Assembly (NCBI RefSeq): GCF_001612635.1
Contig: NZ_BDAV01000009.1
Location: 62,001-126,000, forward strand
Length of the DNA stretch: 64,000 nucleotides
From: Nocardia africana NBRC 100379
GTDB lineage: Bacteria > Actinomycetota > Actinomycetes > Mycobacteriales > Mycobacteriaceae
Direction of reading: 5' to 3'
Of the stretch, positions 1 through 64,000 are shown piece after piece. The notes below the pieces were generated by a model. The model was not told the origin of the DNA. It did not search any database and was given only the letters and a program-made list of their open reading frames with translations. Numbering within the stretch: position 1 is the first letter of the stretch; each line of letters opens with the position of its first letter. The translations under genes were made by a program, and so were the position numbers.

Positions 1-2
1 AG

Positions 3-1070
3 CAGTCCGCCCTGCGCGAGTCGCTCCGGGCGCTGCTGGCCAAATGGGGCGATATCGCGCAGGTCCGCCAGGCCTCGTCCACCGAACGTGGATACTCGGT
101 ATCGCTGTGGCGGGCCCTCGTCGACGACATGTCGGTCACCGCACTCGCGGCCTCCGAGGATCGCGGCGGGCTGGGATACGGGGTGGCCGAACTGGCGACG
201 ATTCTCGAGGAGTGCGGGCGCGCGCTGGTCTGCGAACCGGTCTACAACTCCGCCGTGCTGGGCGTACAGGCCCTGCTCCTGACCCGCCCCGGCGACGACG
301 ACCTCCTGCTGGCAGGCGTATTGGCCGGCGATCTGCTGGCCACCGTCAGCGCCCTCGATACCACCACCGACGATCTGCGCGCGGTCCGGACGTCGGCCGG
401 ATGGATCGTCGACGGCACGGTCACTCACCTGGTGTGCGGTGGAACCGCCGACGTGATAGTCGCGTCGGCGCGCTGCTCGGATGGACGCCGCCTGTTCGCC
501 GTGCGTCCGGGTGAGGACTGCCTGCGAACCGAGCGAGTGGTCCTGGACCCCACCCGCCGGCAGGCGGACGTGGCGCTACGGGCCGCTCCGGCTGTCGTCC
601 TCGCTGCGCCGGAGGGAACCGCCACCGCGGCCACCCGCTTGCGTGATCTCGCCACACTCGCCCTCGCCAGCGAGAACACCGGCATTATCGACATGCTGCT
701 CGAGACGACCGTGTCCTACGTCTCGACTCGCCGCCAATTCGACCGGGCCATCGGCTCTTTCCAGGCTGTCAAACATCGCCTTGCCGATCTACTGGTCCTG
801 CTCGAGCGCGCGCGATCCGCGTCCCGCTATGCGGCCGCGGCCTACGCCGAGGACCCGGACGCGGCAAGGCTGGCGGTCGCTGTTGCGGGTGCGGTCTGCA
901 CCGACGCTGCTGTACAGACTGCGGCCGAGGCCGTCCAACTGCACGGCGGGATCGGCTTCACGTGGGAGCATCCGGCCCACTCCTATTTCCGCCGGGTTAT
1001 GGGAAATGAAGCGGCACAAGGCGGTTCGCGGGCTCACCGCGACACGATAGCCGCGCTCGTCGGATTGTGA
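3..1070 (+). CDS. Acyl-CoA dehydrogenase, 5' end outside window
   Basis: Flavin-dependent dehydrogenation of an acyl-CoA thioester. The frame is open from the first bases of the window, well upstream of the first ATG at 129, and the early residues (QSALRESLRALLA) look like the helical N-terminal domain of the family, so the gene is cut by the window edge. The C-terminal part carries the helical FAD/tetramer region and ends with the HGGIGFTWEHPAH motif. That motif is typical of one subunit type in actinobacterial heterotetrameric dehydrogenases (FadE28/FadE29 kind), where one subunit supplies the catalytic base. The dehydrogenase at 3551-4759 is the obvious partner; this pairing is inferred. 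It is followed by a 90-base gap holding a candidate operator before the crotonase gene. Confidence 0.88.
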   Translation, partial: QSALRESLRALLAKWGDIAQVRQASSTERGYSVSLWRALVDDMSVTALAASEDRGGLGYGVAELATILEECGRALVCEPVYNSAVLGVQALLLTRPGDDDLLLAGVLAGDLLATVSALDTTTDDLRAVRTSAGWIVDGTVTHLVCGGTADVIVASARCSDGRRLFAVRPGEDCLRTERVVLDPTRRQADVALRAAPAVVLAAPEGTATAATRLRDLATLALASENTGIIDMLLETTVSYVSTRRQFDRAIGSFQAVKHRLADLLVLLERARSASRYAAAAYAEDPDAARLAVAVAGAVCTDAAVQTAAEAVQLHGGIGFTWEHPAHSYFRRVMGNEAAQGGSRAHRDTIAALVGL

Positions 1071-1110
1071 ACGATGTATTGACGGCGAGCAGGATCGCAC
1101 GGTAGAACTG

Positions 1111-1126
1111 AAGTGAATCCAGTTCA
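1111..1126 (+). promoter_or_regulatory. Candidate operator 1 (AAYTGANNYCAGTT-like)
   Basis: The 16 bases AAGTGAATCCAGTTCA differ at one position from the site at 18865-18880, and an extra AACTG half-site lies just before, at 1106-1110. It sits 34 bases before the crotonase start. Repetition at 11815, 18797 and 18865 suggests one regulator controls this cluster; which one is unknown. Confidence 0.45.
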
Positions 1127-1160
1127 GGAAATTCTCCCCCGACAGAAAGAGGCCACTCAC

Positions 1161-1949
1161 ATGATCGACACGGACCACATCGTGCTCGAGAAGGACGGCG
1201 AGATTGCGCGGGTGTGGCTCAACCGCCCGCACGTCAAGAACGCCGTCACCGTCGAATTGCTGCACCGCCTCGACGAGATCATCGTCGAGGTCGACAACGA
1301 TCCCAACCTCAAGGTCCTGGTCCTGCGCGGCCGGGGTAACACCTTCTGCTCGGGCTTCGACCTCAACGAACTGCGCGCGAACTACGTCGGCCAGACCAAC
1401 GCTATGGATGTCGCAGTGCTCTCCGCGAAGGTCTGCGACCGCCTGTACTCGATGAACACCCCATCGGTCGCGGTACTCGAGGGTTACGTCACCGCCGGCG
1501 GTTTCGAGCTGATGATCTCCTGCGATTTCGCCGTCGCGGCCGACGACGCCAAGATCGGCGATTTCCACATTCGCCGGGCCCTGTTCGGCGGCGCGGGCCC
1601 GATCTACCGGCTGCCGCGCATGATCGGCATCCGCAAGACCAAGGAGCTGATGCTGACCGGCAAGCTGCTCAGCGGCCGGGAGGCCGCCGCGTTCGATCTC
1701 ATCAACGCCTCCGCCCCGGCCGCCGAGCTCGACCAGCTGGTCGCCGATTTCGTTGCCCCGCTGGCCGATAAGAGCCCGTTCGCGATGAAGCTCACCAAGA
1801 TGACCATCGACCGCGGCTTGGACGCCGACATCCAGTCGCTGATGGTGATGGAGCACCTGGCCGTGGGCAACGCGCTGCAGTCCGAGGACGCCGCCGAGGG
1901 CGTGACCGCCTTCCTGGAGAAGCGCGAACCGAAGTGGGTCGGTCGCTGA
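1161..1949 (+). CDS. Crotonase-family enoyl-CoA hydratase/isomerase (262 aa)
   Basis: Crotonase superfamily enzyme acting on an enoyl-CoA. ATG at 1161 is preferred over the upstream in-frame GTG at 1113 because AGAAAGAGG lies just before it and the protein then has the usual length. The oxyanion-hole loop (GRGNTFCSGFDL, residues about 57-68) and the GGFEL segment with the first catalytic glutamate (E116) are present. The second catalytic glutamate of classical hydratases, 20 residues later, is a histidine here (H136, in GDFHI), so simple syn-hydration should not be assumed; isomerase, lyase or altered hydratase chemistry is possible. It lies 47 bases before the DUF35 gene. In the igr steroid side-chain operon a MaoC-type hydratase holds the equivalent place. 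Confidence 0.9.
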   Translation: MIDTDHIVLEKDGEIARVWLNRPHVKNAVTVELLHRLDEIIVEVDNDPNLKVLVLRGRGNTFCSGFDLNELRANYVGQTNAMDVAVLSAKVCDRLYSMNTPSVAVLEGYVTAGGFELMISCDFAVAADDAKIGDFHIRRALFGGAGPIYRLPRMIGIRKTKELMLTGKLLSGREAAAFDLINASAPAAELDQLVADFVAPLADKSPFAMKLTKMTIDRGLDADIQSLMVMEHLAVGNALQSEDAAEGVTAFLEKREPKWVGR

Positions 1950-1996
1950 ATCACCGATCGGTTCAAGCCTTTCAGCCGATTTCGGAAGGAAAAGAC

Positions 1997-2374
1997 ATGG
2001 GCGTTGCGGAGCTCCGCACACTCGAGGGCAGCCGGTGCGCGACCTGCGGCACCGTCGCATTCCCGGCCTGTGCGATGTGCGGACGGTGCGCCACCCCGAC
2101 CGCGACGACGATTCCGCTCAGCGACCACGGCGTGGTCTGGGCCTACACCGTGCAACGGTTCGCGCCCAAGTCACCGCCTTATGTCGCTCCGGCCGAAGGG
2201 TTTTCACCGTTCGCGGTCGGATATGTCGAACTTCCGGAAGGCGTCCGGATCGAGGCGGTTCTGGACTGTACCGACTTCGCCGAACTGGACGGGGCACAGG
2301 TGCGGCTGGTCGCCGTCGCGCCGGTGCCCCGGTTCGCGACCCGCACGTTCATTCAGGAAGGCAAGGCGCAGTGA
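1997..2374 (+). CDS. DUF35 OB-fold zinc-ribbon protein (125 aa)
   Basis: Small acyl-CoA-associated protein of the DUF35 (COG1545) family: an N-terminal rubredoxin-like zinc ribbon with two cysteine pairs (CATC and CAMCGRC, residues about 15-32) followed by an OB-fold (AYTVQRFAP, FAVGYVELPEG). ATG 1997 follows GGAAGGAAAAG; the longer in-frame start at 1934 would run back into the preceding gene. Its stop overlaps the GTG start of the thiolase-like gene, which indicates translational coupling. In steroid degraders DUF35 domains (ChsH2 C-terminus) bind and activate the Ltp2 aldolase, so this protein probably forms a complex with the next gene product. Confidence 0.85.
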   Translation: MGVAELRTLEGSRCATCGTVAFPACAMCGRCATPTATTIPLSDHGVVWAYTVQRFAPKSPPYVAPAEGFSPFAVGYVELPEGVRIEAVLDCTDFAELDGAQVRLVAVAPVPRFATRTFIQEGKAQ

Positions 2375-3522
2375 CACCGTCGGTCTCGATCATCGGCACC
2401 GGGTTGTCCCGGTTCGGCAGGCAACCGGATCTCACCGGCAGACAGCTCGCGGTCGTCGCTATCAACGCCGCGCTCGATGATGCCGGATTACGTTGGCAGG
2501 ACATTCAATTTGCGTGCGGCGGCAGTGACAGCTCCGGTCTGGCCGACACCCTCGTCGCAGAACTGGGCTGCACCGGGATACCGTTCACCAACGTCAAGAA
2601 CGGCTGCGCGACCGGCGGTAGCGCACTGCTCGGGGCGGTCAACGCCGTCCGCTCCGGTACCGCCGAGATCGCGTTGGCCGTCGGGTTCGACAAGCATCCG
2701 CGCGGTGCGTTCGATCCGACGCCGGAGGAGTGGGGTCTTCCACGCGAGTACGGCGAGGCCGGGCTCATGGTCACCACGCAGTTCTTCGGCGCGAAGATCA
2801 ACCGGTACATGCGGTTGCACGGTATCTCGACCATGACGCTGGCCAAGGTCGCCGAAAAGGCTTACCGCAACGGCAGTCTCAACCCCAACGCCTGGCGGAG
2901 AGAACCGATGTCCGCGGCGGAGATCGCCGCGGCACCCATGGTGAACGACCCGCTGACCAGGTTCATGTTCTGCTCACCCGGTACCGGTGCCGCCGCGGTG
3001 ATCGTGGCGAGCGAATCGGTGACCCGCCGCCGCGGCGCGCAGCCCATCCGCTTGCGCGCGATCAGTCACCGCACCCGCCGGTTCGGCTCGTTCGAGGTGT
3101 TCAGCCCGGCCGTCCTGGGCGGCGGCGAACCGGTCAGCGTGAGCTCCGACGCGGCGACCGCGGCATTCGAGGAGGCGGGCATCGGGCCCGCCGACATCGA
3201 CGTCGCACAGCTGCAGGACACCGAGAGCGGTGCGGAGATCATGCACATGGCCGAATGCGGGTTCTGTGAACACGGCGAGCAGGAGGCGATGCTCGCCGCG
3301 GGCGACACCGAAATCGGTGGACGGCTGCCGATCAACACCGATGGCGGCTGCATCGCCAACGGTGAGCCGATCGGCGCGTCCGGCCTGCGCCAGGTCCACG
3401 AGATCATCACCCAGCTGCGCGGTGCCGCGGGCGCCCGGCAGGTTCCGGGATCACCGCGGGTGGGGTTCACCCACGTCTACGGGGCGCCCGGGATCAGCGC
3501 CTGCACCGTGCTCTCGGTGTGA
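2371..3522 (+). CDS. Thiolase-fold lipid-transfer protein, Ltp2-like (383 aa)
   Basis: Member of the SCP-x/lipid-transfer thiolase group. GTG 2371 overlaps the DUF35 stop. The nucleophile-loop cysteine is present (C79 in NGCATGG). The usual GHPxGA histidine motif is GEPIGAS (E332), and the C-terminus has HVYGAPG (Y370). This form is seen in Ltp2/Ltp3/Ltp4-type proteins rather than in degradative thiolases. Ltp2 of Mycobacterium catalyses retro-aldol release of a short acyl-CoA from a steroid side chain together with a DUF35 partner, and the gene pair here has the same arrangement. A retro-aldolase is therefore favoured; a true thiolase cannot be excluded because C79 is kept. Confidence 0.85.
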   Translation: MTPSVSIIGTGLSRFGRQPDLTGRQLAVVAINAALDDAGLRWQDIQFACGGSDSSGLADTLVAELGCTGIPFTNVKNGCATGGSALLGAVNAVRSGTAEIALAVGFDKHPRGAFDPTPEEWGLPREYGEAGLMVTTQFFGAKINRYMRLHGISTMTLAKVAEKAYRNGSLNPNAWRREPMSAAEIAAAPMVNDPLTRFMFCSPGTGAAAVIVASESVTRRRGAQPIRLRAISHRTRRFGSFEVFSPAVLGGGEPVSVSSDAATAAFEEAGIGPADIDVAQLQDTESGAEIMHMAECGFCEHGEQEAMLAAGDTEIGGRLPINTDGGCIANGEPIGASGLRQVHEIITQLRGAAGARQVPGSPRVGFTHVYGAPGISACTVLSV

Positions 3523-3550
3523 GCCGAGCAGAGCGATCGAGAGAAGAGCA

Positions 3551-4759
3551 GTGACCGAACCTTCAATTCCCGATTTGGCCCAGTTCGTCGAACAAGCCAC
3601 AACCTGGCTTGCCGGTATGGCCGCACCCCGCACCGAGAGTCCCTGGGGTAGTGGATCCGATTCGGTCGCGGTCTTCGAAAACTGGACCGAAGCACAGGAG
3701 CGGGCCGAGACCGACCGCGTGCGTGCCTACGAACGCGCCAAATTCGACGCCGGCTGGGGTGCGCTGAACTGGCCGCGCGCCTACGGCGGCCGCGAGCTCC
3801 CACTGTCGTACGTGCTCGCCTTCCGGCGCGTCGAGGAGGGCTTCGATCTACCGAGGCGCACCGAAATGTTCTCGGTGACACAGCAATTGGTGGCGCCGGC
3901 GATCGACCAGTGGGGCACCGAGGAGCAGCGGGAGCGATATGTCCGGGCGATGCTCCGCACCGATGTCATCGCCTGCCAGCTCTTCTCCGAGACCGAGGCG
4001 GGGTCGGATCTGGCCGCCGTGCGGACCCGCGCTGTCCGCACGGACGACGGCGGCTGGATTCTCAACGGGCACAAGGTATGGACCTCCGGCGCCCGGATCG
4101 CCGACATCGGCATCGCGGTGTGCCGGACCGATCCGGCCGGCGCCAAACATGCCGGTCTGACCGTATTCCTGGTACCGATGGACGCTCCTGGCGTCGCCGT
4201 ACGCCCGATCCGGCAGATGACCGGGGGAAGTTCCTTCAACGAGGTCTACCTCGACAACGTCCGCCTCGACGACGGCGACCGGCTCGGGCCCGTCGGCAAG
4301 GGCTGGCAGGTCGCGTTGACGGTGCTGGCGGCCGAGCGCCTGGACGGCGCCAATCTGGGCCTGGCCAATGCCGATCGCGCGATCGCGCTGGCCGGGAATC
4401 TGGATCGTGGTCTGACCGAACTCGAACGCGACCGAGTGGCCGACCTGGTGACCCGCGGTTATGTGCAGCGTGTTGCCGCCATGCGGGTCGCCGCAGCCGT
4501 GGTGGCCGGGCGCGACCCCGGCCCGGAGGCATCGATCGGGAAGCTGCTGGCCACCGACACGATGGCCCGGACCTCCGAGGTCGTGCGGCTGCTGCTCGGC
4601 CGCGACCTGGCCGCCGATTCCGGCGCGTGGGGCACCTTCGCGTGGACCGAACATGTGCTCGGCGCGCCCGGATACCGGATCGCCGGCGGCACCGACGAGA
4701 TTCAACACAACATCATCGCCGAGCGAGTACTCGGCCTGCCCAAGGAGCCGCGCCCATGA
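3551..4759 (+). CDS. Acyl-CoA dehydrogenase (402 aa)
   Basis: Acyl-CoA dehydrogenase with the flavin-side signature CQLFSETEAGSDLA (mid-protein) and the C-terminal signature GGTDEIQHNIIAERVLG. The glutamate that precedes GT in MCAD is a glycine here, as in actinobacterial FadE proteins that place the base elsewhere or share a site with a second subunit; the dehydrogenase at 3-1070 is the likely partner. GTG 3551 follows a GAGAAGAGCA leader; the frame is open further upstream, inside the preceding gene, and that part is not coding. The stop overlaps the ATG of the kinase-like gene (ATGA). The order dehydrogenase, hydratase, DUF35, Ltp, dehydrogenase resembles the igr cholesterol side-chain operon. 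Confidence 0.9.
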   Translation: MTEPSIPDLAQFVEQATTWLAGMAAPRTESPWGSGSDSVAVFENWTEAQERAETDRVRAYERAKFDAGWGALNWPRAYGGRELPLSYVLAFRRVEEGFDLPRRTEMFSVTQQLVAPAIDQWGTEEQRERYVRAMLRTDVIACQLFSETEAGSDLAAVRTRAVRTDDGGWILNGHKVWTSGARIADIGIAVCRTDPAGAKHAGLTVFLVPMDAPGVAVRPIRQMTGGSSFNEVYLDNVRLDDGDRLGPVGKGWQVALTVLAAERLDGANLGLANADRAIALAGNLDRGLTELERDRVADLVTRGYVQRVAAMRVAAAVVAGRDPGPEASIGKLLATDTMARTSEVVRLLLGRDLAADSGAWGTFAWTEHVLGAPGYRIAGGTDEIQHNIIAERVLGLPKEPRP

Positions 4760-5706
4760 GCTCGACACTGGAACAGCGAGTCGCGGCGCGACTGCGGACC
4801 GATCTCGGCGCCCGACTCACGTCTTTCGAACGGCTGCCCGGTGGCCATTCCGGTCTGACATTCCGCGCGGAAACCACCGGCGAACCGTATGTCGTCAAAG
4901 CCGTGCCGGAGGGCAGCAGGCCGATCGGCCGCCACGACATGCTGCGCCAAGCCCGCATCATGCAGCTACTCGCGCAGACACCGGTGCCGGTGCCACGTAT
5001 CGCGGTGGTGGACAGCGACGAACCCGCCTGGTTCGCCATGGAACTCGTCGCCGGTGAGTCACTGGAGCCGGTACTCGACGATCCCGCGGTCGCACCGGAG
5101 CTGGCCGCGGCCCGGATGCGCCGGGCCGCGCGGCTGCTGCCCGCGCTACACGCGGTGGACGCGGCCGGCATTTCCGCGCCCGCGCTCACACCGGCCGAGG
5201 AACTCGCCCGCTGGGCGCGCACCCTCGGCGCCGTGCCACCCGAACTCGTCGCCGGTGGTGACCGGCTGCTCGCGTTGCTCGAACGCCGAATCCCCGAGCC
5301 GATCACGCCGGGGCTCGTGCACGGCGACTATCGCCTGGGCAACATCATCTCCGCCGGGCCGGAACCGGTCGCTCTGATCGACTGGGAGATCTGGAGCATG
5401 GGCGATCCGCGCGTGGAACTCGGCTGGTTCCACGTCTTCGCGGACGGCGAGAACTTCCCCGGTGTCGGCCGGAATGTGCCCGGTTTGCCCAGCGCGGCGG
5501 AACTGCTCGACATCTACTGCGCCGCCGGGCCCTCGCTCGCCGAGCAAACCTGGTTCGACGCGCTGGGCCGGCTCAAGATGGCCGCGATCATGGGCCACAA
5601 CCTGCGCAGACATCGCGAAGGCCGGCATCACGATCCGGACCAGGAAAAACTACCCGCCACCATCACTCGCCTCATCGAGACCGGAACCGCGCTACTCGCA
5701 GGTTGA
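4756..5706 (+). CDS. APH-fold phosphotransferase, LvaA/ACAD10-11 kinase-like (316 aa)
   Basis: Aminoglycoside-phosphotransferase-fold kinase with all core residues: N-lobe VVKAV lysine, catalytic loop HGDYRLGN (H189, D191, N196) and metal-binding IDWE (D209). It starts at ATG 4756 inside the previous stop and is followed after 29 bases by an ACAD10/11-type dehydrogenase. Among catabolic genes such kinases are better explained as 4-hydroxyacyl-CoA kinases than as drug resistance: LvaA with LvaC in levulinate catabolism, and the fused kinase and dehydrogenase domains of mammalian ACAD10/ACAD11, phosphorylate a 4-hydroxyacyl-CoA and then eliminate phosphate. That role is inferred from context. 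Confidence 0.85.
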   Translation: MSSTLEQRVAARLRTDLGARLTSFERLPGGHSGLTFRAETTGEPYVVKAVPEGSRPIGRHDMLRQARIMQLLAQTPVPVPRIAVVDSDEPAWFAMELVAGESLEPVLDDPAVAPELAAARMRRAARLLPALHAVDAAGISAPALTPAEELARWARTLGAVPPELVAGGDRLLALLERRIPEPITPGLVHGDYRLGNIISAGPEPVALIDWEIWSMGDPRVELGWFHVFADGENFPGVGRNVPGLPSAAELLDIYCAAGPSLAEQTWFDALGRLKMAAIMGHNLRRHREGRHHDPDQEKLPATITRLIETGTALLAG

Positions 5707-5735
5707 CCCTCGCCCTTCCGCTCAGGAGCCGCACC

Positions 5736-6938
5736 GTGGACTTTTCCTACTCCGCCCGCACCCAGGATCTGCTCGTCGAACTCGAAGACTTCATGACCGG
5801 CCACGTGTATCCGGCCGAGCCCGTGTACGACGCGCAGATCGCCGCCGCCGCCAACCCCCACGAGCAGCCGCAGATCATGCGGGATCTGCAGGCCGAGGCC
5901 CGGCGCAGGGGGTTGTGGAACCTGTTCATGACCCACGACGGCTTGGGCGCCGGACTCACCAACCTCGAGTACGCGCCGCTGGCCGAGGTGGCCGGCCGGT
6001 CGGTGATCGGCAACGAGGCGATCAACTGCTCGGCGCCGGATACCGGCAACATGGAGATCCTGGCCATGTTCGGCACCGAACAGCAGAAGCAGCAATGGCT
6101 GAAACCCTTGCTGAACTGCAGTATTCGCTCCGCCTTCGCGATGACCGAGCCCGCGGTGGCCAGCTCGGACGCCACCAACATCACCTCGACGATTCGCCGC
6201 GACGGTGATGAGTACGTCCTCAACGGGCGCAAGTGGTACACCTCCGGAGTTCTCGATCCGGATTGCAAGCTGATCATCTTCATGGGCAAATCCGATCCCG
6301 CGGCGAAGACCTACCGCCAGCAGAGCATGATCCTGGTGCCCGCCGACGCCCCCGGCATCGAGGTACTGCGCGATCTGCCGATGTTCGGCTTCCACGATCG
6401 CCTCGGTCACGGAGAGGTCCAGTTCACCGACGTCCGGGTCCCCGCGGCGAACATGCTCGGCGCCGAAGGCGACGGCTTCGCCATCGCGCAGGGCCGGCTC
6501 GGGCCCGGGCGGATGCATTACGCGATGCGCGCCATCGGCATGGCCGAACGGGCCCTGGAGTTGATGTGCCGCAGGGCGCTGGAGCGCACCGCGTTCGGTG
6601 GTCCGCTCGCCGATCGCGGGGTGGTCCGCGAGTGGATCGCGCGCAGCCGCATCGAGATCGATCAGATCCGGCTGCTGGTACTGCAGTCGTCCTGGCTGAT
6701 GGACACCCAGGGCAATGCCGCGGTGCGCTCACAGGTCGCCGCGATCAAGGTCGCGGCGATGGAGGTGGCACACACAGTCGTCGATCGCGCCGTGCAGACC
6801 TTCGGCGCTGCCGGAGTCAGCAACGACACCGTCCTGGCCCGGATGTACGCCATCACCCGGGCACTGCAGATCGCCGACGGTCCCAATGAGGTGCACCTGC
6901 GCACAATCGCTCGTCTCGAGGTGGAGAACTACCGATGA
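5736..6938 (+). CDS. Acyl-CoA dehydrogenase, ACAD10/11 (LvaC) type (400 aa)
   Basis: Dehydrogenase-fold flavoprotein whose ends match the ACAD10/11 group: N-terminus VDFSYSARTQDL with HVYPAE, and C-terminal ADGPNEVHLRTIARLE in place of the usual EGT motif. GTG 5736 is chosen because GGAG lies at the right distance and the family starts this way; the TTG at 5703 is the alternative. The Ser/Thr flavin loop is AMTEPAVASSDATN. Next to the APH-fold kinase it recreates as two genes the kinase-plus-dehydrogenase unit that isomerises 4-hydroxyacyl-CoA to 3-hydroxyacyl-CoA by way of a phosphate ester. Its stop overlaps the ATG of the following SDR. Confidence 0.88.
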   Translation: MDFSYSARTQDLLVELEDFMTGHVYPAEPVYDAQIAAAANPHEQPQIMRDLQAEARRRGLWNLFMTHDGLGAGLTNLEYAPLAEVAGRSVIGNEAINCSAPDTGNMEILAMFGTEQQKQQWLKPLLNCSIRSAFAMTEPAVASSDATNITSTIRRDGDEYVLNGRKWYTSGVLDPDCKLIIFMGKSDPAAKTYRQQSMILVPADAPGIEVLRDLPMFGFHDRLGHGEVQFTDVRVPAANMLGAEGDGFAIAQGRLGPGRMHYAMRAIGMAERALELMCRRALERTAFGGPLADRGVVREWIARSRIEIDQIRLLVLQSSWLMDTQGNAAVRSQVAAIKVAAMEVAHTVVDRAVQTFGAAGVSNDTVLARMYAITRALQIADGPNEVHLRTIARLEVENYR

Positions 6939-7693
6939 ACACATCTGATCTGACCGGCAAGGTCGCACTGGTCACCGGCGCCAGCCGAGGGCTCGGCTTG
7001 GCCATCGCCAGGGGCTTGCGCGATGCGGGCGCCACGGTGATAGTTTCGAGCCGAAAGCTCTCCGCTTGTGCGGAAGCGGTTGCGGCACTGGGTGATTCCC
7101 CCGTCGGCAGCGCCCACCCGCTGGAACTGCATGTCGGCAAGTGGGATGGCATCGAGCCGGCCCTCGACGGGATCATCGCGGAGTTCGGGCGGCTGGACAT
7201 CGTCGTCAACAATGCGGGCATCGCACCCGTGGCCGACGATCTCACGTCCGTGACGGAAGCGCTGTGGGACAAGACCATCGAGGTCAATCTGAAGGGTCCG
7301 TTCCGGCTGATGGCCGTGGCCGGAGCCCGGATGGCCGCCGCCGGTGGTGGATCCATCATCAACATCTCCAGCATCGGGGCCTTGCGGCCGAGCCCGCCGG
7401 AAACGATGTACGCCGCCGCGAAGAGCGGGCTCAACGCGTTGACCCTGGCCTTCGCCCAGGCGTACGCGCCCGCCGTGCGGGTGAACTGCGTCCTGCCGGG
7501 CGGATTCGCGACCGATATGGCCGAGCACTGGGACGACGAGTTCGTCTCGAAGATCGTCGATCGGCTGCCCGCGGGACGGCTGGGCAGGCCGGAGGAGATC
7601 GCCGGGCTCGTCACCCATTTGGCAGGTGACGCGGCGAGTTACACCACCGGCGCGGTCATTCCGGTCGACGGTGGCCGGACCGCGGTGTACTGA
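6935..7693 (+). CDS. SDR-family oxidoreductase (252 aa)
   Basis: Classical short-chain dehydrogenase/reductase. Cofactor loop TGASRGLG near residue 14, NNAG at about 92-95, catalytic S146, Y159 and K163 (YAAAK), and the C-terminal PVDGG. The start overlaps the previous stop (ATGA). Position directly after the kinase/dehydrogenase pair suggests oxidation of a 3-hydroxyacyl-CoA or a ring hydroxyl; the substrate is not visible in the sequence. Confidence 0.9.
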   Translation: MNTSDLTGKVALVTGASRGLGLAIARGLRDAGATVIVSSRKLSACAEAVAALGDSPVGSAHPLELHVGKWDGIEPALDGIIAEFGRLDIVVNNAGIAPVADDLTSVTEALWDKTIEVNLKGPFRLMAVAGARMAAAGGGSIINISSIGALRPSPPETMYAAAKSGLNALTLAFAQAYAPAVRVNCVLPGGFATDMAEHWDDEFVSKIVDRLPAGRLGRPEEIAGLVTHLAGDAASYTTGAVIPVDGGRTAVY

Positions 7694-7703
7694 GGCGGAT
7701 ACT

Positions 7704-8489
7704 GTGCTGACAGACGATACGACTACCGATACCCTCACCCGGCTGTTCGGCCTACGTGGCCGGACCGCCGTGGTCACCGGCGCCTCGTCTGGCCTCGGAC
7801 TCGGATTCGCGAAGACGCTCGCCGGTGCCGGGGCCACGGTGTTCGCCGTGGCTCGCCGCACCGACCGGCTGACCGCCCTGGCCGAGCATGACCCGGGCAT
7901 CGTCCCGGTCCGTTGTGATGTGACCCTCGACGAGGACCGCCGGGCGTTGGTCGAACGCTGTTATGAACAGACCGGCCGCCTGGACGTGCTGGTCAACAAC
8001 GCGGGCATGGCCGGTCCTCCGCACGCGGAGCAGGAATCGGCCGCGGGCTTCGCGGCCCTGCTCGAACTGAATCTGCTCGCCGGGTTCCATCTCGCCCTCG
8101 GCGCGGCCACCGCGCTGCCGGAGGGGCGCGGCGCGTCGATCATCAATATCTCCTCGATCATCGGGCTGGCCTCGACCGCGCCGATCGGCGGGGCGAGCTA
8201 TGCCGCCTCCAAGGCGGGGGTTCTCGGCCTGACCCGTGAACTCGCCGGTCAGTGGGGTGGTCGCGGGATTCGCGTCAACGCGGTCGTGCCCGGGTGGTTC
8301 GATACCGAGATGACCGACGGGCTGTTCAGCAACGACAAATCGGCCGGCTGGGTGCGACGCAACACGATGCTCGGCCGCGGCGGTTCCGCCGGAGAGGTCG
8401 ACGGCGCCGTGCTGTTCCTGGCCTCGGCGGCGTCGTCGTATATGACCGGCCAGACGGTGGTGGTCGACGGCGGATGGACGGCCCGCTGA
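7704..8489 (+). CDS. SDR-family oxidoreductase (261 aa)
   Basis: Second classical SDR in the operon: TGASSGLG cofactor loop, NNAG, catalytic S151, Y166 and K170 (YAASK), C-terminal VVDGGW. GTG 7704 lies 10 bases after the preceding stop and gives a normal-length protein; the upstream frame runs through the previous gene. It ends in TGATG, coupling it to the alcohol dehydrogenase. It is only moderately like its neighbour at 6935-7693, so the two probably act on different steps. Confidence 0.88.
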   Translation: MLTDDTTTDTLTRLFGLRGRTAVVTGASSGLGLGFAKTLAGAGATVFAVARRTDRLTALAEHDPGIVPVRCDVTLDEDRRALVERCYEQTGRLDVLVNNAGMAGPPHAEQESAAGFAALLELNLLAGFHLALGAATALPEGRGASIINISSIIGLASTAPIGGASYAASKAGVLGLTRELAGQWGGRGIRVNAVVPGWFDTEMTDGLFSNDKSAGWVRRNTMLGRGGSAGEVDGAVLFLASAASSYMTGQTVVVDGGWTAR

Positions 8490-9544
8490 TGTTGGCGGTA
8501 CAGCTGACCGAATGGGGCAGGCCCCCGGTGCTGCGGCATGTGCCGGCACCGGAGCCCGTCGGGGAGGAGCTTGTCCTGCAGGTCACCGCGGCCGGACTGT
8601 GCCGATCCGATCTGCATGTCATGGACTCGGCGGCGGCGAGTTTCGACTGCCCGTTGCCCCTCACGCTCGGCCATGAGGTCGCCGGCACGGTGCTGGCGGC
8701 CGGACCGGACGCCGAGCCGGGATGGCTGGGCGAAACCGTTGTGGTGCACGGCGTCTGGAGTTGCGAACACTGCCGCAACTGTGTACGAGGCCGGGAGAAC
8801 TACTGCCTGCGGCTGCGGCCGCGCGCGACCGGTGCGCCGCCGGCGCCGATCGGCAACGGCCTCGGATATCACGGTGGCCTGGCCCAGGCGATGCTGGTCC
8901 CGTCGGCCCGGCATCTCGTCCGCACCGCCGGTCTGGATCCGGTCGTGGCCGCACCGCTGACCGACGCGGGCCTGACGGCCTATCACGCGGTTCACGAACA
9001 CGCCGACCTGATCGATGCGCACGCGACCTGTGTGGTGATCGGAGTCGGCGGCCTCGGCCACCTCGGCGTGCAGATTCTCCGCGATATGGGCGCCGGTCGG
9101 ATTCTCGCCGTCGACAACCGGGCGGACGCCCGTGCGATGGCCGTGCGCTTGGGCGCCGAAGCGGCGTACCACGATGTGGACTCGCTGCGTGCGGCAGTGA
9201 CCGACGGTGCGGATGTGATCATCGATTTCGCCGGCGCACCGGATACGGCGCAGCCCGCGACGCGCCTGCTCGCGCCGGGCGGCCGCCTGACGGTGGTGGG
9301 CAGCGCGGGCGCACTGATCGAGGTCGGCAAGACCGTCGGCCTCGCCGCGGGCTGGCGGGTCACCGCACCGTTCTGGGGTCCGCGCGCAGACCTGGTCGCG
9401 GTGATCGACATGGCGCGCCGCGGCGCCCTGCACGTGGCGGCCACCCCCTACCCACTGGCCGAGGGGGTCGAGATCTACCGGCGTTTGCGCGCCGGCGACA
9501 TCACCGGACGCGCCGTGCTGATTCCGCCACCGTTGCAGCGCTGA
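8489..9544 (+). CDS. Zinc-dependent alcohol dehydrogenase, MDR family (351 aa)
   Basis: Medium-chain dehydrogenase with both zinc sites. Catalytic zinc: C38 (GLCRSDLH) and H62-E63 (GHE). Structural zinc: C92, C95, C98 and C106 (CEHCRNCVRGRENYC). The NAD(P)-binding fold carries GVGGLGHLG. ATG 8489 overlaps the SDR stop (TGATG); an in-frame ATG at 8474 would add five residues. It probably oxidises an alcohol to an aldehyde or ketone ahead of the CoA ligase encoded next. Confidence 0.9.
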   Translation: MLAVQLTEWGRPPVLRHVPAPEPVGEELVLQVTAAGLCRSDLHVMDSAAASFDCPLPLTLGHEVAGTVLAAGPDAEPGWLGETVVVHGVWSCEHCRNCVRGRENYCLRLRPRATGAPPAPIGNGLGYHGGLAQAMLVPSARHLVRTAGLDPVVAAPLTDAGLTAYHAVHEHADLIDAHATCVVIGVGGLGHLGVQILRDMGAGRILAVDNRADARAMAVRLGAEAAYHDVDSLRAAVTDGADVIIDFAGAPDTAQPATRLLAPGGRLTVVGSAGALIEVGKTVGLAAGWRVTAPFWGPRADLVAVIDMARRGALHVAATPYPLAEGVEIYRRLRAGDITGRAVLIPPPLQR

Positions 9545-9592
9545 ACGGCAAGTACGCAGCGAAGAACCGACAGTCACACGAGGGAACAGACG

Positions 9593-11104
9593 ATGAAGAT
9601 ACTCGCGAAAGAAATGCTCGAACGGGCACAGCGCAGCCCGGATCGGATCGCGGTGGTCGACGAGTTCGGCGAGCATACCCTCGGTGAGATCGTCGCGGCG
9701 GCTTCGACGCTGGCGGCCCGCATCGAGGCGATCGATCCGGGCGCCCCGACCGTCCTGGTCCAGGCGGACAACACCTGGCACACCGTGGCCGCCGCGCTCG
9801 CGGTCGGGCTGCGGGGAGGCGTCGTCGCGGTGCTGAGCCCGCACGCCGCCGACTCGGAGTTCCGGCTCGCTGTCGCGGATATCGCGCCGGATCTGGTGTT
9901 CGCCGAACCCGAGCCACTGGATCGGTGGCAGGTGCCCGCCGCCTTCTCGATCCGGGAGTCCGCCTTCGCCGGCCGGGTGGTGTGCGCCCGGCCGGGGCCG
10001 TTCGGTCCGGTGGAACGCTGGCGCGGCGGGACGGCCATCGCGATGACGTCGGGATCCACCGGTCGGCCGAAATGTGTCGTGCAGTCCGAAGAGGCGATCC
10101 GCTATGCCTGCACGCGCACGATCGAGGTCGTGGGCCTACAGCCGGGCGAAGCCGTCGGAGCGTTCGTTCCGCTCTCATCGGTGGCCGCGTTCTGCTTCGG
10201 CATGTATCTGCCCGCTTACCTGGGCGGGGTCATGGTGACGATCGACAAGTGGTCCCCGGTCGCCGCGCTGACTGCGATAGCGGCCCATCGCGTCGCCTGG
10301 ACGATGCTGGTCCCGACGATGGCCCTGCAACTGTCGCTCGTCGACGACGCCCCGGGCGTGCCGGTCCTGCGAGCGATCACCGTCGGCGGTGGTCCGATGA
10401 ACGAGAGTGCCATGGCCGCGGCGGAGAACCGCCTCGGCACCACTTTCCTGCGGGTGTTCGGCATGTCCGAATGCCTCGGCCACACCACGCCGCGGCCGGA
10501 CGATCCGCCCGCGATCCGCCTCGGCCGGGACGGACGCCCGTTCGAGGGCACCGTGGTCCGGGCCGTCGACGGCGCGGGGAACATCCTCGGCCCGGGCGAG
10601 GTCGGCGACGCCCAGGTGAAGGGGCCGTCACTGTTCGTGGGTTATGCCAGGGACGGGGTTCCGGTACCGCCGGAACTCACCCCCGACGGGTTCCTGCCCA
10701 CCGGCGATCTGGTCGAGGTGGCCGGTGACGGTTCGATCCGGGTGCTCGGGCGACAGAAGCAGATCATCATCCGCGGCGGCCGCAACATCGATATCAACGA
10801 GGTGGAGGCGGCGATCGCGGGTCTGCCCGCGGTCGTCCAGGTGTGTGTCGTCGCGGTGCCCGATGATCTGCTGGGAGAGCGTGCGGCCGCGCTGATTGTC
10901 ACCGATGGCCCACCGATGACGCTGGACAATGTCACCACCCAGCTCGCGGCGGCGGATGTGCCCAAGTTCAAGTGGCCGGAGTACCTGTTCACCGTGCAGG
11001 ACCTGCCGCAGAACCGGGTCGGGAAACTGGACCGCCCGGAGGCGGTTCGTATGGCGACCCGCCTGGCCCTCGCTGTTGACCCGACTTCAGCTCAGGTAAG
11101 ATAG
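9593..11104 (+). CDS. Acyl-CoA synthetase / AMP-binding ligase (503 aa)
   Basis: ANL-superfamily adenylate-forming ligase that would load a carboxylic acid onto CoA using ATP, the entry step for the dehydrogenases upstream. The AMP-binding P-loop is MTSGSTGRPK (residues 151-160), followed by LPTGDLVE, the hinge GRQKQIIIRGGRNID and the C-terminal catalytic lysine in NRVGKLDR. ATG 9593 is preceded by GAGGGAAC. It is the last metabolic gene before the TetR regulator, 43 bases downstream. The substrate class cannot be read from sequence. Confidence 0.9.
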   Translation: MKILAKEMLERAQRSPDRIAVVDEFGEHTLGEIVAAASTLAARIEAIDPGAPTVLVQADNTWHTVAAALAVGLRGGVVAVLSPHAADSEFRLAVADIAPDLVFAEPEPLDRWQVPAAFSIRESAFAGRVVCARPGPFGPVERWRGGTAIAMTSGSTGRPKCVVQSEEAIRYACTRTIEVVGLQPGEAVGAFVPLSSVAAFCFGMYLPAYLGGVMVTIDKWSPVAALTAIAAHRVAWTMLVPTMALQLSLVDDAPGVPVLRAITVGGGPMNESAMAAAENRLGTTFLRVFGMSECLGHTTPRPDDPPAIRLGRDGRPFEGTVVRAVDGAGNILGPGEVGDAQVKGPSLFVGYARDGVPVPPELTPDGFLPTGDLVEVAGDGSIRVLGRQKQIIIRGGRNIDINEVEAAIAGLPAVVQVCVVAVPDDLLGERAAALIVTDGPPMTLDNVTTQLAAADVPKFKWPEYLFTVQDLPQNRVGKLDRPEAVRMATRLALAVDPTSAQVR

Positions 11105-11114
11105 AGTCGATCGA

Positions 11115-11129
11115 TCTTGAAACACAAGA
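11115..11129 (+). promoter_or_regulatory. Inverted repeat upstream of tetR gene
   Basis: TCTTG-AAACA-CAAGA is a perfect 5-bp dyad with a 5-base spacer, 18 bases before the TetR start. It is a candidate autoregulatory site and differs from the AAYTGANNYCAGTT-like motif. Confidence 0.35.
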
Positions 11130-11147
11130 CGCCCGGGGGATTCACTG

Positions 11148-11771
11148 ATGGTTGTTGATACCGAAGCTCGCCGCGAGAGCGCCCGTTCGAAGCGTGGCCA
11201 CATCCTCAAAACGGCCATCGAGAAATTCGGGCAAGTCGGCTACGAGCAGACCAAATGGGCCTCCGTCGCCGACGAGGTCGGCATCGGCCAGACCGCGCTG
11301 TATCACTACTTCGAGTCCAAGGCCCATTGCCTGCTGACGATCATGCGCCTCGAACTGGCGGATTCCGTCGAACGTTTCACCGCCGCCACCGAGAATCAGG
11401 ACGATCCCGAACAAGCCCTGCGCGCGGCGGTCGCCGCCGCCCTGGCCGGGACGGCGACCGACGCCCTGCAGCGTCGAATCCTGCAGAGCCACATGGACCT
11501 GCTCGTCGCCCCACGCCAGTCCGAGAAGGAGGAGGTCGAACGGCTGCGTTCCCGGGAACTCGTGCAGGAGATCGAACAGAACTGGTCCGGGTTGGTCGCG
11601 CGCGGTATCGACGCCGGTGTGTTCGCCGAGGGTGACCCCCGCCTGCTCGGGCAGTTGATACTCGGCATGATCGTCAGCATCTGGCGCTGGTACCGGCCCG
11701 ACGGCGACCTCAGTCTGGCCGAAATCACCGAGACGATCAGCGCCGCGACCGTCCGGCTCCTGGTCGAGTAG
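11148..11771 (+). CDS. TetR-family regulator of the catabolic cluster (207 aa)
   Basis: N-terminal TetR helix-turn-helix (ILKTAIEKFGQVGYEQT to GIGQTALYHYFESK, about residues 18-60) followed by a variable helical ligand-binding domain. ATG 11148 lies 9 bases after a GGGGG stretch. It sits between the ligase gene and the EthD/hydrolase pair and is the only regulator gene within the first 20 kb, so it is the leading candidate to bind the repeated operator motif. The ligand is probably an acyl-CoA or the free substrate, as for other TetR regulators of lipid catabolism; this is inference. Confidence 0.9.
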   Translation: MVVDTEARRESARSKRGHILKTAIEKFGQVGYEQTKWASVADEVGIGQTALYHYFESKAHCLLTIMRLELADSVERFTAATENQDDPEQALRAAVAAALAGTATDALQRRILQSHMDLLVAPRQSEKEEVERLRSRELVQEIEQNWSGLVARGIDAGVFAEGDPRLLGQLILGMIVSIWRWYRPDGDLSLAEITETISAATVRLLVE

Positions 11772-11814
11772 ATCCCGAGGCGAATCCGGACCGGTTCCGC
11801 TTGCCCGCAGAAAC

Positions 11815-11830
11815 TAAACAGAATTCAATT
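11815..11830 (-). promoter_or_regulatory. Candidate operator 2 (reverse orientation)
   Basis: Read on the minus strand this is AATTGAATTCTGTTTA, 13 of 16 identical to the site at 18865-18880. It ends immediately before the AGGAGA ribosome binding site of the EthD-like gene, where a bound repressor would block transcription. Confidence 0.4.
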
Positions 11831-11839
11831 AGGAGAATC

Positions 11840-12175
11840 GTGTACAACCTCTTGGTTCTGGCATCCCGCCCCAGCGACTGGACGCATGAACAGTTCATCC
11901 AGTGGTGGCGCGGCGAACACGCCGAGGTCACCTATCCGCTGCCCGGACTGCTGCGCTGGCAGCACACCGATCTGCTCGAGTCGATGGACGAAAAGTCGGC
12001 GGGCTGGGACGGGCTGTCGATCCTGAGCTTCGAATCCCGCGAGGCGCTCGACGCCGCATTGGCGAGTCCGGAATGGGAGGCCGCGGTGCGGCACGTCGGT
12101 GCGATGCGGGGCAGGCGCATGATCTGGTTCGGCGACGAACGGACGATGGTGCCGCTCGCCGAGCCGGGCGCGTGA
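11840..12175 (+). CDS. EthD/dimeric alpha-beta barrel protein (111 aa)
   Basis: Small protein of the ferredoxin-like dimeric barrel type: starts VYNLLVLASRPSDW, then FIQWWRGEHAEV, and later a second strand-helix unit ending in IWFGDER. The W-x3-H arrangement is typical of EthD-like proteins found with oxidative catabolic genes, but no catalytic role is established for this one. GTG 11840 follows AGGAGA directly, so the in-frame ATG at 11801 is not needed. The stop overlaps the next GTG start. Candidate operator 2 adjoins the ribosome binding site. Confidence 0.75.
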   Translation: MYNLLVLASRPSDWTHEQFIQWWRGEHAEVTYPLPGLLRWQHTDLLESMDEKSAGWDGLSILSFESREALDAALASPEWEAAVRHVGAMRGRRMIWFGDERTMVPLAEPGA

Positions 12176-13191
12176 GCACGCACTGGGCGGAACCTGGATG
12201 TCATCCGATAGCCGAAGGCATCCATCGCATTCCGCTGCAAATGCCACAGGACGGATTGCGCGCCGTCAATGTCTACGTCCTGGAAACCGAGGGCGGTCTC
12301 GCGCTGATCGACGGGGGCTGGCACCGGCCGGACACATACCGCGAACTCGCCGCCGGCCTGGCGCGAATCGGCCGTTCTCCCGACGAGATCCACGATGTGT
12401 TCGTGACGCACGTGCATCGCGACCACTACACCTTCGCCGTCGAACTGCGTCGAAGGCACGGCTGCCGGGTACATCTGGGCGCCGGTGAATCCCCTGGCCT
12501 CGAGGCCGTCCAACGGCTCGGCACCAATGAGCCCCAGAACGCCCTGCACGAGTTGCGCCGGGCGGGCGCGGGCGCTCTCGCCACCCGCGCCCGGGCCGGC
12601 AGCCTGGCCGAGTCCTTCGATCCGCTCGACTGGGAGCCCCCCGACCACTGGTTGCGGCCGGGCGACGTCGACCTGGCCGGTTATCGTCTGCACGCCCGGG
12701 CAACTCCCGGACATACCAAGGGCCACATGGTCTTCGAGGACCTCGATCGAAAACTGATGTTCACCGGCGATCATGTGCTGCCGACGATCACCCCCTCGAT
12801 CGGTTTCGAGCTCGGCCCGTGGGAACTGCCGTTGGAGAACTTCTTGCGCTCGCTGACACTGCTGAGTGATGACGACACGCTCGTGATGCTGCCGGCCCAC
12901 GGTATGCCCGGCGGGAGCGTCGGCCGGCGTGCGCGCGCACTCCTCGCGCACCACGAAGAGAGGCTCGCCCAGACAGCCGCTGTCGTCGGTGAACTGGCGC
13001 CCTGCACGGGTTCGGCCGTGGCCCGGGCACTGACCTGGACGCGGCACGACCGCAGCTTCGACACTCTGGGCACCTTCGATCAGATGTTCGCCACCTGCGA
13101 GACGCTCGCGCATCTCGATGTGCTCGTCACTCGAAATGTGTTGACCGCGAAGGACAACGACGGTGTGGACGTCTTCAGCACTGCCCGCTGA
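12172..13191 (+). CDS. Metallo-beta-lactamase-fold hydrolase (339 aa)
   Basis: MBL-fold enzyme with the metal motif THVHRDH (H80, H82, D84, H85), a later ATPGHTKGH histidine and FTGDH aspartate, and an added C-terminal helical region. GTG 12172 overlaps the previous stop. In this setting it is most likely a thioesterase or lactone/ester hydrolase acting on a pathway intermediate; the fold alone does not decide. Its last residues and stop codon lie inside a 24-bp perfect inverted repeat shared with the convergent SDR gene. Confidence 0.85.
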   Translation: MSTHWAEPGCHPIAEGIHRIPLQMPQDGLRAVNVYVLETEGGLALIDGGWHRPDTYRELAAGLARIGRSPDEIHDVFVTHVHRDHYTFAVELRRRHGCRVHLGAGESPGLEAVQRLGTNEPQNALHELRRAGAGALATRARAGSLAESFDPLDWEPPDHWLRPGDVDLAGYRLHARATPGHTKGHMVFEDLDRKLMFTGDHVLPTITPSIGFELGPWELPLENFLRSLTLLSDDDTLVMLPAHGMPGGSVGRRARALLAHHEERLAQTAAVVGELAPCTGSAVARALTWTRHDRSFDTLGTFDQMFATCETLAHLDVLVTRNVLTAKDNDGVDVFSTAR

Positions 13192-13210
13192 AGACGTCCA
13201 CACCGTCGTT
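13156..13210. terminator. 24-bp perfect hairpin between convergent genes
   Basis: Left arm 13156-13179 and right arm 13187-13210 are exact reverse complements (24 of 24) around a 7-base loop, ACTGCCC. The arms begin AACGACGGTG and end CACCGTCGTT. The stop codon of the hydrolase (13189-13191) is inside the right arm, so the left arm is coding. There is no T tract. It most likely stops transcription from both convergent operons. Confidence 0.75.
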
Positions 13211-13221
13211 TCCGGTCCCGC

Positions 13222-13986
13222 TCAGGCGCAGGTCCACCCACCGTCGACATACAGCTCGCTGCCGGTGATGAAGGTCGAATCGTCGCCGGCCAGGAATGCG
13301 ACCGCCGCGGCGACCTCCTCGGCGCGGCCGAGCCGGCCCATCGGGGTGTGCTCGAGCATCGCCCGGTAGCGATCACTACCCTCGTATCGGTCGAGCAGCT
13401 GGCGGGTCTCGATGAATGCCGGGTGGATCGAATTGACCCGGACCCCCCTGGCGGCCCAGTACAGGGCCGCATTCTTGGTCATCGTCCGGACCGCACCCTT
13501 GGCCGCCGCATACGCCAGGCTGTTGCCCAGACCGCCCACGGTGCCCAGGATCGAGCAGAGGTTGACTATCGATCCTCCGCCGGTGCGCTCGATGAGCGCA
13601 CCGGCGTGCTTCATACCCAGCCAGGTACCGGTCTGGCTGATCGCGATCACCTTGTTGTAGCGCTCCAGATCCTCGTCCACCACCGTCGCCAGGCTGCCGA
13701 TGGCGCCGTTGGCGACGAGCACATCCAGGCGCGCGAAGCGTTCCGCGATCGCCTCGACCGCGGCGCGCCACTGCTGTTCATCGCCGATGTCCAGCTCGAG
13801 CACATGATGGCGTTCGGGATCCGGGATGTCCGCCGCCACCCGCGCACACGCTTCGGCATCCAGATCCGTCAGCACGAGCACAGCGCCCTCGCCGGCCAGC
13901 CGCCGCGCGATCTCCACGCCGATCCCACCGGAGGATCCCGTCAACAGGACCACTTTGTCGCGCAATCGCGCACCGCCGGTCGTCAT
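13222..13986 (-). CDS. SDR-family oxidoreductase, last gene of transporter operon (254 aa)
   Basis: Classical SDR: TGSSGGIG cofactor loop, catalytic S145, Y159 and K163 (YAAAK), C-terminal YVDGGW. The NNAG motif is altered to ANGA (residues 92-95), which removes the conserved structural asparagine pair. It is the fifth and last gene of the minus-strand operon, 40 bases after the permease, and ends just before the shared hairpin. Its presence with an importer suggests it acts on the imported compound. Confidence 0.88.
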   Translation of the reverse strand: MTTGGARLRDKVVLLTGSSGGIGVEIARRLAGEGAVLVLTDLDAEACARVAADIPDPERHHVLELDIGDEQQWRAAVEAIAERFARLDVLVANGAIGSLATVVDEDLERYNKVIAISQTGTWLGMKHAGALIERTGGGSIVNLCSILGTVGGLGNSLAYAAAKGAVRTMTKNAALYWAARGVRVNSIHPAFIETRQLLDRYEGSDRYRAMLEHTPMGRLGRAEEVAAAVAFLAGDDSTFITGSELYVDGGWTCA

Positions 13987-14026
13987 ATGTACATCTCCAC
14001 TTCCGGCCTCGGCCGTCGTATCCGGA

Positions 14027-15724
14027 TCACAGATTGCTCAACACGTTCCGGCCGCCCACGAGCATCGCCGCCGCCACGCCCACGGTGGTGACCGCGGTCA
14101 TGAGCAGCGCCATCGCGGCGACCAGTGGATAGGAGCCGTTCTGCCACAGATCGAACAGCAGGGTCCCCATCACCTGGGTGGTCGATGCGCGCACCAGGAG
14201 CGAGGCGGCGAATTCGTGCGTGAGCAGGATGAACATCAGCGCGACGGCGCTGAGTACGGTCGGGCGCATCAGTGGGAGCATCACCCGGATGTTCGTGACC
14301 ATCGGTGATGCTCCGCTGGTCGCCGACGCCTCGCTGTAGGTGTTGCCGAGTGCGAGCAGCGCGGTCATCTGCATCCGGATCGCGTAGGGCAGCATCAGGA
14401 CGATGTAGACCAGAATGATGACCGTGCGGGTCCCGTACAGGATCAGCGGCGGCTCGGTATAGGTCAGTAGGAATCCCACACCGAAGATCACCGCGGGAAT
14501 TCCCATCGGCAGCACGGTGATGAGGTCGGCGATCACCGCGAGGGCCCGGAATCGCTTGCCGCGCACCAGCAATGTGGCCACCGCGTAGCCGATGGGAATG
14601 CAGATGGCCACGGCGATCAGCGAGGTGACGACGCTGGTGACGACCGAGTCCACGATCGACTGGTTCGAGGCCAGACTTCGGAAATTGGCGAGCGTCAGGA
14701 TGTCCGGGGACAGCGAGCCGGACCAATACGGCGTCAACGAGACGATGACGAGCCCGAGTAGGGGGACGACCAGGGCCAACAGGGCGTAGATCAGCAGAGT
14801 CAGCGACGCCCAGGCGGAGCGACCCGACGGCGCCGAGAAGGCCTTACCACCGTGGGTGACGAACCGACTCTGGTTGCCCAGCAAGCCTTTCTGGATCAGG
14901 ACCACCGCGAGCCCGAACAGCACCAGGGGTGAGCCGGCGGCCGCGGCCGCGGCGAAATCCGCCGGTGACTCCGAAACGCGGTTGTACATGTCGGTGGTCA
15001 GAACCCGCACACCCTTGTTCTGCCCGAGCAGCAGCGGCCCGGTGAACTGGCCCAGGCCCAGCAGCAGGGCGATGCCGCCGCCGTAGACCAACGACGGGCG
15101 CAGCAGCGGAAGCACGACCCGGAAGAACACCCCCACCGTTGAGGACCCGTTGATCTGGGCCGCTTCGAGATGTTCGGAATTGATGCTCTGCATGCCGGCG
15201 CTGACGAACAGGTAGACGAACGAGGTCAGACTGAATCCGGTGAGGATGACGATCCAGGGCACCGTGTAGACGTCGACCGGTCCGGTGTCCGAACCGCTCC
15301 ACCAGGGCAGGTGACGCAGCAGCACATTGAGATATCCGGGTCCGGGGGACAGCAGGAATGTCCAGCCGACGATATTGGCGACCGCGGGCATTACGATCGG
15401 CAGGATCGGGATGATACGCAGGAACGAGAGGTGGGCCGGGAGCCGGCTCGCGGCGAAGGCGAGCAGGGTTCCGAGCAGCATCGCGATCACCAGCGATCCG
15501 ACGGCCAGCACGATCGTGGTCCGGATCGTTTCGCCGATGTCGTAGCGGCCGTACTGACTTCGGTAGCCCTGCGCTCCGTCCTCGAACGCCAGTGCCTGCA
15601 ATCGGATCATCGGCACGACGACGAGATAGGCGAGAAACGCGAGCAGGACCAGATATCCGATCCGGGCCCGCCACTGCGCCGGAATCGCGATCGGTCGGGC
15701 TGCGGGGGTACTGAGCGTGGTCAT
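14027..15724 (-). CDS. ABC transporter permease, fused two-domain type (565 aa)
   Basis: Inner-membrane permease made of two tandem binding-protein-dependent transport domains, about residues 20-280 and 300-560, each with roughly six membrane segments. This is the FbpB/ThiP arrangement found in importers for ferric iron, thiamine, phosphonates and other small anions. The ATG lies within the stop of the ATPase gene (ATGA). Together with the ATPase and lipoprotein it makes a complete importer; the neighbouring catabolic genes favour an organic substrate over iron. Confidence 0.9.
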   Translation of the reverse strand: MTTLSTPAARPIAIPAQWRARIGYLVLLAFLAYLVVVPMIRLQALAFEDGAQGYRSQYGRYDIGETIRTTIVLAVGSLVIAMLLGTLLAFAASRLPAHLSFLRIIPILPIVMPAVANIVGWTFLLSPGPGYLNVLLRHLPWWSGSDTGPVDVYTVPWIVILTGFSLTSFVYLFVSAGMQSINSEHLEAAQINGSSTVGVFFRVVLPLLRPSLVYGGGIALLLGLGQFTGPLLLGQNKGVRVLTTDMYNRVSESPADFAAAAAAGSPLVLFGLAVVLIQKGLLGNQSRFVTHGGKAFSAPSGRSAWASLTLLIYALLALVVPLLGLVIVSLTPYWSGSLSPDILTLANFRSLASNQSIVDSVVTSVVTSLIAVAICIPIGYAVATLLVRGKRFRALAVIADLITVLPMGIPAVIFGVGFLLTYTEPPLILYGTRTVIILVYIVLMLPYAIRMQMTALLALGNTYSEASATSGASPMVTNIRVMLPLMRPTVLSAVALMFILLTHEFAASLLVRASTTQVMGTLLFDLWQNGSYPLVAAMALLMTAVTTVGVAAAMLVGGRNVLSNL

Positions 15725-16884
15725 CAGGCCGGTCCTCCCGCGCTCACCGGCACCGCCACGGGTGGCGCTGGATGGAGATCGCCTGTGGTGGAGAAGATCC
15801 GGAGGTTCGCAGGCGAGAAGCTCACCACGACCGGAGCCCCGGGGCGGCTGTTGCGCAGCGCCGGGCCGTGTACTGCGGCGTCCGCACGCAGCAGTAGCTT
15901 CTCGCCGCCGGTCGTCACCGTCACATCGAAGTAGCGGCCACCGTATTCGTAGGTGACCAGTTCCGCGTTCAGGACGACGTTTCCCAACGGCACATCGTGG
16001 GCCGAAGTATGCAACAGCACATCGTCGGGACGCAGCCGCGCGACCGCCGCCGTGCCGCGATCGGCCGAGTCCCGGACCAGCGCGTGAGTCAGGTCGATGG
16101 GATCGCCCGCCGACGTTCGCCAGCCGTCGTGGTCGCGGTGGAGTTCGAGCCGGTTGGCCATGCCGATGAAGGCCGCGACATACTCCGACACCGGGTTCTC
16201 GAAGACTCGTTCGGGTGCGTCGTATTGTTCGATCCTGCCGGACTTCATGATCGCGAGGCGATCCCCGAGCGCGAAAGCCTCGGCCTGGTCGTGGGTCACG
16301 AAGACCGCGGTGAAGCCCAATCGCTGGTGTAGCTGGTGGATCTGGCTACGCACCTGATCACGCAGCCTGGCATCGAGGTTGCTCAAGGGCTCGTCGAACA
16401 GCACCAGATCCGGTTGTGCGACCAGACCACGAGCCACGGCCACTCGCTGTTGCTGCCCGCCGCTGAGCTGGGAAGGATAGCGATCGAGCAGGGCGCCGCA
16501 GTCCACCATCTCCGCGGCGGTCTCGACCGCGCCGTCGGCGATCGCCTGCTTGCGCTTGCGCACCTTCAGCGGATACCGGATGTTGTTCCGGACCGTCATA
16601 TGCGGCCACAGCGCGTAGGACTGGAACACCATCCCGATATTGCGCTTGTGCGGGGGCAGATTCGTCCGGGCCGGGCCGTCGAATACGACGTTGTCCCTGA
16701 ACGTGATCGAGCCGCCCTGTGGGGTTTCCAATCCCGCCAGGCAGCGCAGCGTGGTCGTCTTCCCGCATCCGCTCGGGCCGAGCAGGACGACGAATTCCCC
16801 CTCCTCGATCTCGAGGTCGAGTTCATCGACGACAACGGTGGATCCGTAGGTCTTGGTCAGTTCGGCGATCTTGAATCGCGACAT
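15724..16884 (-). CDS. ABC transporter ATP-binding protein (386 aa)
   Basis: Nucleotide-binding subunit with Walker [10 protein letters not shown], signature [14 protein letters not shown], Walker [14 protein letters not shown] and the switch histidine in VTHDQAEA. The 150-residue C-terminal extension is a TOBE-type regulatory domain, as in the CUT1/FbpC/PotA group. ATG 16884 (MSRFKIAEL) is chosen because it gives the standard N-terminus; the upstream extension falls inside the SDR gene. It lies 4 bases after the SDR stop and overlaps the permease start. Confidence 0.92.
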
Positions 16885-16888
16885 CGGC

Positions 16889-17671
16889 TCATGCCTCCAG
16901 TGTCTGTCGCTTGGGGGTGTAGACGCCCGCGGCGGTACCGCCGTCGACGAGCAGATCCACACCGGTGATGTAGGCGCTGTCGGCGCCGGCCAGGAATGCG
17001 ATCACCTTGGCCACCTCGTCGGCCGAACCCCGGCGCTGCATCGGGATACTGCGCACATATGCCTGGACGTCATCGGATTCGAAGCCCGGACCTGCGGTGA
17101 TATCGGTCTCGATGCTGCCGGGGCAGACCGAATTGACCCGGATACCCCGACCGGCCAGCTCCAAGGCCGCGACCTTCGTCAGCGCGCGGACCCCGAATTT
17201 GGCAGCCCCGTAGGCACCCAGTTCGGCCGTGGCGAGCACCCCGCGCAGCGACGAGATCGTGATGACCGCCCCGCCGTCGGACATGGCCGACGCGGCGGTC
17301 CGCAAGGCCAGGAAGGTGCCGACCAGATGCTGATCGACAATTGTGCGGAACTGCTCCGGCGTGGTGTGCTCGAGCGGTGCCTTCAGCGCCGACCCGGCGC
17401 AGTTGACCAGCACCTGGAGCGGGTGGTCCGCCCAAGCCATCTCGGAAACGACTGCCTGCCAATCGGATTCGGCAGTGACATCGAGCTTGCGATAGTGTGC
17501 GCCGGGTCCGAGTCGCCGGGCTCGCTCCTTGCCCGCGGCATCGTCGACATCGGTGAGGTAGACCGTGGCACCACGTCCGGCGAACAGTTCCGCCGTCGCG
17601 CCGCCGATTCCCCCGGATGCCCCGGTCACCAGCACATTGACACCGCGTAGCGGCTCGGCTGTCTCGTACAT
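16889..17671 (-). CDS. SDR-family oxidoreductase inside ABC operon (260 aa)
   Basis: Classical SDR: TGASGGIG cofactor loop, NCAG in place of NNAG, catalytic S141, Y154 and K158 (YGAAK), C-terminal LVDGG. It is placed between the substrate-binding lipoprotein and the ATPase genes with gaps of 44 and 4 bases, so it is co-transcribed with the importer. It differs clearly from the SDR at the operon end, so this is not a recent tandem copy. Confidence 0.88.
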   Translation of the reverse strand: MYETAEPLRGVNVLVTGASGGIGGATAELFAGRGATVYLTDVDDAAGKERARRLGPGAHYRKLDVTAESDWQAVVSEMAWADHPLQVLVNCAGSALKAPLEHTTPEQFRTIVDQHLVGTFLALRTAASAMSDGGAVITISSLRGVLATAELGAYGAAKFGVRALTKVAALELAGRGIRVNSVCPGSIETDITAGPGFESDDVQAYVRSIPMQRRGSADEVAKVIAFLAGADSAYITGVDLLVDGGTAAGVYTPKRQTLEA

Positions 17672-17715
17672 CTGCTGTCCTTCGTCGATGAGAGTGGTCG
17701 GGTCGGTACCGGTGA

Positions 17716-18753
17716 TCAGCCCTGGAAGCGCTTGGACCAGGCGCGGGAGTACTGCGAGACCTTCTCCGGGGTGAGGTTCGCCGTATCCGGTGTGGGGAGG
17801 TCCTGGGCCAGGGCGACCGCGCCCGGAATATCCGGTAGGGCAGCGGCATAGCCCTGATTGAGCGCGACCTGCCCCTCGCGGGTGACCATGAAATCCGCCA
17901 GTACCTGCGCGGCGTTCGGGTGCGGCGCGACCTTCGTGACCTCGCTGTACCAGGGAGTTCCGAAAGGCGAATGCGGCAGCGCCCAGTTCACCGGCGCGCC
18001 CGCGGCGACCTCGGTGTTCAACGGCTGAACCGAAGGGGTGACGGCGATTTCACCGGAGGTGAGCGCCTGTGCGATGCCCAGCGCGCTCGGGTACACCCGT
18101 GGCGCGAGCTCGGCGAGCCGCTTCCAGTAGTCCGAACCGTAGGTCTTCTCGTAGTACTGGTACATATCGACGTACGCGGCGATACCGGTGGGGTTGGTGA
18201 TGCCGATCTTGCCCCGGTACTTCGAATCGAGAATGTCGCGTGGGTCGTGCAGCCCGCCCGGGACGGCCGCGGTGTTCCAGCCGAGTGCGAAAACCGCGGC
18301 TCCGGACAGCGCGAAGCGGTTGCGCAGCACGCTGACTTCCGGACGGTACTCGGGGGCGTGCAGATCGGGCCCCACGAGATCGGAGGAGTAGGCACCGGAC
18401 TGCGCGGCGTTCTGTATCCAGGCCGTGTCGGTCAGCATATGCACGTCTGCTGTACCTTTGCCGGTCTTGTTCTCGGTCTCCACCCGCGGATTGAGATCCG
18501 CGTCGGTCCCGCGCACGTATTGCATACGGATCCGTGGATATTTCGCCTCGAACGCCCGCTTCAGGGACTCCAGATTCGCCGGTTTCTGGCTGGAATAGAG
18601 GACCACGCTGCCCTCGCGTTCCGCGGCGGCGACTACGTCCGACCAGCTGCCCGATGCCAGCTTCGTCGTCCCGGAAGTGCCACCGCAGGCGGTCAGGCCC
18701 GCGACGGCGGCCACGATCGCGCCAACAGCGACGCCCTTCGAGAGGATCTTCAT
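17716..18753 (-). CDS. ABC transporter substrate-binding lipoprotein (345 aa)
   Basis: Extracellular solute-binding protein anchored by lipid: starts MKILSK, a hydrophobic stretch, then lipobox LTAC with C23, and a mature part with VVLYSSQ near the start, as in iron(III)/polyamine/phosphonate-type binding proteins. ATG 18753 is chosen over the ORF extension at 18780 because it starts the signal peptide correctly. First gene of the minus-strand operon; its 138-base upstream region, shared with the flavoprotein gene, carries two candidate operators. Confidence 0.9.
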   Translation of the reverse strand: MKILSKGVAVGAIVAAVAGLTACGGTSGTTKLASGSWSDVVAAAEREGSVVLYSSQKPANLESLKRAFEAKYPRIRMQYVRGTDADLNPRVETENKTGKGTADVHMLTDTAWIQNAAQSGAYSSDLVGPDLHAPEYRPEVSVLRNRFALSGAAVFALGWNTAAVPGGLHDPRDILDSKYRGKIGITNPTGIAAYVDMYQYYEKTYGSDYWKRLAELAPRVYPSALGIAQALTSGEIAVTPSVQPLNTEVAAGAPVNWALPHSPFGTPWYSEVTKVAPHPNAAQVLADFMVTREGQVALNQGYAAALPDIPGAVALAQDLPTPDTANLTPEKVSQYSRAWSKRFQG

Positions 18754-18796
18754 GATGCGATGTGTTTGCTGATGGATCACAGAAACCGCCTAACTG

Positions 18797-18810
18797 AACT
18801 GATGTCAGTT
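18797..18810. promoter_or_regulatory. Candidate operator 3 (palindromic)
   Basis: AACTGA-TG-TCAGTT is a perfect 6-2-6 palindrome between the divergent lipoprotein and flavoprotein genes, 44 bases from the lipoprotein start. It is the cleanest copy of the shared motif and defines its symmetry. Confidence 0.5.
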
Positions 18811-18864
18811 TGAGAAACTAGCCAGAATGCCTTGTGGTGTCAATCACTCTGTGGCAATAATGTG

Positions 18865-18880
18865 AATTGAATCCAGTTCA
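18865..18880 (+). promoter_or_regulatory. Candidate operator 4
   Basis: AATTGAATCCAGTTCA touches the AAGGAGG ribosome binding site of the flavoprotein gene. It matches the site at 1111-1126 in 15 of 16 positions. Confidence 0.5.
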
Positions 18881-18891
18881 AGGAGGCATGC

Positions 18892-20835
18892 GTGGATACC
18901 CTGTCGACACCGGTGCAGATCGGCTCGTTACGCCTGGTCAACCGCTTGGTGGCCACCGCGCATGGGTCCGGAGCCGTCGCAGGTGGTCTGGCGTTGCCGG
19001 GGGACGACGAGTACTGGCGCCGCTGCGCGGCAGGCGGTGCGGCGATGGTGATCGCCGGCGGAACTGTGGTGAGCCCGGAATCGACTACCCGGATCGGCAA
19101 CACCACCGAGGCGTGGCGGCCGGAGGCGGTCCACGGGCTGCGCAGGCGCGCCGCCGCGATCGCTCAGGAGGGCGCGATACCGGTCTGTCAGCTGGTGCAT
19201 CTCGGGCGCGAGACACTCGGTGCGGAGATCTGGGGGCATCCGGTCGCGCCGTCGGCGATCCGGTCGCCGCGGGAGCCGGTACGCCCACGCACGATGACCG
19301 AGGCCGATATCGACCGGGTCGTGGACGACTTCGTCGTGAGCGCGCGGCATGCCGCCGACGCGGGCTTCGCCGCCGTGGAACTGCATGCCGCGCACGGCTA
19401 TCTGCTCGCGCAGTTCCTCTCGGCGTCCACCAACCACCGCGCCGACGCGGGCACGATCTCCGGCCGGGCCCGCATACTGCACCGGCTGCACGCGGCGCTC
19501 ACCGACGCGTGCCCGGAACTCGTTCTCGGCGTACGGGTTTCGATCGACGGCGCCGAAGAGGCGGGCATGGACATCAACGGGCTGTGCGCGCTGCTCCCGC
19601 TGCTCGAGATGTTCGACTACATCAACGTGACCGTGGGTGTTCGCACCACCTATGTCCGCGATATGGCGACCGATCTGCCGCCGCTGCTGACACACGGAGC
19701 CCGCCTGCGTGCCGCGACGACGCGACCGTTGCTGGTCTCCCAGGCGTTCCGGTCCCGCCGCGACATCGAGTTGGCACTGGATGCCGGCGCCGACCTCGTG
19801 GGCATGGCGCGGCCGTTCATCGCCGACCCGCAGATTGCGGGGAAACTGCTCCGCGGTGACGATTCGGCGATCCGCCCGTGCGTCTCGTGCAACGAGGACT
19901 GCCGCACTTTCACGCCGGCGCTGCTGTGCTCGGTCAATCCCGAACTGGGGCCCGGCGGCTCGGGCGACCGGCCGGCGATGCCGCTGCGGCTCGGCCGCCG
20001 GCCCGGGACCGGCAACCGGGTGGCGATCGTCGGCGCCGGCCCCGCCGGACTGGAGGCCGCTCTGCGACTGACGCCCACCCACGATGTCACGCTGTTCGAA
20101 GCAGGCGCTCACATCGGCGGCCAGCTACGGGCCGCCGCGCACGCGCCTCATCGCGCGGGGTGGGCCCGGTTGCTTCGGTTCTACGAGGACAACATCGACC
20201 CCGCGACGCTACGGCTCGAACACACCGCGCGGCCTGCGGATATGGACGGCTTCGACGAGATCGTCATCGCCACGGGCGCGACGGAGATGTCGACGGCGGG
20301 AGCGTGCCGCGCGACCGAGGTCATCGTCGACCGGAACCGGATTCGGCCGGGAAGCCGGGTGGTCGTCGCCGACGACGGCTTCGGGTACTGGCCGGCTGTC
20401 GGAGCGATCGAGTCGGCGCTGGAGGCCGGCGCCGCCGAGGTCACCGTGCTTGTTCCCGGACCCGGATTCGGGACATCGCTTCCCGTGGAGAGCCGGCTCC
20501 AGTTGCGCGAACGGCTGGCAGGCCGTCCGGTGACCTTCATCGTGGAGGCTTCGCCTGTCGAGACGGCCCCCGCGCCGGATTCGACATCGGAAACTCTTGT
20601 CACATACCGAAATAATTTGTCCGGCAAGAGGTCTCGACTGGCCTGCGACCTGTTCGTGACGGTCGGTGAGCGCATCGCCCGAGACTGGCAGCCGTTCGCG
20701 CAGGAGCTGGGACACGCCCGGATTCAGGTGATCGGCGATGCGATCGTGCCGCGTCGCGTCGCGCACGCAGTCGCGGAGGGGTACGCCGCCGCTCAGGCGA
20801 TCACCTCGAGTCGGCATCCGATCACCGCGGCGTGA
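18892..20835 (+). CDS. FMN/FAD/4Fe-4S oxidoreductase, 2,4-dienoyl-CoA reductase type (647 aa)
   Basis: Two-part flavoprotein. An N-terminal Old-Yellow-Enzyme TIM barrel (to about residue 320; HAAHGYLLAQFLS active-site region) is followed by an iron-sulfur cysteine set (C330, C333, C337, C346) and a C-terminal FAD/NAD(P) domain (VGAGPAGLEA, about residue 377 on). Relatives include bacterial 2,4-dienoyl-CoA reductase and bile-acid BaiCD/BaiH enzymes, so it should reduce a conjugated double bond in an acyl-CoA or enone. GTG 18892 follows AAGGAGG by 5 bases. Divergent from the importer operon, with candidate operators between them. Confidence 0.9.
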   Translation: MDTLSTPVQIGSLRLVNRLVATAHGSGAVAGGLALPGDDEYWRRCAAGGAAMVIAGGTVVSPESTTRIGNTTEAWRPEAVHGLRRRAAAIAQEGAIPVCQLVHLGRETLGAEIWGHPVAPSAIRSPREPVRPRTMTEADIDRVVDDFVVSARHAADAGFAAVELHAAHGYLLAQFLSASTNHRADAGTISGRARILHRLHAALTDACPELVLGVRVSIDGAEEAGMDINGLCALLPLLEMFDYINVTVGVRTTYVRDMATDLPPLLTHGARLRAATTRPLLVSQAFRSRRDIELALDAGADLVGMARPFIADPQIAGKLLRGDDSAIRPCVSCNEDCRTFTPALLCSVNPELGPGGSGDRPAMPLRLGRRPGTGNRVAIVGAGPAGLEAALRLTPTHDVTLFEAGAHIGGQLRAAAHAPHRAGWARLLRFYEDNIDPATLRLEHTARPADMDGFDEIVIATGATEMSTAGACRATEVIVDRNRIRPGSRVVVADDGFGYWPAVGAIESALEAGAAEVTVLVPGPGFGTSLPVESRLQLRERLAGRPVTFIVEASPVETAPAPDSTSETLVTYRNNLSGKRSRLACDLFVTVGERIARDWQPFAQELGHARIQVIGDAIVPRRVAHAVAEGYAAAQAITSSRHPITAA

Positions 20836-21068
20836 CCCGGGACAACATGGGCCGGCCAAGGGCCGGATTCCGGTGAACCCGTCCCCCGGCGGTATCGGAA
20901 TCTGGAACATGCTCTGCCCGAATGGAATACAGCACCCCGGCGAGCGAGCCACCCCTGGCTCCTTTGAAGGGTCCGGCCGCCACACCGGCCGAGGGCCCTC
21001 CCCGGCAGCACGCCGGAACCACACCTGCTCGGCAGCGACGCCGAGGAGCCCGATGAGAGGAATCACCG

Positions 21069-21785
21069 ATGAGGAAAATCGCAGCGATGTGCGCACTGGT
21101 CGCCGGAGCCACGGTGGGCATCGCCGGAACCGCGCAGGCAGCATCACAACCGGAGGCCATCCACTACCGGACCACGGCCACGCCGACCGGGACCGTCGTC
21201 ACCATCGACGCGGGAAGCCTCGCCGCCGACAACGGCGTCTTCACGATCAAGAGCCCCAATGGAACCGTCCTCGCCGGATCCGACCTGTCCTTCCGGGTGG
21301 ACGATTTCGTATTCCCCATCGCCGCCGCGATCGACGGCCGCACCGCCACACTCACACCCCAATTCAACGCGGCACACGCCACATACCGGCCCGTCGCCCT
21401 GCCCTACGAAGAGCAGGCCCCGTGGAAAACCCAGTACGACCGCGAACAAGCCGCCTGGAACCGCATGGTCACCACCATCACCACCGGCGCCACCATCGGA
21501 ACCATGGTCGGTGGACTCGGGGGCGCCGCGGTCGGCTGCGTCCTGGGCGGCATCGCCGGCGCCACCGTCGCCGCCGCGACCATCATCGGAATGTTCGGCC
21601 CGTTCGTCCCCGCTGCCGCCGTCGGCTGCCTCGGCGGCATCGTGGCCATCGGGGCACTCGGCACCGCCGCCGGGCAACTTCTGGTGACCGCCCCCGTCGC
21701 CGTCATGGCCGCCGTGCAGTACTTCACCACCATCAACGAACCCGCCCCCGCCGTACCGGCACCCGGACCGGCTCCCGCCAAGTAA
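21069..21785 (+). CDS. Secreted protein with glycine-rich hydrophobic tail (238 aa)
   Basis: Unknown function. A signal peptide (MRKIAAMCALVAG to AQAAS, cut near residue 25) precedes a small beta-rich domain (VVTIDAGSL, IAAAIDGRTATLTPQ) and two long Gly/Ala hydrophobic segments (about residues 135-215) that resemble a glycine-zipper membrane hairpin; the tail is Pro/Ala rich. ATG 21069 follows GAGAGGA. It is related in layout and in local sequence to the protein at 29321-29929. It appears to be an actinobacterial, probably Nocardia-type, envelope protein. Confidence 0.8.
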   Translation: MRKIAAMCALVAGATVGIAGTAQAASQPEAIHYRTTATPTGTVVTIDAGSLAADNGVFTIKSPNGTVLAGSDLSFRVDDFVFPIAAAIDGRTATLTPQFNAAHATYRPVALPYEEQAPWKTQYDREQAAWNRMVTTITTGATIGTMVGGLGGAAVGCVLGGIAGATVAAATIIGMFGPFVPAAAVGCLGGIVAIGALGTAAGQLLVTAPVAVMAAVQYFTTINEPAPAVPAPGPAPAK

Positions 21786-21976
21786 TCCCCACCCACCGCA
21801 GCGGGTCCGGCGCCGCGTGACCCTGCGCACCGCACCCGAGAGCGCGCCCACCCCGGCGAACTTCATGGTCACCCGAGCCGGACAGCTGTGACCTCGCCGG
21901 GGTACGGGGCGGCGCTGCCCGGCATCGACGGCGCGCCGGCGCTCGCCCGGATGCGACCGCGCAGAATCTGGAGGTA

Positions 21977-22768
21977 ATGATGACCGCAGACCGCTTCGAG
22001 GGAAAGGTCGCCGTGGTGACCGGCGCTGGATCGGGTATCGGTGCGGCGACCGCGCGACTGCTCGCCCAGCGTGGCGCCGCGGCCGTGTACCTGTGCGATA
22101 TCGATGCGGACGCGGCCGCGCGGAATGCGGCCGCGCTCGGCATCGGCCATTGCGCTGGGCTCGATGTCGCCGACCCGGCCCGGGTGCGGGAGATGTTCGA
22201 CACTGCGGTCGCCCAGCACGGTCGGGTCGACGTGGTGGTGCATGCGGCCGGCGTCGACGATCCCAAAAGCAAGCAGTGGATCTACGAGGCCGCCGAACGC
22301 GACGAACCGGTGGATGTGCTCACCCGGCTCGACGACGCCGACTGGCGGCGGGTGATGGCGATCAATCTCGACGGCACCTTCTTCGTCCTGCGCGAGGCGG
22401 TCCGGGTGATGCGGGAAACAGGGGGCGGGTCGATCGTGACCGTGGGTTCCTCCTCGGCCTTCGACACCCTGATCGGATATCCGCACTACGCCGCGTCCAA
22501 GGCCGGGGTGCACGCGCTGAGTCAGGCGGTCGCGAAAGAGGTTGCGCCCCTGGGAATCCGGGTCAACACCGTAGCGCCCGGCCCGGTCGACACCGGGATG
22601 GCCGCCCGCACGCCGGCGCATCTACGGGCCGCAATGAACAGCGGCCCCACCCGCGGCTACGCGACCGCCGAGGAGCTGGCCGACAACATCCTGTACCTCG
22701 CCTCCCCGGGGGCGGCGAACGTCATCGGTGCGGTGCTGCTGAGCAATGGCGGAAGGTTCACCGTCTGA
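21977..22768 (+). CDS. SDR-family oxidoreductase (263 aa)
   Basis: Classical SDR with TGAGSGIG loop, catalytic GSSS serines (158-160), Y171 and K175 (YAASK). NNAG is replaced by HAAG and the usual C-terminal VDGG is LSNGG. GGAGGT precedes two adjacent ATGs (21977 and 21980). It lies 88 bases before the FAD dehydrogenase gene on the same strand, and the two probably act together; neither shows the shared operator of the first 20 kb. Confidence 0.87.
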   Translation: MMTADRFEGKVAVVTGAGSGIGAATARLLAQRGAAAVYLCDIDADAAARNAAALGIGHCAGLDVADPARVREMFDTAVAQHGRVDVVVHAAGVDDPKSKQWIYEAAERDEPVDVLTRLDDADWRRVMAINLDGTFFVLREAVRVMRETGGGSIVTVGSSSAFDTLIGYPHYAASKAGVHALSQAVAKEVAPLGIRVNTVAPGPVDTGMAARTPAHLRAAMNSGPTRGYATAEELADNILYLASPGAANVIGAVLLSNGGRFTV

Positions 22769-22856
22769 CGCACGGCGCTCGCCGGATCGGGAGTATTTCA
22801 GTTGTATCCCACCGCGAGCCGCGTTGTGCGGCAGCGGTTTCGATGAGGGAGTAATC

Positions 22857-24191
22857 ATGCGAGTAATCAAGGCCGACGTGCTTGTCATCGGTGCGGGCAT
22901 GGCCGGGCTCACGGCAGCGGCCCGGTCGCTGGAGCGTGGCAGCTCGGTCGTGGTGGTCGAAAAGACATCGGCCGTGGGCGGATCGGCGCGGTTCGCCGGG
23001 TACGCGTGGACTGCGCCGACCCACGAAGTGATGGATGAGATCAACCCCGGCGGCGATCCGGCCCTGCGCCGGGCGCTCGTGGACGGGTTCGGGGGCGCGA
23101 TCGCCTGGGTCGAATCGCTCGGTGTGGAATGCGCTGCGGCCGTGCCGATCCTGCGCTACGGCCTCGGCCACCAATTCGACACCAACCAGTACCTCGACGA
23201 ATGCCGTCGGCGGGTCAGCACCGCCGGGCGGTTGTTCACCGAGACCGAAACGCTCGCATTGCGCAGCCGAGACGGCGCGATCACCGGTGCGCACCTGCGC
23301 CTGCCGGACGGCACAGAGATCGAGGTCGACTCCGCCGCAACGATTCTCGCCACCGGCGGGTTCCAGGCCGATGCCGGACTGGCCGCCGAGAACATCCATC
23401 CGAATGCAGGCGTGATGCCATTGCGGTCGAACCCGGCCAGTTCCGGGGACGGCCTGCGCCTGGCCGAGGCCGTCGGCGCCGCAACCGGTAGGCCCCGCTC
23501 CGGGTTCTACGGACACCTCGTCCCGACCGGGGTACCGTTCCGCGATTCGGGCGACTTCGTTGCGCTGTCGCTGTATTACAGCGAGCACGCGCTCCTGTTC
23601 AACCTCGACAACCGCCGATTCACCGATGAGACCTTGGGCGATCACCTCACCACGATGCGATTGCTCGAGCAGCCGGAGTCGCGTGGGCTGGTGATCGCCG
23701 ATGAGCGGGTATATCGCGAGTGGGTGCTCGGCAGCTATGTCGAGGGCGCGGTCGCAGTCGACAAGTTCGACCTCGCCCAGCGCCGCGGCGGCCGTTGCGG
23801 AACGGCCGAGACCCTCGAGGACCTTGCCTATCTGCCACCGGAGTGGGGTTACGACGGTGCAGCGATCGCGGCCGAGATCCGCGCGGTCAACGCGGCCGGC
23901 CCGGCAGCCTATCCCGCACGCACGCACGACTCGGCCCCGCTGGACCGCGGACCCTATTACGTGATCGAAGCCTCTCCCGCCCTGACCTTCCCGTTCCACG
24001 GGATCCGCATCGACGAGCACGGCCGAGTACTCGCCGCGGCAGGCGGCACCGTGGACGGACTGTATGCCGTGGGCTCAGATACCGGCGGCCTCTACGACCA
24101 CGCCTACGCCGGTGGCATTGCTCCCGCACTGGTCTTCGGCCTGGCCGCAGCCGACGCCGCGGCACCCACATACACCGCTGAAATACCCTGA
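22857..24191 (+). CDS. FAD-dependent oxidoreductase, fumarate reductase/KstD fold (444 aa)
   Basis: Flavoprotein of the FAD_binding_2 family: VIGAGMAGLTAAA dinucleotide motif at residues 10-22, VVVVEK after the second strand, and a C-terminal GGLYDHAYAGGIAPAL segment that closes the FAD site. Family members include fumarate reductase, 3-ketosteroid dehydrogenase and tricarballylate dehydrogenase; at 444 residues it is shorter than a typical KstD. ATG 22857 follows GAGGGAG; the longer frame from 22746 overlaps the SDR end. It probably introduces or removes a double bond next to a carbonyl. Substrate unknown. Confidence 0.85.
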   Translation: MRVIKADVLVIGAGMAGLTAAARSLERGSSVVVVEKTSAVGGSARFAGYAWTAPTHEVMDEINPGGDPALRRALVDGFGGAIAWVESLGVECAAAVPILRYGLGHQFDTNQYLDECRRRVSTAGRLFTETETLALRSRDGAITGAHLRLPDGTEIEVDSAATILATGGFQADAGLAAENIHPNAGVMPLRSNPASSGDGLRLAEAVGAATGRPRSGFYGHLVPTGVPFRDSGDFVALSLYYSEHALLFNLDNRRFTDETLGDHLTTMRLLEQPESRGLVIADERVYREWVLGSYVEGAVAVDKFDLAQRRGGRCGTAETLEDLAYLPPEWGYDGAAIAAEIRAVNAAGPAAYPARTHDSAPLDRGPYYVIEASPALTFPFHGIRIDEHGRVLAAAGGTVDGLYAVGSDTGGLYDHAYAGGIAPALVFGLAAADAAAPTYTAEIP

Positions 24192-24472
24192 TCCAACACC
24201 GGCGAACCCGCGATCCGGCACCGAGCGTCGTACCCGCCGACTCGCTGCTCATCGAAGGCGCGGAGTTCTTCGATATCCGACGTCTCCTCAACGGCGCAGT
24301 GAGGCTCCGCACAGTGCTCGACAGCCGACGTCGGAGCCAGGTGCGGGTTTTCCGCCGAGCCAACGAGGTACCGCGCACTGACCTCGCCCCCGGCGTGAGC
24401 ACTTCACGTCACAGTCGCGGGCGACTCGTCGATGCGGTAGCGGGCGACGTCAGACGTTGTTTCCGTGCGGCA
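24192..24472. other. Intergenic, no supported gene
   Basis: A 281-base gap between convergent genes. Short reading frames cross it on both strands but none has a ribosome binding site or recognisable protein, and no clear hairpin was seen. Confidence 0.5.
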
Positions 24473-26098
24473 CTAACTCAGCTTCGGCGTACAGCGATCG
24501 ATGATCGCGGCAATGTCGGTTCCGACTGGTAGGGTGCCGTGCACATCTCCGTGGTCGCGTCCCAGGCGAGAAGCGCAGAACGCATCGGCGACCGCAGGGT
24601 GGCCGAACCGGACGAGAAGTGAACCCTGGAGCACCTGCGCCATCTCGCCGACGACGCGCCGGGCTCGGTACTGCATCGTGTCGAAATCGGTGAACTGCTG
24701 CTCCAATGCGGCGATCGCGGCGTCGAGCCGGGCATCGGCGCCGGCGCCGAGTTTGATCTCGTCGAGGAATACGGCCAGCGCCTGCGGCTGTTTGGCCATG
24801 GCGCGCAAAACATCCAGCACTGCGACGTTCCCGGTGCCTTCCCAGATCGACATCAACGGCGATTCGCGGAACAGTCGCGGCATCCGCGACTCTTCGATGT
24901 ATCCGTTTCCGCCGTGGCATTCCAACGCTTCCGCGACGTGGATCGGGGCCCGTTTGCACACGTAGTACTTGCTGATGGCAAGGCTGATTCGCCGTAGCAG
25001 ATCGGCATGCTCGTTCCCGTCCTTGTCGACTAGGCCGGCCAGCCACATCGCCACCGTGGTCGCCCCTTCCGCTTCCACGGCGAGGTCGGCGATCACGTTG
25101 CGCATGAGTGGCTGATCGATGAGTGTGGCGCCGAAGGCGCAGCGGTACGTCGCATGGTGCGCGGCAAGGGTGACACCGATACGCATCGCCGAAGCCGAAC
25201 CGATCGTGCAGTCCAGCCGCGTCATATTCACCATGTCGGCGATGGTCGCGACACCGCGGCCCTCCTCGCCGACCAGCCATCCCACGGTGTTGTCATATTC
25301 GACCTCGCTACTGGCATTGGACCGGTTACCCAGTTTGTCCTTGAGGCGCTGCAATGCGAACGTGTTGCGGCTGCCATCGGGCAGCACCCGCGGCACGAAG
25401 AAGCACGACAAGCCGGCGGGCGCCTGCGCCAGCACGAGGAACACATCGCACATCGGCGCCGAGGTGAACCATTTGTGACCGGTGATCAGATAGCTGCCGT
25501 CGGATTGCGACACTGCGGTGGTGGTGTTGGCGCGGACATCCGAGCCGCCTTGCTTCTCGGTCATCGACATACCGGCGAGGAGGCCGCGTTTGGACAGTGG
25601 GTCACGCAAACCGGGCTCGTAGTTGGTCGAAGTCAGCAGTGGCTCGTACTGCGAGGCCAGCGCAGCGTTGTGGCGAAGGGCGGGAACCACGCCGTAGGTC
25701 ATCGATATCGGGCAACCATGGCCTGCGTCGGTCTGGCCCCATACCGAGAGCTTGGCTGCCCGCGCCAGATGGGGGTTCGGCAGCGGATCGGTCCACGCCG
25801 TACCGCCGAGCCCGAACTCGACTGCCTGCCTCAACAGGCGGTGATAGGCGGGGTCGTAGTCGACTTCGTCGATGCGGTTTCCGTACCGGTCGTGCGTCTT
25901 CAATTGCGGCGGATGGGCCTCGGCGAGGTCACCCCACTGCATCGCCTCAGCACTGCCCGCCATCCGGCCGACCCTATGCAGTTCCTCGAGCACGTGGCGG
26001 GCACCCGCCCGGAGTAGTGCTTCGGTCAGCGCCGGGTAGTCTGCCGCGTCGTAGTCGACTAGAGGCGGAACCTGATTCCGAACCTCGTGTGTAGCCAT
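24473..26098 (-). CDS. AidB-like acyl-CoA dehydrogenase (541 aa)
   Basis: Large acyl-CoA dehydrogenase of the AidB group: MTEKQGGSDVRANTT flavin loop, SIWEGTGNVAVLDVLRA with the dehydrogenase glutamate, and a C-terminal helical extension; length is that of E. coli AidB. ATG 26098 is preferred because AAAGGGG lies just upstream; the TTG at 26116 would include that site as coding. It follows the AurF-like oxygenase gene by 18 bases and is in the same operon. AidB itself protects DNA from alkylation, but actinobacterial copies near oxygenases may be catabolic. Role unassigned. Confidence 0.85.
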   Translation of the reverse strand: MATHEVRNQVPPLVDYDAADYPALTEALLRAGARHVLEELHRVGRMAGSAEAMQWGDLAEAHPPQLKTHDRYGNRIDEVDYDPAYHRLLRQAVEFGLGGTAWTDPLPNPHLARAAKLSVWGQTDAGHGCPISMTYGVVPALRHNAALASQYEPLLTSTNYEPGLRDPLSKRGLLAGMSMTEKQGGSDVRANTTTAVSQSDGSYLITGHKWFTSAPMCDVFLVLAQAPAGLSCFFVPRVLPDGSRNTFALQRLKDKLGNRSNASSEVEYDNTVGWLVGEEGRGVATIADMVNMTRLDCTIGSASAMRIGVTLAAHHATYRCAFGATLIDQPLMRNVIADLAVEAEGATTVAMWLAGLVDKDGNEHADLLRRISLAISKYYVCKRAPIHVAEALECHGGNGYIEESRMPRLFRESPLMSIWEGTGNVAVLDVLRAMAKQPQALAVFLDEIKLGAGADARLDAAIAALEQQFTDFDTMQYRARRVVGEMAQVLQGSLLVRFGHPAVADAFCASRLGRDHGDVHGTLPVGTDIAAIIDRCTPKLS

Positions 26099-26116
26099 CG
26101 AATGTGCCCCTTTCAA

Positions 26117-27103
26117 CTAACGGTCGCTGCGCTCGGGTTCGCCGCGATAACGCGAGGGTCGGCCGTCGATTCTCAGCGCCTTCCACACGGATTTGGCGAG
26201 CGGGTTCATCAGCCCGATGTCGTGGGCGAGCATGCGGACGTCGCCGAAGTATCCGCGCAGTGTCCTGCGTGATTCCGGGAGCTGCCAGAACAGTTCGCGC
26301 CGGACGGACTTCGGAATGTCGAACTGCGACCAGAACTGCGGCGGAGGCGTGACGATCAGCTCACAGGCCACCCGTAGTGCGATGGGGAACAGTATCGACA
26401 GTGCAAGCTTCGGCAACGCGCCGTGTCGCGGAACGTGCTGGCGCAGAAATTCGTGCGCGAACGAGATGTGACGTGCTTCCTCTGCCACGTGAATGCGCAT
26501 GACGCCCTGGATGATCGGGTGATAGTGCGCATCACTGCGAAGGTAACTCTTCTGGATGTGGTCGATCGGCTCTTCCCCGGCGAGCACGCACATGAAGAAG
26601 AAAGTCGGCGATACCCGCGGGAACCACGGAACCAGTGGGGCCAGCCGTGAGAACAGGGGACCGAATCCGGGTGCGTCGACGCCGGAGCGGTTGACCGCCT
26701 CCTGGAACATGAGCGTGTGGTTGCACTCCTCGATCACTTCGTGCGTCGCATAGCGGAATTCTGCGGAGCCGTTCGGAAGTTTCGCCAAATACATCATGAA
26801 TCCGGCGATCAGCAGCTGTTCGAACTGCAGGCCCACCTTGGCGATATTGGCTTGGCGATACATGCCGATCGCGATTTGCTGGTCGCGTGGTAACGCCTTG
26901 TACCAGGGGTGGCGACCGAGTGCGTCTACCTCCGGCAGGATCCAGCGAGGGTCGCCGGGTTCGACGCGGAATTCCGGTGCATCCCAATCGATGTCTCGAT
27001 AAGGGCTGAAGTACCTCTGTAGGGATGCGTCCGACAGTGCGTGCAACATGGCGGCGTAGTCGGCATCCTCAGCTGCCCGGTTGCGCGTGGTCGCGAGCGG
27101 CAT
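26117..27103 (-). CDS. AurF-family diiron oxygenase (328 aa)
   Basis: Ferritin-like diiron protein related to the p-aminobenzoate N-oxygenase AurF. Metal ligands are visible as LQFEQL, EECNH and HVAEEARH, spaced as in the family, within a helical bundle at residues about 90-225. ATG 27103 follows GGGAGGA. It forms an operon with the AidB-like dehydrogenase and diverges from a PaaX regulator. Family members oxidise aryl amines or act on lipids; the substrate here is unknown. Confidence 0.85.
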   Translation of the reverse strand: MPLATTRNRAAEDADYAAMLHALSDASLQRYFSPYRDIDWDAPEFRVEPGDPRWILPEVDALGRHPWYKALPRDQQIAIGMYRQANIAKVGLQFEQLLIAGFMMYLAKLPNGSAEFRYATHEVIEECNHTLMFQEAVNRSGVDAPGFGPLFSRLAPLVPWFPRVSPTFFFMCVLAGEEPIDHIQKSYLRSDAHYHPIIQGVMRIHVAEEARHISFAHEFLRQHVPRHGALPKLALSILFPIALRVACELIVTPPPQFWSQFDIPKSVRRELFWQLPESRRTLRGYFGDVRMLAHDIGLMNPLAKSVWKALRIDGRPSRYRGEPERSDR

Positions 27104-27162
27104 TGCTCATCCTCCCGACTTGATTCGGCCGGCCGCCGGACGGGGTGTCTCGGACGACCTGA

Positions 27163-27177
27163 ATTCGTATTACTAAT
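27163..27177. promoter_or_regulatory. Candidate operator between AurF operon and paaX-like gene
   Basis: ATTCGTA-T-TACTAAT is a near-perfect 15-base dyad (6 of 7 pairs) in the 182-base divergent region, 60 bases upstream of the oxygenase start. A PaaX binding site is plausible. Confidence 0.35.
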
Positions 27178-27273
27178 CTCCCGCAGGCGCGGCAAATATG
27201 CAATAGACGGTTTCGAGCTCCGTCGCTAATCGGCGACGCCGCAGGATCTGGGAGCCATCCCTGGCCGGGTGGC

Positions 27274-27279
27274 TACCAT
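27274..27279 (+). promoter_or_regulatory. -10 element for leaderless paaX-like transcript
   Basis: TACCAT ends exactly 6 bases before the ATG and no Shine-Dalgarno is present, the layout of mycobacterial leaderless promoters. Confidence 0.45.
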
Positions 27280-27285
27280 CGAGCC

Positions 27286-28047
27286 ATGGGTTCGAGCGCG
27301 GCGGGGGTCCGGCGACTAACGGCGAGGTCGGCCATCCTCAGCGTCTTGCTCGGTGCTCACCCGGGAGAGGCGCCGGTCAGTTGGATCGTGCGCGTGGCGG
27401 CTGGGCTGGGACTGCAGGAATCCGCCGTTCGAGCCGCGCTCACCCGGATGGTCGCCGCCGGTGACCTCGAGCGTGTCGACGCTACCTACCGACTGTCGGC
27501 CCGGCTGATCGATCGGCAGCGCCGCCAAGACGAAGCTGTCGCCTCCCATCGTGCTGCCTGGGACGGGCAGTGGCGCATGGCGTTGGTTACCGTCGGTGCC
27601 GACGACTCCAGCGACCGTGCGGCACTTCGGGAAGCCTTGCAGCACATGAAGTTCGGCGAGATCCGCGAAGGGGTGTGGGCTCGCCCGCGCAACCTCCACA
27701 CCGTCGTTCCCGCTGCCGCCGAACGCAGGTTGTCCTTTTTCACCGGCGTCCCCGACGAGCCCCCCGCCGAACTGGCCGAACGATTGTTCCGCCCGCGCGC
27801 TTGGGCAGACACCGCGCGGAGGCTGTTGTCTGCCTTCGACACCGCCGACACCATCGCCGCGCGCCTCGAAATCGCCGCAGCCACGGTCCGCCACATTCTC
27901 GTCGATCCGCTCCTGCCGACGGAGCTGTTACCGCCGCGCTGGCCCGGAGAGGCGCTTCGCGACGTGTACGCGGGCTTCCGCACGGAATTCACCGCCTTCG
28001 CCGAAGAACTTCTCGGTACCTCCACCGCAGAGGTCGTATCCGGGTGA
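27286..28047 (+). CDS. PaaX-family transcriptional regulator (253 aa)
   Basis: Matches PaaX-type repressors along its length: an N-terminal winged helix (TARSAILSVLLG, then ESAVRAALTRMVAAGDL, residues about 12-65), a central domain (WRMALVTVGADD) and the C-terminal PaaX_C part (FRPRAWADTARR, LVDPLLPTELLPPRWPGE). PaaX regulators usually answer to aromatic CoA thioesters. Divergence from the AurF/AidB operon makes that operon the likely target. The start is probably leaderless. Confidence 0.88.
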   Translation: MGSSAAGVRRLTARSAILSVLLGAHPGEAPVSWIVRVAAGLGLQESAVRAALTRMVAAGDLERVDATYRLSARLIDRQRRQDEAVASHRAAWDGQWRMALVTVGADDSSDRAALREALQHMKFGEIREGVWARPRNLHTVVPAAAERRLSFFTGVPDEPPAELAERLFRPRAWADTARRLLSAFDTADTIAARLEIAAATVRHILVDPLLPTELLPPRWPGEALRDVYAGFRTEFTAFAEELLGTSTAEVVSG

Positions 28048-28184
28048 AGCTGGCGCCCGGGCTCCAGCCCAACTTTCGGCGACCTGGAGTGCGGTGAAGG
28101 AGTGGTCACACTCAGTGCTACGTCGCCGCAGCCGTTGGGGGTTGCGCTGCGGTGACAAATGCACCCCGTTCTCCGGGATGCGCC

Positions 28185-28190
28185 TACCGT
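28185..28190 (+). promoter_or_regulatory. -10 element before decayed gene
   Basis: TACCGT followed by exactly 6 bases and ATG 28197, the same sequence and spacing as in front of the gene at 39557. Confidence 0.35.
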
Positions 28191-28196
28191 GGCGGT

Positions 28197-28623
28197 ATGG
28201 AGTATCGCGCGGTCGAGCGGGCTGCGGCCGCGGCCGAGCGCGCCAGCGAGTTGACGGTCCGTATCGCGGCAGTGATCGCGGGGCAGACCCGGACGCCGGC
28301 GGGCAGCTCGAGCCTCCGACGTCCGTCTACCGACCGGCAAAATCTACACGTGCCGGGTGGCGCGGGAGCCGGCGACGGTGACTGCTTGCACGGTGGGCGG
28401 GGAAGCCAAGCGCGGCGACCAGGTCGCAGAACCGTTTATCGGTCAAGAGATCTCCATGGCGGATCGGCGACGGAACGGCCACCGTTGGACGGCTTTCGGC
28501 AGAGGTGTGGATCCGTCACGCGCGGTCGGGACGCCGCGACGACCCTTACGCGGGCACGCCGTCAGTCAGTCGGAGGGTTCCGAAACGGAAATCATTCCGC
28601 GACGTCCTGTCGACGTTCTGTAG
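28197..28623 (+). pseudogene. Probable frameshifted remnant, unknown product
   Basis: ATG 28197 has a good leaderless promoter and opens a plausible helical N-terminus (MEYRAVERAAAAAERASEL) for about 40 residues, after which the frame turns Arg/Ser-rich. Normal-looking protein then appears in the +1 frame from about 28318 (VRLPTGKIYTCRVAREPATV) and in the remaining frame from about 28460 (RIGDGTATVGRLSAEVWIRH). This suggests one coding region broken by two frameshifts. No family was recognised. Confidence 0.3.
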
Positions 28624-29320
28624 GTCCCCGGAGAATCGGTGATCGGCTGCCATCGGCAGCCCTAATCGACTGGCTCATGCCGTGCCAAATACCGCTGACC
28701 AGCGGTTCAGCCCCGTTTGCGGCGCCTGTCAAGCAACCATCCGGACGACCCGCGGACCGCCTATCAACACATCGATCGCATCTGGAAGGCGTGCCGATCC
28801 CCAGCCGAGAGCTGGCAACGGCGATTTCCGTCGGCGCCGCCGACGGACACCCGGCTGCTACGTCGTCATGCTGGAGTGGCTCACCTTGTGGGGAAGAGGG
28901 TTCGAGCCGGTGAGCGAGGATGGCATCTGATCGCACTCGGCGACCGCATCGTCTACACGATCGCGCGCTGTGTGCTCTGGGCCGTGATGCGCAAGGATGG
29001 CCAACGGGATCGGTTCTGGTGCGGGCACTTTCATGACACCTCGGCTATTCAGGTAGCAGGCCGCAGCGGGACAAGAGCGAGTGTGCAATCGGGCCATTCG
29101 GAGGGCTCATCGACGGCCACACATCATCACATCGACAGGCGCGGGCTCCAGCACTAAGCCGCCGGCAACTCCCAACGGATGGAGTACCTGAATCCTCAAA
29201 GTGACGGTAAAGTAACGATTCTGGCTCGATTCCTGCAGTCGGCAGCCGCCTGACCTGCGGAAATGTTTCGGGGCAGCGCAATCCGATCGTATGTCGGGTG
29301 ATCGATCCGATGGGAAATAG

Positions 29321-29929
29321 ATGAGATTCACCAATATTGTCGGCACCTCGCTGATCGCCATCGCGGCGACGAGCATCGCCTACGGTACCGCTTACGCCGA
29401 GCCCGCCGCGCCCGCGCCGGCGCCGAGCCAGGTTCAGACCCAGCAGAGCCAGGCCGTGCACGGCACGGACCATGGCGTCGGCTACACCACCGAACTCGCC
29501 GATATGGGCAACAAGATCGTCACCACTGTGTCGGGTGGCAAATTCGCCCTCGCGTCGGACAAGTCCGCGGTGACCCTGACCAACGACCAGGGCGCCGTGG
29601 TGATGAGCTACCCGCTCTCGGCCAAGGGCCCCAACGGCACTACCGTCGCCGCCGCGGTGAGCGAGGACGGCACCAGCCTGACGCTGACCCCGCAGGGGCA
29701 GCCGATTTCGTCGGTGAAGAACATCTCCGGTCAGGAGTGGTTCTTCTCCGAGCTGCAGCACGCCTCGCTGGGTGCCGCGGTCGGGGCGGTGATCGGCTTC
29801 CTGGTCGGCCTGCTGTTCATCGGCATCGGCTCGATTCCGGGCGCGGTGCTGGGTGGTGTGATCGGCCTGCTGGTCGCGGGCGGCCAGCCGCTGATCGATT
29901 CGGCCTTCGCCTACTTCAGCGGCAACTGA
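29321..29929 (+). CDS. Secreted protein with glycine-zipper tail (202 aa)
   Basis: Unknown function. Signal peptide MRFTNIVGTSLIAIAA to AYAEP (cut near residue 27), a Pro/Ala/Gln linker, a beta-rich domain (KIVTTVSGG, VAAAVSEDGTSLTLTPQ) and a Gly-rich hydrophobic C-terminus (about residues 145-195). The pattern YxT...TLTPQ followed by the hydrophobic tail is shared with the protein at 21069-21785. GGGAAA precedes the ATG. cobK starts about 28 bases later on the same strand and may be co-transcribed. Confidence 0.82.
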   Translation: MRFTNIVGTSLIAIAATSIAYGTAYAEPAAPAPAPSQVQTQQSQAVHGTDHGVGYTTELADMGNKIVTTVSGGKFALASDKSAVTLTNDQGAVVMSYPLSAKGPNGTTVAAAVSEDGTSLTLTPQGQPISSVKNISGQEWFFSELQHASLGAAVGAVIGFLVGLLFIGIGSIPGAVLGGVIGLLVAGGQPLIDSAFAYFSGN

Positions 29930-29957
29930 TACGGGAAGTGTTGCGACACTGAAGGTT

Positions 29958-30680
29958 TTGATTCTCGGCGGCACCCGGGAAGCCCGGCAGCTCGCCGATA
30001 TCGCCTCCGGCGAGCGAGGATTCGACATCGTCTCCTCGCTCGCCGGTCGCGTGCGCGAACCTGTTCTGCCCGCCGGCGCGGTGCGGATCGGCGGCTTCGG
30101 CGGCACCGAGGGGCTACGGAATTGGCTGGCGGACAATGCGATCGACGCGGTCGTCGACGCCACCCATCCCTTCGCGGGCACCATTTCTTCGCATGCGGCG
30201 GCCGCGGCGCGAGCAGGCGGGGTGCCGATCGTGCATCTGCGCCGGCCGGGGTGGTCCGAACAACCCGGTGACCGGTGGTCGCGAGTGCCGGACCTGGTGT
30301 CGGCGGCCCGCGCCGCGGCCGAGTTCGACCGCGTATTCCTCACCATCGGCCGCCAGGGCGTGGCCGCCTTCGCCGGGCTCGATGAGCCGTGGTTCCTCAT
30401 CCGGGCCATCGATCCGCCCACCGGACCCGTTCCGCCGCATCATCTTCTGCTTCTCGCCCGGGGTCCGTTCAGCGTGGCGCAGGAGGTCGATCTGCTGCGC
30501 GAGCATCGCATCTCCGCGATGGTGACCAAGGACAGCGGTGGCGACCTCACCGCGGCCAAGCTGACCGCTGCCCGCACGTGCGGCATCCCGGTCGTCGTCG
30601 TCGACCGGCCGCCCGTGCCCGAGGGTGTCGAATGCGCGGAATCGGTTGCGGCGGCGTGGGAGTGGTTGACCGCGCTCTGA
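29958..30680 (+). CDS. cobK: Precorrin-6A reductase CobK
   Basis: NADPH-dependent reductase of the aerobic (late cobalt insertion) cobalamin pathway. Family hallmarks are LGGTREARQLA at the N-terminus, DATHPFA (residues 68-74), LTIGRQG and MVTKDSGG near the C-terminus. The start is unclear: no ATG or GTG is available; TTG 29958 gives MILGGT, while a CTG at 29949 would restore the usual three extra residues of the first strand. It faces the - strand cob genes, so the locus is split in two transcription units. Confidence 0.92.
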   Translation: MILGGTREARQLADIASGERGFDIVSSLAGRVREPVLPAGAVRIGGFGGTEGLRNWLADNAIDAVVDATHPFAGTISSHAAAAARAGGVPIVHLRRPGWSEQPGDRWSRVPDLVSAARAAAEFDRVFLTIGRQGVAAFAGLDEPWFLIRAIDPPTGPVPPHHLLLLARGPFSVAQEVDLLREHRISAMVTKDSGGDLTAAKLTAARTCGIPVVVVDRPPVPEGVECAESVAAAWEWLTAL

Positions 30681-30748
30681 GGCCGCGGATCGGCTCGCCT
30701 TCGACGCGGTGATCTCGCGGCCTCCCGGAGCAATGCGACCGGCGGGCC

Positions 30749-32413
30749 TTACCGGTCGGCCGCCACCGTCGCCGCGTTGTCCTTCGCGGCCTGTCCGTAC
30801 CGCCGCGAGGTGAACACCCGGGTCCCGTGCGGCGTATCGACGGTCGCGGTGGTGGACGCGCCGATGATGAGCAGCGTGCGCATGTCGACCTCGTCCGGAT
30901 TCAACTCGGCCAGGGTCGTCACGCGCACCGATTCGGTCGGTCCGCCCACGTCGCGACCCAGCACCACAGGGGTGTCCGGGCCGCGATGCTCGAGGACGAG
31001 CTCGCGCAGGGCGCCCACCTGCCACCGCCGCTGGGTGGAGGCCGGATTGTAGATCGCGATCGCCATATCGGCCGCTGCGACCGCCGAAATGCGTTGTGCC
31101 ACCGTCTCCCACGGCTTGAGCCGGTCCGAGAGCGAGATCATCGCGAAGTCGTGGCCGAGCGGCGCGCCGATGCGGGCGGCGACGGCACTGGCCGCGGTGA
31201 CGCCGGGCAGTACCCGCACGGGCACGTCACGCCACTGCGGATCCGCGGACTCCTCGACGACCGCGGCCGCCATCGCGAAGACCCCGGGATCGCCGGAGGA
31301 CACGACGACCACGCGCGCTCCGGATTTCGCCAGATCCAAGGCCATGGCGGCGCGTTCGGATTCGACCCGGTTGTCGCTGAGATGACGGCGCTGCCCGGGG
31401 CGGACCGGCACCCGATTCACGTACGTGGTGTAGCCGACGATATCGGTCGCCGCCGCGAGGGCGCGGGTGACCTCGGGCGTGGTCCACTGCTGGGAGCCGG
31501 GGCCCAGCCCCACGACGACGACCTCGCCGACCTCGGGGGCGTCGGCTGTGGTCGAAAGGTCCTGAGTCGCAGTGGTTTCGGCGGTGGTGAACGGTATCTC
31601 GGTGGTCGGTGCGGGTCCGGGTACGACGGTGATGGCGAAATACGGCACCTCGGCGTCGGAGACATCCGCGGCGCGCAGGATCCGCTGCCGCCCGGTGCTG
31701 GCGCGTTCCACGTAGTAGGCGTCGTCGAGCCGCCCGGCTTTCGAGAGCGCTTGCCGCACACCGGGATAGGTGCGGCCGAGTTTCATGATCGCCGCGGCGT
31801 CGGCGTCGGCGAGGCGTTCGGCGAGCTGATCCGGCGGCATGGTCCCGGGCAGCACGGTCAGCACCTGCTCACCCTCCACCAGCGGTGTGCCGAGCGCTGC
31901 GGAGGCGGCACTGACCGAGGTGATTCCCGGGATGATCTCGGCGGGGAACCGGTCGGCCAGACGCCGGTGCATATGCATGTACGAGCTGTAGAACAGGGGA
32001 TCGCCGGCCGCCAGCAGCGCGACGGTGCGGCCCGCGGCCAGATGCCCGGCCAGCAGGTCGGCGGCGCGTTCGTAGAATTCGTCGATGGCGCCCTGATAGC
32101 CGCCCGGATGGTCGGTGGTCTCGGTGGTCACCGGATAGACGAGATGTTCTTCCAGCTGGCCGGGCCGCATATAGGGCGCCGCGATCGAGCGGGAGATGCT
32201 GCGACCGTGACGGGCGCTGTGGAAGGCGATGACATCGGCGGATTCGATGATGCGGGCCGCCTTCACCGTCACCAGCTCAGGGTCGCCGGGCCCGAGCCCT
32301 ACGCCCCACAACTTTCCGGGAGCCACACCCTGGGCGCTCATGCTGCGCCGGTCGAGGAACGAGCTGGGGCGCTCCGTGGTTGCGTGCCCTGCCTCAGCAC
32401 CCTGAGCGCTCAT
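30749..32413 (-). CDS. cobIJ: CobI-CobJ fusion: precorrin-2 C20- and precorrin-3B C17-methyltransferase
   Basis: Two SAM-dependent tetrapyrrole methylases in one chain of 554 residues. The CobI half (residues about 30-270) has [28 protein letters not shown] and [14 protein letters not shown]. The CobJ half (about 300-545) has [29 protein letters not shown] and YNPAS. This fusion is common in Mycobacteriales. The start overlaps the cobH stop. A second in-frame ATG lies 72 bases further in (32341), and both starts read MSAQG; either may be used. Confidence 0.94.
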
Positions 32414-33045
32414 TCCTGCTCACTCGCGATCGCGTTCAGGGCGGCGGCGGTGATGGCGCTGCCGCCGCGCCGGCCGTGCACGGTGAGGTAGTCGAGGTCG
32501 CCGTATTCGGCCAGCGCCTGCTTGGATTCGGCGGCGCCGACGAAGCCCACCGGGATTCCCAGCACCGCGGCGGGCCGGGGTGCGCCGGCGTCGAGCATGT
32601 CCAGCAGATGGAACAGCGCGGTCGGGGCATTGCCGATCGCGACGACGGCGCCGTCGAGCCGATCACGCCACAACTCCAGTGCCGCAGCCGATCTCGTGTT
32701 ACCCATCTCCTGAGCCAGCTGCGGTACCCGCGGATCGGCGAGCAGGCACAGCACCTCGTTGTCGGCGGGCAGCCGTTTGCGGGTGACGCCGGAGGCGACC
32801 ATGGTGGCATCGCACAGAATTGGCGCGCCGCCGCGCAAGGCGGTGCGGGCGGCCGCCACGACCTGCGGGGTGTGGGAGATATCGGTCGTCAGATCGACCT
32901 GGCCGCACGCGTGGATCATGCGCACCACCACCTGCGCGACATCGGCCGGGAACCGCGCCAGATCGGCTTCGGCCCGGATCGTCGCGAACGAGCGCCGATA
33001 GATCTCGGCCCCGTCGGTGAGGTAGCTGGTACGCACATCGGACAT
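32410..33045 (-). CDS. cobH: Precorrin-8X methylmutase CobH (211 aa)
   Basis: Moves the C11 methyl group to C12, giving hydrogenobyrinate. Features: [13 protein letters not shown] with the catalytic histidine, [31 protein letters not shown] and [19 protein letters not shown] 33045 gives the family length and has AGGGTG 6 bases upstream. The same bases include TAGGGT 7 nt before the ATG, so leaderless transcription is also possible. Overlaps cobIJ by ATGA. Confidence 0.94.
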
Positions 33046-33116
33046 GCGCATCACCCTAGCGGTGGGAATCCGGCCCCCGAGCGGCAGCGTGGGCGAGGCG
33101 CCTCCGGCCCGCGACA

Positions 33117-33686
33117 TCAGAACGGCAACCGCGCCCGCCACGGCGATTCGGCCGGATCGTGCAGGGGATTGGCGAGGACGAGATAGCGGAACAGGGCCAG
33201 CGCCCCGGTCAGCAGCAGAAGCGCGAGCGGGAGTTCGGCCAGGACGGCCGTCGCGATCGAGACCCGGATGTCGTCGGGACCGGCGGTCGTGGTGTCGAAC
33301 CAGGCGTCGGCCAACAACAGCACTCCGGTGCCGAAGGCGGGCAGGATGAGCAGCGCCCGGCGCCGCCAGCCGAGATAGGCGGTGGTCGTCATCATCACCA
33401 CCAGCAGGATGTCGAATCCGATCCACACGAGGGACCAGTTGTTCGCGTTGTACTCCTCCGGCAGCGTGAGCCCGAGGTAGACCAGCCACGGGATCATCGC
33501 GACAGAGCCGCCGACCATCAGCCACAGCCGCAGCCCCCGGGCCACACGCACCCGGCGCGGATCCGGCCGCACCCGGTCCGGTCGCAGGCGTGCGACCAAT
33601 TCGAGCCGCTGGGCGAGCGAGAGCTGCTCGATCTGCGCGTCGGAGAGCAGGGCGGCGGTGGACGGCTGTGCGGCGGACGGGTCCAT
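33117..33686 (-). CDS. Integral membrane protein, unknown (189 aa)
   Basis: About four hydrophobic segments (roughly residues 53-72, 86-104, 110-128 and 143-168) after a hydrophilic, basic N-terminus ([22 protein letters not shown]). No recognised family. It lies between cobH and cobG on the same strand, with gaps of 71 and 58 bases. The placement hints at a role linked to cobalamin synthesis or cobalt handling, but nothing in the sequence proves it. Confidence 0.7.
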
Positions 33687-33744
33687 CGATTCAGTGTGCG
33701 CGAACCGCGGGGACGAGGCATAGCGGGTCGCGGCGGTGGGTGTC

Positions 33745-34938
33745 TCAGCGGTCCGCGCGCGGCCCCGTGATGCGATAACCGCCGGGTTCGGCGACCACCT
33801 CGGTCACCGCCCCGGCCGGACGCCCACATTGCCGGTCGCAACCCGACCAGTGCTGCCGCCCGGCGACGACCACCTGATCGGCCGCGACCTCGGACAGATC
33901 CGGCGCCGGGGCGCCGACCGGCAGCACCCGCCCGGAGGCGACGGCGTCGGCCGCGTCGGCCCGCACGTCCGTGAGGGATTTCGCGCAGCCCGGCCGCCCG
34001 GCGCACGCGGTCACCGCGAGCCAGGGTGAGTTGGCGTCGAAGATCAGGCCCATCGGTGCCAGTACCCGCACCACCTGTTCGGCGGTCCACTCGTCCATAT
34101 CGGCCAGCACCAGGCTGCGCCACGGGGTGATCAGGATCGGATGGTCCACCGCCGCAACGAATTCCGCCGTGCGGGCGGGGAGGGCGCCGAGTGGTACCGC
34201 CGCCCCGAGCGCGACCCGGTCGTCGGCCTGGGCGAGCCAGCCGATCGGAATATCGTGGCGGGCATCGAGTTCCATCGGTTCGGCGGTCGGTTCCAGGGCC
34301 AAGTCGGTGAGGATCCGGGCCGGGCCGTCGGCGACCTCGCGCAGCCGCCACTGCTCGCCGCGCACCCGCTGGAAACCGTGTGCCGCCGCCAGCATCGTGT
34401 CCACGGCACGGTCGGAACCGATGCGCGCGCCCGAATCGCGCCCGGCCAAGATCAGCGCGAACTCGGTGTCGTCGGTGGCGTGGACGCCGATATCGCCGCC
34501 GAGACCACTGATGTCGCCGCGGCCGTCGTCGAGGGTGAACAGCACGCGCCCGGGCAGTGCGGCCAACTCCGACGCCTGCCGCAGTCCCGCGTCGAGCTGC
34601 GCGGCCAATGGATGCACATCGCTCCAGCCGCCCAAGCGGCCCGACAGCGGCGAGGCCACGATGTTGCGCACCCGCTCGTGGGTGGGCGCGGGCAGCAGAT
34701 CGGCCTGCTCGAGGCGTCGGGCCAGTGCCTCCGCATCGTGCATCTGCCGCAATTGCACATTGCCCCGGGAGGTCAGCTCGATACTGCCGTTACCGAGCTC
34801 GTCGGCGGCCGCGGCCAGCACCCGCAGCTGATCGGGGGTGATCGCGCCGCCGGGCAACCGGATCCGGGCCAGCGGACCGTCGGCGGCCTGATGCAGTCGC
34901 AGGACACCGGGGCAGGAATCTGGGGCGGAGCGCGTCAT
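33745..34938 (-). CDS. cobG: Precorrin-3B synthase CobG (397 aa)
   Basis: Oxygen-dependent ring-contraction enzyme related to sulfite/nitrite reductase, which places this pathway on the aerobic route. Duplicated ferredoxin-like halves start at ARIRLPGGAI and at the central repeat; ELTSRGNVQLR is typical. The cysteines CAGRPGC and SGCDRQCG (C-x5-C and C-x3-C) bind the 4Fe-4S/siroheme-type centre. A TAGGCT element lies 9 bases before the ATG. Some relatives use CobZ or CobG-less routes, but this one looks complete. Confidence 0.93.
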   Translation of the reverse strand: MTRSAPDSCPGVLRLHQAADGPLARIRLPGGAITPDQLRVLAAAADELGNGSIELTSRGNVQLRQMHDAEALARRLEQADLLPAPTHERVRNIVASPLSGRLGGWSDVHPLAAQLDAGLRQASELAALPGRVLFTLDDGRGDISGLGGDIGVHATDDTEFALILAGRDSGARIGSDRAVDTMLAAAHGFQRVRGEQWRLREVADGPARILTDLALEPTAEPMELDARHDIPIGWLAQADDRVALGAAVPLGALPARTAEFVAAVDHPILITPWRSLVLADMDEWTAEQVVRVLAPMGLIFDANSPWLAVTACAGRPGCAKSLTDVRADAADAVASGRVLPVGAPAPDLSEVAADQVVVAGRQHWSGCDRQCGRPAGAVTEVVAEPGGYRITGPRADR

Positions 34939-35012
34939 GATGTTCCCAGCCTACGAGCCGTGGGCGGCCCGAACGCGGCCGGTGCGTCCGAGGCGCGCGC
35001 ACGACGGGCGGC

Positions 35013-35342
35013 TCAGTGGCCACGCCGCAGGCGCAGGCGGTGACGCGCACGGTGCGGTGCGCCCGACTGTTCGAGCGTGCCGGCCGGCCAGGAGGGATCC
35101 CACAGCAGATTCGGGCCGGCGTGATGGGTGATCCGGTCGTGATAGGCGGTCGCGCCGAACAGGCTCATACCGCTGAGGAATGCGGTGGTGCAGATCGCGG
35201 TCGCGACGAGAGCCCAGCCGCGGTGGCCGCTGCCGGCCGCGGTCAGTCCCATCGCCAGGGTGCCGAATCCGATCAGAACGCAGAAATAACTGGTCCAGGC
35301 GACCATACGGTTGCGCCGCACCCAAGGCGGGGTGGCGGGCAT
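35013..35342 (-). CDS. Small membrane protein, tandem paralogue A (109 aa)
   Basis: Two membrane segments (about residues 15-34 and 42-62) between MPATPPWVRRNRMVAW and a histidine-rich tail (YHDRITHHAG, PHRARHRLRLRRGH). It aligns over its whole length with the neighbouring 35347-35664 product, so the pair arose by tandem duplication. The His-rich tail could bind metal; this is only suggested by composition. Located just upstream of cobG. Confidence 0.72.
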   Translation of the reverse strand: MPATPPWVRRNRMVAWTSYFCVLIGFGTLAMGLTAAGSGHRGWALVATAICTTAFLSGMSLFGATAYHDRITHHAGPNLLWDPSWPAGTLEQSGAPHRARHRLRLRRGH

Positions 35343-35346
35343 GGGA

Positions 35347-35664
35347 TCACCGGTCCTTCGGGGTACTCCTGTCCCGGGCGCTGATCACGGCCTTCCACAG
35401 CTGATCGTCGACGTAACTGTCCGACAACAGGTGTGGATTGTCGTGGCGCTCGAGGTGGTCGCGGCGGACCGTGGACTCGAAGACCAGCAGCCCGAAGATC
35501 GCGACCGCCGCACACGCGCCGGCGGCGACGAGCAACAACCCGCCGTGGCCGCCCGCGGCAGCGGCCAAAGCCATTGCTAGCAATGCAACAGCAATCATCA
35601 TGCATGTAATTCCCGACCAGGCGGCAAAGCGGTTCCGCCTGCTCCATCCCGGTGTGTTCGGCAT
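35347..35664 (-). CDS. Small membrane protein, tandem paralogue B (105 aa)
   Basis: Paralogue of the preceding protein, sharing the MPxTPxWxRRNRxxAW start, a GH-G turn between two membrane helices and a TxxRDxxxxHxxPxLL segment. Its tail is longer in acidic residues and lacks the His/Arg run. ATG 35664 is chosen by alignment with the paralogue; the upstream extension would cover the riboswitch. Gap to paralogue A is 4 bases. It diverges from the riboswitch-controlled cobN. Confidence 0.72.
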   Translation of the reverse strand: MPNTPGWSRRNRFAAWSGITCMMIAVALLAMALAAAAGGHGGLLLVAAGACAAVAIFGLLVFESTVRRDHLERHDNPHLLSDSYVDDQLWKAVISARDRSTPKDR

Positions 35665-35727
35665 ATTCACAGCGTACGCCGCGGAGTCGGATCGGGAAAT
35701 ACCGGTCACAGCAGTGCGATAGCATCC

Positions 35728-35812
35728 GGAGGCTCGCCGATACGAGGAAAACCGGTGCAATTCCGGTGCGGTCGCGCCACTGTGACAGTCAGACCCTCCG
35801 GGCGGGCGGCCG
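35728..35812 (+). ncRNA. Cobalamin riboswitch
   Basis: The stretch contains the conserved core of cobalamin riboswitches in order: GAGGAA, CCGGTGCAATTCCGG, GCGGTCGCGCCACTGTGA, then AGTCAGACC. It ends about 34 bases before the cobN start and its ribosome binding site GAGGAGAA. Adenosylcobalamin or another cobalamin is expected to repress cobN when bound. The exact ends were not folded and are approximate. Confidence 0.9.
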
Positions 35813-35845
35813 TATCCATCATGGGCGCGTCACCCGAGGAGAACC

Positions 35846-39469
<3,624 letters not shown>

Positions 39470-39544
39470 GGCCGCGCCCGCTACGTCGGCGGGCGGACCG
39501 GCCCGTGCGCCGCGCGGCGGATGTGCCGGGCGCGGATTCGGCCC

Positions 39545-39550
39545 TACCGT
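39545..39550 (+). promoter_or_regulatory. -10 element, leaderless
   Basis: TACCGT, then 6 bases, then ATG 39557, with no Shine-Dalgarno. Confidence 0.45.
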
Positions 39551-39556
39551 GGGGAT

Positions 39557-39946
39557 ATGACCTGGAATGATCTCGCACAGCAGAAGTACGTCCTGCTCAC
39601 CACCTACAAGAAGGACGGCACGCCGGTCGGGGCCCCGGTCTGGGTGGCTCCCGACGGCGACCGGCTGGTGGTCTGGACCAATCCGAAGACCTGGAAGGTG
39701 AAGCGGCTGCGCCGCAATGCCGCGGTGACGGTGCAGGCCTGCGACGCCCGCGGCCGCACGTCCGGATCGCCGGTGAGCGCCGGGACCGCGCGCATCCTCG
39801 ATGCCGACGGCACCGAACGGGTCCGCGATCTCATCGCCCGCAAATACGGCGTGATCGGCACCGTGCTGATCCGCGGCCACAAGTTGATCTTCGGCAAGGA
39901 TCGCTCGGTCGGGCTGGCGATCACCGCCGAACCGGCGGGGGAGTAA
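39557..39946 (+). CDS. PPOX-class F420-dependent oxidoreductase-like protein (129 aa)
   Basis: Split-barrel flavin/deazaflavin protein: YVLLTTYKKDGTPVGAPVW at the N-terminus, then KTWKVKRLRRNAAVTVQ with the cofactor-phosphate contacts, and KYGVIGTVL later. Members bind F420 or FMN and reduce varied substrates. It faces a paralogue at 39977-40363, with 30 bases between stops. ATG 39557 removes an unlikely N-terminal extension and fits the leaderless promoter. Confidence 0.85.
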   Translation: MTWNDLAQQKYVLLTTYKKDGTPVGAPVWVAPDGDRLVVWTNPKTWKVKRLRRNAAVTVQACDARGRTSGSPVSAGTARILDADGTERVRDLIARKYGVIGTVLIRGHKLIFGKDRSVGLAITAEPAGE

Positions 39947-39976
39947 CCGCCGCCGATCGAGCGGGACCGGGTCGGA

Positions 39977-40363
39977 TCAGGCTGGGGCAGCGGTGATTTC
40001 GATGCCGATCGTGCCCTTGCGGCCGCGCCGCAACACGCTGCCGGTGACGATCAGCCAGCCCAGGAGCGAGTACTTGCGCTTGATCAGCTGCCGGGTCCGG
40101 TCGCTGCCCTGCTCGTCGAGCACGTGGGCGGTGCCGCGCACGATCTCCCCGTGCGGCTTACCGGACACGCTGCACGGCTGCAGGGTGACCTCCGGATTGC
40201 GCCGCACCCGCTTGACCTTCCAGGCCGCGGTCTCGGTCCAGACGTACAACTTGGCCTCGTCGAGCGCCGCCCACACCGGGGTCGCGACCGGCGTGCCGTC
40301 CTTCTTGTAGGTGGTGAGCAGAACGTAGTTCGCGGTACCCGCGGGCCCGAAAGGATTGTCCAC
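39977..40363 (-). CDS. PPOX-class F420-dependent oxidoreductase-like protein (128 aa)
   Basis: Same fold as the convergent neighbour: YVLLTTYKKDGTPVATPVW, AAWKVKRVRRNPEVTLQPC and IKRKYSLLGWL. The first block is almost identical in the two proteins while the rest has diverged, as expected of an old inverted duplication. GTG 40363 has TAGGCT 8 bases upstream on its strand and no ribosome binding site. Confidence 0.85.
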   Translation of the reverse strand: MDNPFGPAGTANYVLLTTYKKDGTPVATPVWAALDEAKLYVWTETAAWKVKRVRRNPEVTLQPCSVSGKPHGEIVRGTAHVLDEQGSDRTRQLIKRKYSLLGWLIVTGSVLRRGRKGTIGIEITAAPA

Positions 40364-40371
40364 GACCGCCG

Positions 40372-40377
40372 AGCCTA
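40372..40377 (-). promoter_or_regulatory. -10 element, leaderless
   Basis: TAGGCT on the minus strand, 8 bases before GTG 40363. Confidence 0.4.
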
Positions 40378-40475
40378 ATCGGTCGAGCCCGGAGGCGGCA
40401 GCGGAGCGTCACCACGGAGGGCTTCCGATCAGGCTCCGAACGACACTGCCTAATCGGTCGAGGACCGATGGTGAA

Positions 40476-41243
40476 TCATGCCGTGTGCGTGAGGATTCTG
40501 GGGCCGTCGTCGGTGATCGCGACCGTGTGTTCGGAATGCGCGGTGCGCGAGCCGTCGGCGGAGCGGATCGTCCATCCGTCCGGATCGGTGATGATGCGGT
40601 CGGTGGTGCGGGCGAACCAGGGCTCGATCGCGAGAGTCAGGCCGGGCACGAGCCGCATGCCGCGCCCGGCGCGCCCGGCGTTGGGGACGTGCGGATCCTC
40701 GTGCATGGTGCGGCCGAGCCCGTGGCCGCCGAATTCGGTGTTGACGGGGTAGCCGTGCCGGCGCGCGACCGCCGCGATGGCCGCGGAGATGTCGCCGAGC
40801 CGCCCACCGGGCCGGGCGGCCTCGACGGCGGCGGCCAGGGCCTCCTCGGTCGCGGCGACCAGCCGGGCGTCCTCGGGATCGGCGGTGCCGACGATGGTGC
40901 TCACCGCGGCGTCGGCGACCCAGCCGTCGACCGACACCGCCAGATCCATGGTCAGCACATCACCGTCACGCAAGCGGTAGTCGTAGGGCAGGCCGTGCAG
41001 AACCGCATCGTTGACCGACAGGCAGACGGTGTTGCGGAACGGGCCGCGCCCGAACGAGGGCGCGTAGTCCCAGTAGCACGACACCGCTCCTCGTTCCCGG
41101 ATGCGCTCTCGCACATGCTTTTCCAGATCGAGCAGATTGACCCCGACCTCGGCCCGCTCCCGCAGCTCCGCGAGCACCTGGGCGACGAAGCGCCCGGCCA
41201 CGCCCATCCGCTCGATCTCGGCGGCTGTCTTCAGTTCGACCAC
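40476..41243 (-). CDS. map: Type I methionine aminopeptidase (255 aa)
   Basis: Removes N-terminal methionine from new proteins. The five metal ligands are visible: two aspartates in MDLAVSVDGWVADAAVS, histidine in GGHGLGRTMHED, and glutamates in AIEPWF and SEHTVAI. GTG 41243 follows GGGAGG; the longer frame upstream covers the operators and the XRE gene and is not coding. Actinobacteria carry more than one map gene; this copy, opposite its own XRE regulator, is probably an accessory one. Twin GGTATTTRWATACC sites lie in the divergent region. Confidence 0.92.
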   Translation of the reverse strand: MVELKTAAEIERMGVAGRFVAQVLAELRERAEVGVNLLDLEKHVRERIRERGAVSCYWDYAPSFGRGPFRNTVCLSVNDAVLHGLPYDYRLRDGDVLTMDLAVSVDGWVADAAVSTIVGTADPEDARLVAATEEALAAAVEAARPGGRLGDISAAIAAVARRHGYPVNTEFGGHGLGRTMHEDPHVPNAGRAGRGMRLVPGLTLAIEPWFARTTDRIITDPDGWTIRSADGSRTAHSEHTVAITDDGPRILTHTA

Positions 41244-41260
41244 GAAACCTCCCTGGTATC

Positions 41261-41274
41261 GGTATTTATATACC
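41261..41274. promoter_or_regulatory. XRE operator copy 1
   Basis: GGTATTTATATACC, GGTAT/ATACC arms around 4 bases, 17 bases before the map start. It includes TATAAA on the minus strand, a possible -10 for map. Confidence 0.6.
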
Positions 41275-41289
41275 GACTCTAACCGTAGC

Positions 41290-41303
41290 GGTATTTGAAT
41301 ACC
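41290..41303. promoter_or_regulatory. XRE operator copy 2
   Basis: GGTATTTGAATACC, the same arms as copy 1 and 12 of 14 bases identical. It lies just upstream of the TATGCT -10 element of the XRE gene, so binding would also shut off the regulator itself. Confidence 0.6.
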
Positions 41304-41308
41304 AGTTC

Positions 41309-41314
41309 TATGCT
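41309..41314 (+). promoter_or_regulatory. -10 element, leaderless XRE gene
   Basis: TATGCT, then 6 bases, then ATG 41321. Confidence 0.45.
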
Positions 41315-41320
41315 GGGGGC

Positions 41321-41584
41321 ATGGTTCGACTTCCGCTGACCCCGGCCCAGGTGGAGGCCGGTCGCCGCCTGGGTGCGCATCTGCGTACGGCCCGAGGCGA
41401 TCGGGACCCCGCGGAGATCGCCCGGGCGGCCGGCATCTCACCGGAAACGCTGCGCAAGATCGAATCGGGGAGGCTGCCCAGCCCGGCCTTCGGCACCGTC
41501 GTCGGACTCTCCGGGGCGCTCGGAATCCCCTTGCAGGAGCTGGCCGAGGTGTGGCAGTCCGCACGCCTCAGCGCCTCGGCCTGA
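41321..41584 (+). CDS. XRE-family helix-turn-helix regulator (87 aa)
   Basis: Single small DNA-binding domain: LGAHLRTARGDRDPAEIARAAGIS, then PETLRKIESGRLPSPAF, a standard Cro/C1 helix-turn-helix (residues about 17-60), followed by one helix. Divergent from map with two matching operators between. The 3' end overlaps the stop of the convergent lactonase-like gene by 17 bases. Confidence 0.88.
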   Translation: MVRLPLTPAQVEAGRRLGAHLRTARGDRDPAEIARAAGISPETLRKIESGRLPSPAFGTVVGLSGALGIPLQELAEVWQSARLSASA

Positions 41585-42521
41585 CGGCGTCCCACGCGCC
41601 GTCGACCGCTACCGCGGTGTAGGGCGTGGTCGGCGTCGGGGGCGTGTCGTAGCGGGCGTTCGGCAGATACAGGCGGTCGCCGAAGCGGGCGACCGTTGTC
41701 GGGACGTCGAAGCGGGGGTCGGTGATTCGCCGCTCGACCCGGCCGGTCGTACCGGTGGGATCGAGGGCGATCACCGCGACGGCGTCGAGCCGGTTCTGCA
41801 CCACGAGCAGGGTGGTGTCGTGCAGAAGCAGGCCGTCCCCGGCGGGCACCGCGTCGCCCCCGAGATCGATGCGTCGCGTCACACCGGTCGCCGGGTCGAC
41901 GCGGAACAGCTGTCCGGTCGCCGACACCACGATGATCAATCCCGCGCCGTCGGGCGTCGGCACGATTCCGTTCGCGTTGATCGCATCGGGCACATACGTG
42001 ATATCGCCGGTCAACGGCAGCCGGGCCACCGCCTCGGGTGGCGGCAGCGCGCCGTCGGGACCGAGGGGCAGGTGATACAGCACGGGTGTGCGGGAGTCGG
42101 TGAACCACGCGCCCGCCAGCGTGAACACCACATCGTTGACGAAGGTGCCCGGCGCGGTACCGACCCGGTAGCTCGCGAGCACCGCACCCGTGCCCACATC
42201 CACGACCCGGATATCGCCGCCGGTGCCGCCGGCGACGAACAGCCGACCGCGATCGTCGAGCCGGAGACCGAGCGATGGCGTGCCCGGGCCGGGCGTCAGA
42301 ATTCCGCCGTGCCCGGTGATCAGGTCGGCTCGATAGATGGATCCGTCCGCGGCCGAGCCGATGTAGGCGACGGGAAGCGACCCGATCTCGATACCTTCCG
42401 GCCGGAATCCGGCGGGCAGCTCGATCGTGGAGGGAAACAGCCCCGGCTCCGCCTGGGCCGGTGCCGGTACGGCGATGCCGAACCACAACAGGACCGCCGG
42501 AATTGCGTAGAGAGACTTCAT
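41568..42521 (-). CDS. Secreted SMP-30/gluconolactonase-like beta-propeller (317 aa)
   Basis: Exported protein with signal peptide (MKSLYAIPAVLLW to AQAEP, cut near residue 24) and a six-bladed propeller pattern of repeated units (GIEIGSLPVAYIG, LGLRLDDRGRLFVAGG, INANGIVPTPDG, GDGLLLHDTTLLVV). NANG resembles the calcium-site asparagine of SMP-30 lactonases. Last gene of the EamA-NmrA operon, overlapping by ATGA. A lactonase or sensor role is possible; the substrate is unknown. Confidence 0.82.
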   Translation of the reverse strand: MKSLYAIPAVLLWFGIAVPAPAQAEPGLFPSTIELPAGFRPEGIEIGSLPVAYIGSAADGSIYRADLITGHGGILTPGPGTPSLGLRLDDRGRLFVAGGTGGDIRVVDVGTGAVLASYRVGTAPGTFVNDVVFTLAGAWFTDSRTPVLYHLPLGPDGALPPPEAVARLPLTGDITYVPDAINANGIVPTPDGAGLIIVVSATGQLFRVDPATGVTRRIDLGGDAVPAGDGLLLHDTTLLVVQNRLDAVAVIALDPTGTTGRVERRITDPRFDVPTTVARFGDRLYLPNARYDTPPTPTTPYTAVAVDGAWDAVRPRR

Positions 42522-43384
42522 CTTTCGTGTTCCTCCCGCAACCAGGTCTCCAGGCGCAACAGCTGCGGGAAGCGTCCGCGAAGCGCGGGGATGTCGACTC
42601 GATAGCCGTGCGTATCGAGCCAACCGAACATCGCCGCCAGCTCGGCGGACTCCGCACGCAGTCGGTCGAGCGGTGGTCGCTCGAACCGGGTGGGGATGCC
42701 GTCGGCGGCGGTGAACACCTCGGCGATCCGGCGCACGGTCAACTCGTCACCGGCGATGTCGAGCTTACGGCCGAGATATTCGGCCCGATGGTCGAACACG
42801 TGAGCGGCGATCCGGCCGATATCGGTCAGCGCGATCATCTGGAGGGGGGTCTCCGCACCCAATGCCAGTGCGCCGATCCGCTCGCCGCCGACGGCCGCCG
42901 GAAGCAGATACCGCCAATTCTCCATGAAGAACACCGGCCGCAATACCGTCGCGGGCACACCGAGGGCATCGATGTAGGCCTCGATATCCGCCTTGGTCTC
43001 GAAATGCGCCACCCCGGAACCGCGGCGGGCGGCGACGGAGCTGTAGATCAGATGATCGATGCCCTCGGCTGCGGCCGCGTCGGCGACGTTCTTGCCCTGT
43101 CGCACTTCGGTTTCCGGCCGCGGATCGGTCGGATCGGCGGGCTGGACGCTGAAGATCCCGGATACGCCACGCGCTGCCGCGCGCACCGAGTGGGGGTCGT
43201 CGAGATCGCCGACGACGACATCCGCGCCGAGCGCTGTCAGCGTTGCCGCGCGCGGCTTCCTCGGATCGCGGACCAGAGCGCGCACCGCGTAACCGCGGGC
43301 GAGCAGACTGCGGGCGACCGCGCCGCCCTGGCCGCCGGTCGCGCCCGTGACCAGCACCGTCTTTCGGTTCGGACTCGTCGTCAT
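42518..43384 (-). CDS. NmrA-like NAD(P)-binding protein (288 aa)
   Basis: Atypical extended SDR: VTGATGGQGGAVARSLL cofactor loop (residues 12-28), VRDPRKP after the second strand, IYSSVAARRG, and a C-terminal half without the YxxxK pair in the usual place. Members include quinone-oxidoreductase-like and redox-sensing proteins. Starts and ends overlap neighbours by ATGA, so the three genes are translated together. Confidence 0.87.
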   Translation of the reverse strand: MTTSPNRKTVLVTGATGGQGGAVARSLLARGYAVRALVRDPRKPRAATLTALGADVVVGDLDDPHSVRAAARGVSGIFSVQPADPTDPRPETEVRQGKNVADAAAAEGIDHLIYSSVAARRGSGVAHFETKADIEAYIDALGVPATVLRPVFFMENWRYLLPAAVGGERIGALALGAETPLQMIALTDIGRIAAHVFDHRAEYLGRKLDIAGDELTVRRIAEVFTAADGIPTRFERPPLDRLRAESAELAAMFGWLDTHGYRVDIPALRGRFPQLLRLETWLREEHER

Positions 43385-44313
43385 CGCCGGGCTCCTTCCA
43401 GGACGGGTGCGGGTCGAGTGGGCGGCGGAAGTTGTCCCGCGACGATGGAGGCGAGCGAGAGTGCGAACCCCGCGAGTTGAATCGGTCCGAGCGTCTGGCC
43501 CAGAACTACAGCGCCGAGAACGGCAGCGACCAGCGGCGAGAGCAGTACGAGCACCGCGGTGGAAGCGACGGGCAGTGCGGTGATGCCGCGGAACCACAGA
43601 ACATAGGCGATCAGACCGCCGGCCAGCCCGAGCCACAGGTAACCGAAGGCCGCCGTCGAATCGATGGCCGGCGGACGACCCTCGACGAGAAGGGTGAGTG
43701 GCAACAGGAACGTGCCGCCCGCCGTCAGCTGCCAGCCGGCGAAGGTGACCGGGCCGACGCCGTCGGGACGTCCCCAGCGCTTGGTGAGGGTGAGCCCGAG
43801 CGCCATCGATCCCGCACCCGCCAGACCCGCCGCAACGCCGACCGCGTCGAGAGCCGCGGACGGCCCGATCACCACCAGGCCGACGCCCGCCACACCGATC
43901 ACACCCCAGGCCAGACGCCGGCTCGAAGCCCGCTCGTGCAGGACGGCCACCGCCAGAAGAGCGACGATCAACGGTTGCGTCGCCGTCAGCGTCGCCGCCA
44001 CGCCGCCCGGTAGCCGCTCGGCCGCGATGAACAGCAGCGCGTTCAGTATTCCGATATTCAGCACACCGAGAATCGGGGCCTTCCACCACCATCGCCCGTG
44101 CGGCATCGTTCGGGTGACGGTCAGCACGATCAGCCCGGCCGGCAAAGCCCGCAGTAGCGCCGCGAACAGGGGGTGCCCGGGCGGCAGCAGTTCGGTGGTG
44201 ACGATGTAGGTCGTGCCCCAGACCGCGGGGGCGAACGCGGTGAGCGCGGTGCGAGACAGATTCCCGCGGGCGGTATCGCCGACGGAAACCCTCAGTGCGC
44301 CTGGACTTTTCAT
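43381..44313 (-). CDS. EamA/DMT-family transporter (310 aa)
   Basis: Ten hydrophobic helices in two related EamA halves (WGTTYIVTTELLPPGHP in the first, the second from about residue 160). Such proteins export metabolites or amino acids. ATG 44313 (MKSPGALRV) gives the normal N-terminus. First gene of a three-gene operon divergent from a LysR gene, the common layout for a LysR-controlled exporter. Confidence 0.9.
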   Translation of the reverse strand: MKSPGALRVSVGDTARGNLSRTALTAFAPAVWGTTYIVTTELLPPGHPLFAALLRALPAGLIVLTVTRTMPHGRWWWKAPILGVLNIGILNALLFIAAERLPGGVAATLTATQPLIVALLAVAVLHERASSRRLAWGVIGVAGVGLVVIGPSAALDAVGVAAGLAGAGSMALGLTLTKRWGRPDGVGPVTFAGWQLTAGGTFLLPLTLLVEGRPPAIDSTAAFGYLWLGLAGGLIAYVLWFRGITALPVASTAVLVLLSPLVAAVLGAVVLGQTLGPIQLAGFALSLASIVAGQLPPPTRPAPVLEGARR

Positions 44314-44365
44314 ATCGAATATCTCACTCGCCCACGATCCATGAGTCCAACACATGTTTGTCACC

Positions 44366-44392
44366 GGATCAATCGAGAATCATGATTGATCC
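44366..44392. promoter_or_regulatory. LysR-type operator abutting lysR start
   Basis: GGATCAATC (44366-44374) and GATTGATCC (44384-44392) are perfect 9-bp arms with a 9-base spacer. The right arm ends on the base before ATG 44393. The position suits autoregulation and control of the EamA operon. Confidence 0.65.
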
Positions 44393-45277
44393 ATGGAGCT
44401 TCAGCAGATGCGCTACGTCCTCGCGGTCGCCGAGACGAACAGCTTCACGCGCGCGGCCGAGCGGTGTCTGGTCGTCCAGTCCGCACTCAGTCACCAGATC
44501 GCGCGCCTGGAAAGGGAACTCGGTGCGAAGCTCTTCGAGCGCACCAGCCGGCGCGTGCGTTTGACGCCGGCGGGCGCGGCATTCCTGCCCGCCGCGCGGC
44601 ACTGTCTGGAGGCGGCCGACCGTGCGGCCGCCGAGGTCGCCGCGGCCGTCGGTGAGATACGCGGCCGCTTGGCCGTGGGCTTGATCCCGACCGTGGCCGC
44701 GGTCGACGTCCCGGAGGCGTTGCGTGAGTTTCGGCGGCGATACCCGCACGTGCGGATCAGTTTGCGCGTCGGCGCCAGCGACGATCTGGCCCAACAGGTG
44801 CGCGACGGCGGGCTCGACATCGCCTTCCTCGGCTTGCCGACCACCGCGACCCCGCAGGGGGTCGCAGTCCGGGAGCTGGCGCGCGACCGGCTGGTCGCCG
44901 TGGTCGCGCCGGACCATCCACTCGCCGCGGAACCCGCGGTCGACCTACGCAGACTGTCCGCCGAGGTATTCGTCGACCTTCCCGCCGGAACGGCCGGGCG
45001 GATCCAAACCGACCAGGCATTCGCTGCGGCGGGACTCGATCGCGAAGTCGCCTTCGAGGTGACCACCGCCGACTACATCGCCCGCCTGGTCAGACCGGGG
45101 CTCGCCGTCGCCATGCTCCCTGCCGCCTACGCACCTCAGCTCACCGGAGTCGCCGTCGTCGCCGTCTCCGATGCTCCGGCGCGAGTGGAGTACGTCATCT
45201 GGAGTCGCACGACCGGAACGCCGGCCGCCGTCGCTTTCCTCGGCATCCTCGGCGTCACCCCGGAAGACGGCCCGTGA
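44393..45277 (+). CDS. LysR-family regulator (294 aa)
   Basis: N-terminal winged helix (MELQQMRYVLAVAETNSFT, QSALSHQIARLERELGAKLF, residues 1-60) and a periplasmic-binding-like effector domain (GRLAVGLIPTVAAVDVP, GLDIAFLG). Divergent from the EamA-NmrA-lactonase operon with a strong dyad between. The start codon touches the dyad, and no ribosome binding site is visible apart from it. Confidence 0.92.
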   Translation: MELQQMRYVLAVAETNSFTRAAERCLVVQSALSHQIARLERELGAKLFERTSRRVRLTPAGAAFLPAARHCLEAADRAAAEVAAAVGEIRGRLAVGLIPTVAAVDVPEALREFRRRYPHVRISLRVGASDDLAQQVRDGGLDIAFLGLPTTATPQGVAVRELARDRLVAVVAPDHPLAAEPAVDLRRLSAEVFVDLPAGTAGRIQTDQAFAAAGLDREVAFEVTTADYIARLVRPGLAVAMLPAAYAPQLTGVAVVAVSDAPARVEYVIWSRTTGTPAAVAFLGILGVTPEDGP

Positions 45278-45299
45278 CGAGGGCGGCGGACCGGTGTCG

Positions 45300-45968
45300 T
45301 CACTGCTTTCGAGACACAACCGGGGTGTTCTCGGCATGGAACAGGGGAAGGGTCGCGTCGGCGATCGCCTGGGGGGAAGGGAGTGCGGCCCGCGCCTCGG
45401 GTGGGCTCATCCGCGACTGGAGCGCCCGCTGGTAGGCCGCGCCCACGACCAGCAGGGCCGCGGTGCGGGGTTCGGCGACGATGTGATGACGGGCCGAGAG
45501 GTGTCCGATCACCGCGTCGAGGGCGCGATGCGGGCCCAGATCGAAGTCGCGGCTGCGTTCGGAATAGACCGCGCGCAGTTCGGCGTCGGATTCGATCGCC
45601 GCGAGGACGGGGAGTGCGGCGCGGAAGAAGTCTTCCAGCACGGTCACCAGGCGCACGAGATCGCTTCGCAGGTCGGATGATTCGGTCTCGTCGGCGGAAG
45701 CGGGCGGATCGGCGAGCATATCCTTCAGCGGCCGCAGATGATGCTGGATCACCGCCTGGAGCAGGCCGGTGCGGTCGCCGAAGTGGTAGAAGATGCTCGA
45801 CTCGGCGACCCCGGCGCGGGTGGCGACCTCCTTGGTGGTGAGCCGCGCGACCCCCGAACTCGTGAGGACCTCCTGGGCGGCCGCGATCACGGCCTCTCGT
45901 ACCCCGCTGCGCGGCCGCCCTCGGGTGCGTGCGGGCGGTTCGGTGTTGTCGATGTGCTGGCGGGGCAC
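45300..45968 (-). CDS. TetR-family regulator (222 aa)
   Basis: Helix-turn-helix VREAVIAAAQEVLTSSG to ESSIFYHFGDRTGLL (residues about 22-65) and a helical ligand domain. GTG 45968 is preferred because AAAGGGAAG lies upstream; the ATG at 46013 would lie almost on the operator and has no usable ribosome site. Divergent from the Ddn-like gene, which it likely represses. Confidence 0.87.
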   Translation of the reverse strand: MPRQHIDNTEPPARTRGRPRSGVREAVIAAAQEVLTSSGVARLTTKEVATRAGVAESSIFYHFGDRTGLLQAVIQHHLRPLKDMLADPPASADETESSDLRSDLVRLVTVLEDFFRAALPVLAAIESDAELRAVYSERSRDFDLGPHRALDAVIGHLSARHHIVAEPRTAALLVVGAAYQRALQSRMSPPEARAALPSPQAIADATLPLFHAENTPVVSRKQ

Positions 45969-46019
45969 CGCGTCTTCCCTTTCGGTCGGTCGTGCCCTTG
46001 CAGTATGCCGCATCCCGTC

Positions 46020-46048
46020 GTATTTTCTGAGTAGGCACTCGAAAATAC
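46020..46048. promoter_or_regulatory. TetR operator between tetR and Ddn-like gene
   Basis: GTATTTTC (46020-46027) and GAAAATAC (46041-46048) are perfect arms; GAGT/ACTC inside them extends the symmetry apart from one extra base. It is 17 bases before the Ddn-like start. Confidence 0.6.
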
Positions 46049-46065
46049 TGATCGGAGCTGTCGAC

Positions 46066-46572
46066 ATGTCCACTCCCAGCACACCTCCCTCCACCGGTAC
46101 CGCGGCGGGCGAGTCGGCGGGCCGCGGCCGCTTGCGCATGCAGGCCGCGGTCGACGCCGTCATGCGCGCCCTGTTGCGGTCGCCCCTGCATCGCCTGCTC
46201 AGCGCGAAATTGATGATCGTCACCGTGGTCGGGCGCACAACCGGCCGCGTCTACGCGAATCCGGTCGGCTACGCCGAGTCCGACGGCGCATTGCTGGTCG
46301 GCACTGCGGCGGGCTGGCGGCGCAATCTGCGGCCGGGCGAACCGGTGCGGATCACCTGGCGCGGCCGGGAGCGGCTCGCGGACTGGGAGGTGATCTCCGG
46401 CGAAAACGAGATCGCCGAGCCCTACCGCATCATCCTCACCCAGAACCCGACGCACGGCCGCTTCGCCGGCATCAGCCTCGACGCGGACGGCAACGTCGAC
46501 CGGGAACAGCTGCGCGCCGCCCTCGGCCGCGGCACGGTGGTGGTGCGGCTGCGACCGCGATCGATGCGCTGA
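46066..46572 (+). CDS. Deazaflavin (F420)-dependent nitroreductase-like protein (168 aa)
   Basis: DUF385/Ddn-type split barrel: VTVVGRTTGRVYANPVGY, GAAGW-like VGTAAGWRRNLRPGEPV and a C-terminal YRIILTQNPTH segment. Ddn relatives reduce quinones, nitro compounds and dyes with F420H2. GGAGCTG precedes the ATG. Controlled by the divergent TetR; together they may form a xenobiotic-response pair. Confidence 0.87.
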   Translation: MSTPSTPPSTGTAAGESAGRGRLRMQAAVDAVMRALLRSPLHRLLSAKLMIVTVVGRTTGRVYANPVGYAESDGALLVGTAAGWRRNLRPGEPVRITWRGRERLADWEVISGENEIAEPYRIILTQNPTHGRFAGISLDADGNVDREQLRAALGRGTVVVRLRPRSMR

Positions 46573-46582
46573 GTGCCCGGCC

Positions 46583-48022
46583 TCAGGTGGCCTGGCTGAC
46601 CGAGGACATGTGGAAGTCGGGAATCCGCATCGGCGGCATGGCCGTGCGGGTGAACCAATCCTTCCATTCTCGCGGCAGCGTGATCTCGGTGGCGCCGACC
46701 TCGGTGGCGCGGCGCAGCAGATCCAGCGGACTCTCGTTGAAGCGGAAGTTGTTGACCGCGGCGGTGACCGCGCCGTCCTCCACCAGATACACCCCGTCGC
46801 GGGTCAGGCCGGTCTGCAACAGCGTGGCCGGATCGACCTCGCGGATGTACCACAGACAGGTCAGCAACAGACCGCGCTCGGTGGTGGCGATCATCTGCTC
46901 GAGCGTGCGATCCGTCCCGCCGCTCAGCAGCAGATTCTCCCCGGCCACCGTGACGGGAGCGTCGTACTGCGCGGCCACCGCGCGCGGATAGATCAGCGAC
47001 TCGATCACGCCCTCGCGCAGCCAGTCGACGCGACCGGCCGACAGGCCGTTGTCGAAGACCGACGACGTCTCCGACGAGGCGGCGGTGGCGACGAACGGCC
47101 GGTACTCCACACCCTCGGCAGCGGGATCCGAGTACAACGTCAGCGGCAGCTCGGTGAGCCGCTCGCCGACGCGGGTGCCGCCGGCCCGGGCGAATGCGGT
47201 GTGCCCCTCGTGGGCGCCGCGTCCGTCCATCGACCACAGCATCGGAATCAGCAGGTCGGCGACCGCCGAGGGCGGCAGCAGGGTGGGGTAGCGGCCCGCC
47301 GGCAGCTCGACCCGGCGGGCACACCAGTCCAGGCGCCGGCTCAGCTCGGCCAGCAATGCGGTGACACCGATATCGGTGAAATCGGCGGTCGGTGCGCCCA
47401 CCCAGGCGCTCGCGGGATCGTCGTCGCCGCGTTTGCCGTTGATCTCGATGGATCCGGTGGGCTCGGACCAGCGGCGGCGGATGCCGGTCGAGGTGCCCAG
47501 CCAGGTGGTGTGCAGCTGATGATGGGCGAAACCGTAGAGCCGGTCGGTGCCGGCGAACCCGACCGCGAGCTCACCGGCGAGTCCGGTGAACACCTCGATA
47601 CCGGTTTCGCGCACCGGGCCCGACCACTCCGAATCCGGTTGCGCGCCTGCGGATTCAGGGTCCAGCAGCGGCATCGCGTCCGCGGCGGGCTCGGCCGTGC
47701 GAGCGGCCTCTTCGGCACTGCGCACCACGGCCTCGATCTCGGCGGGATCCACACTCGTGGAACCGATACTGCCCACCCGTGCCGAGCGCGGGCCCTCGCG
47801 CAGGATCGACACCACCGCCCAGGATCGTGACACCGACGATCCGTTGGTGGTCATGGAATTGCCGGCCCAGCGCAACGAGGCCTCCGACGCGTCGGTGACG
47901 ATGACGATCGTCTCGTCCGCGCGTGCGACGGCCAGCGCCCGCTCCACGACCTCCGCGCCGTGCATCATCGTCACCGACCGGCCTCCCGTGTTGTCTGCGA
48001 ATTCCGAACCGTGGCCGTTCAT
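46583..48022 (-). CDS. pmbA: TldE/PmbA-type metalloprotease subunit (479 aa)
   Basis: Inactive partner of the TldD/TldE protease: same fold as TldD but without an HExxxH motif. Features include VERALAVARADETIVIVTD at the N-terminus, STSVDPAEIEA and the C-terminal LTRDGVYLVEDGAVTAAV. ATG 48022 overlaps the tldD stop. The longer frame upstream is the tldD gene read in another frame. TldD/E complexes process small peptides and RiPP leaders and degrade unfolded segments. Confidence 0.9.
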   Translation of the reverse strand: MNGHGSEFADNTGGRSVTMMHGAEVVERALAVARADETIVIVTDASEASLRWAGNSMTTNGSSVSRSWAVVSILREGPRSARVGSIGSTSVDPAEIEAVVRSAEEAARTAEPAADAMPLLDPESAGAQPDSEWSGPVRETGIEVFTGLAGELAVGFAGTDRLYGFAHHQLHTTWLGTSTGIRRRWSEPTGSIEINGKRGDDDPASAWVGAPTADFTDIGVTALLAELSRRLDWCARRVELPAGRYPTLLPPSAVADLLIPMLWSMDGRGAHEGHTAFARAGGTRVGERLTELPLTLYSDPAAEGVEYRPFVATAASSETSSVFDNGLSAGRVDWLREGVIESLIYPRAVAAQYDAPVTVAGENLLLSGGTDRTLEQMIATTERGLLLTCLWYIREVDPATLLQTGLTRDGVYLVEDGAVTAAVNNFRFNESPLDLLRRATEVGATEITLPREWKDWFTRTAMPPMRIPDFHMSSVSQAT

Positions 48023-49542
48023 CCCAGCTCCTCGCGGGTGTTGAGGATGTTCACCCCGCGCACCAGCACCGACGGGCACCCGTGCGACACCGCCGCGACC
48101 TGGCCGGGCTGGGCCTTGCCGCAGTTGAACGCCCCGCCCAGTACCCAGGTCGACGGCCCGCCCACGGCTTCCATCGCACCCCAGAAGTCGGTGGTGGTGG
48201 CCTGGTAGGCGACGTCGCGCAGCTGTCCGGCCAACTCCCCGTTGCGGATCCGGAAGAAGCGCTGCCCCGTGAACTGGAAGTTGTAGCGCTGCATGTCGAT
48301 CGACCACGACCGGTCGCCGACGATGTAGATGCCGTCCTCGACGCGTGAGATCAGCTCCGCCGTGCTGGTGTCGGTCTGCGGGTCGGGCTGTAGCGAGACG
48401 TTGGCCATGCGCTGGATCGGCACGTGGTGGGCGGAATCGGCATAGGAGCAGCCGTTGGATCGAGGCACCCCGAGGCGAGGCGCGAAGACGCGGTCGAGCT
48501 GATAGCCGACGAGGATGCCGTCGCGCACCAGATCCCAGCGCTGCCCGGCCACGCCCTCGTCGTCGTAGCCGACCGTCGCGAGGCCGTGCTCCTGGGTCCG
48601 GTCGCCGGTGACGTGCATGATCGGGGTGCCGTAGCGCAGCGTCCCGAGCTTGTCGGGGGTGGCGAAGGAGGTTCCGGCATAGGCCGATTCGTAGCCGATC
48701 GCGCGATCGTATTCGGTGGCGTGACCGATGGATTCGTGAATGGTCAGCCACAGATTGGTCGGATCGATCACCAGGTCGGTGGGACCCGGCGTCACCGAGG
48801 GCGCGGCGACCTTCTCGGCCAGCCATTGCGGTATCCGGGCCAATTCCTCGTCCCAGTCCCAGACCCCGTCGGCGCCGGTGACGTACTCCCAGCCGCGCCC
48901 GGCCGGGGCGGCGAGGGTCCGCATGGTCTCGAAACCGCCCGTGGCGGCGTCGACGGTGATCGCCTCGAGTTGCGGATGCAGCCGCACCCGCTGCTGCGTG
49001 ATCATGGACCCCACGGTGTCGGCGTAGTAGGTCTGTTCCTTGACCTGCAGCACTGATGCCGTCACGTGATCGATGCCCGCGGCCGCGGACAGGCGCTGCG
49101 AATAGTCCTGCAGCAGTGCGACCTTCTCCGGCGTCGGCACGGTGAACGGGTCCACCTCGTAGGGCGAGACCCAGGTCGCGTCGCGGTAGACCGGTTCGTC
49201 GGCGAGCGCGACGCGCTCGCGGTTGAGCGCCCGCACAGTGGCCGCGACCGTGACCGCGCGCTGGGCCACCGCCACGGCGGTCGCGGGTGTCAGCTCGCAA
49301 TGCGAGGCGAAACCCCAGGTGCCGTCGACGATCACGCGCACCGCGAAGCCCAGGTCGACGGCGTTGTCGATGGACTCGACCCGGCCGTCGCGCAACCGGA
49401 TCGATTGCGTCACCAGCCGATGCACCCGCAGATCGGCGTGTTCGGCGCCGGCCGCGCGCGCCGCCGTCAGCGCCGCGTCGGTCAGGGCGGCCAGCGGCAG
49501 CGCGCGGAACTGTTCGTCCACGGTCGCAGATGCGATGCTCAC
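48019..49542 (-). CDS. tldD: TldD metalloprotease (507 aa)
   Basis: Catalytic subunit. The zinc motif HESIGHATEYD (H269, E270, H274) is intact, and the third ligand is expected in SHGCPSVLVRG near the C-terminus. N-terminal domain has GAEHADLRVHRLVTQSIRLRDG typical of the family. It is coupled to pmbA and diverges from a TetR gene with a strong dyad between. No RiPP precursor or maturase was found in the window, so the substrate is unknown. Confidence 0.93.
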   Translation of the reverse strand: MSIASATVDEQFRALPLAALTDAALTAARAAGAEHADLRVHRLVTQSIRLRDGRVESIDNAVDLGFAVRVIVDGTWGFASHCELTPATAVAVAQRAVTVAATVRALNRERVALADEPVYRDATWVSPYEVDPFTVPTPEKVALLQDYSQRLSAAAGIDHVTASVLQVKEQTYYADTVGSMITQQRVRLHPQLEAITVDAATGGFETMRTLAAPAGRGWEYVTGADGVWDWDEELARIPQWLAEKVAAPSVTPGPTDLVIDPTNLWLTIHESIGHATEYDRAIGYESAYAGTSFATPDKLGTLRYGTPIMHVTGDRTQEHGLATVGYDDEGVAGQRWDLVRDGILVGYQLDRVFAPRLGVPRSNGCSYADSAHHVPIQRMANVSLQPDPQTDTSTAELISRVEDGIYIVGDRSWSIDMQRYNFQFTGQRFFRIRNGELAGQLRDVAYQATTTDFWGAMEAVGGPSTWVLGGAFNCGKAQPGQVAAVSHGCPSVLVRGVNILNTREELG

Positions 49543-49631
49543 CCGGCCTACGCTAATTGCTGAGCGCCGACCGGGCCAACAGATTCACCGACGGGTGCGG
49601 CGAAACAGGCTGCGACCCAACGCGACACGCC

Positions 49632-49662
49632 GTGCATATTTGCAGACGATGCAAACATGCAC
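49632..49662. promoter_or_regulatory. 31-base dyad between tldD and tetR gene
   Basis: GTGCATATTTGCA (49632-49644), spacer GACGA, TGCAAACATGCAC (49650-49662): 12 of 13 pairs match. A likely operator of the adjacent TetR regulator. Confidence 0.65.
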
Positions 49663-49734
49663 GACATGCGGTGTGGCACCGACTGAAACGCGCGCGAAAC
49701 GCGCAGCCTGCCGCAGGTTGCGGCACCGATGGCG

Positions 49735-49740
49735 TACTGT
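49735..49740 (+). promoter_or_regulatory. -10 element, leaderless tetR
   Basis: TACTGT, 8 bases before GTG 49749, with no ribosome binding site. Confidence 0.4.
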
Positions 49741-49748
49741 CTGCCCGC

Positions 49749-50402
49749 GTGCCGCCATCCGCACTCCGTGACCGCAAGCGGGAACGCACCCGCCGCGCCC
49801 TCCTCGAGGCTGCCGCCGACCTGTTCGAATCCCGCGGCTACGAGGCGACCACCGTCGCCGATATCGCCGCGACCGCCGAGGTGGGTACCAGAACGTTCTT
49901 CAACTACTTCGAAAGCAAAGAGGAGCTGCTGTTCCCCGAACCCGACGAACGCGTGAGCGCGGCGGTGGCCGCGATCGCGAGCCGCCGTGCCGACGAACGG
50001 CCCGTGGAGGTGCTGCTGCGCGCACTGCGCGCCGCCGGAGACAATCCCGGTGACCACCTCGGCGACGATCTGGCGGCCCGGATCGCGGTGCTGCGCGCCC
50101 AGGTCTCGCGCACGGTTCCCGCGGTGAGCGGCCGGGCCGCGCACGCCCAGCTGGTCGCCCAGCAGGAGATCGCGCGGCGGCTGCGCGACGCGTTCCCCGA
50201 CGAATTGGACGAGGTCGGCGCCGCGGCGCTGGTCGGCGCCGTCGTCGGAGCGGTGTCGGGCGCGCTGACCGTGCTGTTCTCCGGCCGCCACGCCATCGAG
50301 GACGGGGAACGGCTGCATCGCACCATCCGCGAGACCACGTCGCGGGTGCTGGCGCCGTGGCTTTCGGCCGGTCGGCATCTGACCGCGGAGGCGCACTGCT
50401 GA
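49749..50402 (+). CDS. TetR-family regulator (217 aa)
   Basis: Helix-turn-helix RRALLEAAADLFESRGYEAT to GTRTFFNYFESKEELL (residues about 14-58), then a helical domain. GTG 49749 starts right before the domain; the longer frame from 49557 would cross the dyad. The dyad at 49632-49662 is the likely target, giving control over tldD-pmbA and itself. It ends 7 bases from the convergent TSUP gene. Confidence 0.88.
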   Translation: MPPSALRDRKRERTRRALLEAAADLFESRGYEATTVADIAATAEVGTRTFFNYFESKEELLFPEPDERVSAAVAAIASRRADERPVEVLLRALRAAGDNPGDHLGDDLAARIAVLRAQVSRTVPAVSGRAAHAQLVAQQEIARRLRDAFPDELDEVGAAALVGAVVGAVSGALTVLFSGRHAIEDGERLHRTIRETTSRVLAPWLSAGRHLTAEAHC

Positions 50403-50409
50403 GCGCCGC

Positions 50410-51171
50410 TCAGCCGAACTGCTGCCAGCCCAGGCGCACCACCATCGCGGTCACCACGATCAGCAGCACCGCGCGCACGAACCCGGCGCCGCGCGCGAGC
50501 GCCATCCGCGAACCCACCACCGACCCCGCGATATTCGCCACCGCCATGCCTAGGCCCACCGACCAGATGATGTGCCCGGTCGCGGCGAGCAGGATCAGCG
50601 CGCCGAGATTGGAACCGCAGTTGACCACCTTCGCCATGGCCGCGGCGCGCACGAACTCGGTACCCAGCAGGGTGGCGAAGGAGATGATCAGGAAGGTGCC
50701 GGTGCCGGGGCCGACCAGCCCGTCGTAGCCGCCGATCAGCCCGGCCGACAGGCCCACCACCAGGATCGTGCGGCGCCGCGTCGGCGGGTGGGTCGCCATC
50801 GTCACCCCGATCGAGGGCCGCGTCGCCACCACGATCGCGACACCGATCAGCACCGCCATCACGATCGGGATGAAATAGCGCCGGTCGATCAGCGCCACCG
50901 CGGCCGAACCGGCGGCCGCAGCGCACGCCGCGATCACCGCGCCCGAGAGCATGAGCGGCCATCGCATCGGCACCCGGCGCGCGAAAGTCAGCGCGGCGGC
51001 GCTGGTTCCGGCGAAGGCGGCGATCTTGTTCGTGCCCAGGGCGGTCTGCGGGGGCAGCGTCGGCGCCACCAGCAGCAGGGTCGGCAGGATGATCAAACCA
51101 CCACCGCCCACCACCGCGTCCACCCATCCTGCGGCCGTGGCCGCGGGCAGCAGCACCGCCCACTCGGCCAT
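50410..51171 (-). CDS. TSUP (TauE/SafE) family permease (253 aa)
   Basis: Sulfite-exporter-type membrane protein with about eight helices. The hallmark GWVDAVVGGGGLIILP is at residues 15-30 and a related GGYDGLVGPGTGTFL repeats mid-protein. ATG 51171 is used; a GTG at 51177 and TTG at 51213 are in frame and could extend it. Substrates in the family include sulfite, sulfoacetate and other small anions. Confidence 0.88.
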   Translation of the reverse strand: MAEWAVLLPAATAAGWVDAVVGGGGLIILPTLLLVAPTLPPQTALGTNKIAAFAGTSAAALTFARRVPMRWPLMLSGAVIAACAAAAGSAAVALIDRRYFIPIVMAVLIGVAIVVATRPSIGVTMATHPPTRRRTILVVGLSAGLIGGYDGLVGPGTGTFLIISFATLLGTEFVRAAAMAKVVNCGSNLGALILLAATGHIIWSVGLGMAVANIAGSVVGSRMALARGAGFVRAVLLIVVTAMVVRLGWQQFG

Positions 51172-51246
51172 ACCCACGGCGGCGACCCAATCAGAGTTGA
51201 CGACGTGCGGCAAATCGTGGCGCGCGGCGCCGTGGTGGCGGGCACC

Positions 51247-51252
51247 TAGGCT
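51247..51252 (+). promoter_or_regulatory. -10 element, leaderless kinase gene
   Basis: TAGGCT, 6 bases, GTG 51259. Confidence 0.45.
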
Positions 51253-51258
51253 GAGCGG

Positions 51259-52479
51259 GTGCGCCGATTCAGTCTGTGGCTTCGTGGCAAACCCATGGTC
51301 GCCGATTCCATTCTCGCGGCCGCGCTGGTGCTGCTCGATCTGCTCACGCTCGGCGGCAAGGATCACACGATCGTCTACCTGATCCTCGGGCTGCTCGTCC
51401 CGGTGCCGGTGATCTGGCGGCGCAGCTATCCACGGGCCAGTGCGGTTGCGCTGCTGGTGTTGTCGATCACGACCAGCGCGGTGAGCGTTGTGCTGCACGA
51501 GGATCTGCAGCCACCGGCGCTGCTGGCGGTCGGCGTCGCGCTCTACACCCTCGTCGCGTATGTGGGCCGGCGGGAGGGATTGCTGTATCTGGTCGGCCTC
51601 GCGGTGGACGGGGCGTTCTCACTGGCCGTGGTCGACCAGTCGGTGCCGATCGTCATCGGCTTCCTGATCATGTTCTACGCGCTGTGCTGGACCCTCGCGG
51701 AATTCCTCGGCGCCCGCCACGCCTACGACGCCGAGGTCGCGGCGCGGCTCGCCGTCGCCGACTACGACCGCGAGCGCAGCGCCCACGACGCCGTCTCGGC
51801 CGAACGCACCCGCATCGCCCGGGAACTCCACGACGTGGTCGCCCACGCGGTCAGCGTCATCATCGTGCAGGCCGACGGGGCGAAGTACGCGCTGCGCCGC
51901 GATCCCGAGATCGCCGAACAGGCGCTGGCCACCATCGCCGCCACCGGCCGCGACGCCCTGCGTGAACTGCGCCGCACGGTGGAACTGCTGCGCACCGAAC
52001 ACGCCCCGGAACAGCTGCCGCAACACGGCACCGCGGGGCTGGCGAAGGTGGTGGAGATGATGCGCAACGCCGGGCTGGCCGTGGAACTGGAACTCACCGG
52101 CGAACTCGACGATGTCGCCCCCGAGGTGAGTCTCGGCATGCATCGCATCGTGCAGGAATCGCTGACCAACACCTTCCGCCACGCCGGGCCCGATCCGCAG
52201 GCCTGGGTGCGGGTGCGCCGGCGCGACGCGGATGTGCTGGTCGAAGTGCTCGACCGCGGCGATGCCGGACCGTCCGCGAGCGGGTCCACCGTGGCGGCGA
52301 ACGCGCCCACCGTGGACGACACCGCACCGCGCAACGGCATCGCCGGCAGCGGGCTGGGACTGGTCGGGATGCGGGAGCGGATCGCGGTACTCGGCGGCAC
52401 CCTCGAGGTGGGACGACGCCCCGAGGGCGGCTGGCGCGTCTGCGCCACCATTCCCCTGCAGCGCGAACTACCCGACTGA
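51259..52479 (+). CDS. Sensor histidine kinase, NarL/DesK-type (406 aa)
   Basis: Four to five membrane helices in the first 150 residues, then a HisKA_3 dimerisation region with phosphorylated histidine H191 (ARELHDVVAH) and an HATPase with NTFRHAG and GLGLVGMRERI. No extracellular sensor domain is visible, so it probably senses the membrane. Its partner regulator starts 31 bases after the stop. Start GTG with leaderless promoter. Confidence 0.92.
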   Translation: MRRFSLWLRGKPMVADSILAAALVLLDLLTLGGKDHTIVYLILGLLVPVPVIWRRSYPRASAVALLVLSITTSAVSVVLHEDLQPPALLAVGVALYTLVAYVGRREGLLYLVGLAVDGAFSLAVVDQSVPIVIGFLIMFYALCWTLAEFLGARHAYDAEVAARLAVADYDRERSAHDAVSAERTRIARELHDVVAHAVSVIIVQADGAKYALRRDPEIAEQALATIAATGRDALRELRRTVELLRTEHAPEQLPQHGTAGLAKVVEMMRNAGLAVELELTGELDDVAPEVSLGMHRIVQESLTNTFRHAGPDPQAWVRVRRRDADVLVEVLDRGDAGPSASGSTVAANAPTVDDTAPRNGIAGSGLGLVGMRERIAVLGGTLEVGRRPEGGWRVCATIPLQRELPD

Positions 52480-52498
52480 CCGGGCGAGGAGTCCCGGT

Positions 52499-52504
52499 TA
52501 GATT
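52499..52504 (+). promoter_or_regulatory. -10 element, leaderless response regulator
   Basis: TAGATT, 6 bases, GTG 52511, so the regulator may have its own promoter although it follows the kinase. Confidence 0.45.
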
Positions 52505-52510
52505 GGTGCG

Positions 52511-53170
52511 GTGCCGATCACCGTACTCGTCGTCGACGACCAGGAACTCATGCGTGCCGGACTCAAGATGGTGCTGGGCGCGCACCCGGACGTCGACGTC
52601 GTCGCCGAGGCCGACAACGGCGCGACCGCCGTGCGCCTGGCCGGTGAGCTCGCTCCCGACGTGGTGCTGATGGACGTGCGGATGCCGGTGGTCGACGGTG
52701 TGGCCGCGACCGCCCAGATCCTCGAATCCGGATGCGGCAGCCGGGTTCTGGTGATGACCACCTTCGACCTCGACGAACACGCGCTCGGCGCCCTGCGTGC
52801 CGGCGCCAGCGGTTTCCTGCTCAAGGACACCCCGCCCGAGGATCTGATCTCCGCCATCCGCAGCGTCGCGGCCGGTGACGCCGTGGTCTCCCCGAAGGTG
52901 ACCAAACGGCTGCTGAACCGGCTGATCGCCGCCGACCCCGCCCGCGTGCGCGACCCGTCGGTGCTCGACGTGCTCACCGCGCGCGAACGCGAGGTGCTCG
53001 AACAGATCGCCGCCGGGCGCTCCAACGCCGAGATCGCCGCCGAGCTGTACCTGTCGGAGGCCACGGTGAAGACTCACGTCGGCCGGGTGCTGACCAAACT
53101 GGGACTGCGCGACCGGGTGCAGGCGGTCGTGCTGGCCTATGAGACCGGGCTGGTCACGCCGGGTACCTGA
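52511..53170 (+). CDS. NarL/LuxR-family response regulator (219 aa)
   Basis: Receiver domain with acidic pair VVDD (9-10), phosphorylation site D55 (LMDVRMP) and switch lysine in LLKDTPPEDL, then a LuxR helix-turn-helix (LTAREREVLEQIAAGRSNAEIA, YLSEATVKTHVGRVL). Cognate partner of the kinase just upstream. Targets unknown. Confidence 0.94.
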   Translation: MPITVLVVDDQELMRAGLKMVLGAHPDVDVVAEADNGATAVRLAGELAPDVVLMDVRMPVVDGVAATAQILESGCGSRVLVMTTFDLDEHALGALRAGASGFLLKDTPPEDLISAIRSVAAGDAVVSPKVTKRLLNRLIAADPARVRDPSVLDVLTAREREVLEQIAAGRSNAEIAAELYLSEATVKTHVGRVLTKLGLRDRVQAVVLAYETGLVTPGT

Positions 53171-53255
53171 GCCCGGTGACCGGCGATATGCCCGAATCGG
53201 GAGAAAATCGGGATCGCCGCGCGTTGGGCAGGGTAGATCGTGGAAAGGATCGCCG

Positions 53256-53738
53256 ATGCCCGCCCTGTTGTTCGCCCTCTATCTCGTCGTCGAGATCGCG
53301 GCGCTGGTCGTGGTCGGCCACCTCATCGGTGCCGTGCCGACCATTCTGCTGCTCATCGCCGGATCCGCGCTCGGGCTGATCCTGGTGCGTTCCCAGGGCC
53401 GCCGGGTCTTCCAGCAGTTCCGCCGTGCCCGCCGCGGCGAGATCGCCCCGGGCACCGCCGTCGCCGACGGCGCGCTCGTCGGGGTGGGCGCGCTGCTGAT
53501 GTTCGTTCCCGGCCTGGTCACCTCGGTGTTCGGGCTGCTGTTGCTCCTGCCCACCCGCGCACTGCTGCGACCGCTGGTGTCGGCCGCTGCGCTGCGCCGC
53601 ATCGATCGGCTGACCATGGCCACCGGCTACCGGGGCGTGGTGGTGGAACCCTCCGGTGAGGTCGTCGACGGGGTGGTCGTCGAGCAGTACTACGACGACG
53701 GTCAGGGCACCGGGCGGCGCATGATCGACCCCCGCTGA
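53256..53738 (+). CDS. fxsA: FxsA-family membrane protein (160 aa)
   Basis: Cytoplasmic-membrane protein with N-terminal helices (LFALYLVVEIAALVVVGHLIG, PTILLLIAGSALGLILVRSQG) and GALLMFVPGLVTSVFGLLLLLP, the standard FxsA pattern. ATG 53256 follows GGAAAGGAT; the 53139 extension overlaps the regulator. FxsA relieves phage exclusion in E. coli; in actinobacteria its role is unknown. Located before an amidohydrolase and lnt. Confidence 0.9.
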   Translation: MPALLFALYLVVEIAALVVVGHLIGAVPTILLLIAGSALGLILVRSQGRRVFQQFRRARRGEIAPGTAVADGALVGVGALLMFVPGLVTSVFGLLLLLPTRALLRPLVSAAALRRIDRLTMATGYRGVVVEPSGEVVDGVVVEQYYDDGQGTGRRMIDPR

Positions 53739-53788
53739 CCGACCCGCACTGATCCCACGCCGCCGGCCGTGCGGCACACTGGTCACCC

Positions 53789-55384
53789 GTGAGTACCCAG
53801 TTGCTGGTCGGCGGCCGAATCTACAGTTCCAGTTCCCCCGATGCGACCGCGATGGCGGTCACCGACGGCACCGTGGTCTGGCTGGGCGCCGAACGCCCCG
53901 GCCGCGCCCTGCACCCCGACGCCGAAATCATCGATCTGGACGGCGCTTTCGTCGCCCCCGCCTTCGTCGATCCGCACGTGCACGTCACTTCGCTCGGCCT
54001 GCAATTGACGGGTCTGGACCTGTCCCAGGCGAATTCGCTGGCGCAGTGCCTGGATCTGGTGCGCGAGTACGCCGCCACCCATGCCGGAACGATCATCGGC
54101 GACGGCTGGGACGAGACCCGCTGGCCCGAGGGCCGCCCGCCCACCGTCGACGAGCTCGACGCCGCGGCCGGGCCCGGCCGGCCGGCCTATCTGGCCCGCA
54201 TCGACGCCCATTCCGCCGTCGCCTCGACCGCGCTGCTCGACGCTGTGCACGGCATTCGCGCGGCCGCCGGATACACCGCCGGCGCACCGCTTCGCGCCGA
54301 CGCGCATCATCTCGTCCGCGCGGCCGCACTCGACGGTCTCGACCGCGCTCAACGCGACCGGGCACGGGCGACCGCACTCGATTACGCGGCCGCGCACGGT
54401 GTGGTCGCCGTCCACGAATGCGCGGGCCCGCAGATCGCCGGACGTACCGATGTGCGCGAGTTGCTGGAATTCGAGCACGGCGTGCACGTGCGGGCGTACT
54501 GGGGTGAGGCCGTCACCTCGGCCGAGGAGGCGCGAGCGCTGCTCGGCGAACTCGGGGTCCACGGGCTGGCCGGGGACCTGTTCGTCGACGGCTCGTTCGG
54601 CTCCCACACCGCCTGGCTGCGCGAACCCTATGCCGACCGCGACACCACCGGTGTCTCCTACCTCGGCGCCGCGGCGATCGCCGCCCATGTCCGGGCCTGT
54701 ACCGAAGCGGGGATCCAGGCCGGATTCCACGCGATCGGCGACGCCGCCGTCGATGCGGTGGTCGAGGGCTTCGCCCGGGTCGCCGCCGACCTCGGCGCAC
54801 CGGCGGTGGCCACCCGCGGTCACCGCCTCGAACACGCCGAACTGCTCGATGCCGGGCAGATCGCGAAACTGGCCGAATTCGGCGTGATCGCCAGTGTGCA
54901 ACCGGGATTCGACGCCGCCTGGGGTGGCGCCGAGGGGATGTACGCGACTCGGCTGGGCGCCGGACGCGCCGCCGCCACCAACCCGTTCGCGGCGATGGCC
55001 GCCGCCGGAATCTCCCTGGCGATCGGCTCCGATGCCCCGGTGACGGCGCTGAACCCGTGGGAAGCCGTCCGCGCGGCCGCCAACCACCGCACCCCGGGAC
55101 ACCACATCTCCCCGCGCGCCGCCTTCGCCGCCGCCACCCGCGGCGCCTGGCGAGCCGGCGGCGTGCGCGACGGAATAGCCGGCACGCTGGTGCCCGGCGC
55201 ACCCGCGAACTATGCGATATGGGACACAACGGAATTGGTGGTCGCCGCCGCCTCGGACACGGTGCAACGCTGGTCTACCGATCCGCGCTCCCGCGTCCCC
55301 GGCCTGCCGTCCTTGGACGAGGGCGCCGAACTGCCGCGTTGCCTGCGCACGGTCCGCGACGGAGTCACCATCTACGCGGCCTGA
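53789..55384 (+). CDS. Amidohydrolase, YtcJ-like (531 aa)
   Basis: Metal-dependent hydrolase of the Amidohydrolase_3 family: N-terminal beta part (MAVTDGTVVWLG), metal motif DPHVHVTS, a later GFHAIGDAA histidine, GHRLEHAE and SDAPVTALNPW aspartate near the C-terminus. These fit a TIM-barrel with two metal sites. GTG 53789 has a weak CACACT upstream and no ribosome site. The substrate is unknown; it sits between fxsA and lnt. Confidence 0.88.
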   Translation: MSTQLLVGGRIYSSSSPDATAMAVTDGTVVWLGAERPGRALHPDAEIIDLDGAFVAPAFVDPHVHVTSLGLQLTGLDLSQANSLAQCLDLVREYAATHAGTIIGDGWDETRWPEGRPPTVDELDAAAGPGRPAYLARIDAHSAVASTALLDAVHGIRAAAGYTAGAPLRADAHHLVRAAALDGLDRAQRDRARATALDYAAAHGVVAVHECAGPQIAGRTDVRELLEFEHGVHVRAYWGEAVTSAEEARALLGELGVHGLAGDLFVDGSFGSHTAWLREPYADRDTTGVSYLGAAAIAAHVRACTEAGIQAGFHAIGDAAVDAVVEGFARVAADLGAPAVATRGHRLEHAELLDAGQIAKLAEFGVIASVQPGFDAAWGGAEGMYATRLGAGRAAATNPFAAMAAAGISLAIGSDAPVTALNPWEAVRAAANHRTPGHHISPRAAFAAATRGAWRAGGVRDGIAGTLVPGAPANYAIWDTTELVVAAASDTVQRWSTDPRSRVPGLPSLDEGAELPRCLRTVRDGVTIYAA

Positions 55385-55434
55385 GGAATGTGCGCGACCG
55401 GGAGCCCGGCACGGGCCGGCGCGCGGTATCCCAG

Positions 55435-55440
55435 TAGGCT
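55435..55440 (+). promoter_or_regulatory. -10 element, leaderless lnt
   Basis: TAGGCT, 6 bases, GTG 55447. Confidence 0.45.
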
Positions 55441-55446
55441 GGCGCG

Positions 55447-57039
55447 GTGCTGGGCGTGACATGGCGGGTATGGGGGAGGATCGGGGCCGCTGTCGTCGCC
55501 GGGCTGTTGTTGTTCGCGAGCTTTCCGCCGCGTACCTGCTGGTATCTGGCGCCGATCGGGATCGCGATCCTGACCCTGACGGTGCGGGATGCGACGAGAT
55601 TGCGTGGCGGCTTCGGTTACGGACTGCTGGCCGGGCTCGCGTTCTTCCTGCCGTTGTTGCCGTGGACCGGTATCTACGTCGGCCCGGTGCCGTGGCTGGC
55701 GCTCTCGGCCGCGTGCGCGGTCTATGTCGGCCTGTTCGGGCTGCTGTCGCGGCTGGTGTGCCCGCTGGTGGGCTGGCCGGTGTGGGTCGCGCTGATGTGG
55801 ACTCTCACCGAATGGGGACGCTCCAGCTTCCCGTTCGGCGGATTTCCGTGGGGCCGTCTGGCTTTCGGGCAGGCCGACGGCTGGTATCTGCCGCTCGCCT
55901 GGCTCGGTGGCGCACCCGTGGTGAGTTTCGCGGTCGCTCTGAGCGGAACGGTCCTGGCCGCGCTTCTGCTTCGATTGCGTCCGCGGGCAACCGAACGGCG
56001 TGCGGTCGTAATTATCACTCTCGCAACGGTTGTGGCTATCATCCCGATTACCGGAGTGATCCTCCGGACCGCGCTGCCCGCCCCGGACGACGGAGACCGG
56101 TCGATCACGGTCGCCGCTATCCAGGGCAGCGTGCCGCGGCTGGGCCTGGACTTCAACGCCCAGCGCCGGGCCGTGCTGGACAATCACATTCGGCGCACCG
56201 AGGAGCTGGCCCGTGCGGTCGCCGCCGGGACCGCCGCCCAGCCGGATGTGGTGATCTGGCCGGAGAATTCCTCCGATATCGACCCGCTGCGCAATACCGA
56301 CGCCTACGACGAGATCACCGCCGCCGCCCGTGACATTCACGCCCCGATTCTGGTGGGCGCCGTCCTGGTCAACGACGACCGCACGACCACCAATTCGGTG
56401 ATCGTGTGGGACGCCGACGGGCCGGGGGAGCGTCACGACAAGAAGATCATCCAGCCGTTCGGCGAATACCTGCCCTATCGCGGCTTCTTCCGTCACTTCT
56501 CCAGCTACGCCGACCGCGCCGGCTACTTCGTGCCCGGCCACGGCGACGGTGTCGTGCACGCGCGCCCGGCCGGCGGTGGTCCGATGGTCGCGATCGGCGT
56601 GGCGACCTGCTACGAGGTCGCCTTCGACCGAGCCTTCGAGGATTCCCTGCGCGCCGGTGCGCAAGTGCTCACGGTCCCGACGAACAACGCCACCTTCGGC
56701 GACAGCGATATGACCTATCAGCAGCTGGCCATGTCACGGGTGCGGGCCGTCGAACACGGCCGGGCGCTGGTGGTCGCCGCGACCACCGGCGTCAGCGCCA
56801 TCGTCACCGCCGACGGTGTCGTGCGGCAGCAGACCGGAAAATTCGTGCCCGCCGCACTCGAGGCGACGGTGCCGTTGCGCAGCGAAACGACACCCGCGAC
56901 GGCGATGGGACCCCTTCCGGAACGGATATTGTGCATTCTTGCTGCGGCCGCCGCCCTGGTCGCGGCTACTCGGTGGCGAACGATGCGCTCGACCCGTCGT
57001 GCCGATGAGGACGTCACCGGCGACCCGGCATTCGACTGA
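55447..57039 (+). CDS. lnt: Apolipoprotein N-acyltransferase Lnt (530 aa)
   Basis: Membrane nitrilase that adds the third acyl chain to lipoproteins. Six to seven N-terminal helices are followed by the nitrilase domain with catalytic E273 (WPENSS), K332 (HDKKIIQPFGEYLPY) and C388 (ATCYE), and one C-terminal helix. This window encodes at least two lipoproteins (the ABC binding protein and MceE) that could be substrates. In M. tuberculosis the Lnt domain is fused to Ppm1 beside fxsA; here no ppm1 follows and the mce operon converges instead. Confidence 0.94.
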   Translation: MLGVTWRVWGRIGAAVVAGLLLFASFPPRTCWYLAPIGIAILTLTVRDATRLRGGFGYGLLAGLAFFLPLLPWTGIYVGPVPWLALSAACAVYVGLFGLLSRLVCPLVGWPVWVALMWTLTEWGRSSFPFGGFPWGRLAFGQADGWYLPLAWLGGAPVVSFAVALSGTVLAALLLRLRPRATERRAVVIITLATVVAIIPITGVILRTALPAPDDGDRSITVAAIQGSVPRLGLDFNAQRRAVLDNHIRRTEELARAVAAGTAAQPDVVIWPENSSDIDPLRNTDAYDEITAAARDIHAPILVGAVLVNDDRTTTNSVIVWDADGPGERHDKKIIQPFGEYLPYRGFFRHFSSYADRAGYFVPGHGDGVVHARPAGGGPMVAIGVATCYEVAFDRAFEDSLRAGAQVLTVPTNNATFGDSDMTYQQLAMSRVRAVEHGRALVVAATTGVSAIVTADGVVRQQTGKFVPAALEATVPLRSETTPATAMGPLPERILCILAAAAALVAATRWRTMRSTRRADEDVTGDPAFD

Positions 57040-57054
57040 CGGCCGCTCCGGTCG

Positions 57055-57759
57055 TTACTTCGTACCCAGGGCACCGTCGATGCCGGAGATATCGGTGATG
57101 ACCCAGTCGTGGGTGGAGTCGAGGGTGATCTGGTATGTCGCGGTGGAGTCGATCCCATCCGGGGCCTGCCGATTCTTCGTCAACACATTGACGAAGCAGC
57201 TGACCGTATAACGACCGTCGGACTCCGAGCGCACCTTGGCCGCAAGGGGTTTCGCGGTCGAGGTCCACTGCAGTGGCGTGATGATCTGCTCCATCGAATT
57301 CGACGCTTGTGTCAGCCGATTCGACAGTTCGGGCGTGGTGCCCCTGGTCAATCTGGCGCGCCAGGCCGCGAGGTCGTGGAAGTCCATCGCGGCGGCACCG
57401 GTGGCGTAGTCCGACGCCACCGATTCCGCGTGGGCGGAGTCCGCGGCCTGACGGTTCAGCCGGTCGAGCGCGCCGGCCTTGTCGTGCACCTGCCAACCGA
57501 GCGCACCGATGGTGGCCATCGCGGCCAGAGACAGCGTGGCAACCGCCATGGTCTTGACCGAGATCGAGGAGTCCCGCCAACGCCTGCCGTGGCGTACGGC
57601 GAAACCTCGTCGGGCCGAACGCTTCTCGGCGGAACTGTCGGTGTCTGCGGGCTTGCGGGCGCCGGTGGCCTCGTCGGTGCCGGTCGGCTTGTCGGGCTCC
57701 GCGGCCGGTGTCCCGCCTTCCTCCGTGGTTTCGCCGGTTACGGTCGTACTGCTCGTCAT
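57055..57759 (-). CDS. Mce-associated membrane protein (234 aa)
   Basis: Typical Mam protein: a long acidic/Thr-rich disordered N-terminus (about 60 residues), one membrane helix (VATLSLAAMATIGALGWQV) and an extracytoplasmic NTF2-like domain (LTRGTTPELSNRLTQAS, SCFVNVLTKN). Mam proteins stabilise Mce transport complexes. Last gene of the mce operon, 61 bases after mceF. It ends 15 bases from the convergent lnt stop. Confidence 0.85.
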   Translation of the reverse strand: MTSSTTVTGETTEEGGTPAAEPDKPTGTDEATGARKPADTDSSAEKRSARRGFAVRHGRRWRDSSISVKTMAVATLSLAAMATIGALGWQVHDKAGALDRLNRQAADSAHAESVASDYATGAAAMDFHDLAAWRARLTRGTTPELSNRLTQASNSMEQIITPLQWTSTAKPLAAKVRSESDGRYTVSCFVNVLTKNRQAPDGIDSTATYQITLDSTHDWVITDISGIDGALGTK

Positions 57760-57820
57760 CGCTGCATCCTTCGTCGTCGCGTCTTGGTCGAAATCCGTTG
57801 CTGCCGCCGCAAGTCCGAAT

Positions 57821-58780
57821 TCACCGCCCGGGAACCTGAACGTGGACGGTGAGGCTGTGGCCCGAATCGACTGCCGCCAATGCGGTGTCGAGGAACTTTC
57901 CCACGTCGACGGTTCTCAGGGCCGCGGCGCCGGCCTGCGCGCCGGGCAATAGATCGACGCCCAGGGTGTGCAGGTCGGCGGCGTTGTTGTCGAGAAACTT
58001 CTGCAGTTCCGCGAGCATCGGCGCCGCGCCGTTGTTGCCGGCGTCCTCGAAAGGCGAGAAGGTGCGGCCCCAGTCGTAGCCGTTGTAGAGCCTGGTGAGC
58101 GCAGTGGCCGTGGTCGGCGCCGGCTCGCCGGCGCCGGTCAGATCCCCTGCCAGCCAGTTGCTGTCGCGCAGCATGGGCTGCACGGTCTCGAAGAGCTTCG
58201 TCAGGGCGCCGGCCTGCCGGGTCACGACGTCGGCGAGCAGAGCGCCCGCATGAGAGAGATCGGCGAGGACATCACCATCGTCGGGCAGTGCGATATCCAT
58301 TTCGCGGAATATCCCGGTGATTCTCGCCGGATCCACCTGCTCCAGCAGTCGGGTGATGCGCTCGGACAACTCCTTGATGGTCGGCGGCACCACGACATGG
58401 GCGGTGTTCAGGTCCGAGTGTGCGGTCAGGTAGGGGCCGGCCTCGCGGGCCGGAAGGACGGCGATATAGCTTTCTCCCAGTGCGGACAAATTGTCGACCC
58501 GGTATCCGCTGTCGATCGGAATCCGATATTTCCTGTCGTAACGCCATTCGACGGTGATGGCGTCCGCCGACGATGTCAGCTTGGAGATGTTGCCGATCGC
58601 GATTCCGCGGAGCAATACCGGTGATCCGACGACCAGCCCATTGGTGTCGGGCAACGACATCGTGACCGTATCGAAGTCACCCGTACCCGGCAGCGGCATT
58701 CCGGCCCGGTACAGGAAGCCGAAGGATGCCGCGGCGATCGTCGCCATCCCGGCCACCGAAATCAGAGTGCGCCGGATCAT
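57821..58780 (-). CDS. mceF: Mce protein, MceF position (319 aa)
   Basis: Sixth mce protein: an N-terminal membrane helix, the MlaD/Mce beta-barrel domain (FDTVTMSLPDTNGLVVGSPV, LRGIAIGNIS, LSALGESYIAV) and the helical MCE C-domain. It completes the hexamer that forms a lipid-conducting tunnel across the envelope. The start overlaps the mceE stop (ATGA). It is shorter than many MceF proteins and lacks a long Pro-rich tail. Confidence 0.9.
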   Translation of the reverse strand: MIRRTLISVAGMATIAAASFGFLYRAGMPLPGTGDFDTVTMSLPDTNGLVVGSPVLLRGIAIGNISKLTSSADAITVEWRYDRKYRIPIDSGYRVDNLSALGESYIAVLPAREAGPYLTAHSDLNTAHVVVPPTIKELSERITRLLEQVDPARITGIFREMDIALPDDGDVLADLSHAGALLADVVTRQAGALTKLFETVQPMLRDSNWLAGDLTGAGEPAPTTATALTRLYNGYDWGRTFSPFEDAGNNGAAPMLAELQKFLDNNAADLHTLGVDLLPGAQAGAAALRTVDVGKFLDTALAAVDSGHSLTVHVQVPGR

Positions 58781-59790
58781 TTCATCGCTCCCAGCATGCG
58801 CAGCACGTTCTCCATATCGCCGACCAGCTGGTCGCCGTTCGATGACTCGACGGACCTGATATCGATCGAGGGGTTCCCGGCGAACGGCAGCACGACGGTG
58901 CGCAGAAAGACGCCGACCTTGTCGACCACTTCCGGTGCCGTATCCCAGTTTCCGCGGCCGGAGTGGACGGTGGCCGCCATGGAGTCGAGCATCGGAACCA
59001 TCCAGAACCCACCGAAGAACAAGCTGCCGACCAACGGAAGTCCGGGACCGACATGGCCGAGCACGACCCGGTCCGACTGCCGCCAGTAATGCTGAGCGTT
59101 GTCGTTGAACATCACCAGATTCAGCGTGTCCGATTTGTCGGCCACCGCACTCGCCGTCCGGTCCAAACCCGACAGGGTCCGATCGATTTCGTCGGTGTTG
59201 TGGGAGAGGTCGTGCATGTCACCGGTGAGGACCGTGGACAATTTCCGGATGTTGTCGACCGTGGGCATGACGGCATTCAGTCGCGACATGGTGTCCTCGA
59301 CCTTCTGAATACTTCCGCCGTTCACGAAGAACGCCAGCACCGCCATCGTGTCCTCCAATTGCGGCGGTGAGGATGTCGCGCTTTCGGGAACGGATCCGCC
59401 GGGTGGGAGGAATCCCGCGTTCCCGGTGTCCGGGCCCCGATCCAATCCGACGTAGGTGTCACCGAGCAACGTGTCCTGCCGGATCGTGGCATGCACGTTC
59501 GCCGGCACTTTGGTGCCGCGGTTGAGCCCCGCCGTGACCGTCAGATCGGAGCCCGTGACCTCGACCTCGTCCACCCTTCCGACGCGCAAGCCGTCGAGCA
59601 TGACGTAGGCGCCCGCGGGCAGATTCATCGCGTTCTGGAAATGCAATCGGATCGTGTAGCCACCCGTCGGGCTCCGCGAGCCGACGATCGGCAGATCCTT
59701 CGGCCCCAGCGAGCACGACGCGGTGGCGAGTACGCCCGCACACAACAGTGCCGCGCGTATGCGCAGGGTGAAACATCCGGCGAACATCAT
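58777..59790 (-). CDS. mceE: Mce lipoprotein, MceE position (337 aa)
   Basis: Mce domain protein with a lipoprotein signal: hydrophobic stretch and ATASC, C26. The cleavage box lacks the usual leucine at -3, so lipidation is likely but not certain. Mce domain YTIRLHFQNAMNLPAGAYVMLDG and LLGDTYVGLD follow. The fifth mce gene is the lipoprotein in most operons, which fits. ATG 59790 overlaps the mceD stop. Confidence 0.9.
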   Translation of the reverse strand: MMFAGCFTLRIRAALLCAGVLATASCSLGPKDLPIVGSRSPTGGYTIRLHFQNAMNLPAGAYVMLDGLRVGRVDEVEVTGSDLTVTAGLNRGTKVPANVHATIRQDTLLGDTYVGLDRGPDTGNAGFLPPGGSVPESATSSPPQLEDTMAVLAFFVNGGSIQKVEDTMSRLNAVMPTVDNIRKLSTVLTGDMHDLSHNTDEIDRTLSGLDRTASAVADKSDTLNLVMFNDNAQHYWRQSDRVVLGHVGPGLPLVGSLFFGGFWMVPMLDSMAATVHSGRGNWDTAPEVVDKVGVFLRTVVLPFAGNPSIDIRSVESSNGDQLVGDMENVLRMLGAMK

Positions 59791-60827
59791 CGGGCCCCCT
59801 TCCTCGCCAGCACCAGATCCAGCAGTGAACTCGTGGCCGGTGGGGTGCCGGGGGCGGCGTCGGTGGCCGGCCGGGCCAGCGAGACCGTCAGCCCCTGCGG
59901 ATCCGAATTCCCTTGTTGCCGCAGGAAGGCCGCGATGGGTGGCAGCGTCTCCAGGAGACCGGCGATATCCTTCGAGCGAGTGGCCGCCAGGTGGATGATC
60001 GTGGACATACCGGCGTGAAAACCGGGCCAGACAAGGTCTCCGTAATTGCGCTGGATATCCAGGAGCACCTTCAACAGGTAGCCCGTGCCGACCGTGACTT
60101 TTTCCGCTCCGGGCAGCAGATCGGAACCGGCCGCCTGCAGGACGGGCGGCATCTGGTCCAGCAGTGAGCGAATGGTGGACCATTGCCGGAGCGCCTCCTC
60201 GGTCATCGGAGCCATGTTCATGATCGAGGAACCGAGATCGGACATCATCCGGTCCGGATTCGACATCGCCGCTGCGGCGTGATGCATCAAGTCCGCGGCA
60301 TCGTGGCCGTTGCCCTGCAGGGCCGTATCCAGGCCGGCGAGCGCGTTCTGGATGCTGTCCTTACCGTTCGACGGCGCGATGGCATTGATGAAGTCCGATG
60401 CCGAGCCCGCGATCTGTGAAATGCTCTTCGGGGTGTAGCTGCGGTCCGGTGACGTGCATGTGCCCGGCGTCAGCTGCGGGCCCGACACATAGTTGCCGAC
60501 GAGCTCCAGACTCCGATCTGCGAGAAGCGATTTCGACCGCGTCACCACGGCGACATCGGCCGGGAACTTGCGGCCCGCGTCGAGGCTGAAGGTGACCTCG
60601 ACGTGGTCGCCTTTCGACGCGATACCGTCGATTCTGCCGACGGAGTACCCCATCTGTGTGACCGGATTTCCCGCGTAGAGCCCCACCGCGTCGGCCATTT
60701 CGGAGCAGAAGCCGTGGACCTGTTTCGTGCGCGAATCCAGCGCCGTCGCGACCGCGTACCCGCCGCCGATGACGACACCTGCCGTCGCCGCTACCGCCAG
60801 GATTGCCGTTTTCCGTTTCACTCGCAT
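59787..60827 (-). CDS. mceD: Mce protein, MceD position (346 aa)
   Basis: N-terminal helix (TAILAVAATAGVVIGGGYAVA) and Mce domain (FCSEMADAVGLYAGNPVTQMGY, GRIDGIASKGDHVEVTFSL, LADRSLELVGNYV). ATG 60827 starts right after the mceC stop, one base apart. Two cysteines in the extracytoplasmic part may form a disulfide. Confidence 0.9.
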   Translation of the reverse strand: MRVKRKTAILAVAATAGVVIGGGYAVATALDSRTKQVHGFCSEMADAVGLYAGNPVTQMGYSVGRIDGIASKGDHVEVTFSLDAGRKFPADVAVVTRSKSLLADRSLELVGNYVSGPQLTPGTCTSPDRSYTPKSISQIAGSASDFINAIAPSNGKDSIQNALAGLDTALQGNGHDAADLMHHAAAAMSNPDRMMSDLGSSIMNMAPMTEEALRQWSTIRSLLDQMPPVLQAAGSDLLPGAEKVTVGTGYLLKVLLDIQRNYGDLVWPGFHAGMSTIIHLAATRSKDIAGLLETLPPIAAFLRQQGNSDPQGLTVSLARPATDAAPGTPPATSSLLDLVLARKGAR

Positions 60828-60828
60828 A

Positions 60829-61848
60829 TCAGCACGTCCGCCCTGGAGTCGGGACACAGATATCAGTGGTCAGCAGCGCTCCACCGCCGATCGCCTGTAG
60901 ACCTTCGGGCCCGAGCCAGTTCTGCAGCCGCTCGCGGAGCCCCTTCATGTTGTCCAGCGCCGGACCGAGATTCGTCCGCAGATCACTGATCGCGTCCCGG
61001 AGACCGGTAATGGCGTTCGACAGTTCGTCTTTGTGCTCGAGATAGAACTTCAGCAACGGCGTGACCCGGAAGAGAATGTCTCCGAGGCGCTCGTAGGTTT
61101 CGTCGAACCCGGCCTTGGCGGCATCATAGGTGGAGACGACGATGTCGACTCGACGCAGCAAATCGAAGATGAAGTCGCGGCTGCCGTTGAACGCCCGCAG
61201 GTATTCGGCGCTGAAATCCATGATCGTGTGCACTTGTTCGCGCTGCCGGTCCAGCACCGCGACGATGCTGTTCAGGCCGTCGATGATCGATTTGATCGAG
61301 GTGTTGTCGTGCTGGAGCGCGGTCGCGATCTGGTCGATATTCGCGTCGATGGGGCCGCCCGCGACCCGATCCGTCATGTGCGGGGCGGCCTGCAGCACAT
61401 CGGCGATCGAATAGGGCACCCGGACCCTGTCGGCCGGTATCACCTGGTGGGGTTCGAGCGGGCGGTCGCCGTCCGAGATCACGGTCACCGCATAACCGCC
61501 GACCGGTGTCAGCATCCGCACGTCGATGGTGGACTCGGATCCGACGAAGGTGGAGTCGTCGATACTCAGATCCACTCGCACGGAATCCGGCTCGATCGAC
61601 AGACCCGACACCTTGCCCACGGTGATGCCCGCGACGCGGACGTCTTCGCCGGCGGCGAGCGATGCGGCATCGGTCGTCAGGAACGATATCGTCTTGCGCC
61701 CCAAGGGATGTACGTACACCGCCCCTGCCGCGACCAGCGCGGCGACAACGACGAGCACCACCACGGCACCGTGTACGACGCTGTCGTGCCGCATTCTCCG
61801 GACCCTGCCGGCGAGCGTGGGGACGATGCCCTTCAGTGTGGCTTGCAT
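60829..61848 (-). CDS. mceC: Mce protein, MceC position (339 aa)
   Basis: N-terminal helix (VVVLVVVAALVAAGAVYV), Mce domain (LAAGEDVRVAGITVGKV, STIDVRMLTPVGGYAVTV) and a long helical C-domain (YLRAFNGSRDFIFDLLRR). ATG 61848 overlaps the mceB gene by 16 bases, which fits tight coupling. The chain ends in a C-terminal cysteine. Confidence 0.9.
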   Translation of the reverse strand: MQATLKGIVPTLAGRVRRMRHDSVVHGAVVVLVVVAALVAAGAVYVHPLGRKTISFLTTDAASLAAGEDVRVAGITVGKVSGLSIEPDSVRVDLSIDDSTFVGSESTIDVRMLTPVGGYAVTVISDGDRPLEPHQVIPADRVRVPYSIADVLQAAPHMTDRVAGGPIDANIDQIATALQHDNTSIKSIIDGLNSIVAVLDRQREQVHTIMDFSAEYLRAFNGSRDFIFDLLRRVDIVVSTYDAAKAGFDETYERLGDILFRVTPLLKFYLEHKDELSNAITGLRDAISDLRTNLGPALDNMKGLRERLQNWLGPEGLQAIGGGALLTTDICVPTPGRTC

Positions 61849-62846
61849 ATCACGACCTCGCTGCCGTCGAGGAGCACCTTCACATCGGTGGGAAGCTGCG
61901 CGATCCCGTGGCTGCACGACATCGCACCGGGATTCGAATGCAGTGTCGGGAGCTGTAATCCGGCGAAGGCCGCCGGCAGCAACCTCAGGGTCGACGCGGC
62001 CGCGGAGACCGACGAGAAGGCGCCGGCGACGGTCTTGTCGATATCCAGTTCCGGACTCAACCCGAGGTCGATCAGCATGTTGTCGATCGGCCGGGTGAAG
62101 CCGGGGCCGAGTTGGTCCGTCTTCCCGAACAGGGGGAGCACGGTCATCGCTTGGCTGATCGGATAGGACAGCGATTGCAGGAATTCGATGAGGTCGGGCG
62201 ACTTCCCGCCCATCGTGGTGGCCAGCCGAATCAGGTTTGCGGTCAACGTGGATATCACCTGCTCGCGATCACGCGCGTAATCGGTGAGTTTCCGAGCGCT
62301 GTCCAACATCGGCGCGAGACCACCGCCGTCTCCTTGCAACAGTGCGATCGCGTTCCGGGTGAAGGCATTGATTTCGTCGGTGCTCATCGTGGTCAGCACC
62401 GGTTGCAATCCGTTGAACAGCTTCGTGATGTCGAAGGAGGGCCTGGTCTTCTCCGACGGCAGGTGTGTGACGGGTTTGCCCGGCTCGCCCGGCACGGACA
62501 GATCGACGTACCGGATGCCGGTCAGATTCTGGTATTTCACGGACAGCACGGTGTTTTCGGTCAGCCGGTACGGTTTCGTCAGGGTGATGGCGACCTCGGC
62601 GACGTTCCGGCCGGCCCGCCGCAGCCGCCGGATGTCTTTCACCTTTCCGACCAGCACGCCCCTGGTTCGCACGTCACCGTCGACATGCAATCCCGAGACG
62701 TCGGTGAAATCCGCGGTATAGCGCCCGGACGCAGTGTCGATCGGATTCTTGATGGCATTGATGACGATGACGAACAACAGCGCGGCGAGTGCCGCGACAA
62801 CCGTGAGTTTCGCCAGTCCAAGGGTCAGCCTGATCGAATGGTTCAT
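61833..62846 (-). CDS. mceB: Mce protein, MceB position (337 aa)
   Basis: N-terminal helix (VVAALAALLFVIVINAIKNP), Mce domain (YTADFTDVSGLHVDGDVRT, GVLVGKVKDIR, VKYQNLTGIRYVDLS) and helical domain. The ATG overlaps the mceA stop. Near the C-terminus CSHG and CKPH may form a disulfide. Confidence 0.92.
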   Translation of the reverse strand: MNHSIRLTLGLAKLTVVAALAALLFVIVINAIKNPIDTASGRYTADFTDVSGLHVDGDVRTRGVLVGKVKDIRRLRRAGRNVAEVAITLTKPYRLTENTVLSVKYQNLTGIRYVDLSVPGEPGKPVTHLPSEKTRPSFDITKLFNGLQPVLTTMSTDEINAFTRNAIALLQGDGGGLAPMLDSARKLTDYARDREQVISTLTANLIRLATTMGGKSPDLIEFLQSLSYPISQAMTVLPLFGKTDQLGPGFTRPIDNMLIDLGLSPELDIDKTVAGAFSSVSAAASTLRLLPAAFAGLQLPTLHSNPGAMSCSHGIAQLPTDVKVLLDGSEVVICKPH

Positions 62847-63931
62847 CGCGGCTGCCCCTGCCCGAGCCCGGCCGGTAGCCCGGACACCGCCAGGGGCGCT
62901 GCCACCCCGGGAAAATTGTCCAGGATCAATCGCAGATTCAGAGTCCGGGAGGAGTCGGGACCGGTGAATACCGTGCCGTAGCGGTCGACCATGGCCGACA
63001 GTTGCGACGCCGCCCGGCCGTCGGCCAGCAGCGTCGGCGTGGCGCCCAACAACGCTGCCGCCAGCCCGGTTACGGGAGTGAGCTCGTGCTCGTGTGACTC
63101 CATCAGCGACCCGGCGGCCCCGAACAACTTCACCATGGCCACGTCCATCGCCGTGTTCAGATCGTCCCAATAGGAATCGTCTCGGCCCCATGAGCCGTTC
63201 GGGCCGTGGTTGGTGTTGTTGTCGTAGAGGTTGTACAAGGCGGCTATCGACTGTCCGGTGAATCCGGGGAGCACATCCAGGGTGCGATTCATATCGTCGA
63301 GCAGAATGCTGGGCATCGCCTGCTGGGTCTGCGCGACGCGATCGGCGAACACGATCCCGGCCTGAATCATCGGGGCCAGACCGTCTGCGTACCGGACAAC
63401 TTTGTCGAGGGTATCGATCATCGCCTTCGTCAAGGTGCCGTCGACGACGACCGAACCCTTCTCCAGCATGGTCGACATGGTGAAGTTGTCCGCGGCGCGC
63501 CGAGTCAGCACATCGCCCGCCACGAGTTTTCCGCCGCCCGGCTTCTCGAGGAGGTTGACCGCCGTGACGCCGAAATAATTCTCCGGCCGGAAATCGATGT
63601 CCAGCGCATCGGTCAATCCGCGGATCCCGTTCGGGCGCAATGCCAGATCCATGCCGAGCGTGTCGTCCGACCGGCGCGTCAGCGCCGTCACCTCGCCGAC
63701 TTCGTTACCTCGGAGAATCACCTTGGTTCCGGTATGAACGCCCGGCGCGACCGAGGCGACGTCGACGCGCACGTCGATCGTGTCCGACGAGGTCACCGAC
63801 GGATAGAGCGTTCGGTATCCGATGAACGCGACGGCCGCTACCGTGACCACCGAAGCCGCCGCGATATTCAACATCCAGGCCTGGCGCCGACCGGAGCCGC
63901 GGATGAAATCCTGATTGACAGTCGTGCCCAT
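62843..63931 (-). CDS. mceA: Mce protein, MceA position (362 aa)
   Basis: First mce subunit after the permeases: N-terminal helix, Mce domain (IDVRVDVASVAPGVHTGTKV, LRGNEVGEVTAL, FRPENYFGVTAVNLLEKPGG) and an extended helical domain. It starts 3 bases after the stop of the upstream YrbE gene. This places the operon among Mce importers of lipids or sterols; which lipid is not visible. Confidence 0.92.
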   Translation of the reverse strand: MGTTVNQDFIRGSGRRQAWMLNIAAASVVTVAAVAFIGYRTLYPSVTSSDTIDVRVDVASVAPGVHTGTKVILRGNEVGEVTALTRRSDDTLGMDLALRPNGIRGLTDALDIDFRPENYFGVTAVNLLEKPGGGKLVAGDVLTRRAADNFTMSTMLEKGSVVVDGTLTKAMIDTLDKVVRYADGLAPMIQAGIVFADRVAQTQQAMPSILLDDMNRTLDVLPGFTGQSIAALYNLYDNNTNHGPNGSWGRDDSYWDDLNTAMDVAMVKLFGAAGSLMESHEHELTPVTGLAAALLGATPTLLADGRAASQLSAMVDRYGTVFTGPDSSRTLNLRLILDNFPGVAAPLAVSGLPAGLGQGQPR

Positions 63932-63934
63932 CCT

Positions 63935-64000
63935 TCATCCCTTGAATATCAGAACCGGACTGAGGCCCCACATGGCCACGGTCATAGCGAAATTCAGCAC
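63935..64000 (-). CDS. YrbE/MlaE-family permease, C-terminus only
   Basis: The last 21 residues before a stop read VLNFAMTVAMWGLSPVLIFKG on the minus strand in frame to the window edge; a hydrophobic C-terminal helix at this place in an mce operon fits YrbEB, the second integral permease. Most of the gene is outside the window. Confidence 0.65.
   Translation of the reverse strand: MLNFAMTVAMWGLSPVLIFKG

Follow-up and report, generated by a model that had tools for sequence, protein, structure and literature searches.

An APH-fold kinase and an ACAD10/11-type dehydrogenase encoded side by side in the soil actinobacterium Nocardia africana NBRC 100379 probably form a hydroxyl-removal module, in which a 4-hydroxyacyl-CoA, probably other than 4-hydroxyvaleryl-CoA, would be phosphorylated and the phosphate then eliminated. 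Both genes lie in the window, the whole stretch of 64,000 nucleotides that we analyzed (GCF_001612635.1; NZ_BDAV01000009.1, positions 62,001–126,000, forward strand). Kinase-assisted hydroxyl removal has been demonstrated in Pseudomonas, where it acts on levulinate, and in mammals with 4-hydroxy fatty acids. The ACAD10/11 chemistry is taken from PMC12440821 and PMC11342911, and PMC8449060, PMC6692424, and PMC9628823 were also used. In the open-licence PMC literature, no paper on this operon or on the pairing of its type of kinase with an ACAD11-type dehydrogenase was recognized by title or start of abstract among the matches listed. The analysis shows which genes are present, how they are conserved, to which clades they belong, and which residues line the active sites; the chemistry, the order of the steps, the 4-position, and the substrate are all inferred.

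The kinase and its clade

The kinase gene (4756–5706, plus strand) overlaps the end of the upstream gene by 4 bases and encodes a protein of 316 amino acids that matches the Pfam APH family (PF01636, E 2.5e-28) and has 3dxp and ACAD11 as its best solved relatives by sequence. A preliminary description had placed an APH-fold kinase with H189, D191, N196, and D209 directly before a dehydrogenase with an ADGPNEVH motif, and the translations agree with this on every point. It had also called the kinase intact. The 4 catalytic residues, which accompany K48, R64, and Q65, are indeed invariant in 63 aligned sequences (the window protein and 62 relatives, without motif filter), but the label has to be qualified because Gln65 stands at the alpha-C position, normally a Glu, a replacement shared by the entire clade. 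We rejected the possibility that Gln65 marks a decayed kinase: the Gln occurs throughout the 57-row clade described below, the catalytic residues are invariant in the same 63 sequences, and an active enzyme, the 25-hydroxysteroid kinase, has Gln at the same place.

In a quick tree of 105 kinase rows, the window kinase belongs to a separate clade of 57 rows with alpha-C Gln (Q-type), while the other 48 rows have Glu (E-type); the 2 groups were defined by this residue, and their match with the 2 sides of the tree was confirmed separately. Rows had to be 230–460 amino acids long and to contain the HxD..N motif (L131, from the same genome, was dropped by length and L150 by motif), and this selection accounts in part for the finding that H, D, and N do not vary in the kinase trees. 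The kinase of ACAD11 falls outside the branch of the window kinase. Its Arg176, which is placed at the CoA by modelling in PMC12440821, is mostly lost across the 57-row clade and absent from the window kinase, which has E148 and E149 at the R176-Q177 positions. Because the numbering differs in the compared chain, R86 of the published ACAD11 description was mapped by its stated neighbour as the Arg before the alpha-C Glu.

The structural model of the kinase (pLDDT 94.8) is nearest to the uncharacterised 3dxp (Z 28.1), the 25-hydroxysteroid kinase of Sterolibacterium denitrificans (9fsg, 9ft5; Z 26.4), and Rv3168 (Z 26.2), with all others at 23.1 or below among the matches listed. The ACAD11 kinase domain was not among the matches listed by Foldseek or VIA-align (best 50) and was found by sequence search. 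The preliminary description had raised the prospect of structural matches to antibiotic kinases only; the 3 proteins above rank ahead of these, in keeping with its assignment of the kinase to an LvaA/LvaC- or ACAD10/11-like pair, although the position outside the ACAD11 kinase branch is not. The 25-hydroxysteroid kinase shares its fold and alpha-C Gln with the window kinase and, as we propose for the window kinase, converts an alcohol into a phosphate ester that can then be eliminated. It acts on free steroid alcohols, and the lyase that eliminates its product was unknown in a 2021 paper. It also belongs to another branch: in a smaller tree, 9fsg and Rv3168 pair with 100/100 support outside a 23-row Q-type clade, and both have WGD where that clade has HGD.

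The dehydrogenase and its phosphate-binding residues

The dehydrogenase frame is open from 5703 to 6938 on the plus strand (411 amino acids, ADGPNEVH at residue 391) and matches the Pfam Acyl-CoA_dh N, M, and 1 domains. Translation most likely starts at the GTG at 5736, 29 bases past the kinase and behind an AGGAG site; the frames of relatives (MDFSYS held at the same place in L105, MDFALD as the start in L113) and the model, in which residues 1–9 have a pLDDT below 50, support this start. The best solved relatives by sequence are 4hr3 (427 bits) and ACAD11 (419 bits), and the nearest structures are 4hr3, 8v3u, and 2wbi. The protein falls in a clade of 32 rows with ACAD11 and the HHCMR-type bacterial enzymes (support 100/100), the latter being approximately 55–59% identical to it, and the operon dehydrogenases form a clade of 26 rows nested within it (100/99); 4 related rows that were short or split (L064 second copy, L072, L151, and L154) were excluded.

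This grouping sustains the dehydrogenase half of the proposed LvaA/LvaC- or ACAD10/11-like pair, as do the retained equivalents of ACAD11 R626 (R265), R637 (R276), and the catalytic Asp D753. The equivalents of R626, R631, and R637 are present in 55/55 ACAD11-type rows, window included, and so is that of D753, in this case by selection because rows were chosen via the DG[PA]xE motif that holds this Asp. The assignment does not hold for His634, the third phosphate contact, which is Tyr in 26/26 operon enzymes (Y273 in the window; R270 and D392 complete the residues noted). The phosphate-binding trio R626/H634/R637 of the HCMR region is therefore incomplete in the window. A cavity-forming Pro is likewise replaced by Asn in 24/26 operon enzymes (Asn104 in the window). 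According to PMC12440821, residues of the HCMR region are common to ACAD10/11 and LvaC, and changes of His634 to Ala or Leu are among the most disruptive in ACAD11. Because the kinase clade differs from that of ACAD11 and Tyr stands for His634, we regard the pair as a variant branch whose substrate is probably not 4-hydroxyvaleryl-CoA. The same 2 domains, the catalytic Asp residues, and the R626/R637 equivalents are shared with mammalian ACAD10/ACAD11 (the ACAD11 sequence was compared), in which the domains are fused whereas the window has separate genes; the window further differs from ACAD11 by Tyr273, Asn104, and a Q-type kinase without R176.

The operon and the pairing of the two genes

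The pair lies in a conserved operon with FadE-type dehydrogenases, a hydratase, OB-fold and SCP2-thiolase-like proteins, SDRs, a CoA ligase, and uptake genes. Upstream on the plus strand are genes for a small-subunit-type acyl-CoA dehydrogenase (1–1070; Pfam/NCBIfam, nearest models IpdE2 and PimD under cut-offs), which starts upstream of the window (contig open frame approximately 388 codons), an enoyl-CoA hydratase (1152–1949, start approximate; Pfam, with orthologs in related loci), an OB-fold protein of the ChsH2-C type (1991–2374, start approximate; PF01796), an SCP2-thiolase/Ltp-like protein with a conserved Cys (2371–3522), and a large-subunit-type acyl-CoA dehydrogenase (3551–4759; Pfam/NCBIfam, best solved relative Tcur3483). 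Downstream, on the same strand, follow a first SDR (6935–7693; family models), whose relatives accompany kinase/dehydrogenase pairs in many loci and which is a candidate 4-oxoacyl-CoA reductase in the role of LvaD, a second SDR (7707–8489, start approximate), which is a candidate 3-hydroxyacyl-CoA dehydrogenase, a zinc alcohol dehydrogenase (8486–9544, start approximate; Pfam), an AMP-forming acyl-CoA ligase (9593–11104; Pfam/NCBIfam) that may have the role of LvaE, a TetR-family regulator (11148–11771), an EthD-family protein (11801–12175), and an MBL-fold hydrolase (12172–13191; Pfam). The best solved relative of this hydrolase, 2zo4, is named only "metallo-beta-lactamase family", and that it opens a lactone is only an idea. 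On the minus strand are a conserved SDR at the operon end (13222–13986), with an SDR annotated at the equivalent place in a related copy, and genes for an ABC transporter (permease, ATPase), an SDR, and a solute-binding protein (14027–18780), which some of the loci retain together with the operon. The substrate is fixed neither by the transporter nor by the neighbouring genes for an OYE-type oxidoreductase and SnoaL-like proteins.

All 24 aligned operon copies of the thiolase-like protein, window included, carry QDTE and GEP, and neither the HDCF/GHP signature of SCP2-thiolases (6hsj) nor YDxF/SEAY, which we take to be the mark of Ltp2-type enzymes, was found in them. The cluster had been described as Ltp-type, a label that these motifs do not support, even though an OB-fold protein beside an SCP2-thiolase-fold protein recalls the Ltp2/ChsH2 and SCP2-thiolase systems. 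Nor is the combination new, as had been supposed: in at least 2 other lineages, OB-fold and SCP2-thiolase genes also flank kinase/ACAD11-type pairs, with examples from Bosea, Sphingopyxis, and Nocardia jiangxiensis.

In 17/17 orthologous loci, which range from Nocardia to Nocardioides and have kinases 63–92% identical, the 2 genes keep their order and strand with a gap of 0–44 bases between the matches, and thus the pairing is not due to chance. The pair is also adjacent in 3 loci of other families (L147, L148, and L150), whereas in L149 and L151 the 2 genes share a cluster approximately 5 kb apart. In L149 the cluster is rearranged and an HHAMR-type ACAD11 relative takes the place of the dehydrogenase, suggesting that an enzyme of this class is required in the cluster. 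An ACAD11-type gene was counted within 8 kb of 37/48 Q-type kinase rows (none for the other 11/48) versus 7/46 E-type rows, in stretches of unequal length. The loci were chosen for their similarity to the window kinase (best 80 of 486), so that this co-occurrence and the Q-type counts in general come from an uneven sample. L067, L072, and L154 were scored as misses despite a more distant or split dehydrogenase match, and the count covers neither the kinase rows L147, L148, and L151, whose motif was not read by the pattern, nor the short loci L134–L146, of which L134–L138 may duplicate species already in the set.

Like the window, the lva operon of Pseudomonas putida (LvaA, LvaC, LvaD, LvaE) has a kinase, an ACAD11-type dehydrogenase, an SDR, and a CoA ligase together, and the HxD...N...D residues of the kinase adjoin a dehydrogenase with the catalytic Asp as in an LvaA/LvaC-type module. 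The family models bear out an Lva-like context in that the operon has an SDR, the kind of enzyme that LvaD is, and an AMP-forming CoA ligase like LvaE. Differences are that kinases near HHCMR-type enzymes are E-type in 10/10 sampled, whereas the window kinase is of the other clade (P. putida LvaA was outside the set), that the window dehydrogenase has Tyr for His634 (compared through ACAD11, with the P. putida sequences outside the comparison), and that the window pair sits in a long operon with a FadE pair, OB-fold, and thiolase-like genes. Among the operon genes assigned above, none was recognized as resembling the small LvaB, and kinase and dehydrogenase are separated by 29 bases; the P. 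citronellolis cluster, as described, lacks LvaB.

Proposed route and competing explanations

In the proposed route, the CoA ligase would make the acyl-CoA, one SDR may turn a 4-oxo into a 4-hydroxy group, and the kinase would phosphorylate this acyl-CoA at its hydroxyl. Without net redox change, the ACAD10/11-type flavoenzyme would then eliminate the phosphate to give a 2-enoyl-CoA, the hydratase, an SDR, and the thiolase-like protein would take this product through beta-oxidation, and the FadE pair may serve another round. A 3-hydroxyacyl-CoA had been expected as the product; PMC12440821 and PMC11342911 instead give 2-enoyl-CoA as the main product of ACAD10/11, with some 3-hydroxyacyl-CoA. 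We consider the module on a 4-hydroxyacyl-CoA probable on balance, counting for it the 17/17 adjacency, the 100/100 clade with ACAD11, the Arg and Asp residues, the folds, the 37/48 co-occurrence, and L149, and against it the replacements of His634 and Pro, the loss of R176, Gln65, the separation in L149 and L151, and the 11/48 unpaired Q-type rows.

The FadE pair related to Tcur3483 and the OB-fold/SCP2-thiolase pair are kinds associated with bulky substrates. Together with the fold and alpha-C Gln shared with a kinase of a sterol side-chain alcohol (Z 26.4), the lost R176, and the Tyr and Asn replacements in the dehydrogenase, they are what would be expected if the kinase phosphorylated a hydroxyl other than that at C4 of a straight acyl chain, such as the tertiary or ring alcohol in a bulky acid or its CoA ester, with the dehydrogenase eliminating that phosphate. 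We think this unlikely: the Q clade does not include the 25-hydroxysteroid kinase or Rv3168, which have WGD for HGD, and the dehydrogenase keeps, His634 excepted, the residues that place the 4-phosphate in ACAD11. Far less likely still is that the kinase serves an unrelated step beside an ordinary FAD-dependent acyl-CoA dehydrogenase. His634 is replaced and conventional dehydrogenation steps are needed in the operon too, but 2 further FadE-type genes already occur in it, the kinase is strictly adjacent, and R265, R276, and D392 disfavour this explanation, with Asp at the catalytic base position and R626 and R637, missing from conventional ACADs according to PMC12440821, kept in 26/26 operon enzymes. 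That the kinase inactivates an antibiotic or other small molecule, as its APH fold and weak NCBIfam matches might suggest, we reject as highly improbable on family cut-offs (APH(3'), 33.2 versus 205 bits; viomycin kinase, 27.5 versus 400 bits) and structure ranking (antibiotic kinases, Z 21.5 or below versus 28.1 for the best of the matches listed), and its gene lies in a beta-oxidation operon, joined to the preceding gene by the 4-base overlap.

Going beyond the 4-hydroxyacyl-CoA module, we tentatively suggest that the Q-type kinase and the Tyr273 dehydrogenase might be a distinct phosphate-elimination system for branched or cyclic rather than straight 4-hydroxy acyl-CoA. A dehydrogenase of the LvaC lineage would have taken a kinase of the other clade and changed His to Tyr, and the system might feed a C–C cleaving thiolase-like enzyme of a new type (QDTE/GEP). 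If the module is read correctly, a second kinase branch, widely shared and paired with its own dehydrogenase variants, would mean that hydroxyl removal by kinases is broader and modular, and the operon dehydrogenases would offer a natural His-to-Tyr variant for probing redox-neutral phosphate elimination by ACAD10/11. The operon marks a conserved actinobacterial degradation island.

A kinase-dehydrogenase gene pair within a shared operon

Translation and domain scans confirmed the arrangement read in the preliminary description: an APH-fold kinase of 316 amino acids (4756–5706), carrying H189, D191, N196, and D209, directly precedes an acyl-CoA dehydrogenase (5703–6938, 411-amino acid frame) with the motif ADGPNEVH at residue 391. 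The dehydrogenase probably starts at a GTG codon at 5736, which is preceded by AGGAG. The kinase overlaps the gene before it by 4 bases, as does the dehydrogenase the SDR gene behind it. The source genome comprises 7.81 Mb in 93 contigs.

The kinase was used to query a single genome from each of 84,980 species. Of 486 relatives, we retained the 80 best, which represent 79 distinct loci. Among these best 80, 17 loci share the operon (L049–L064 and L066; kinase identity 63% to 92%), from Nocardia, Williamsia, Gordonia, Rhodococcus, Dietzia, Aeromicrobium, Allosalinactinospora, and Nocardioides, and the nearest named kinase relative belongs to Nocardia albiluteola (92%). The dehydrogenase lies directly 3' of the kinase in all 17, with 0 to 44 bases between the matches. 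At 45% identity or more, the OB-fold, thiolase-like, large FadE, SDR1, SDR2, ligase, and EthD genes were present in every locus, the hydratase, TetR, and MBL genes in 16, Zn-ADH in 15, the small FadE and SDR3 in 14, and the permease in 13. The solute-binding protein (5/17), ATPase (3/17), and SDR4 (2/17) were counted within a 10-kb flank that stops short of these last genes. Among the 397 genomes of the taxonomic order to which the source genome belongs, 14, counting the source genome itself, hold the kinase at E ≤ 1e-60. More distant families retain the pair and the operon (L147, L148, and L150), and in the rearranged clusters L149 and L151 the kinase is approximately 5 kb from the dehydrogenase. 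Rhodococcus sp. BH4 and R. qingshengii carry annotated copies of the operon on large plasmids, under generic product names.

Several neighboring genes were also observed. Upstream of the operon in the plasmid locus L155 (13313–14067), divergent genes encode a SnoaL/NTF2-like protein and a small, unassigned protein; such a gene pair also occurs in L055 and, a few kb farther away, in L060. In the window, an OYE-type FMN oxidoreductase with a pyridine-nucleotide domain (18892–20835) adjoins the transporter genes, and a gene of the same layout is upstream of the operon in L062. An AurF-type N-oxygenase gene (26117–28047) has a divergent PaaX-type regulator gene close by.

Kinase type and its coupling to the dehydrogenase

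A tree of 105 kinases divided into a 57-row and a 48-row side (SH-aLRT 99), which match exactly the presence of Gln (Q-type) or Glu (E-type) at the alpha-C position. The Q-type rows, window kinase included, have the beta-3 Lys in 53/57, Arg at the position of ACAD11 R176 in only 3/57, and Glu or Asp at position 177 in all 57, whereas the 48 E-type rows, ACAD11 and 3dxp included, invariably have the beta-3 Arg, R176, and Q177. A careful 45-row tree was concordant (Q clade of 23 rows, 99/93), and an alignment made without a motif filter showed all four catalytic residues (H, D, N, and D) in 63/63 kinases. In the 45-row tree, the alpha-C Gln is shared by two proteins that do not group with the Q clade, the 25-hydroxysteroid kinase and Rv3168. 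Because the former is a proven kinase, highly active on tertiary steroid alcohols (PMC8449060), this Gln is compatible with activity. The kinase model (pLDDT 94.8) scored highest with 3dxp, an E-type kinase of uncharacterised function (Z 28.1), followed by the 25-hydroxysteroid kinase (26.4), Rv3168 (26.2), and homoserine kinase (23.1); aminoglycoside and choline kinases reached at most 21.5. The structural matches are thus not limited to antibiotic kinases, which the first three outscore. Separately, an outlying Q-type group with the motif HGDFQTAN occurs as a second kinase row in marine gammaproteobacteria, approximately 14 kb into L102, L123, and L127 and 7.5 kb into L106; no ACAD11-type gene was counted within 8 kb of these kinases.

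Partners were checked independently of the kinase bait by searching plasmids with the dehydrogenase (128 records, 15 opened). HYAMR dehydrogenases were present in 3 of the opened loci (L155, L156, and L158), each with an adjacent Q-type kinase. The other 12 encode HHCMR dehydrogenases; in 10 the stretch contains a kinase, always E-type, and in the stretches of L157 and L163 no kinase was found. HHAMR-type dehydrogenases pair with Q-type kinases in loci from the kinase-bait scan, a sample biased toward the best 80 of 486 relatives, and in L149, the one of the two rearranged clusters with a readable dehydrogenase motif, such an enzyme replaces the operon's own. The simplest history we infer is that a dehydrogenase of the LvaC lineage acquired a Q-type kinase partner and that His634 was then changed to Tyr. 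In Crossiella (L113, 9126–12145), three genes are consecutive: one that appears HAD-like by eye, then those for an E-type kinase and for an HHCMR dehydrogenase; with that call by eye, the gene order is the domain order of mammalian ACAD10.

Phosphate-site residues of the dehydrogenase

The dehydrogenase tree contained 58 rows, 3 ordinary ACADs and 55 ACAD11-type rows picked by a motif containing the D753-equivalent Asp. The window enzyme falls within a 26-row operon clade (100/99), nested in a 32-row clade (100/100) that also includes ACAD11, 4hr3, which reads HHAMR, and four bacterial HHCMR-type enzymes, one from the window's own genome. These six rows may be the sister group of the operon clade; as a group they are weakly supported (84/54). 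The AlphaFold2 model (pLDDT 91.2) best matched 4hr3, 8v3u, and 2wbi.

In ACAD11, D753 is described as the base, R631 as having a general role, and R626, H634, and R637 as holding the 4-phosphate (PMC12440821). Equivalents of R626, R631, and R637 were present in 55/55 ACAD11-type rows, as was that of D753, the residue in the selecting motif. At the H634 position, all 26 operon rows have Tyr, and of the other 29 rows, 28 have His and one has Asn. A Pro that reportedly widens the ACAD10/11 cavity (PMC11342911) is found in 26/29 of the other rows; operon rows have Asn in 24/26 and Pro in 2/26. We place the window dehydrogenase in the ACAD10/11-type clade, with an altered phosphate motif in which Tyr273 could still hydrogen-bond the phosphate. 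The source genome encodes a second ACAD11-type dehydrogenase, HHCMR and 59% identical (L129, G000:C9:322470-325250). It adjoins an SDR and an E-type kinase, and the host therefore also has a conventional-looking, lva-like module.

Cluster setting and proposed reaction

The pair had initially been considered a new combination for an Ltp-type cluster. This did not hold: the combination is recurrent. In Bosea (L159) and Sphingopyxis (L165), OB-fold and SCP2-thiolase-like genes, the latter with YDCFT, also flank an E-type kinase/HHCMR pair, and in Nocardia jiangxiensis (L077) such genes flank a Q-type kinase/HHAMR pair. Among the open-licence PMC papers listed by our searches, no title or opening of an abstract concerned a kinase/ACAD11-type pair in this setting. 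The putative thiolase-like protein of the window (2371–3522) is unusual in its sequence: it keeps the nucleophile-type Cys, but the HDCF and GHP of the SCP2 thiolase 6hsj are replaced by QDTE and GEP. These two replacements were present in 24/24 aligned operon copies, window included; L149, L150, and L151 read QDTE, and the more distant clusters L067 and L152 have QDTD with GEP.

The best reading of the mechanism is modeled on ACAD10/11 and on the lva pathway (PMC6692424). CoA ligation would come first, optionally followed by reduction of a 4-oxo group; the hydroxyl would then be phosphorylated at the expense of ATP, flavin-dependent elimination of phosphate would yield a 2-enoyl-CoA, and hydration, oxidation, and C-C cleavage would follow. 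The pair probably works like LvaA/LvaC. We did not file it as such because it departs in two tested features, His634 and the E-type kinase branch, both judged by comparison with ACAD11. That the pair instead acts on a different hydroxyl position or a bulky substrate seems unlikely. We favor, with fair confidence, a phosphorylation/elimination module acting on a 4-hydroxyacyl-CoA, and the loss of R176 together with the altered cavity residues suggests that its acyl group differs from 4-hydroxyvalerate.
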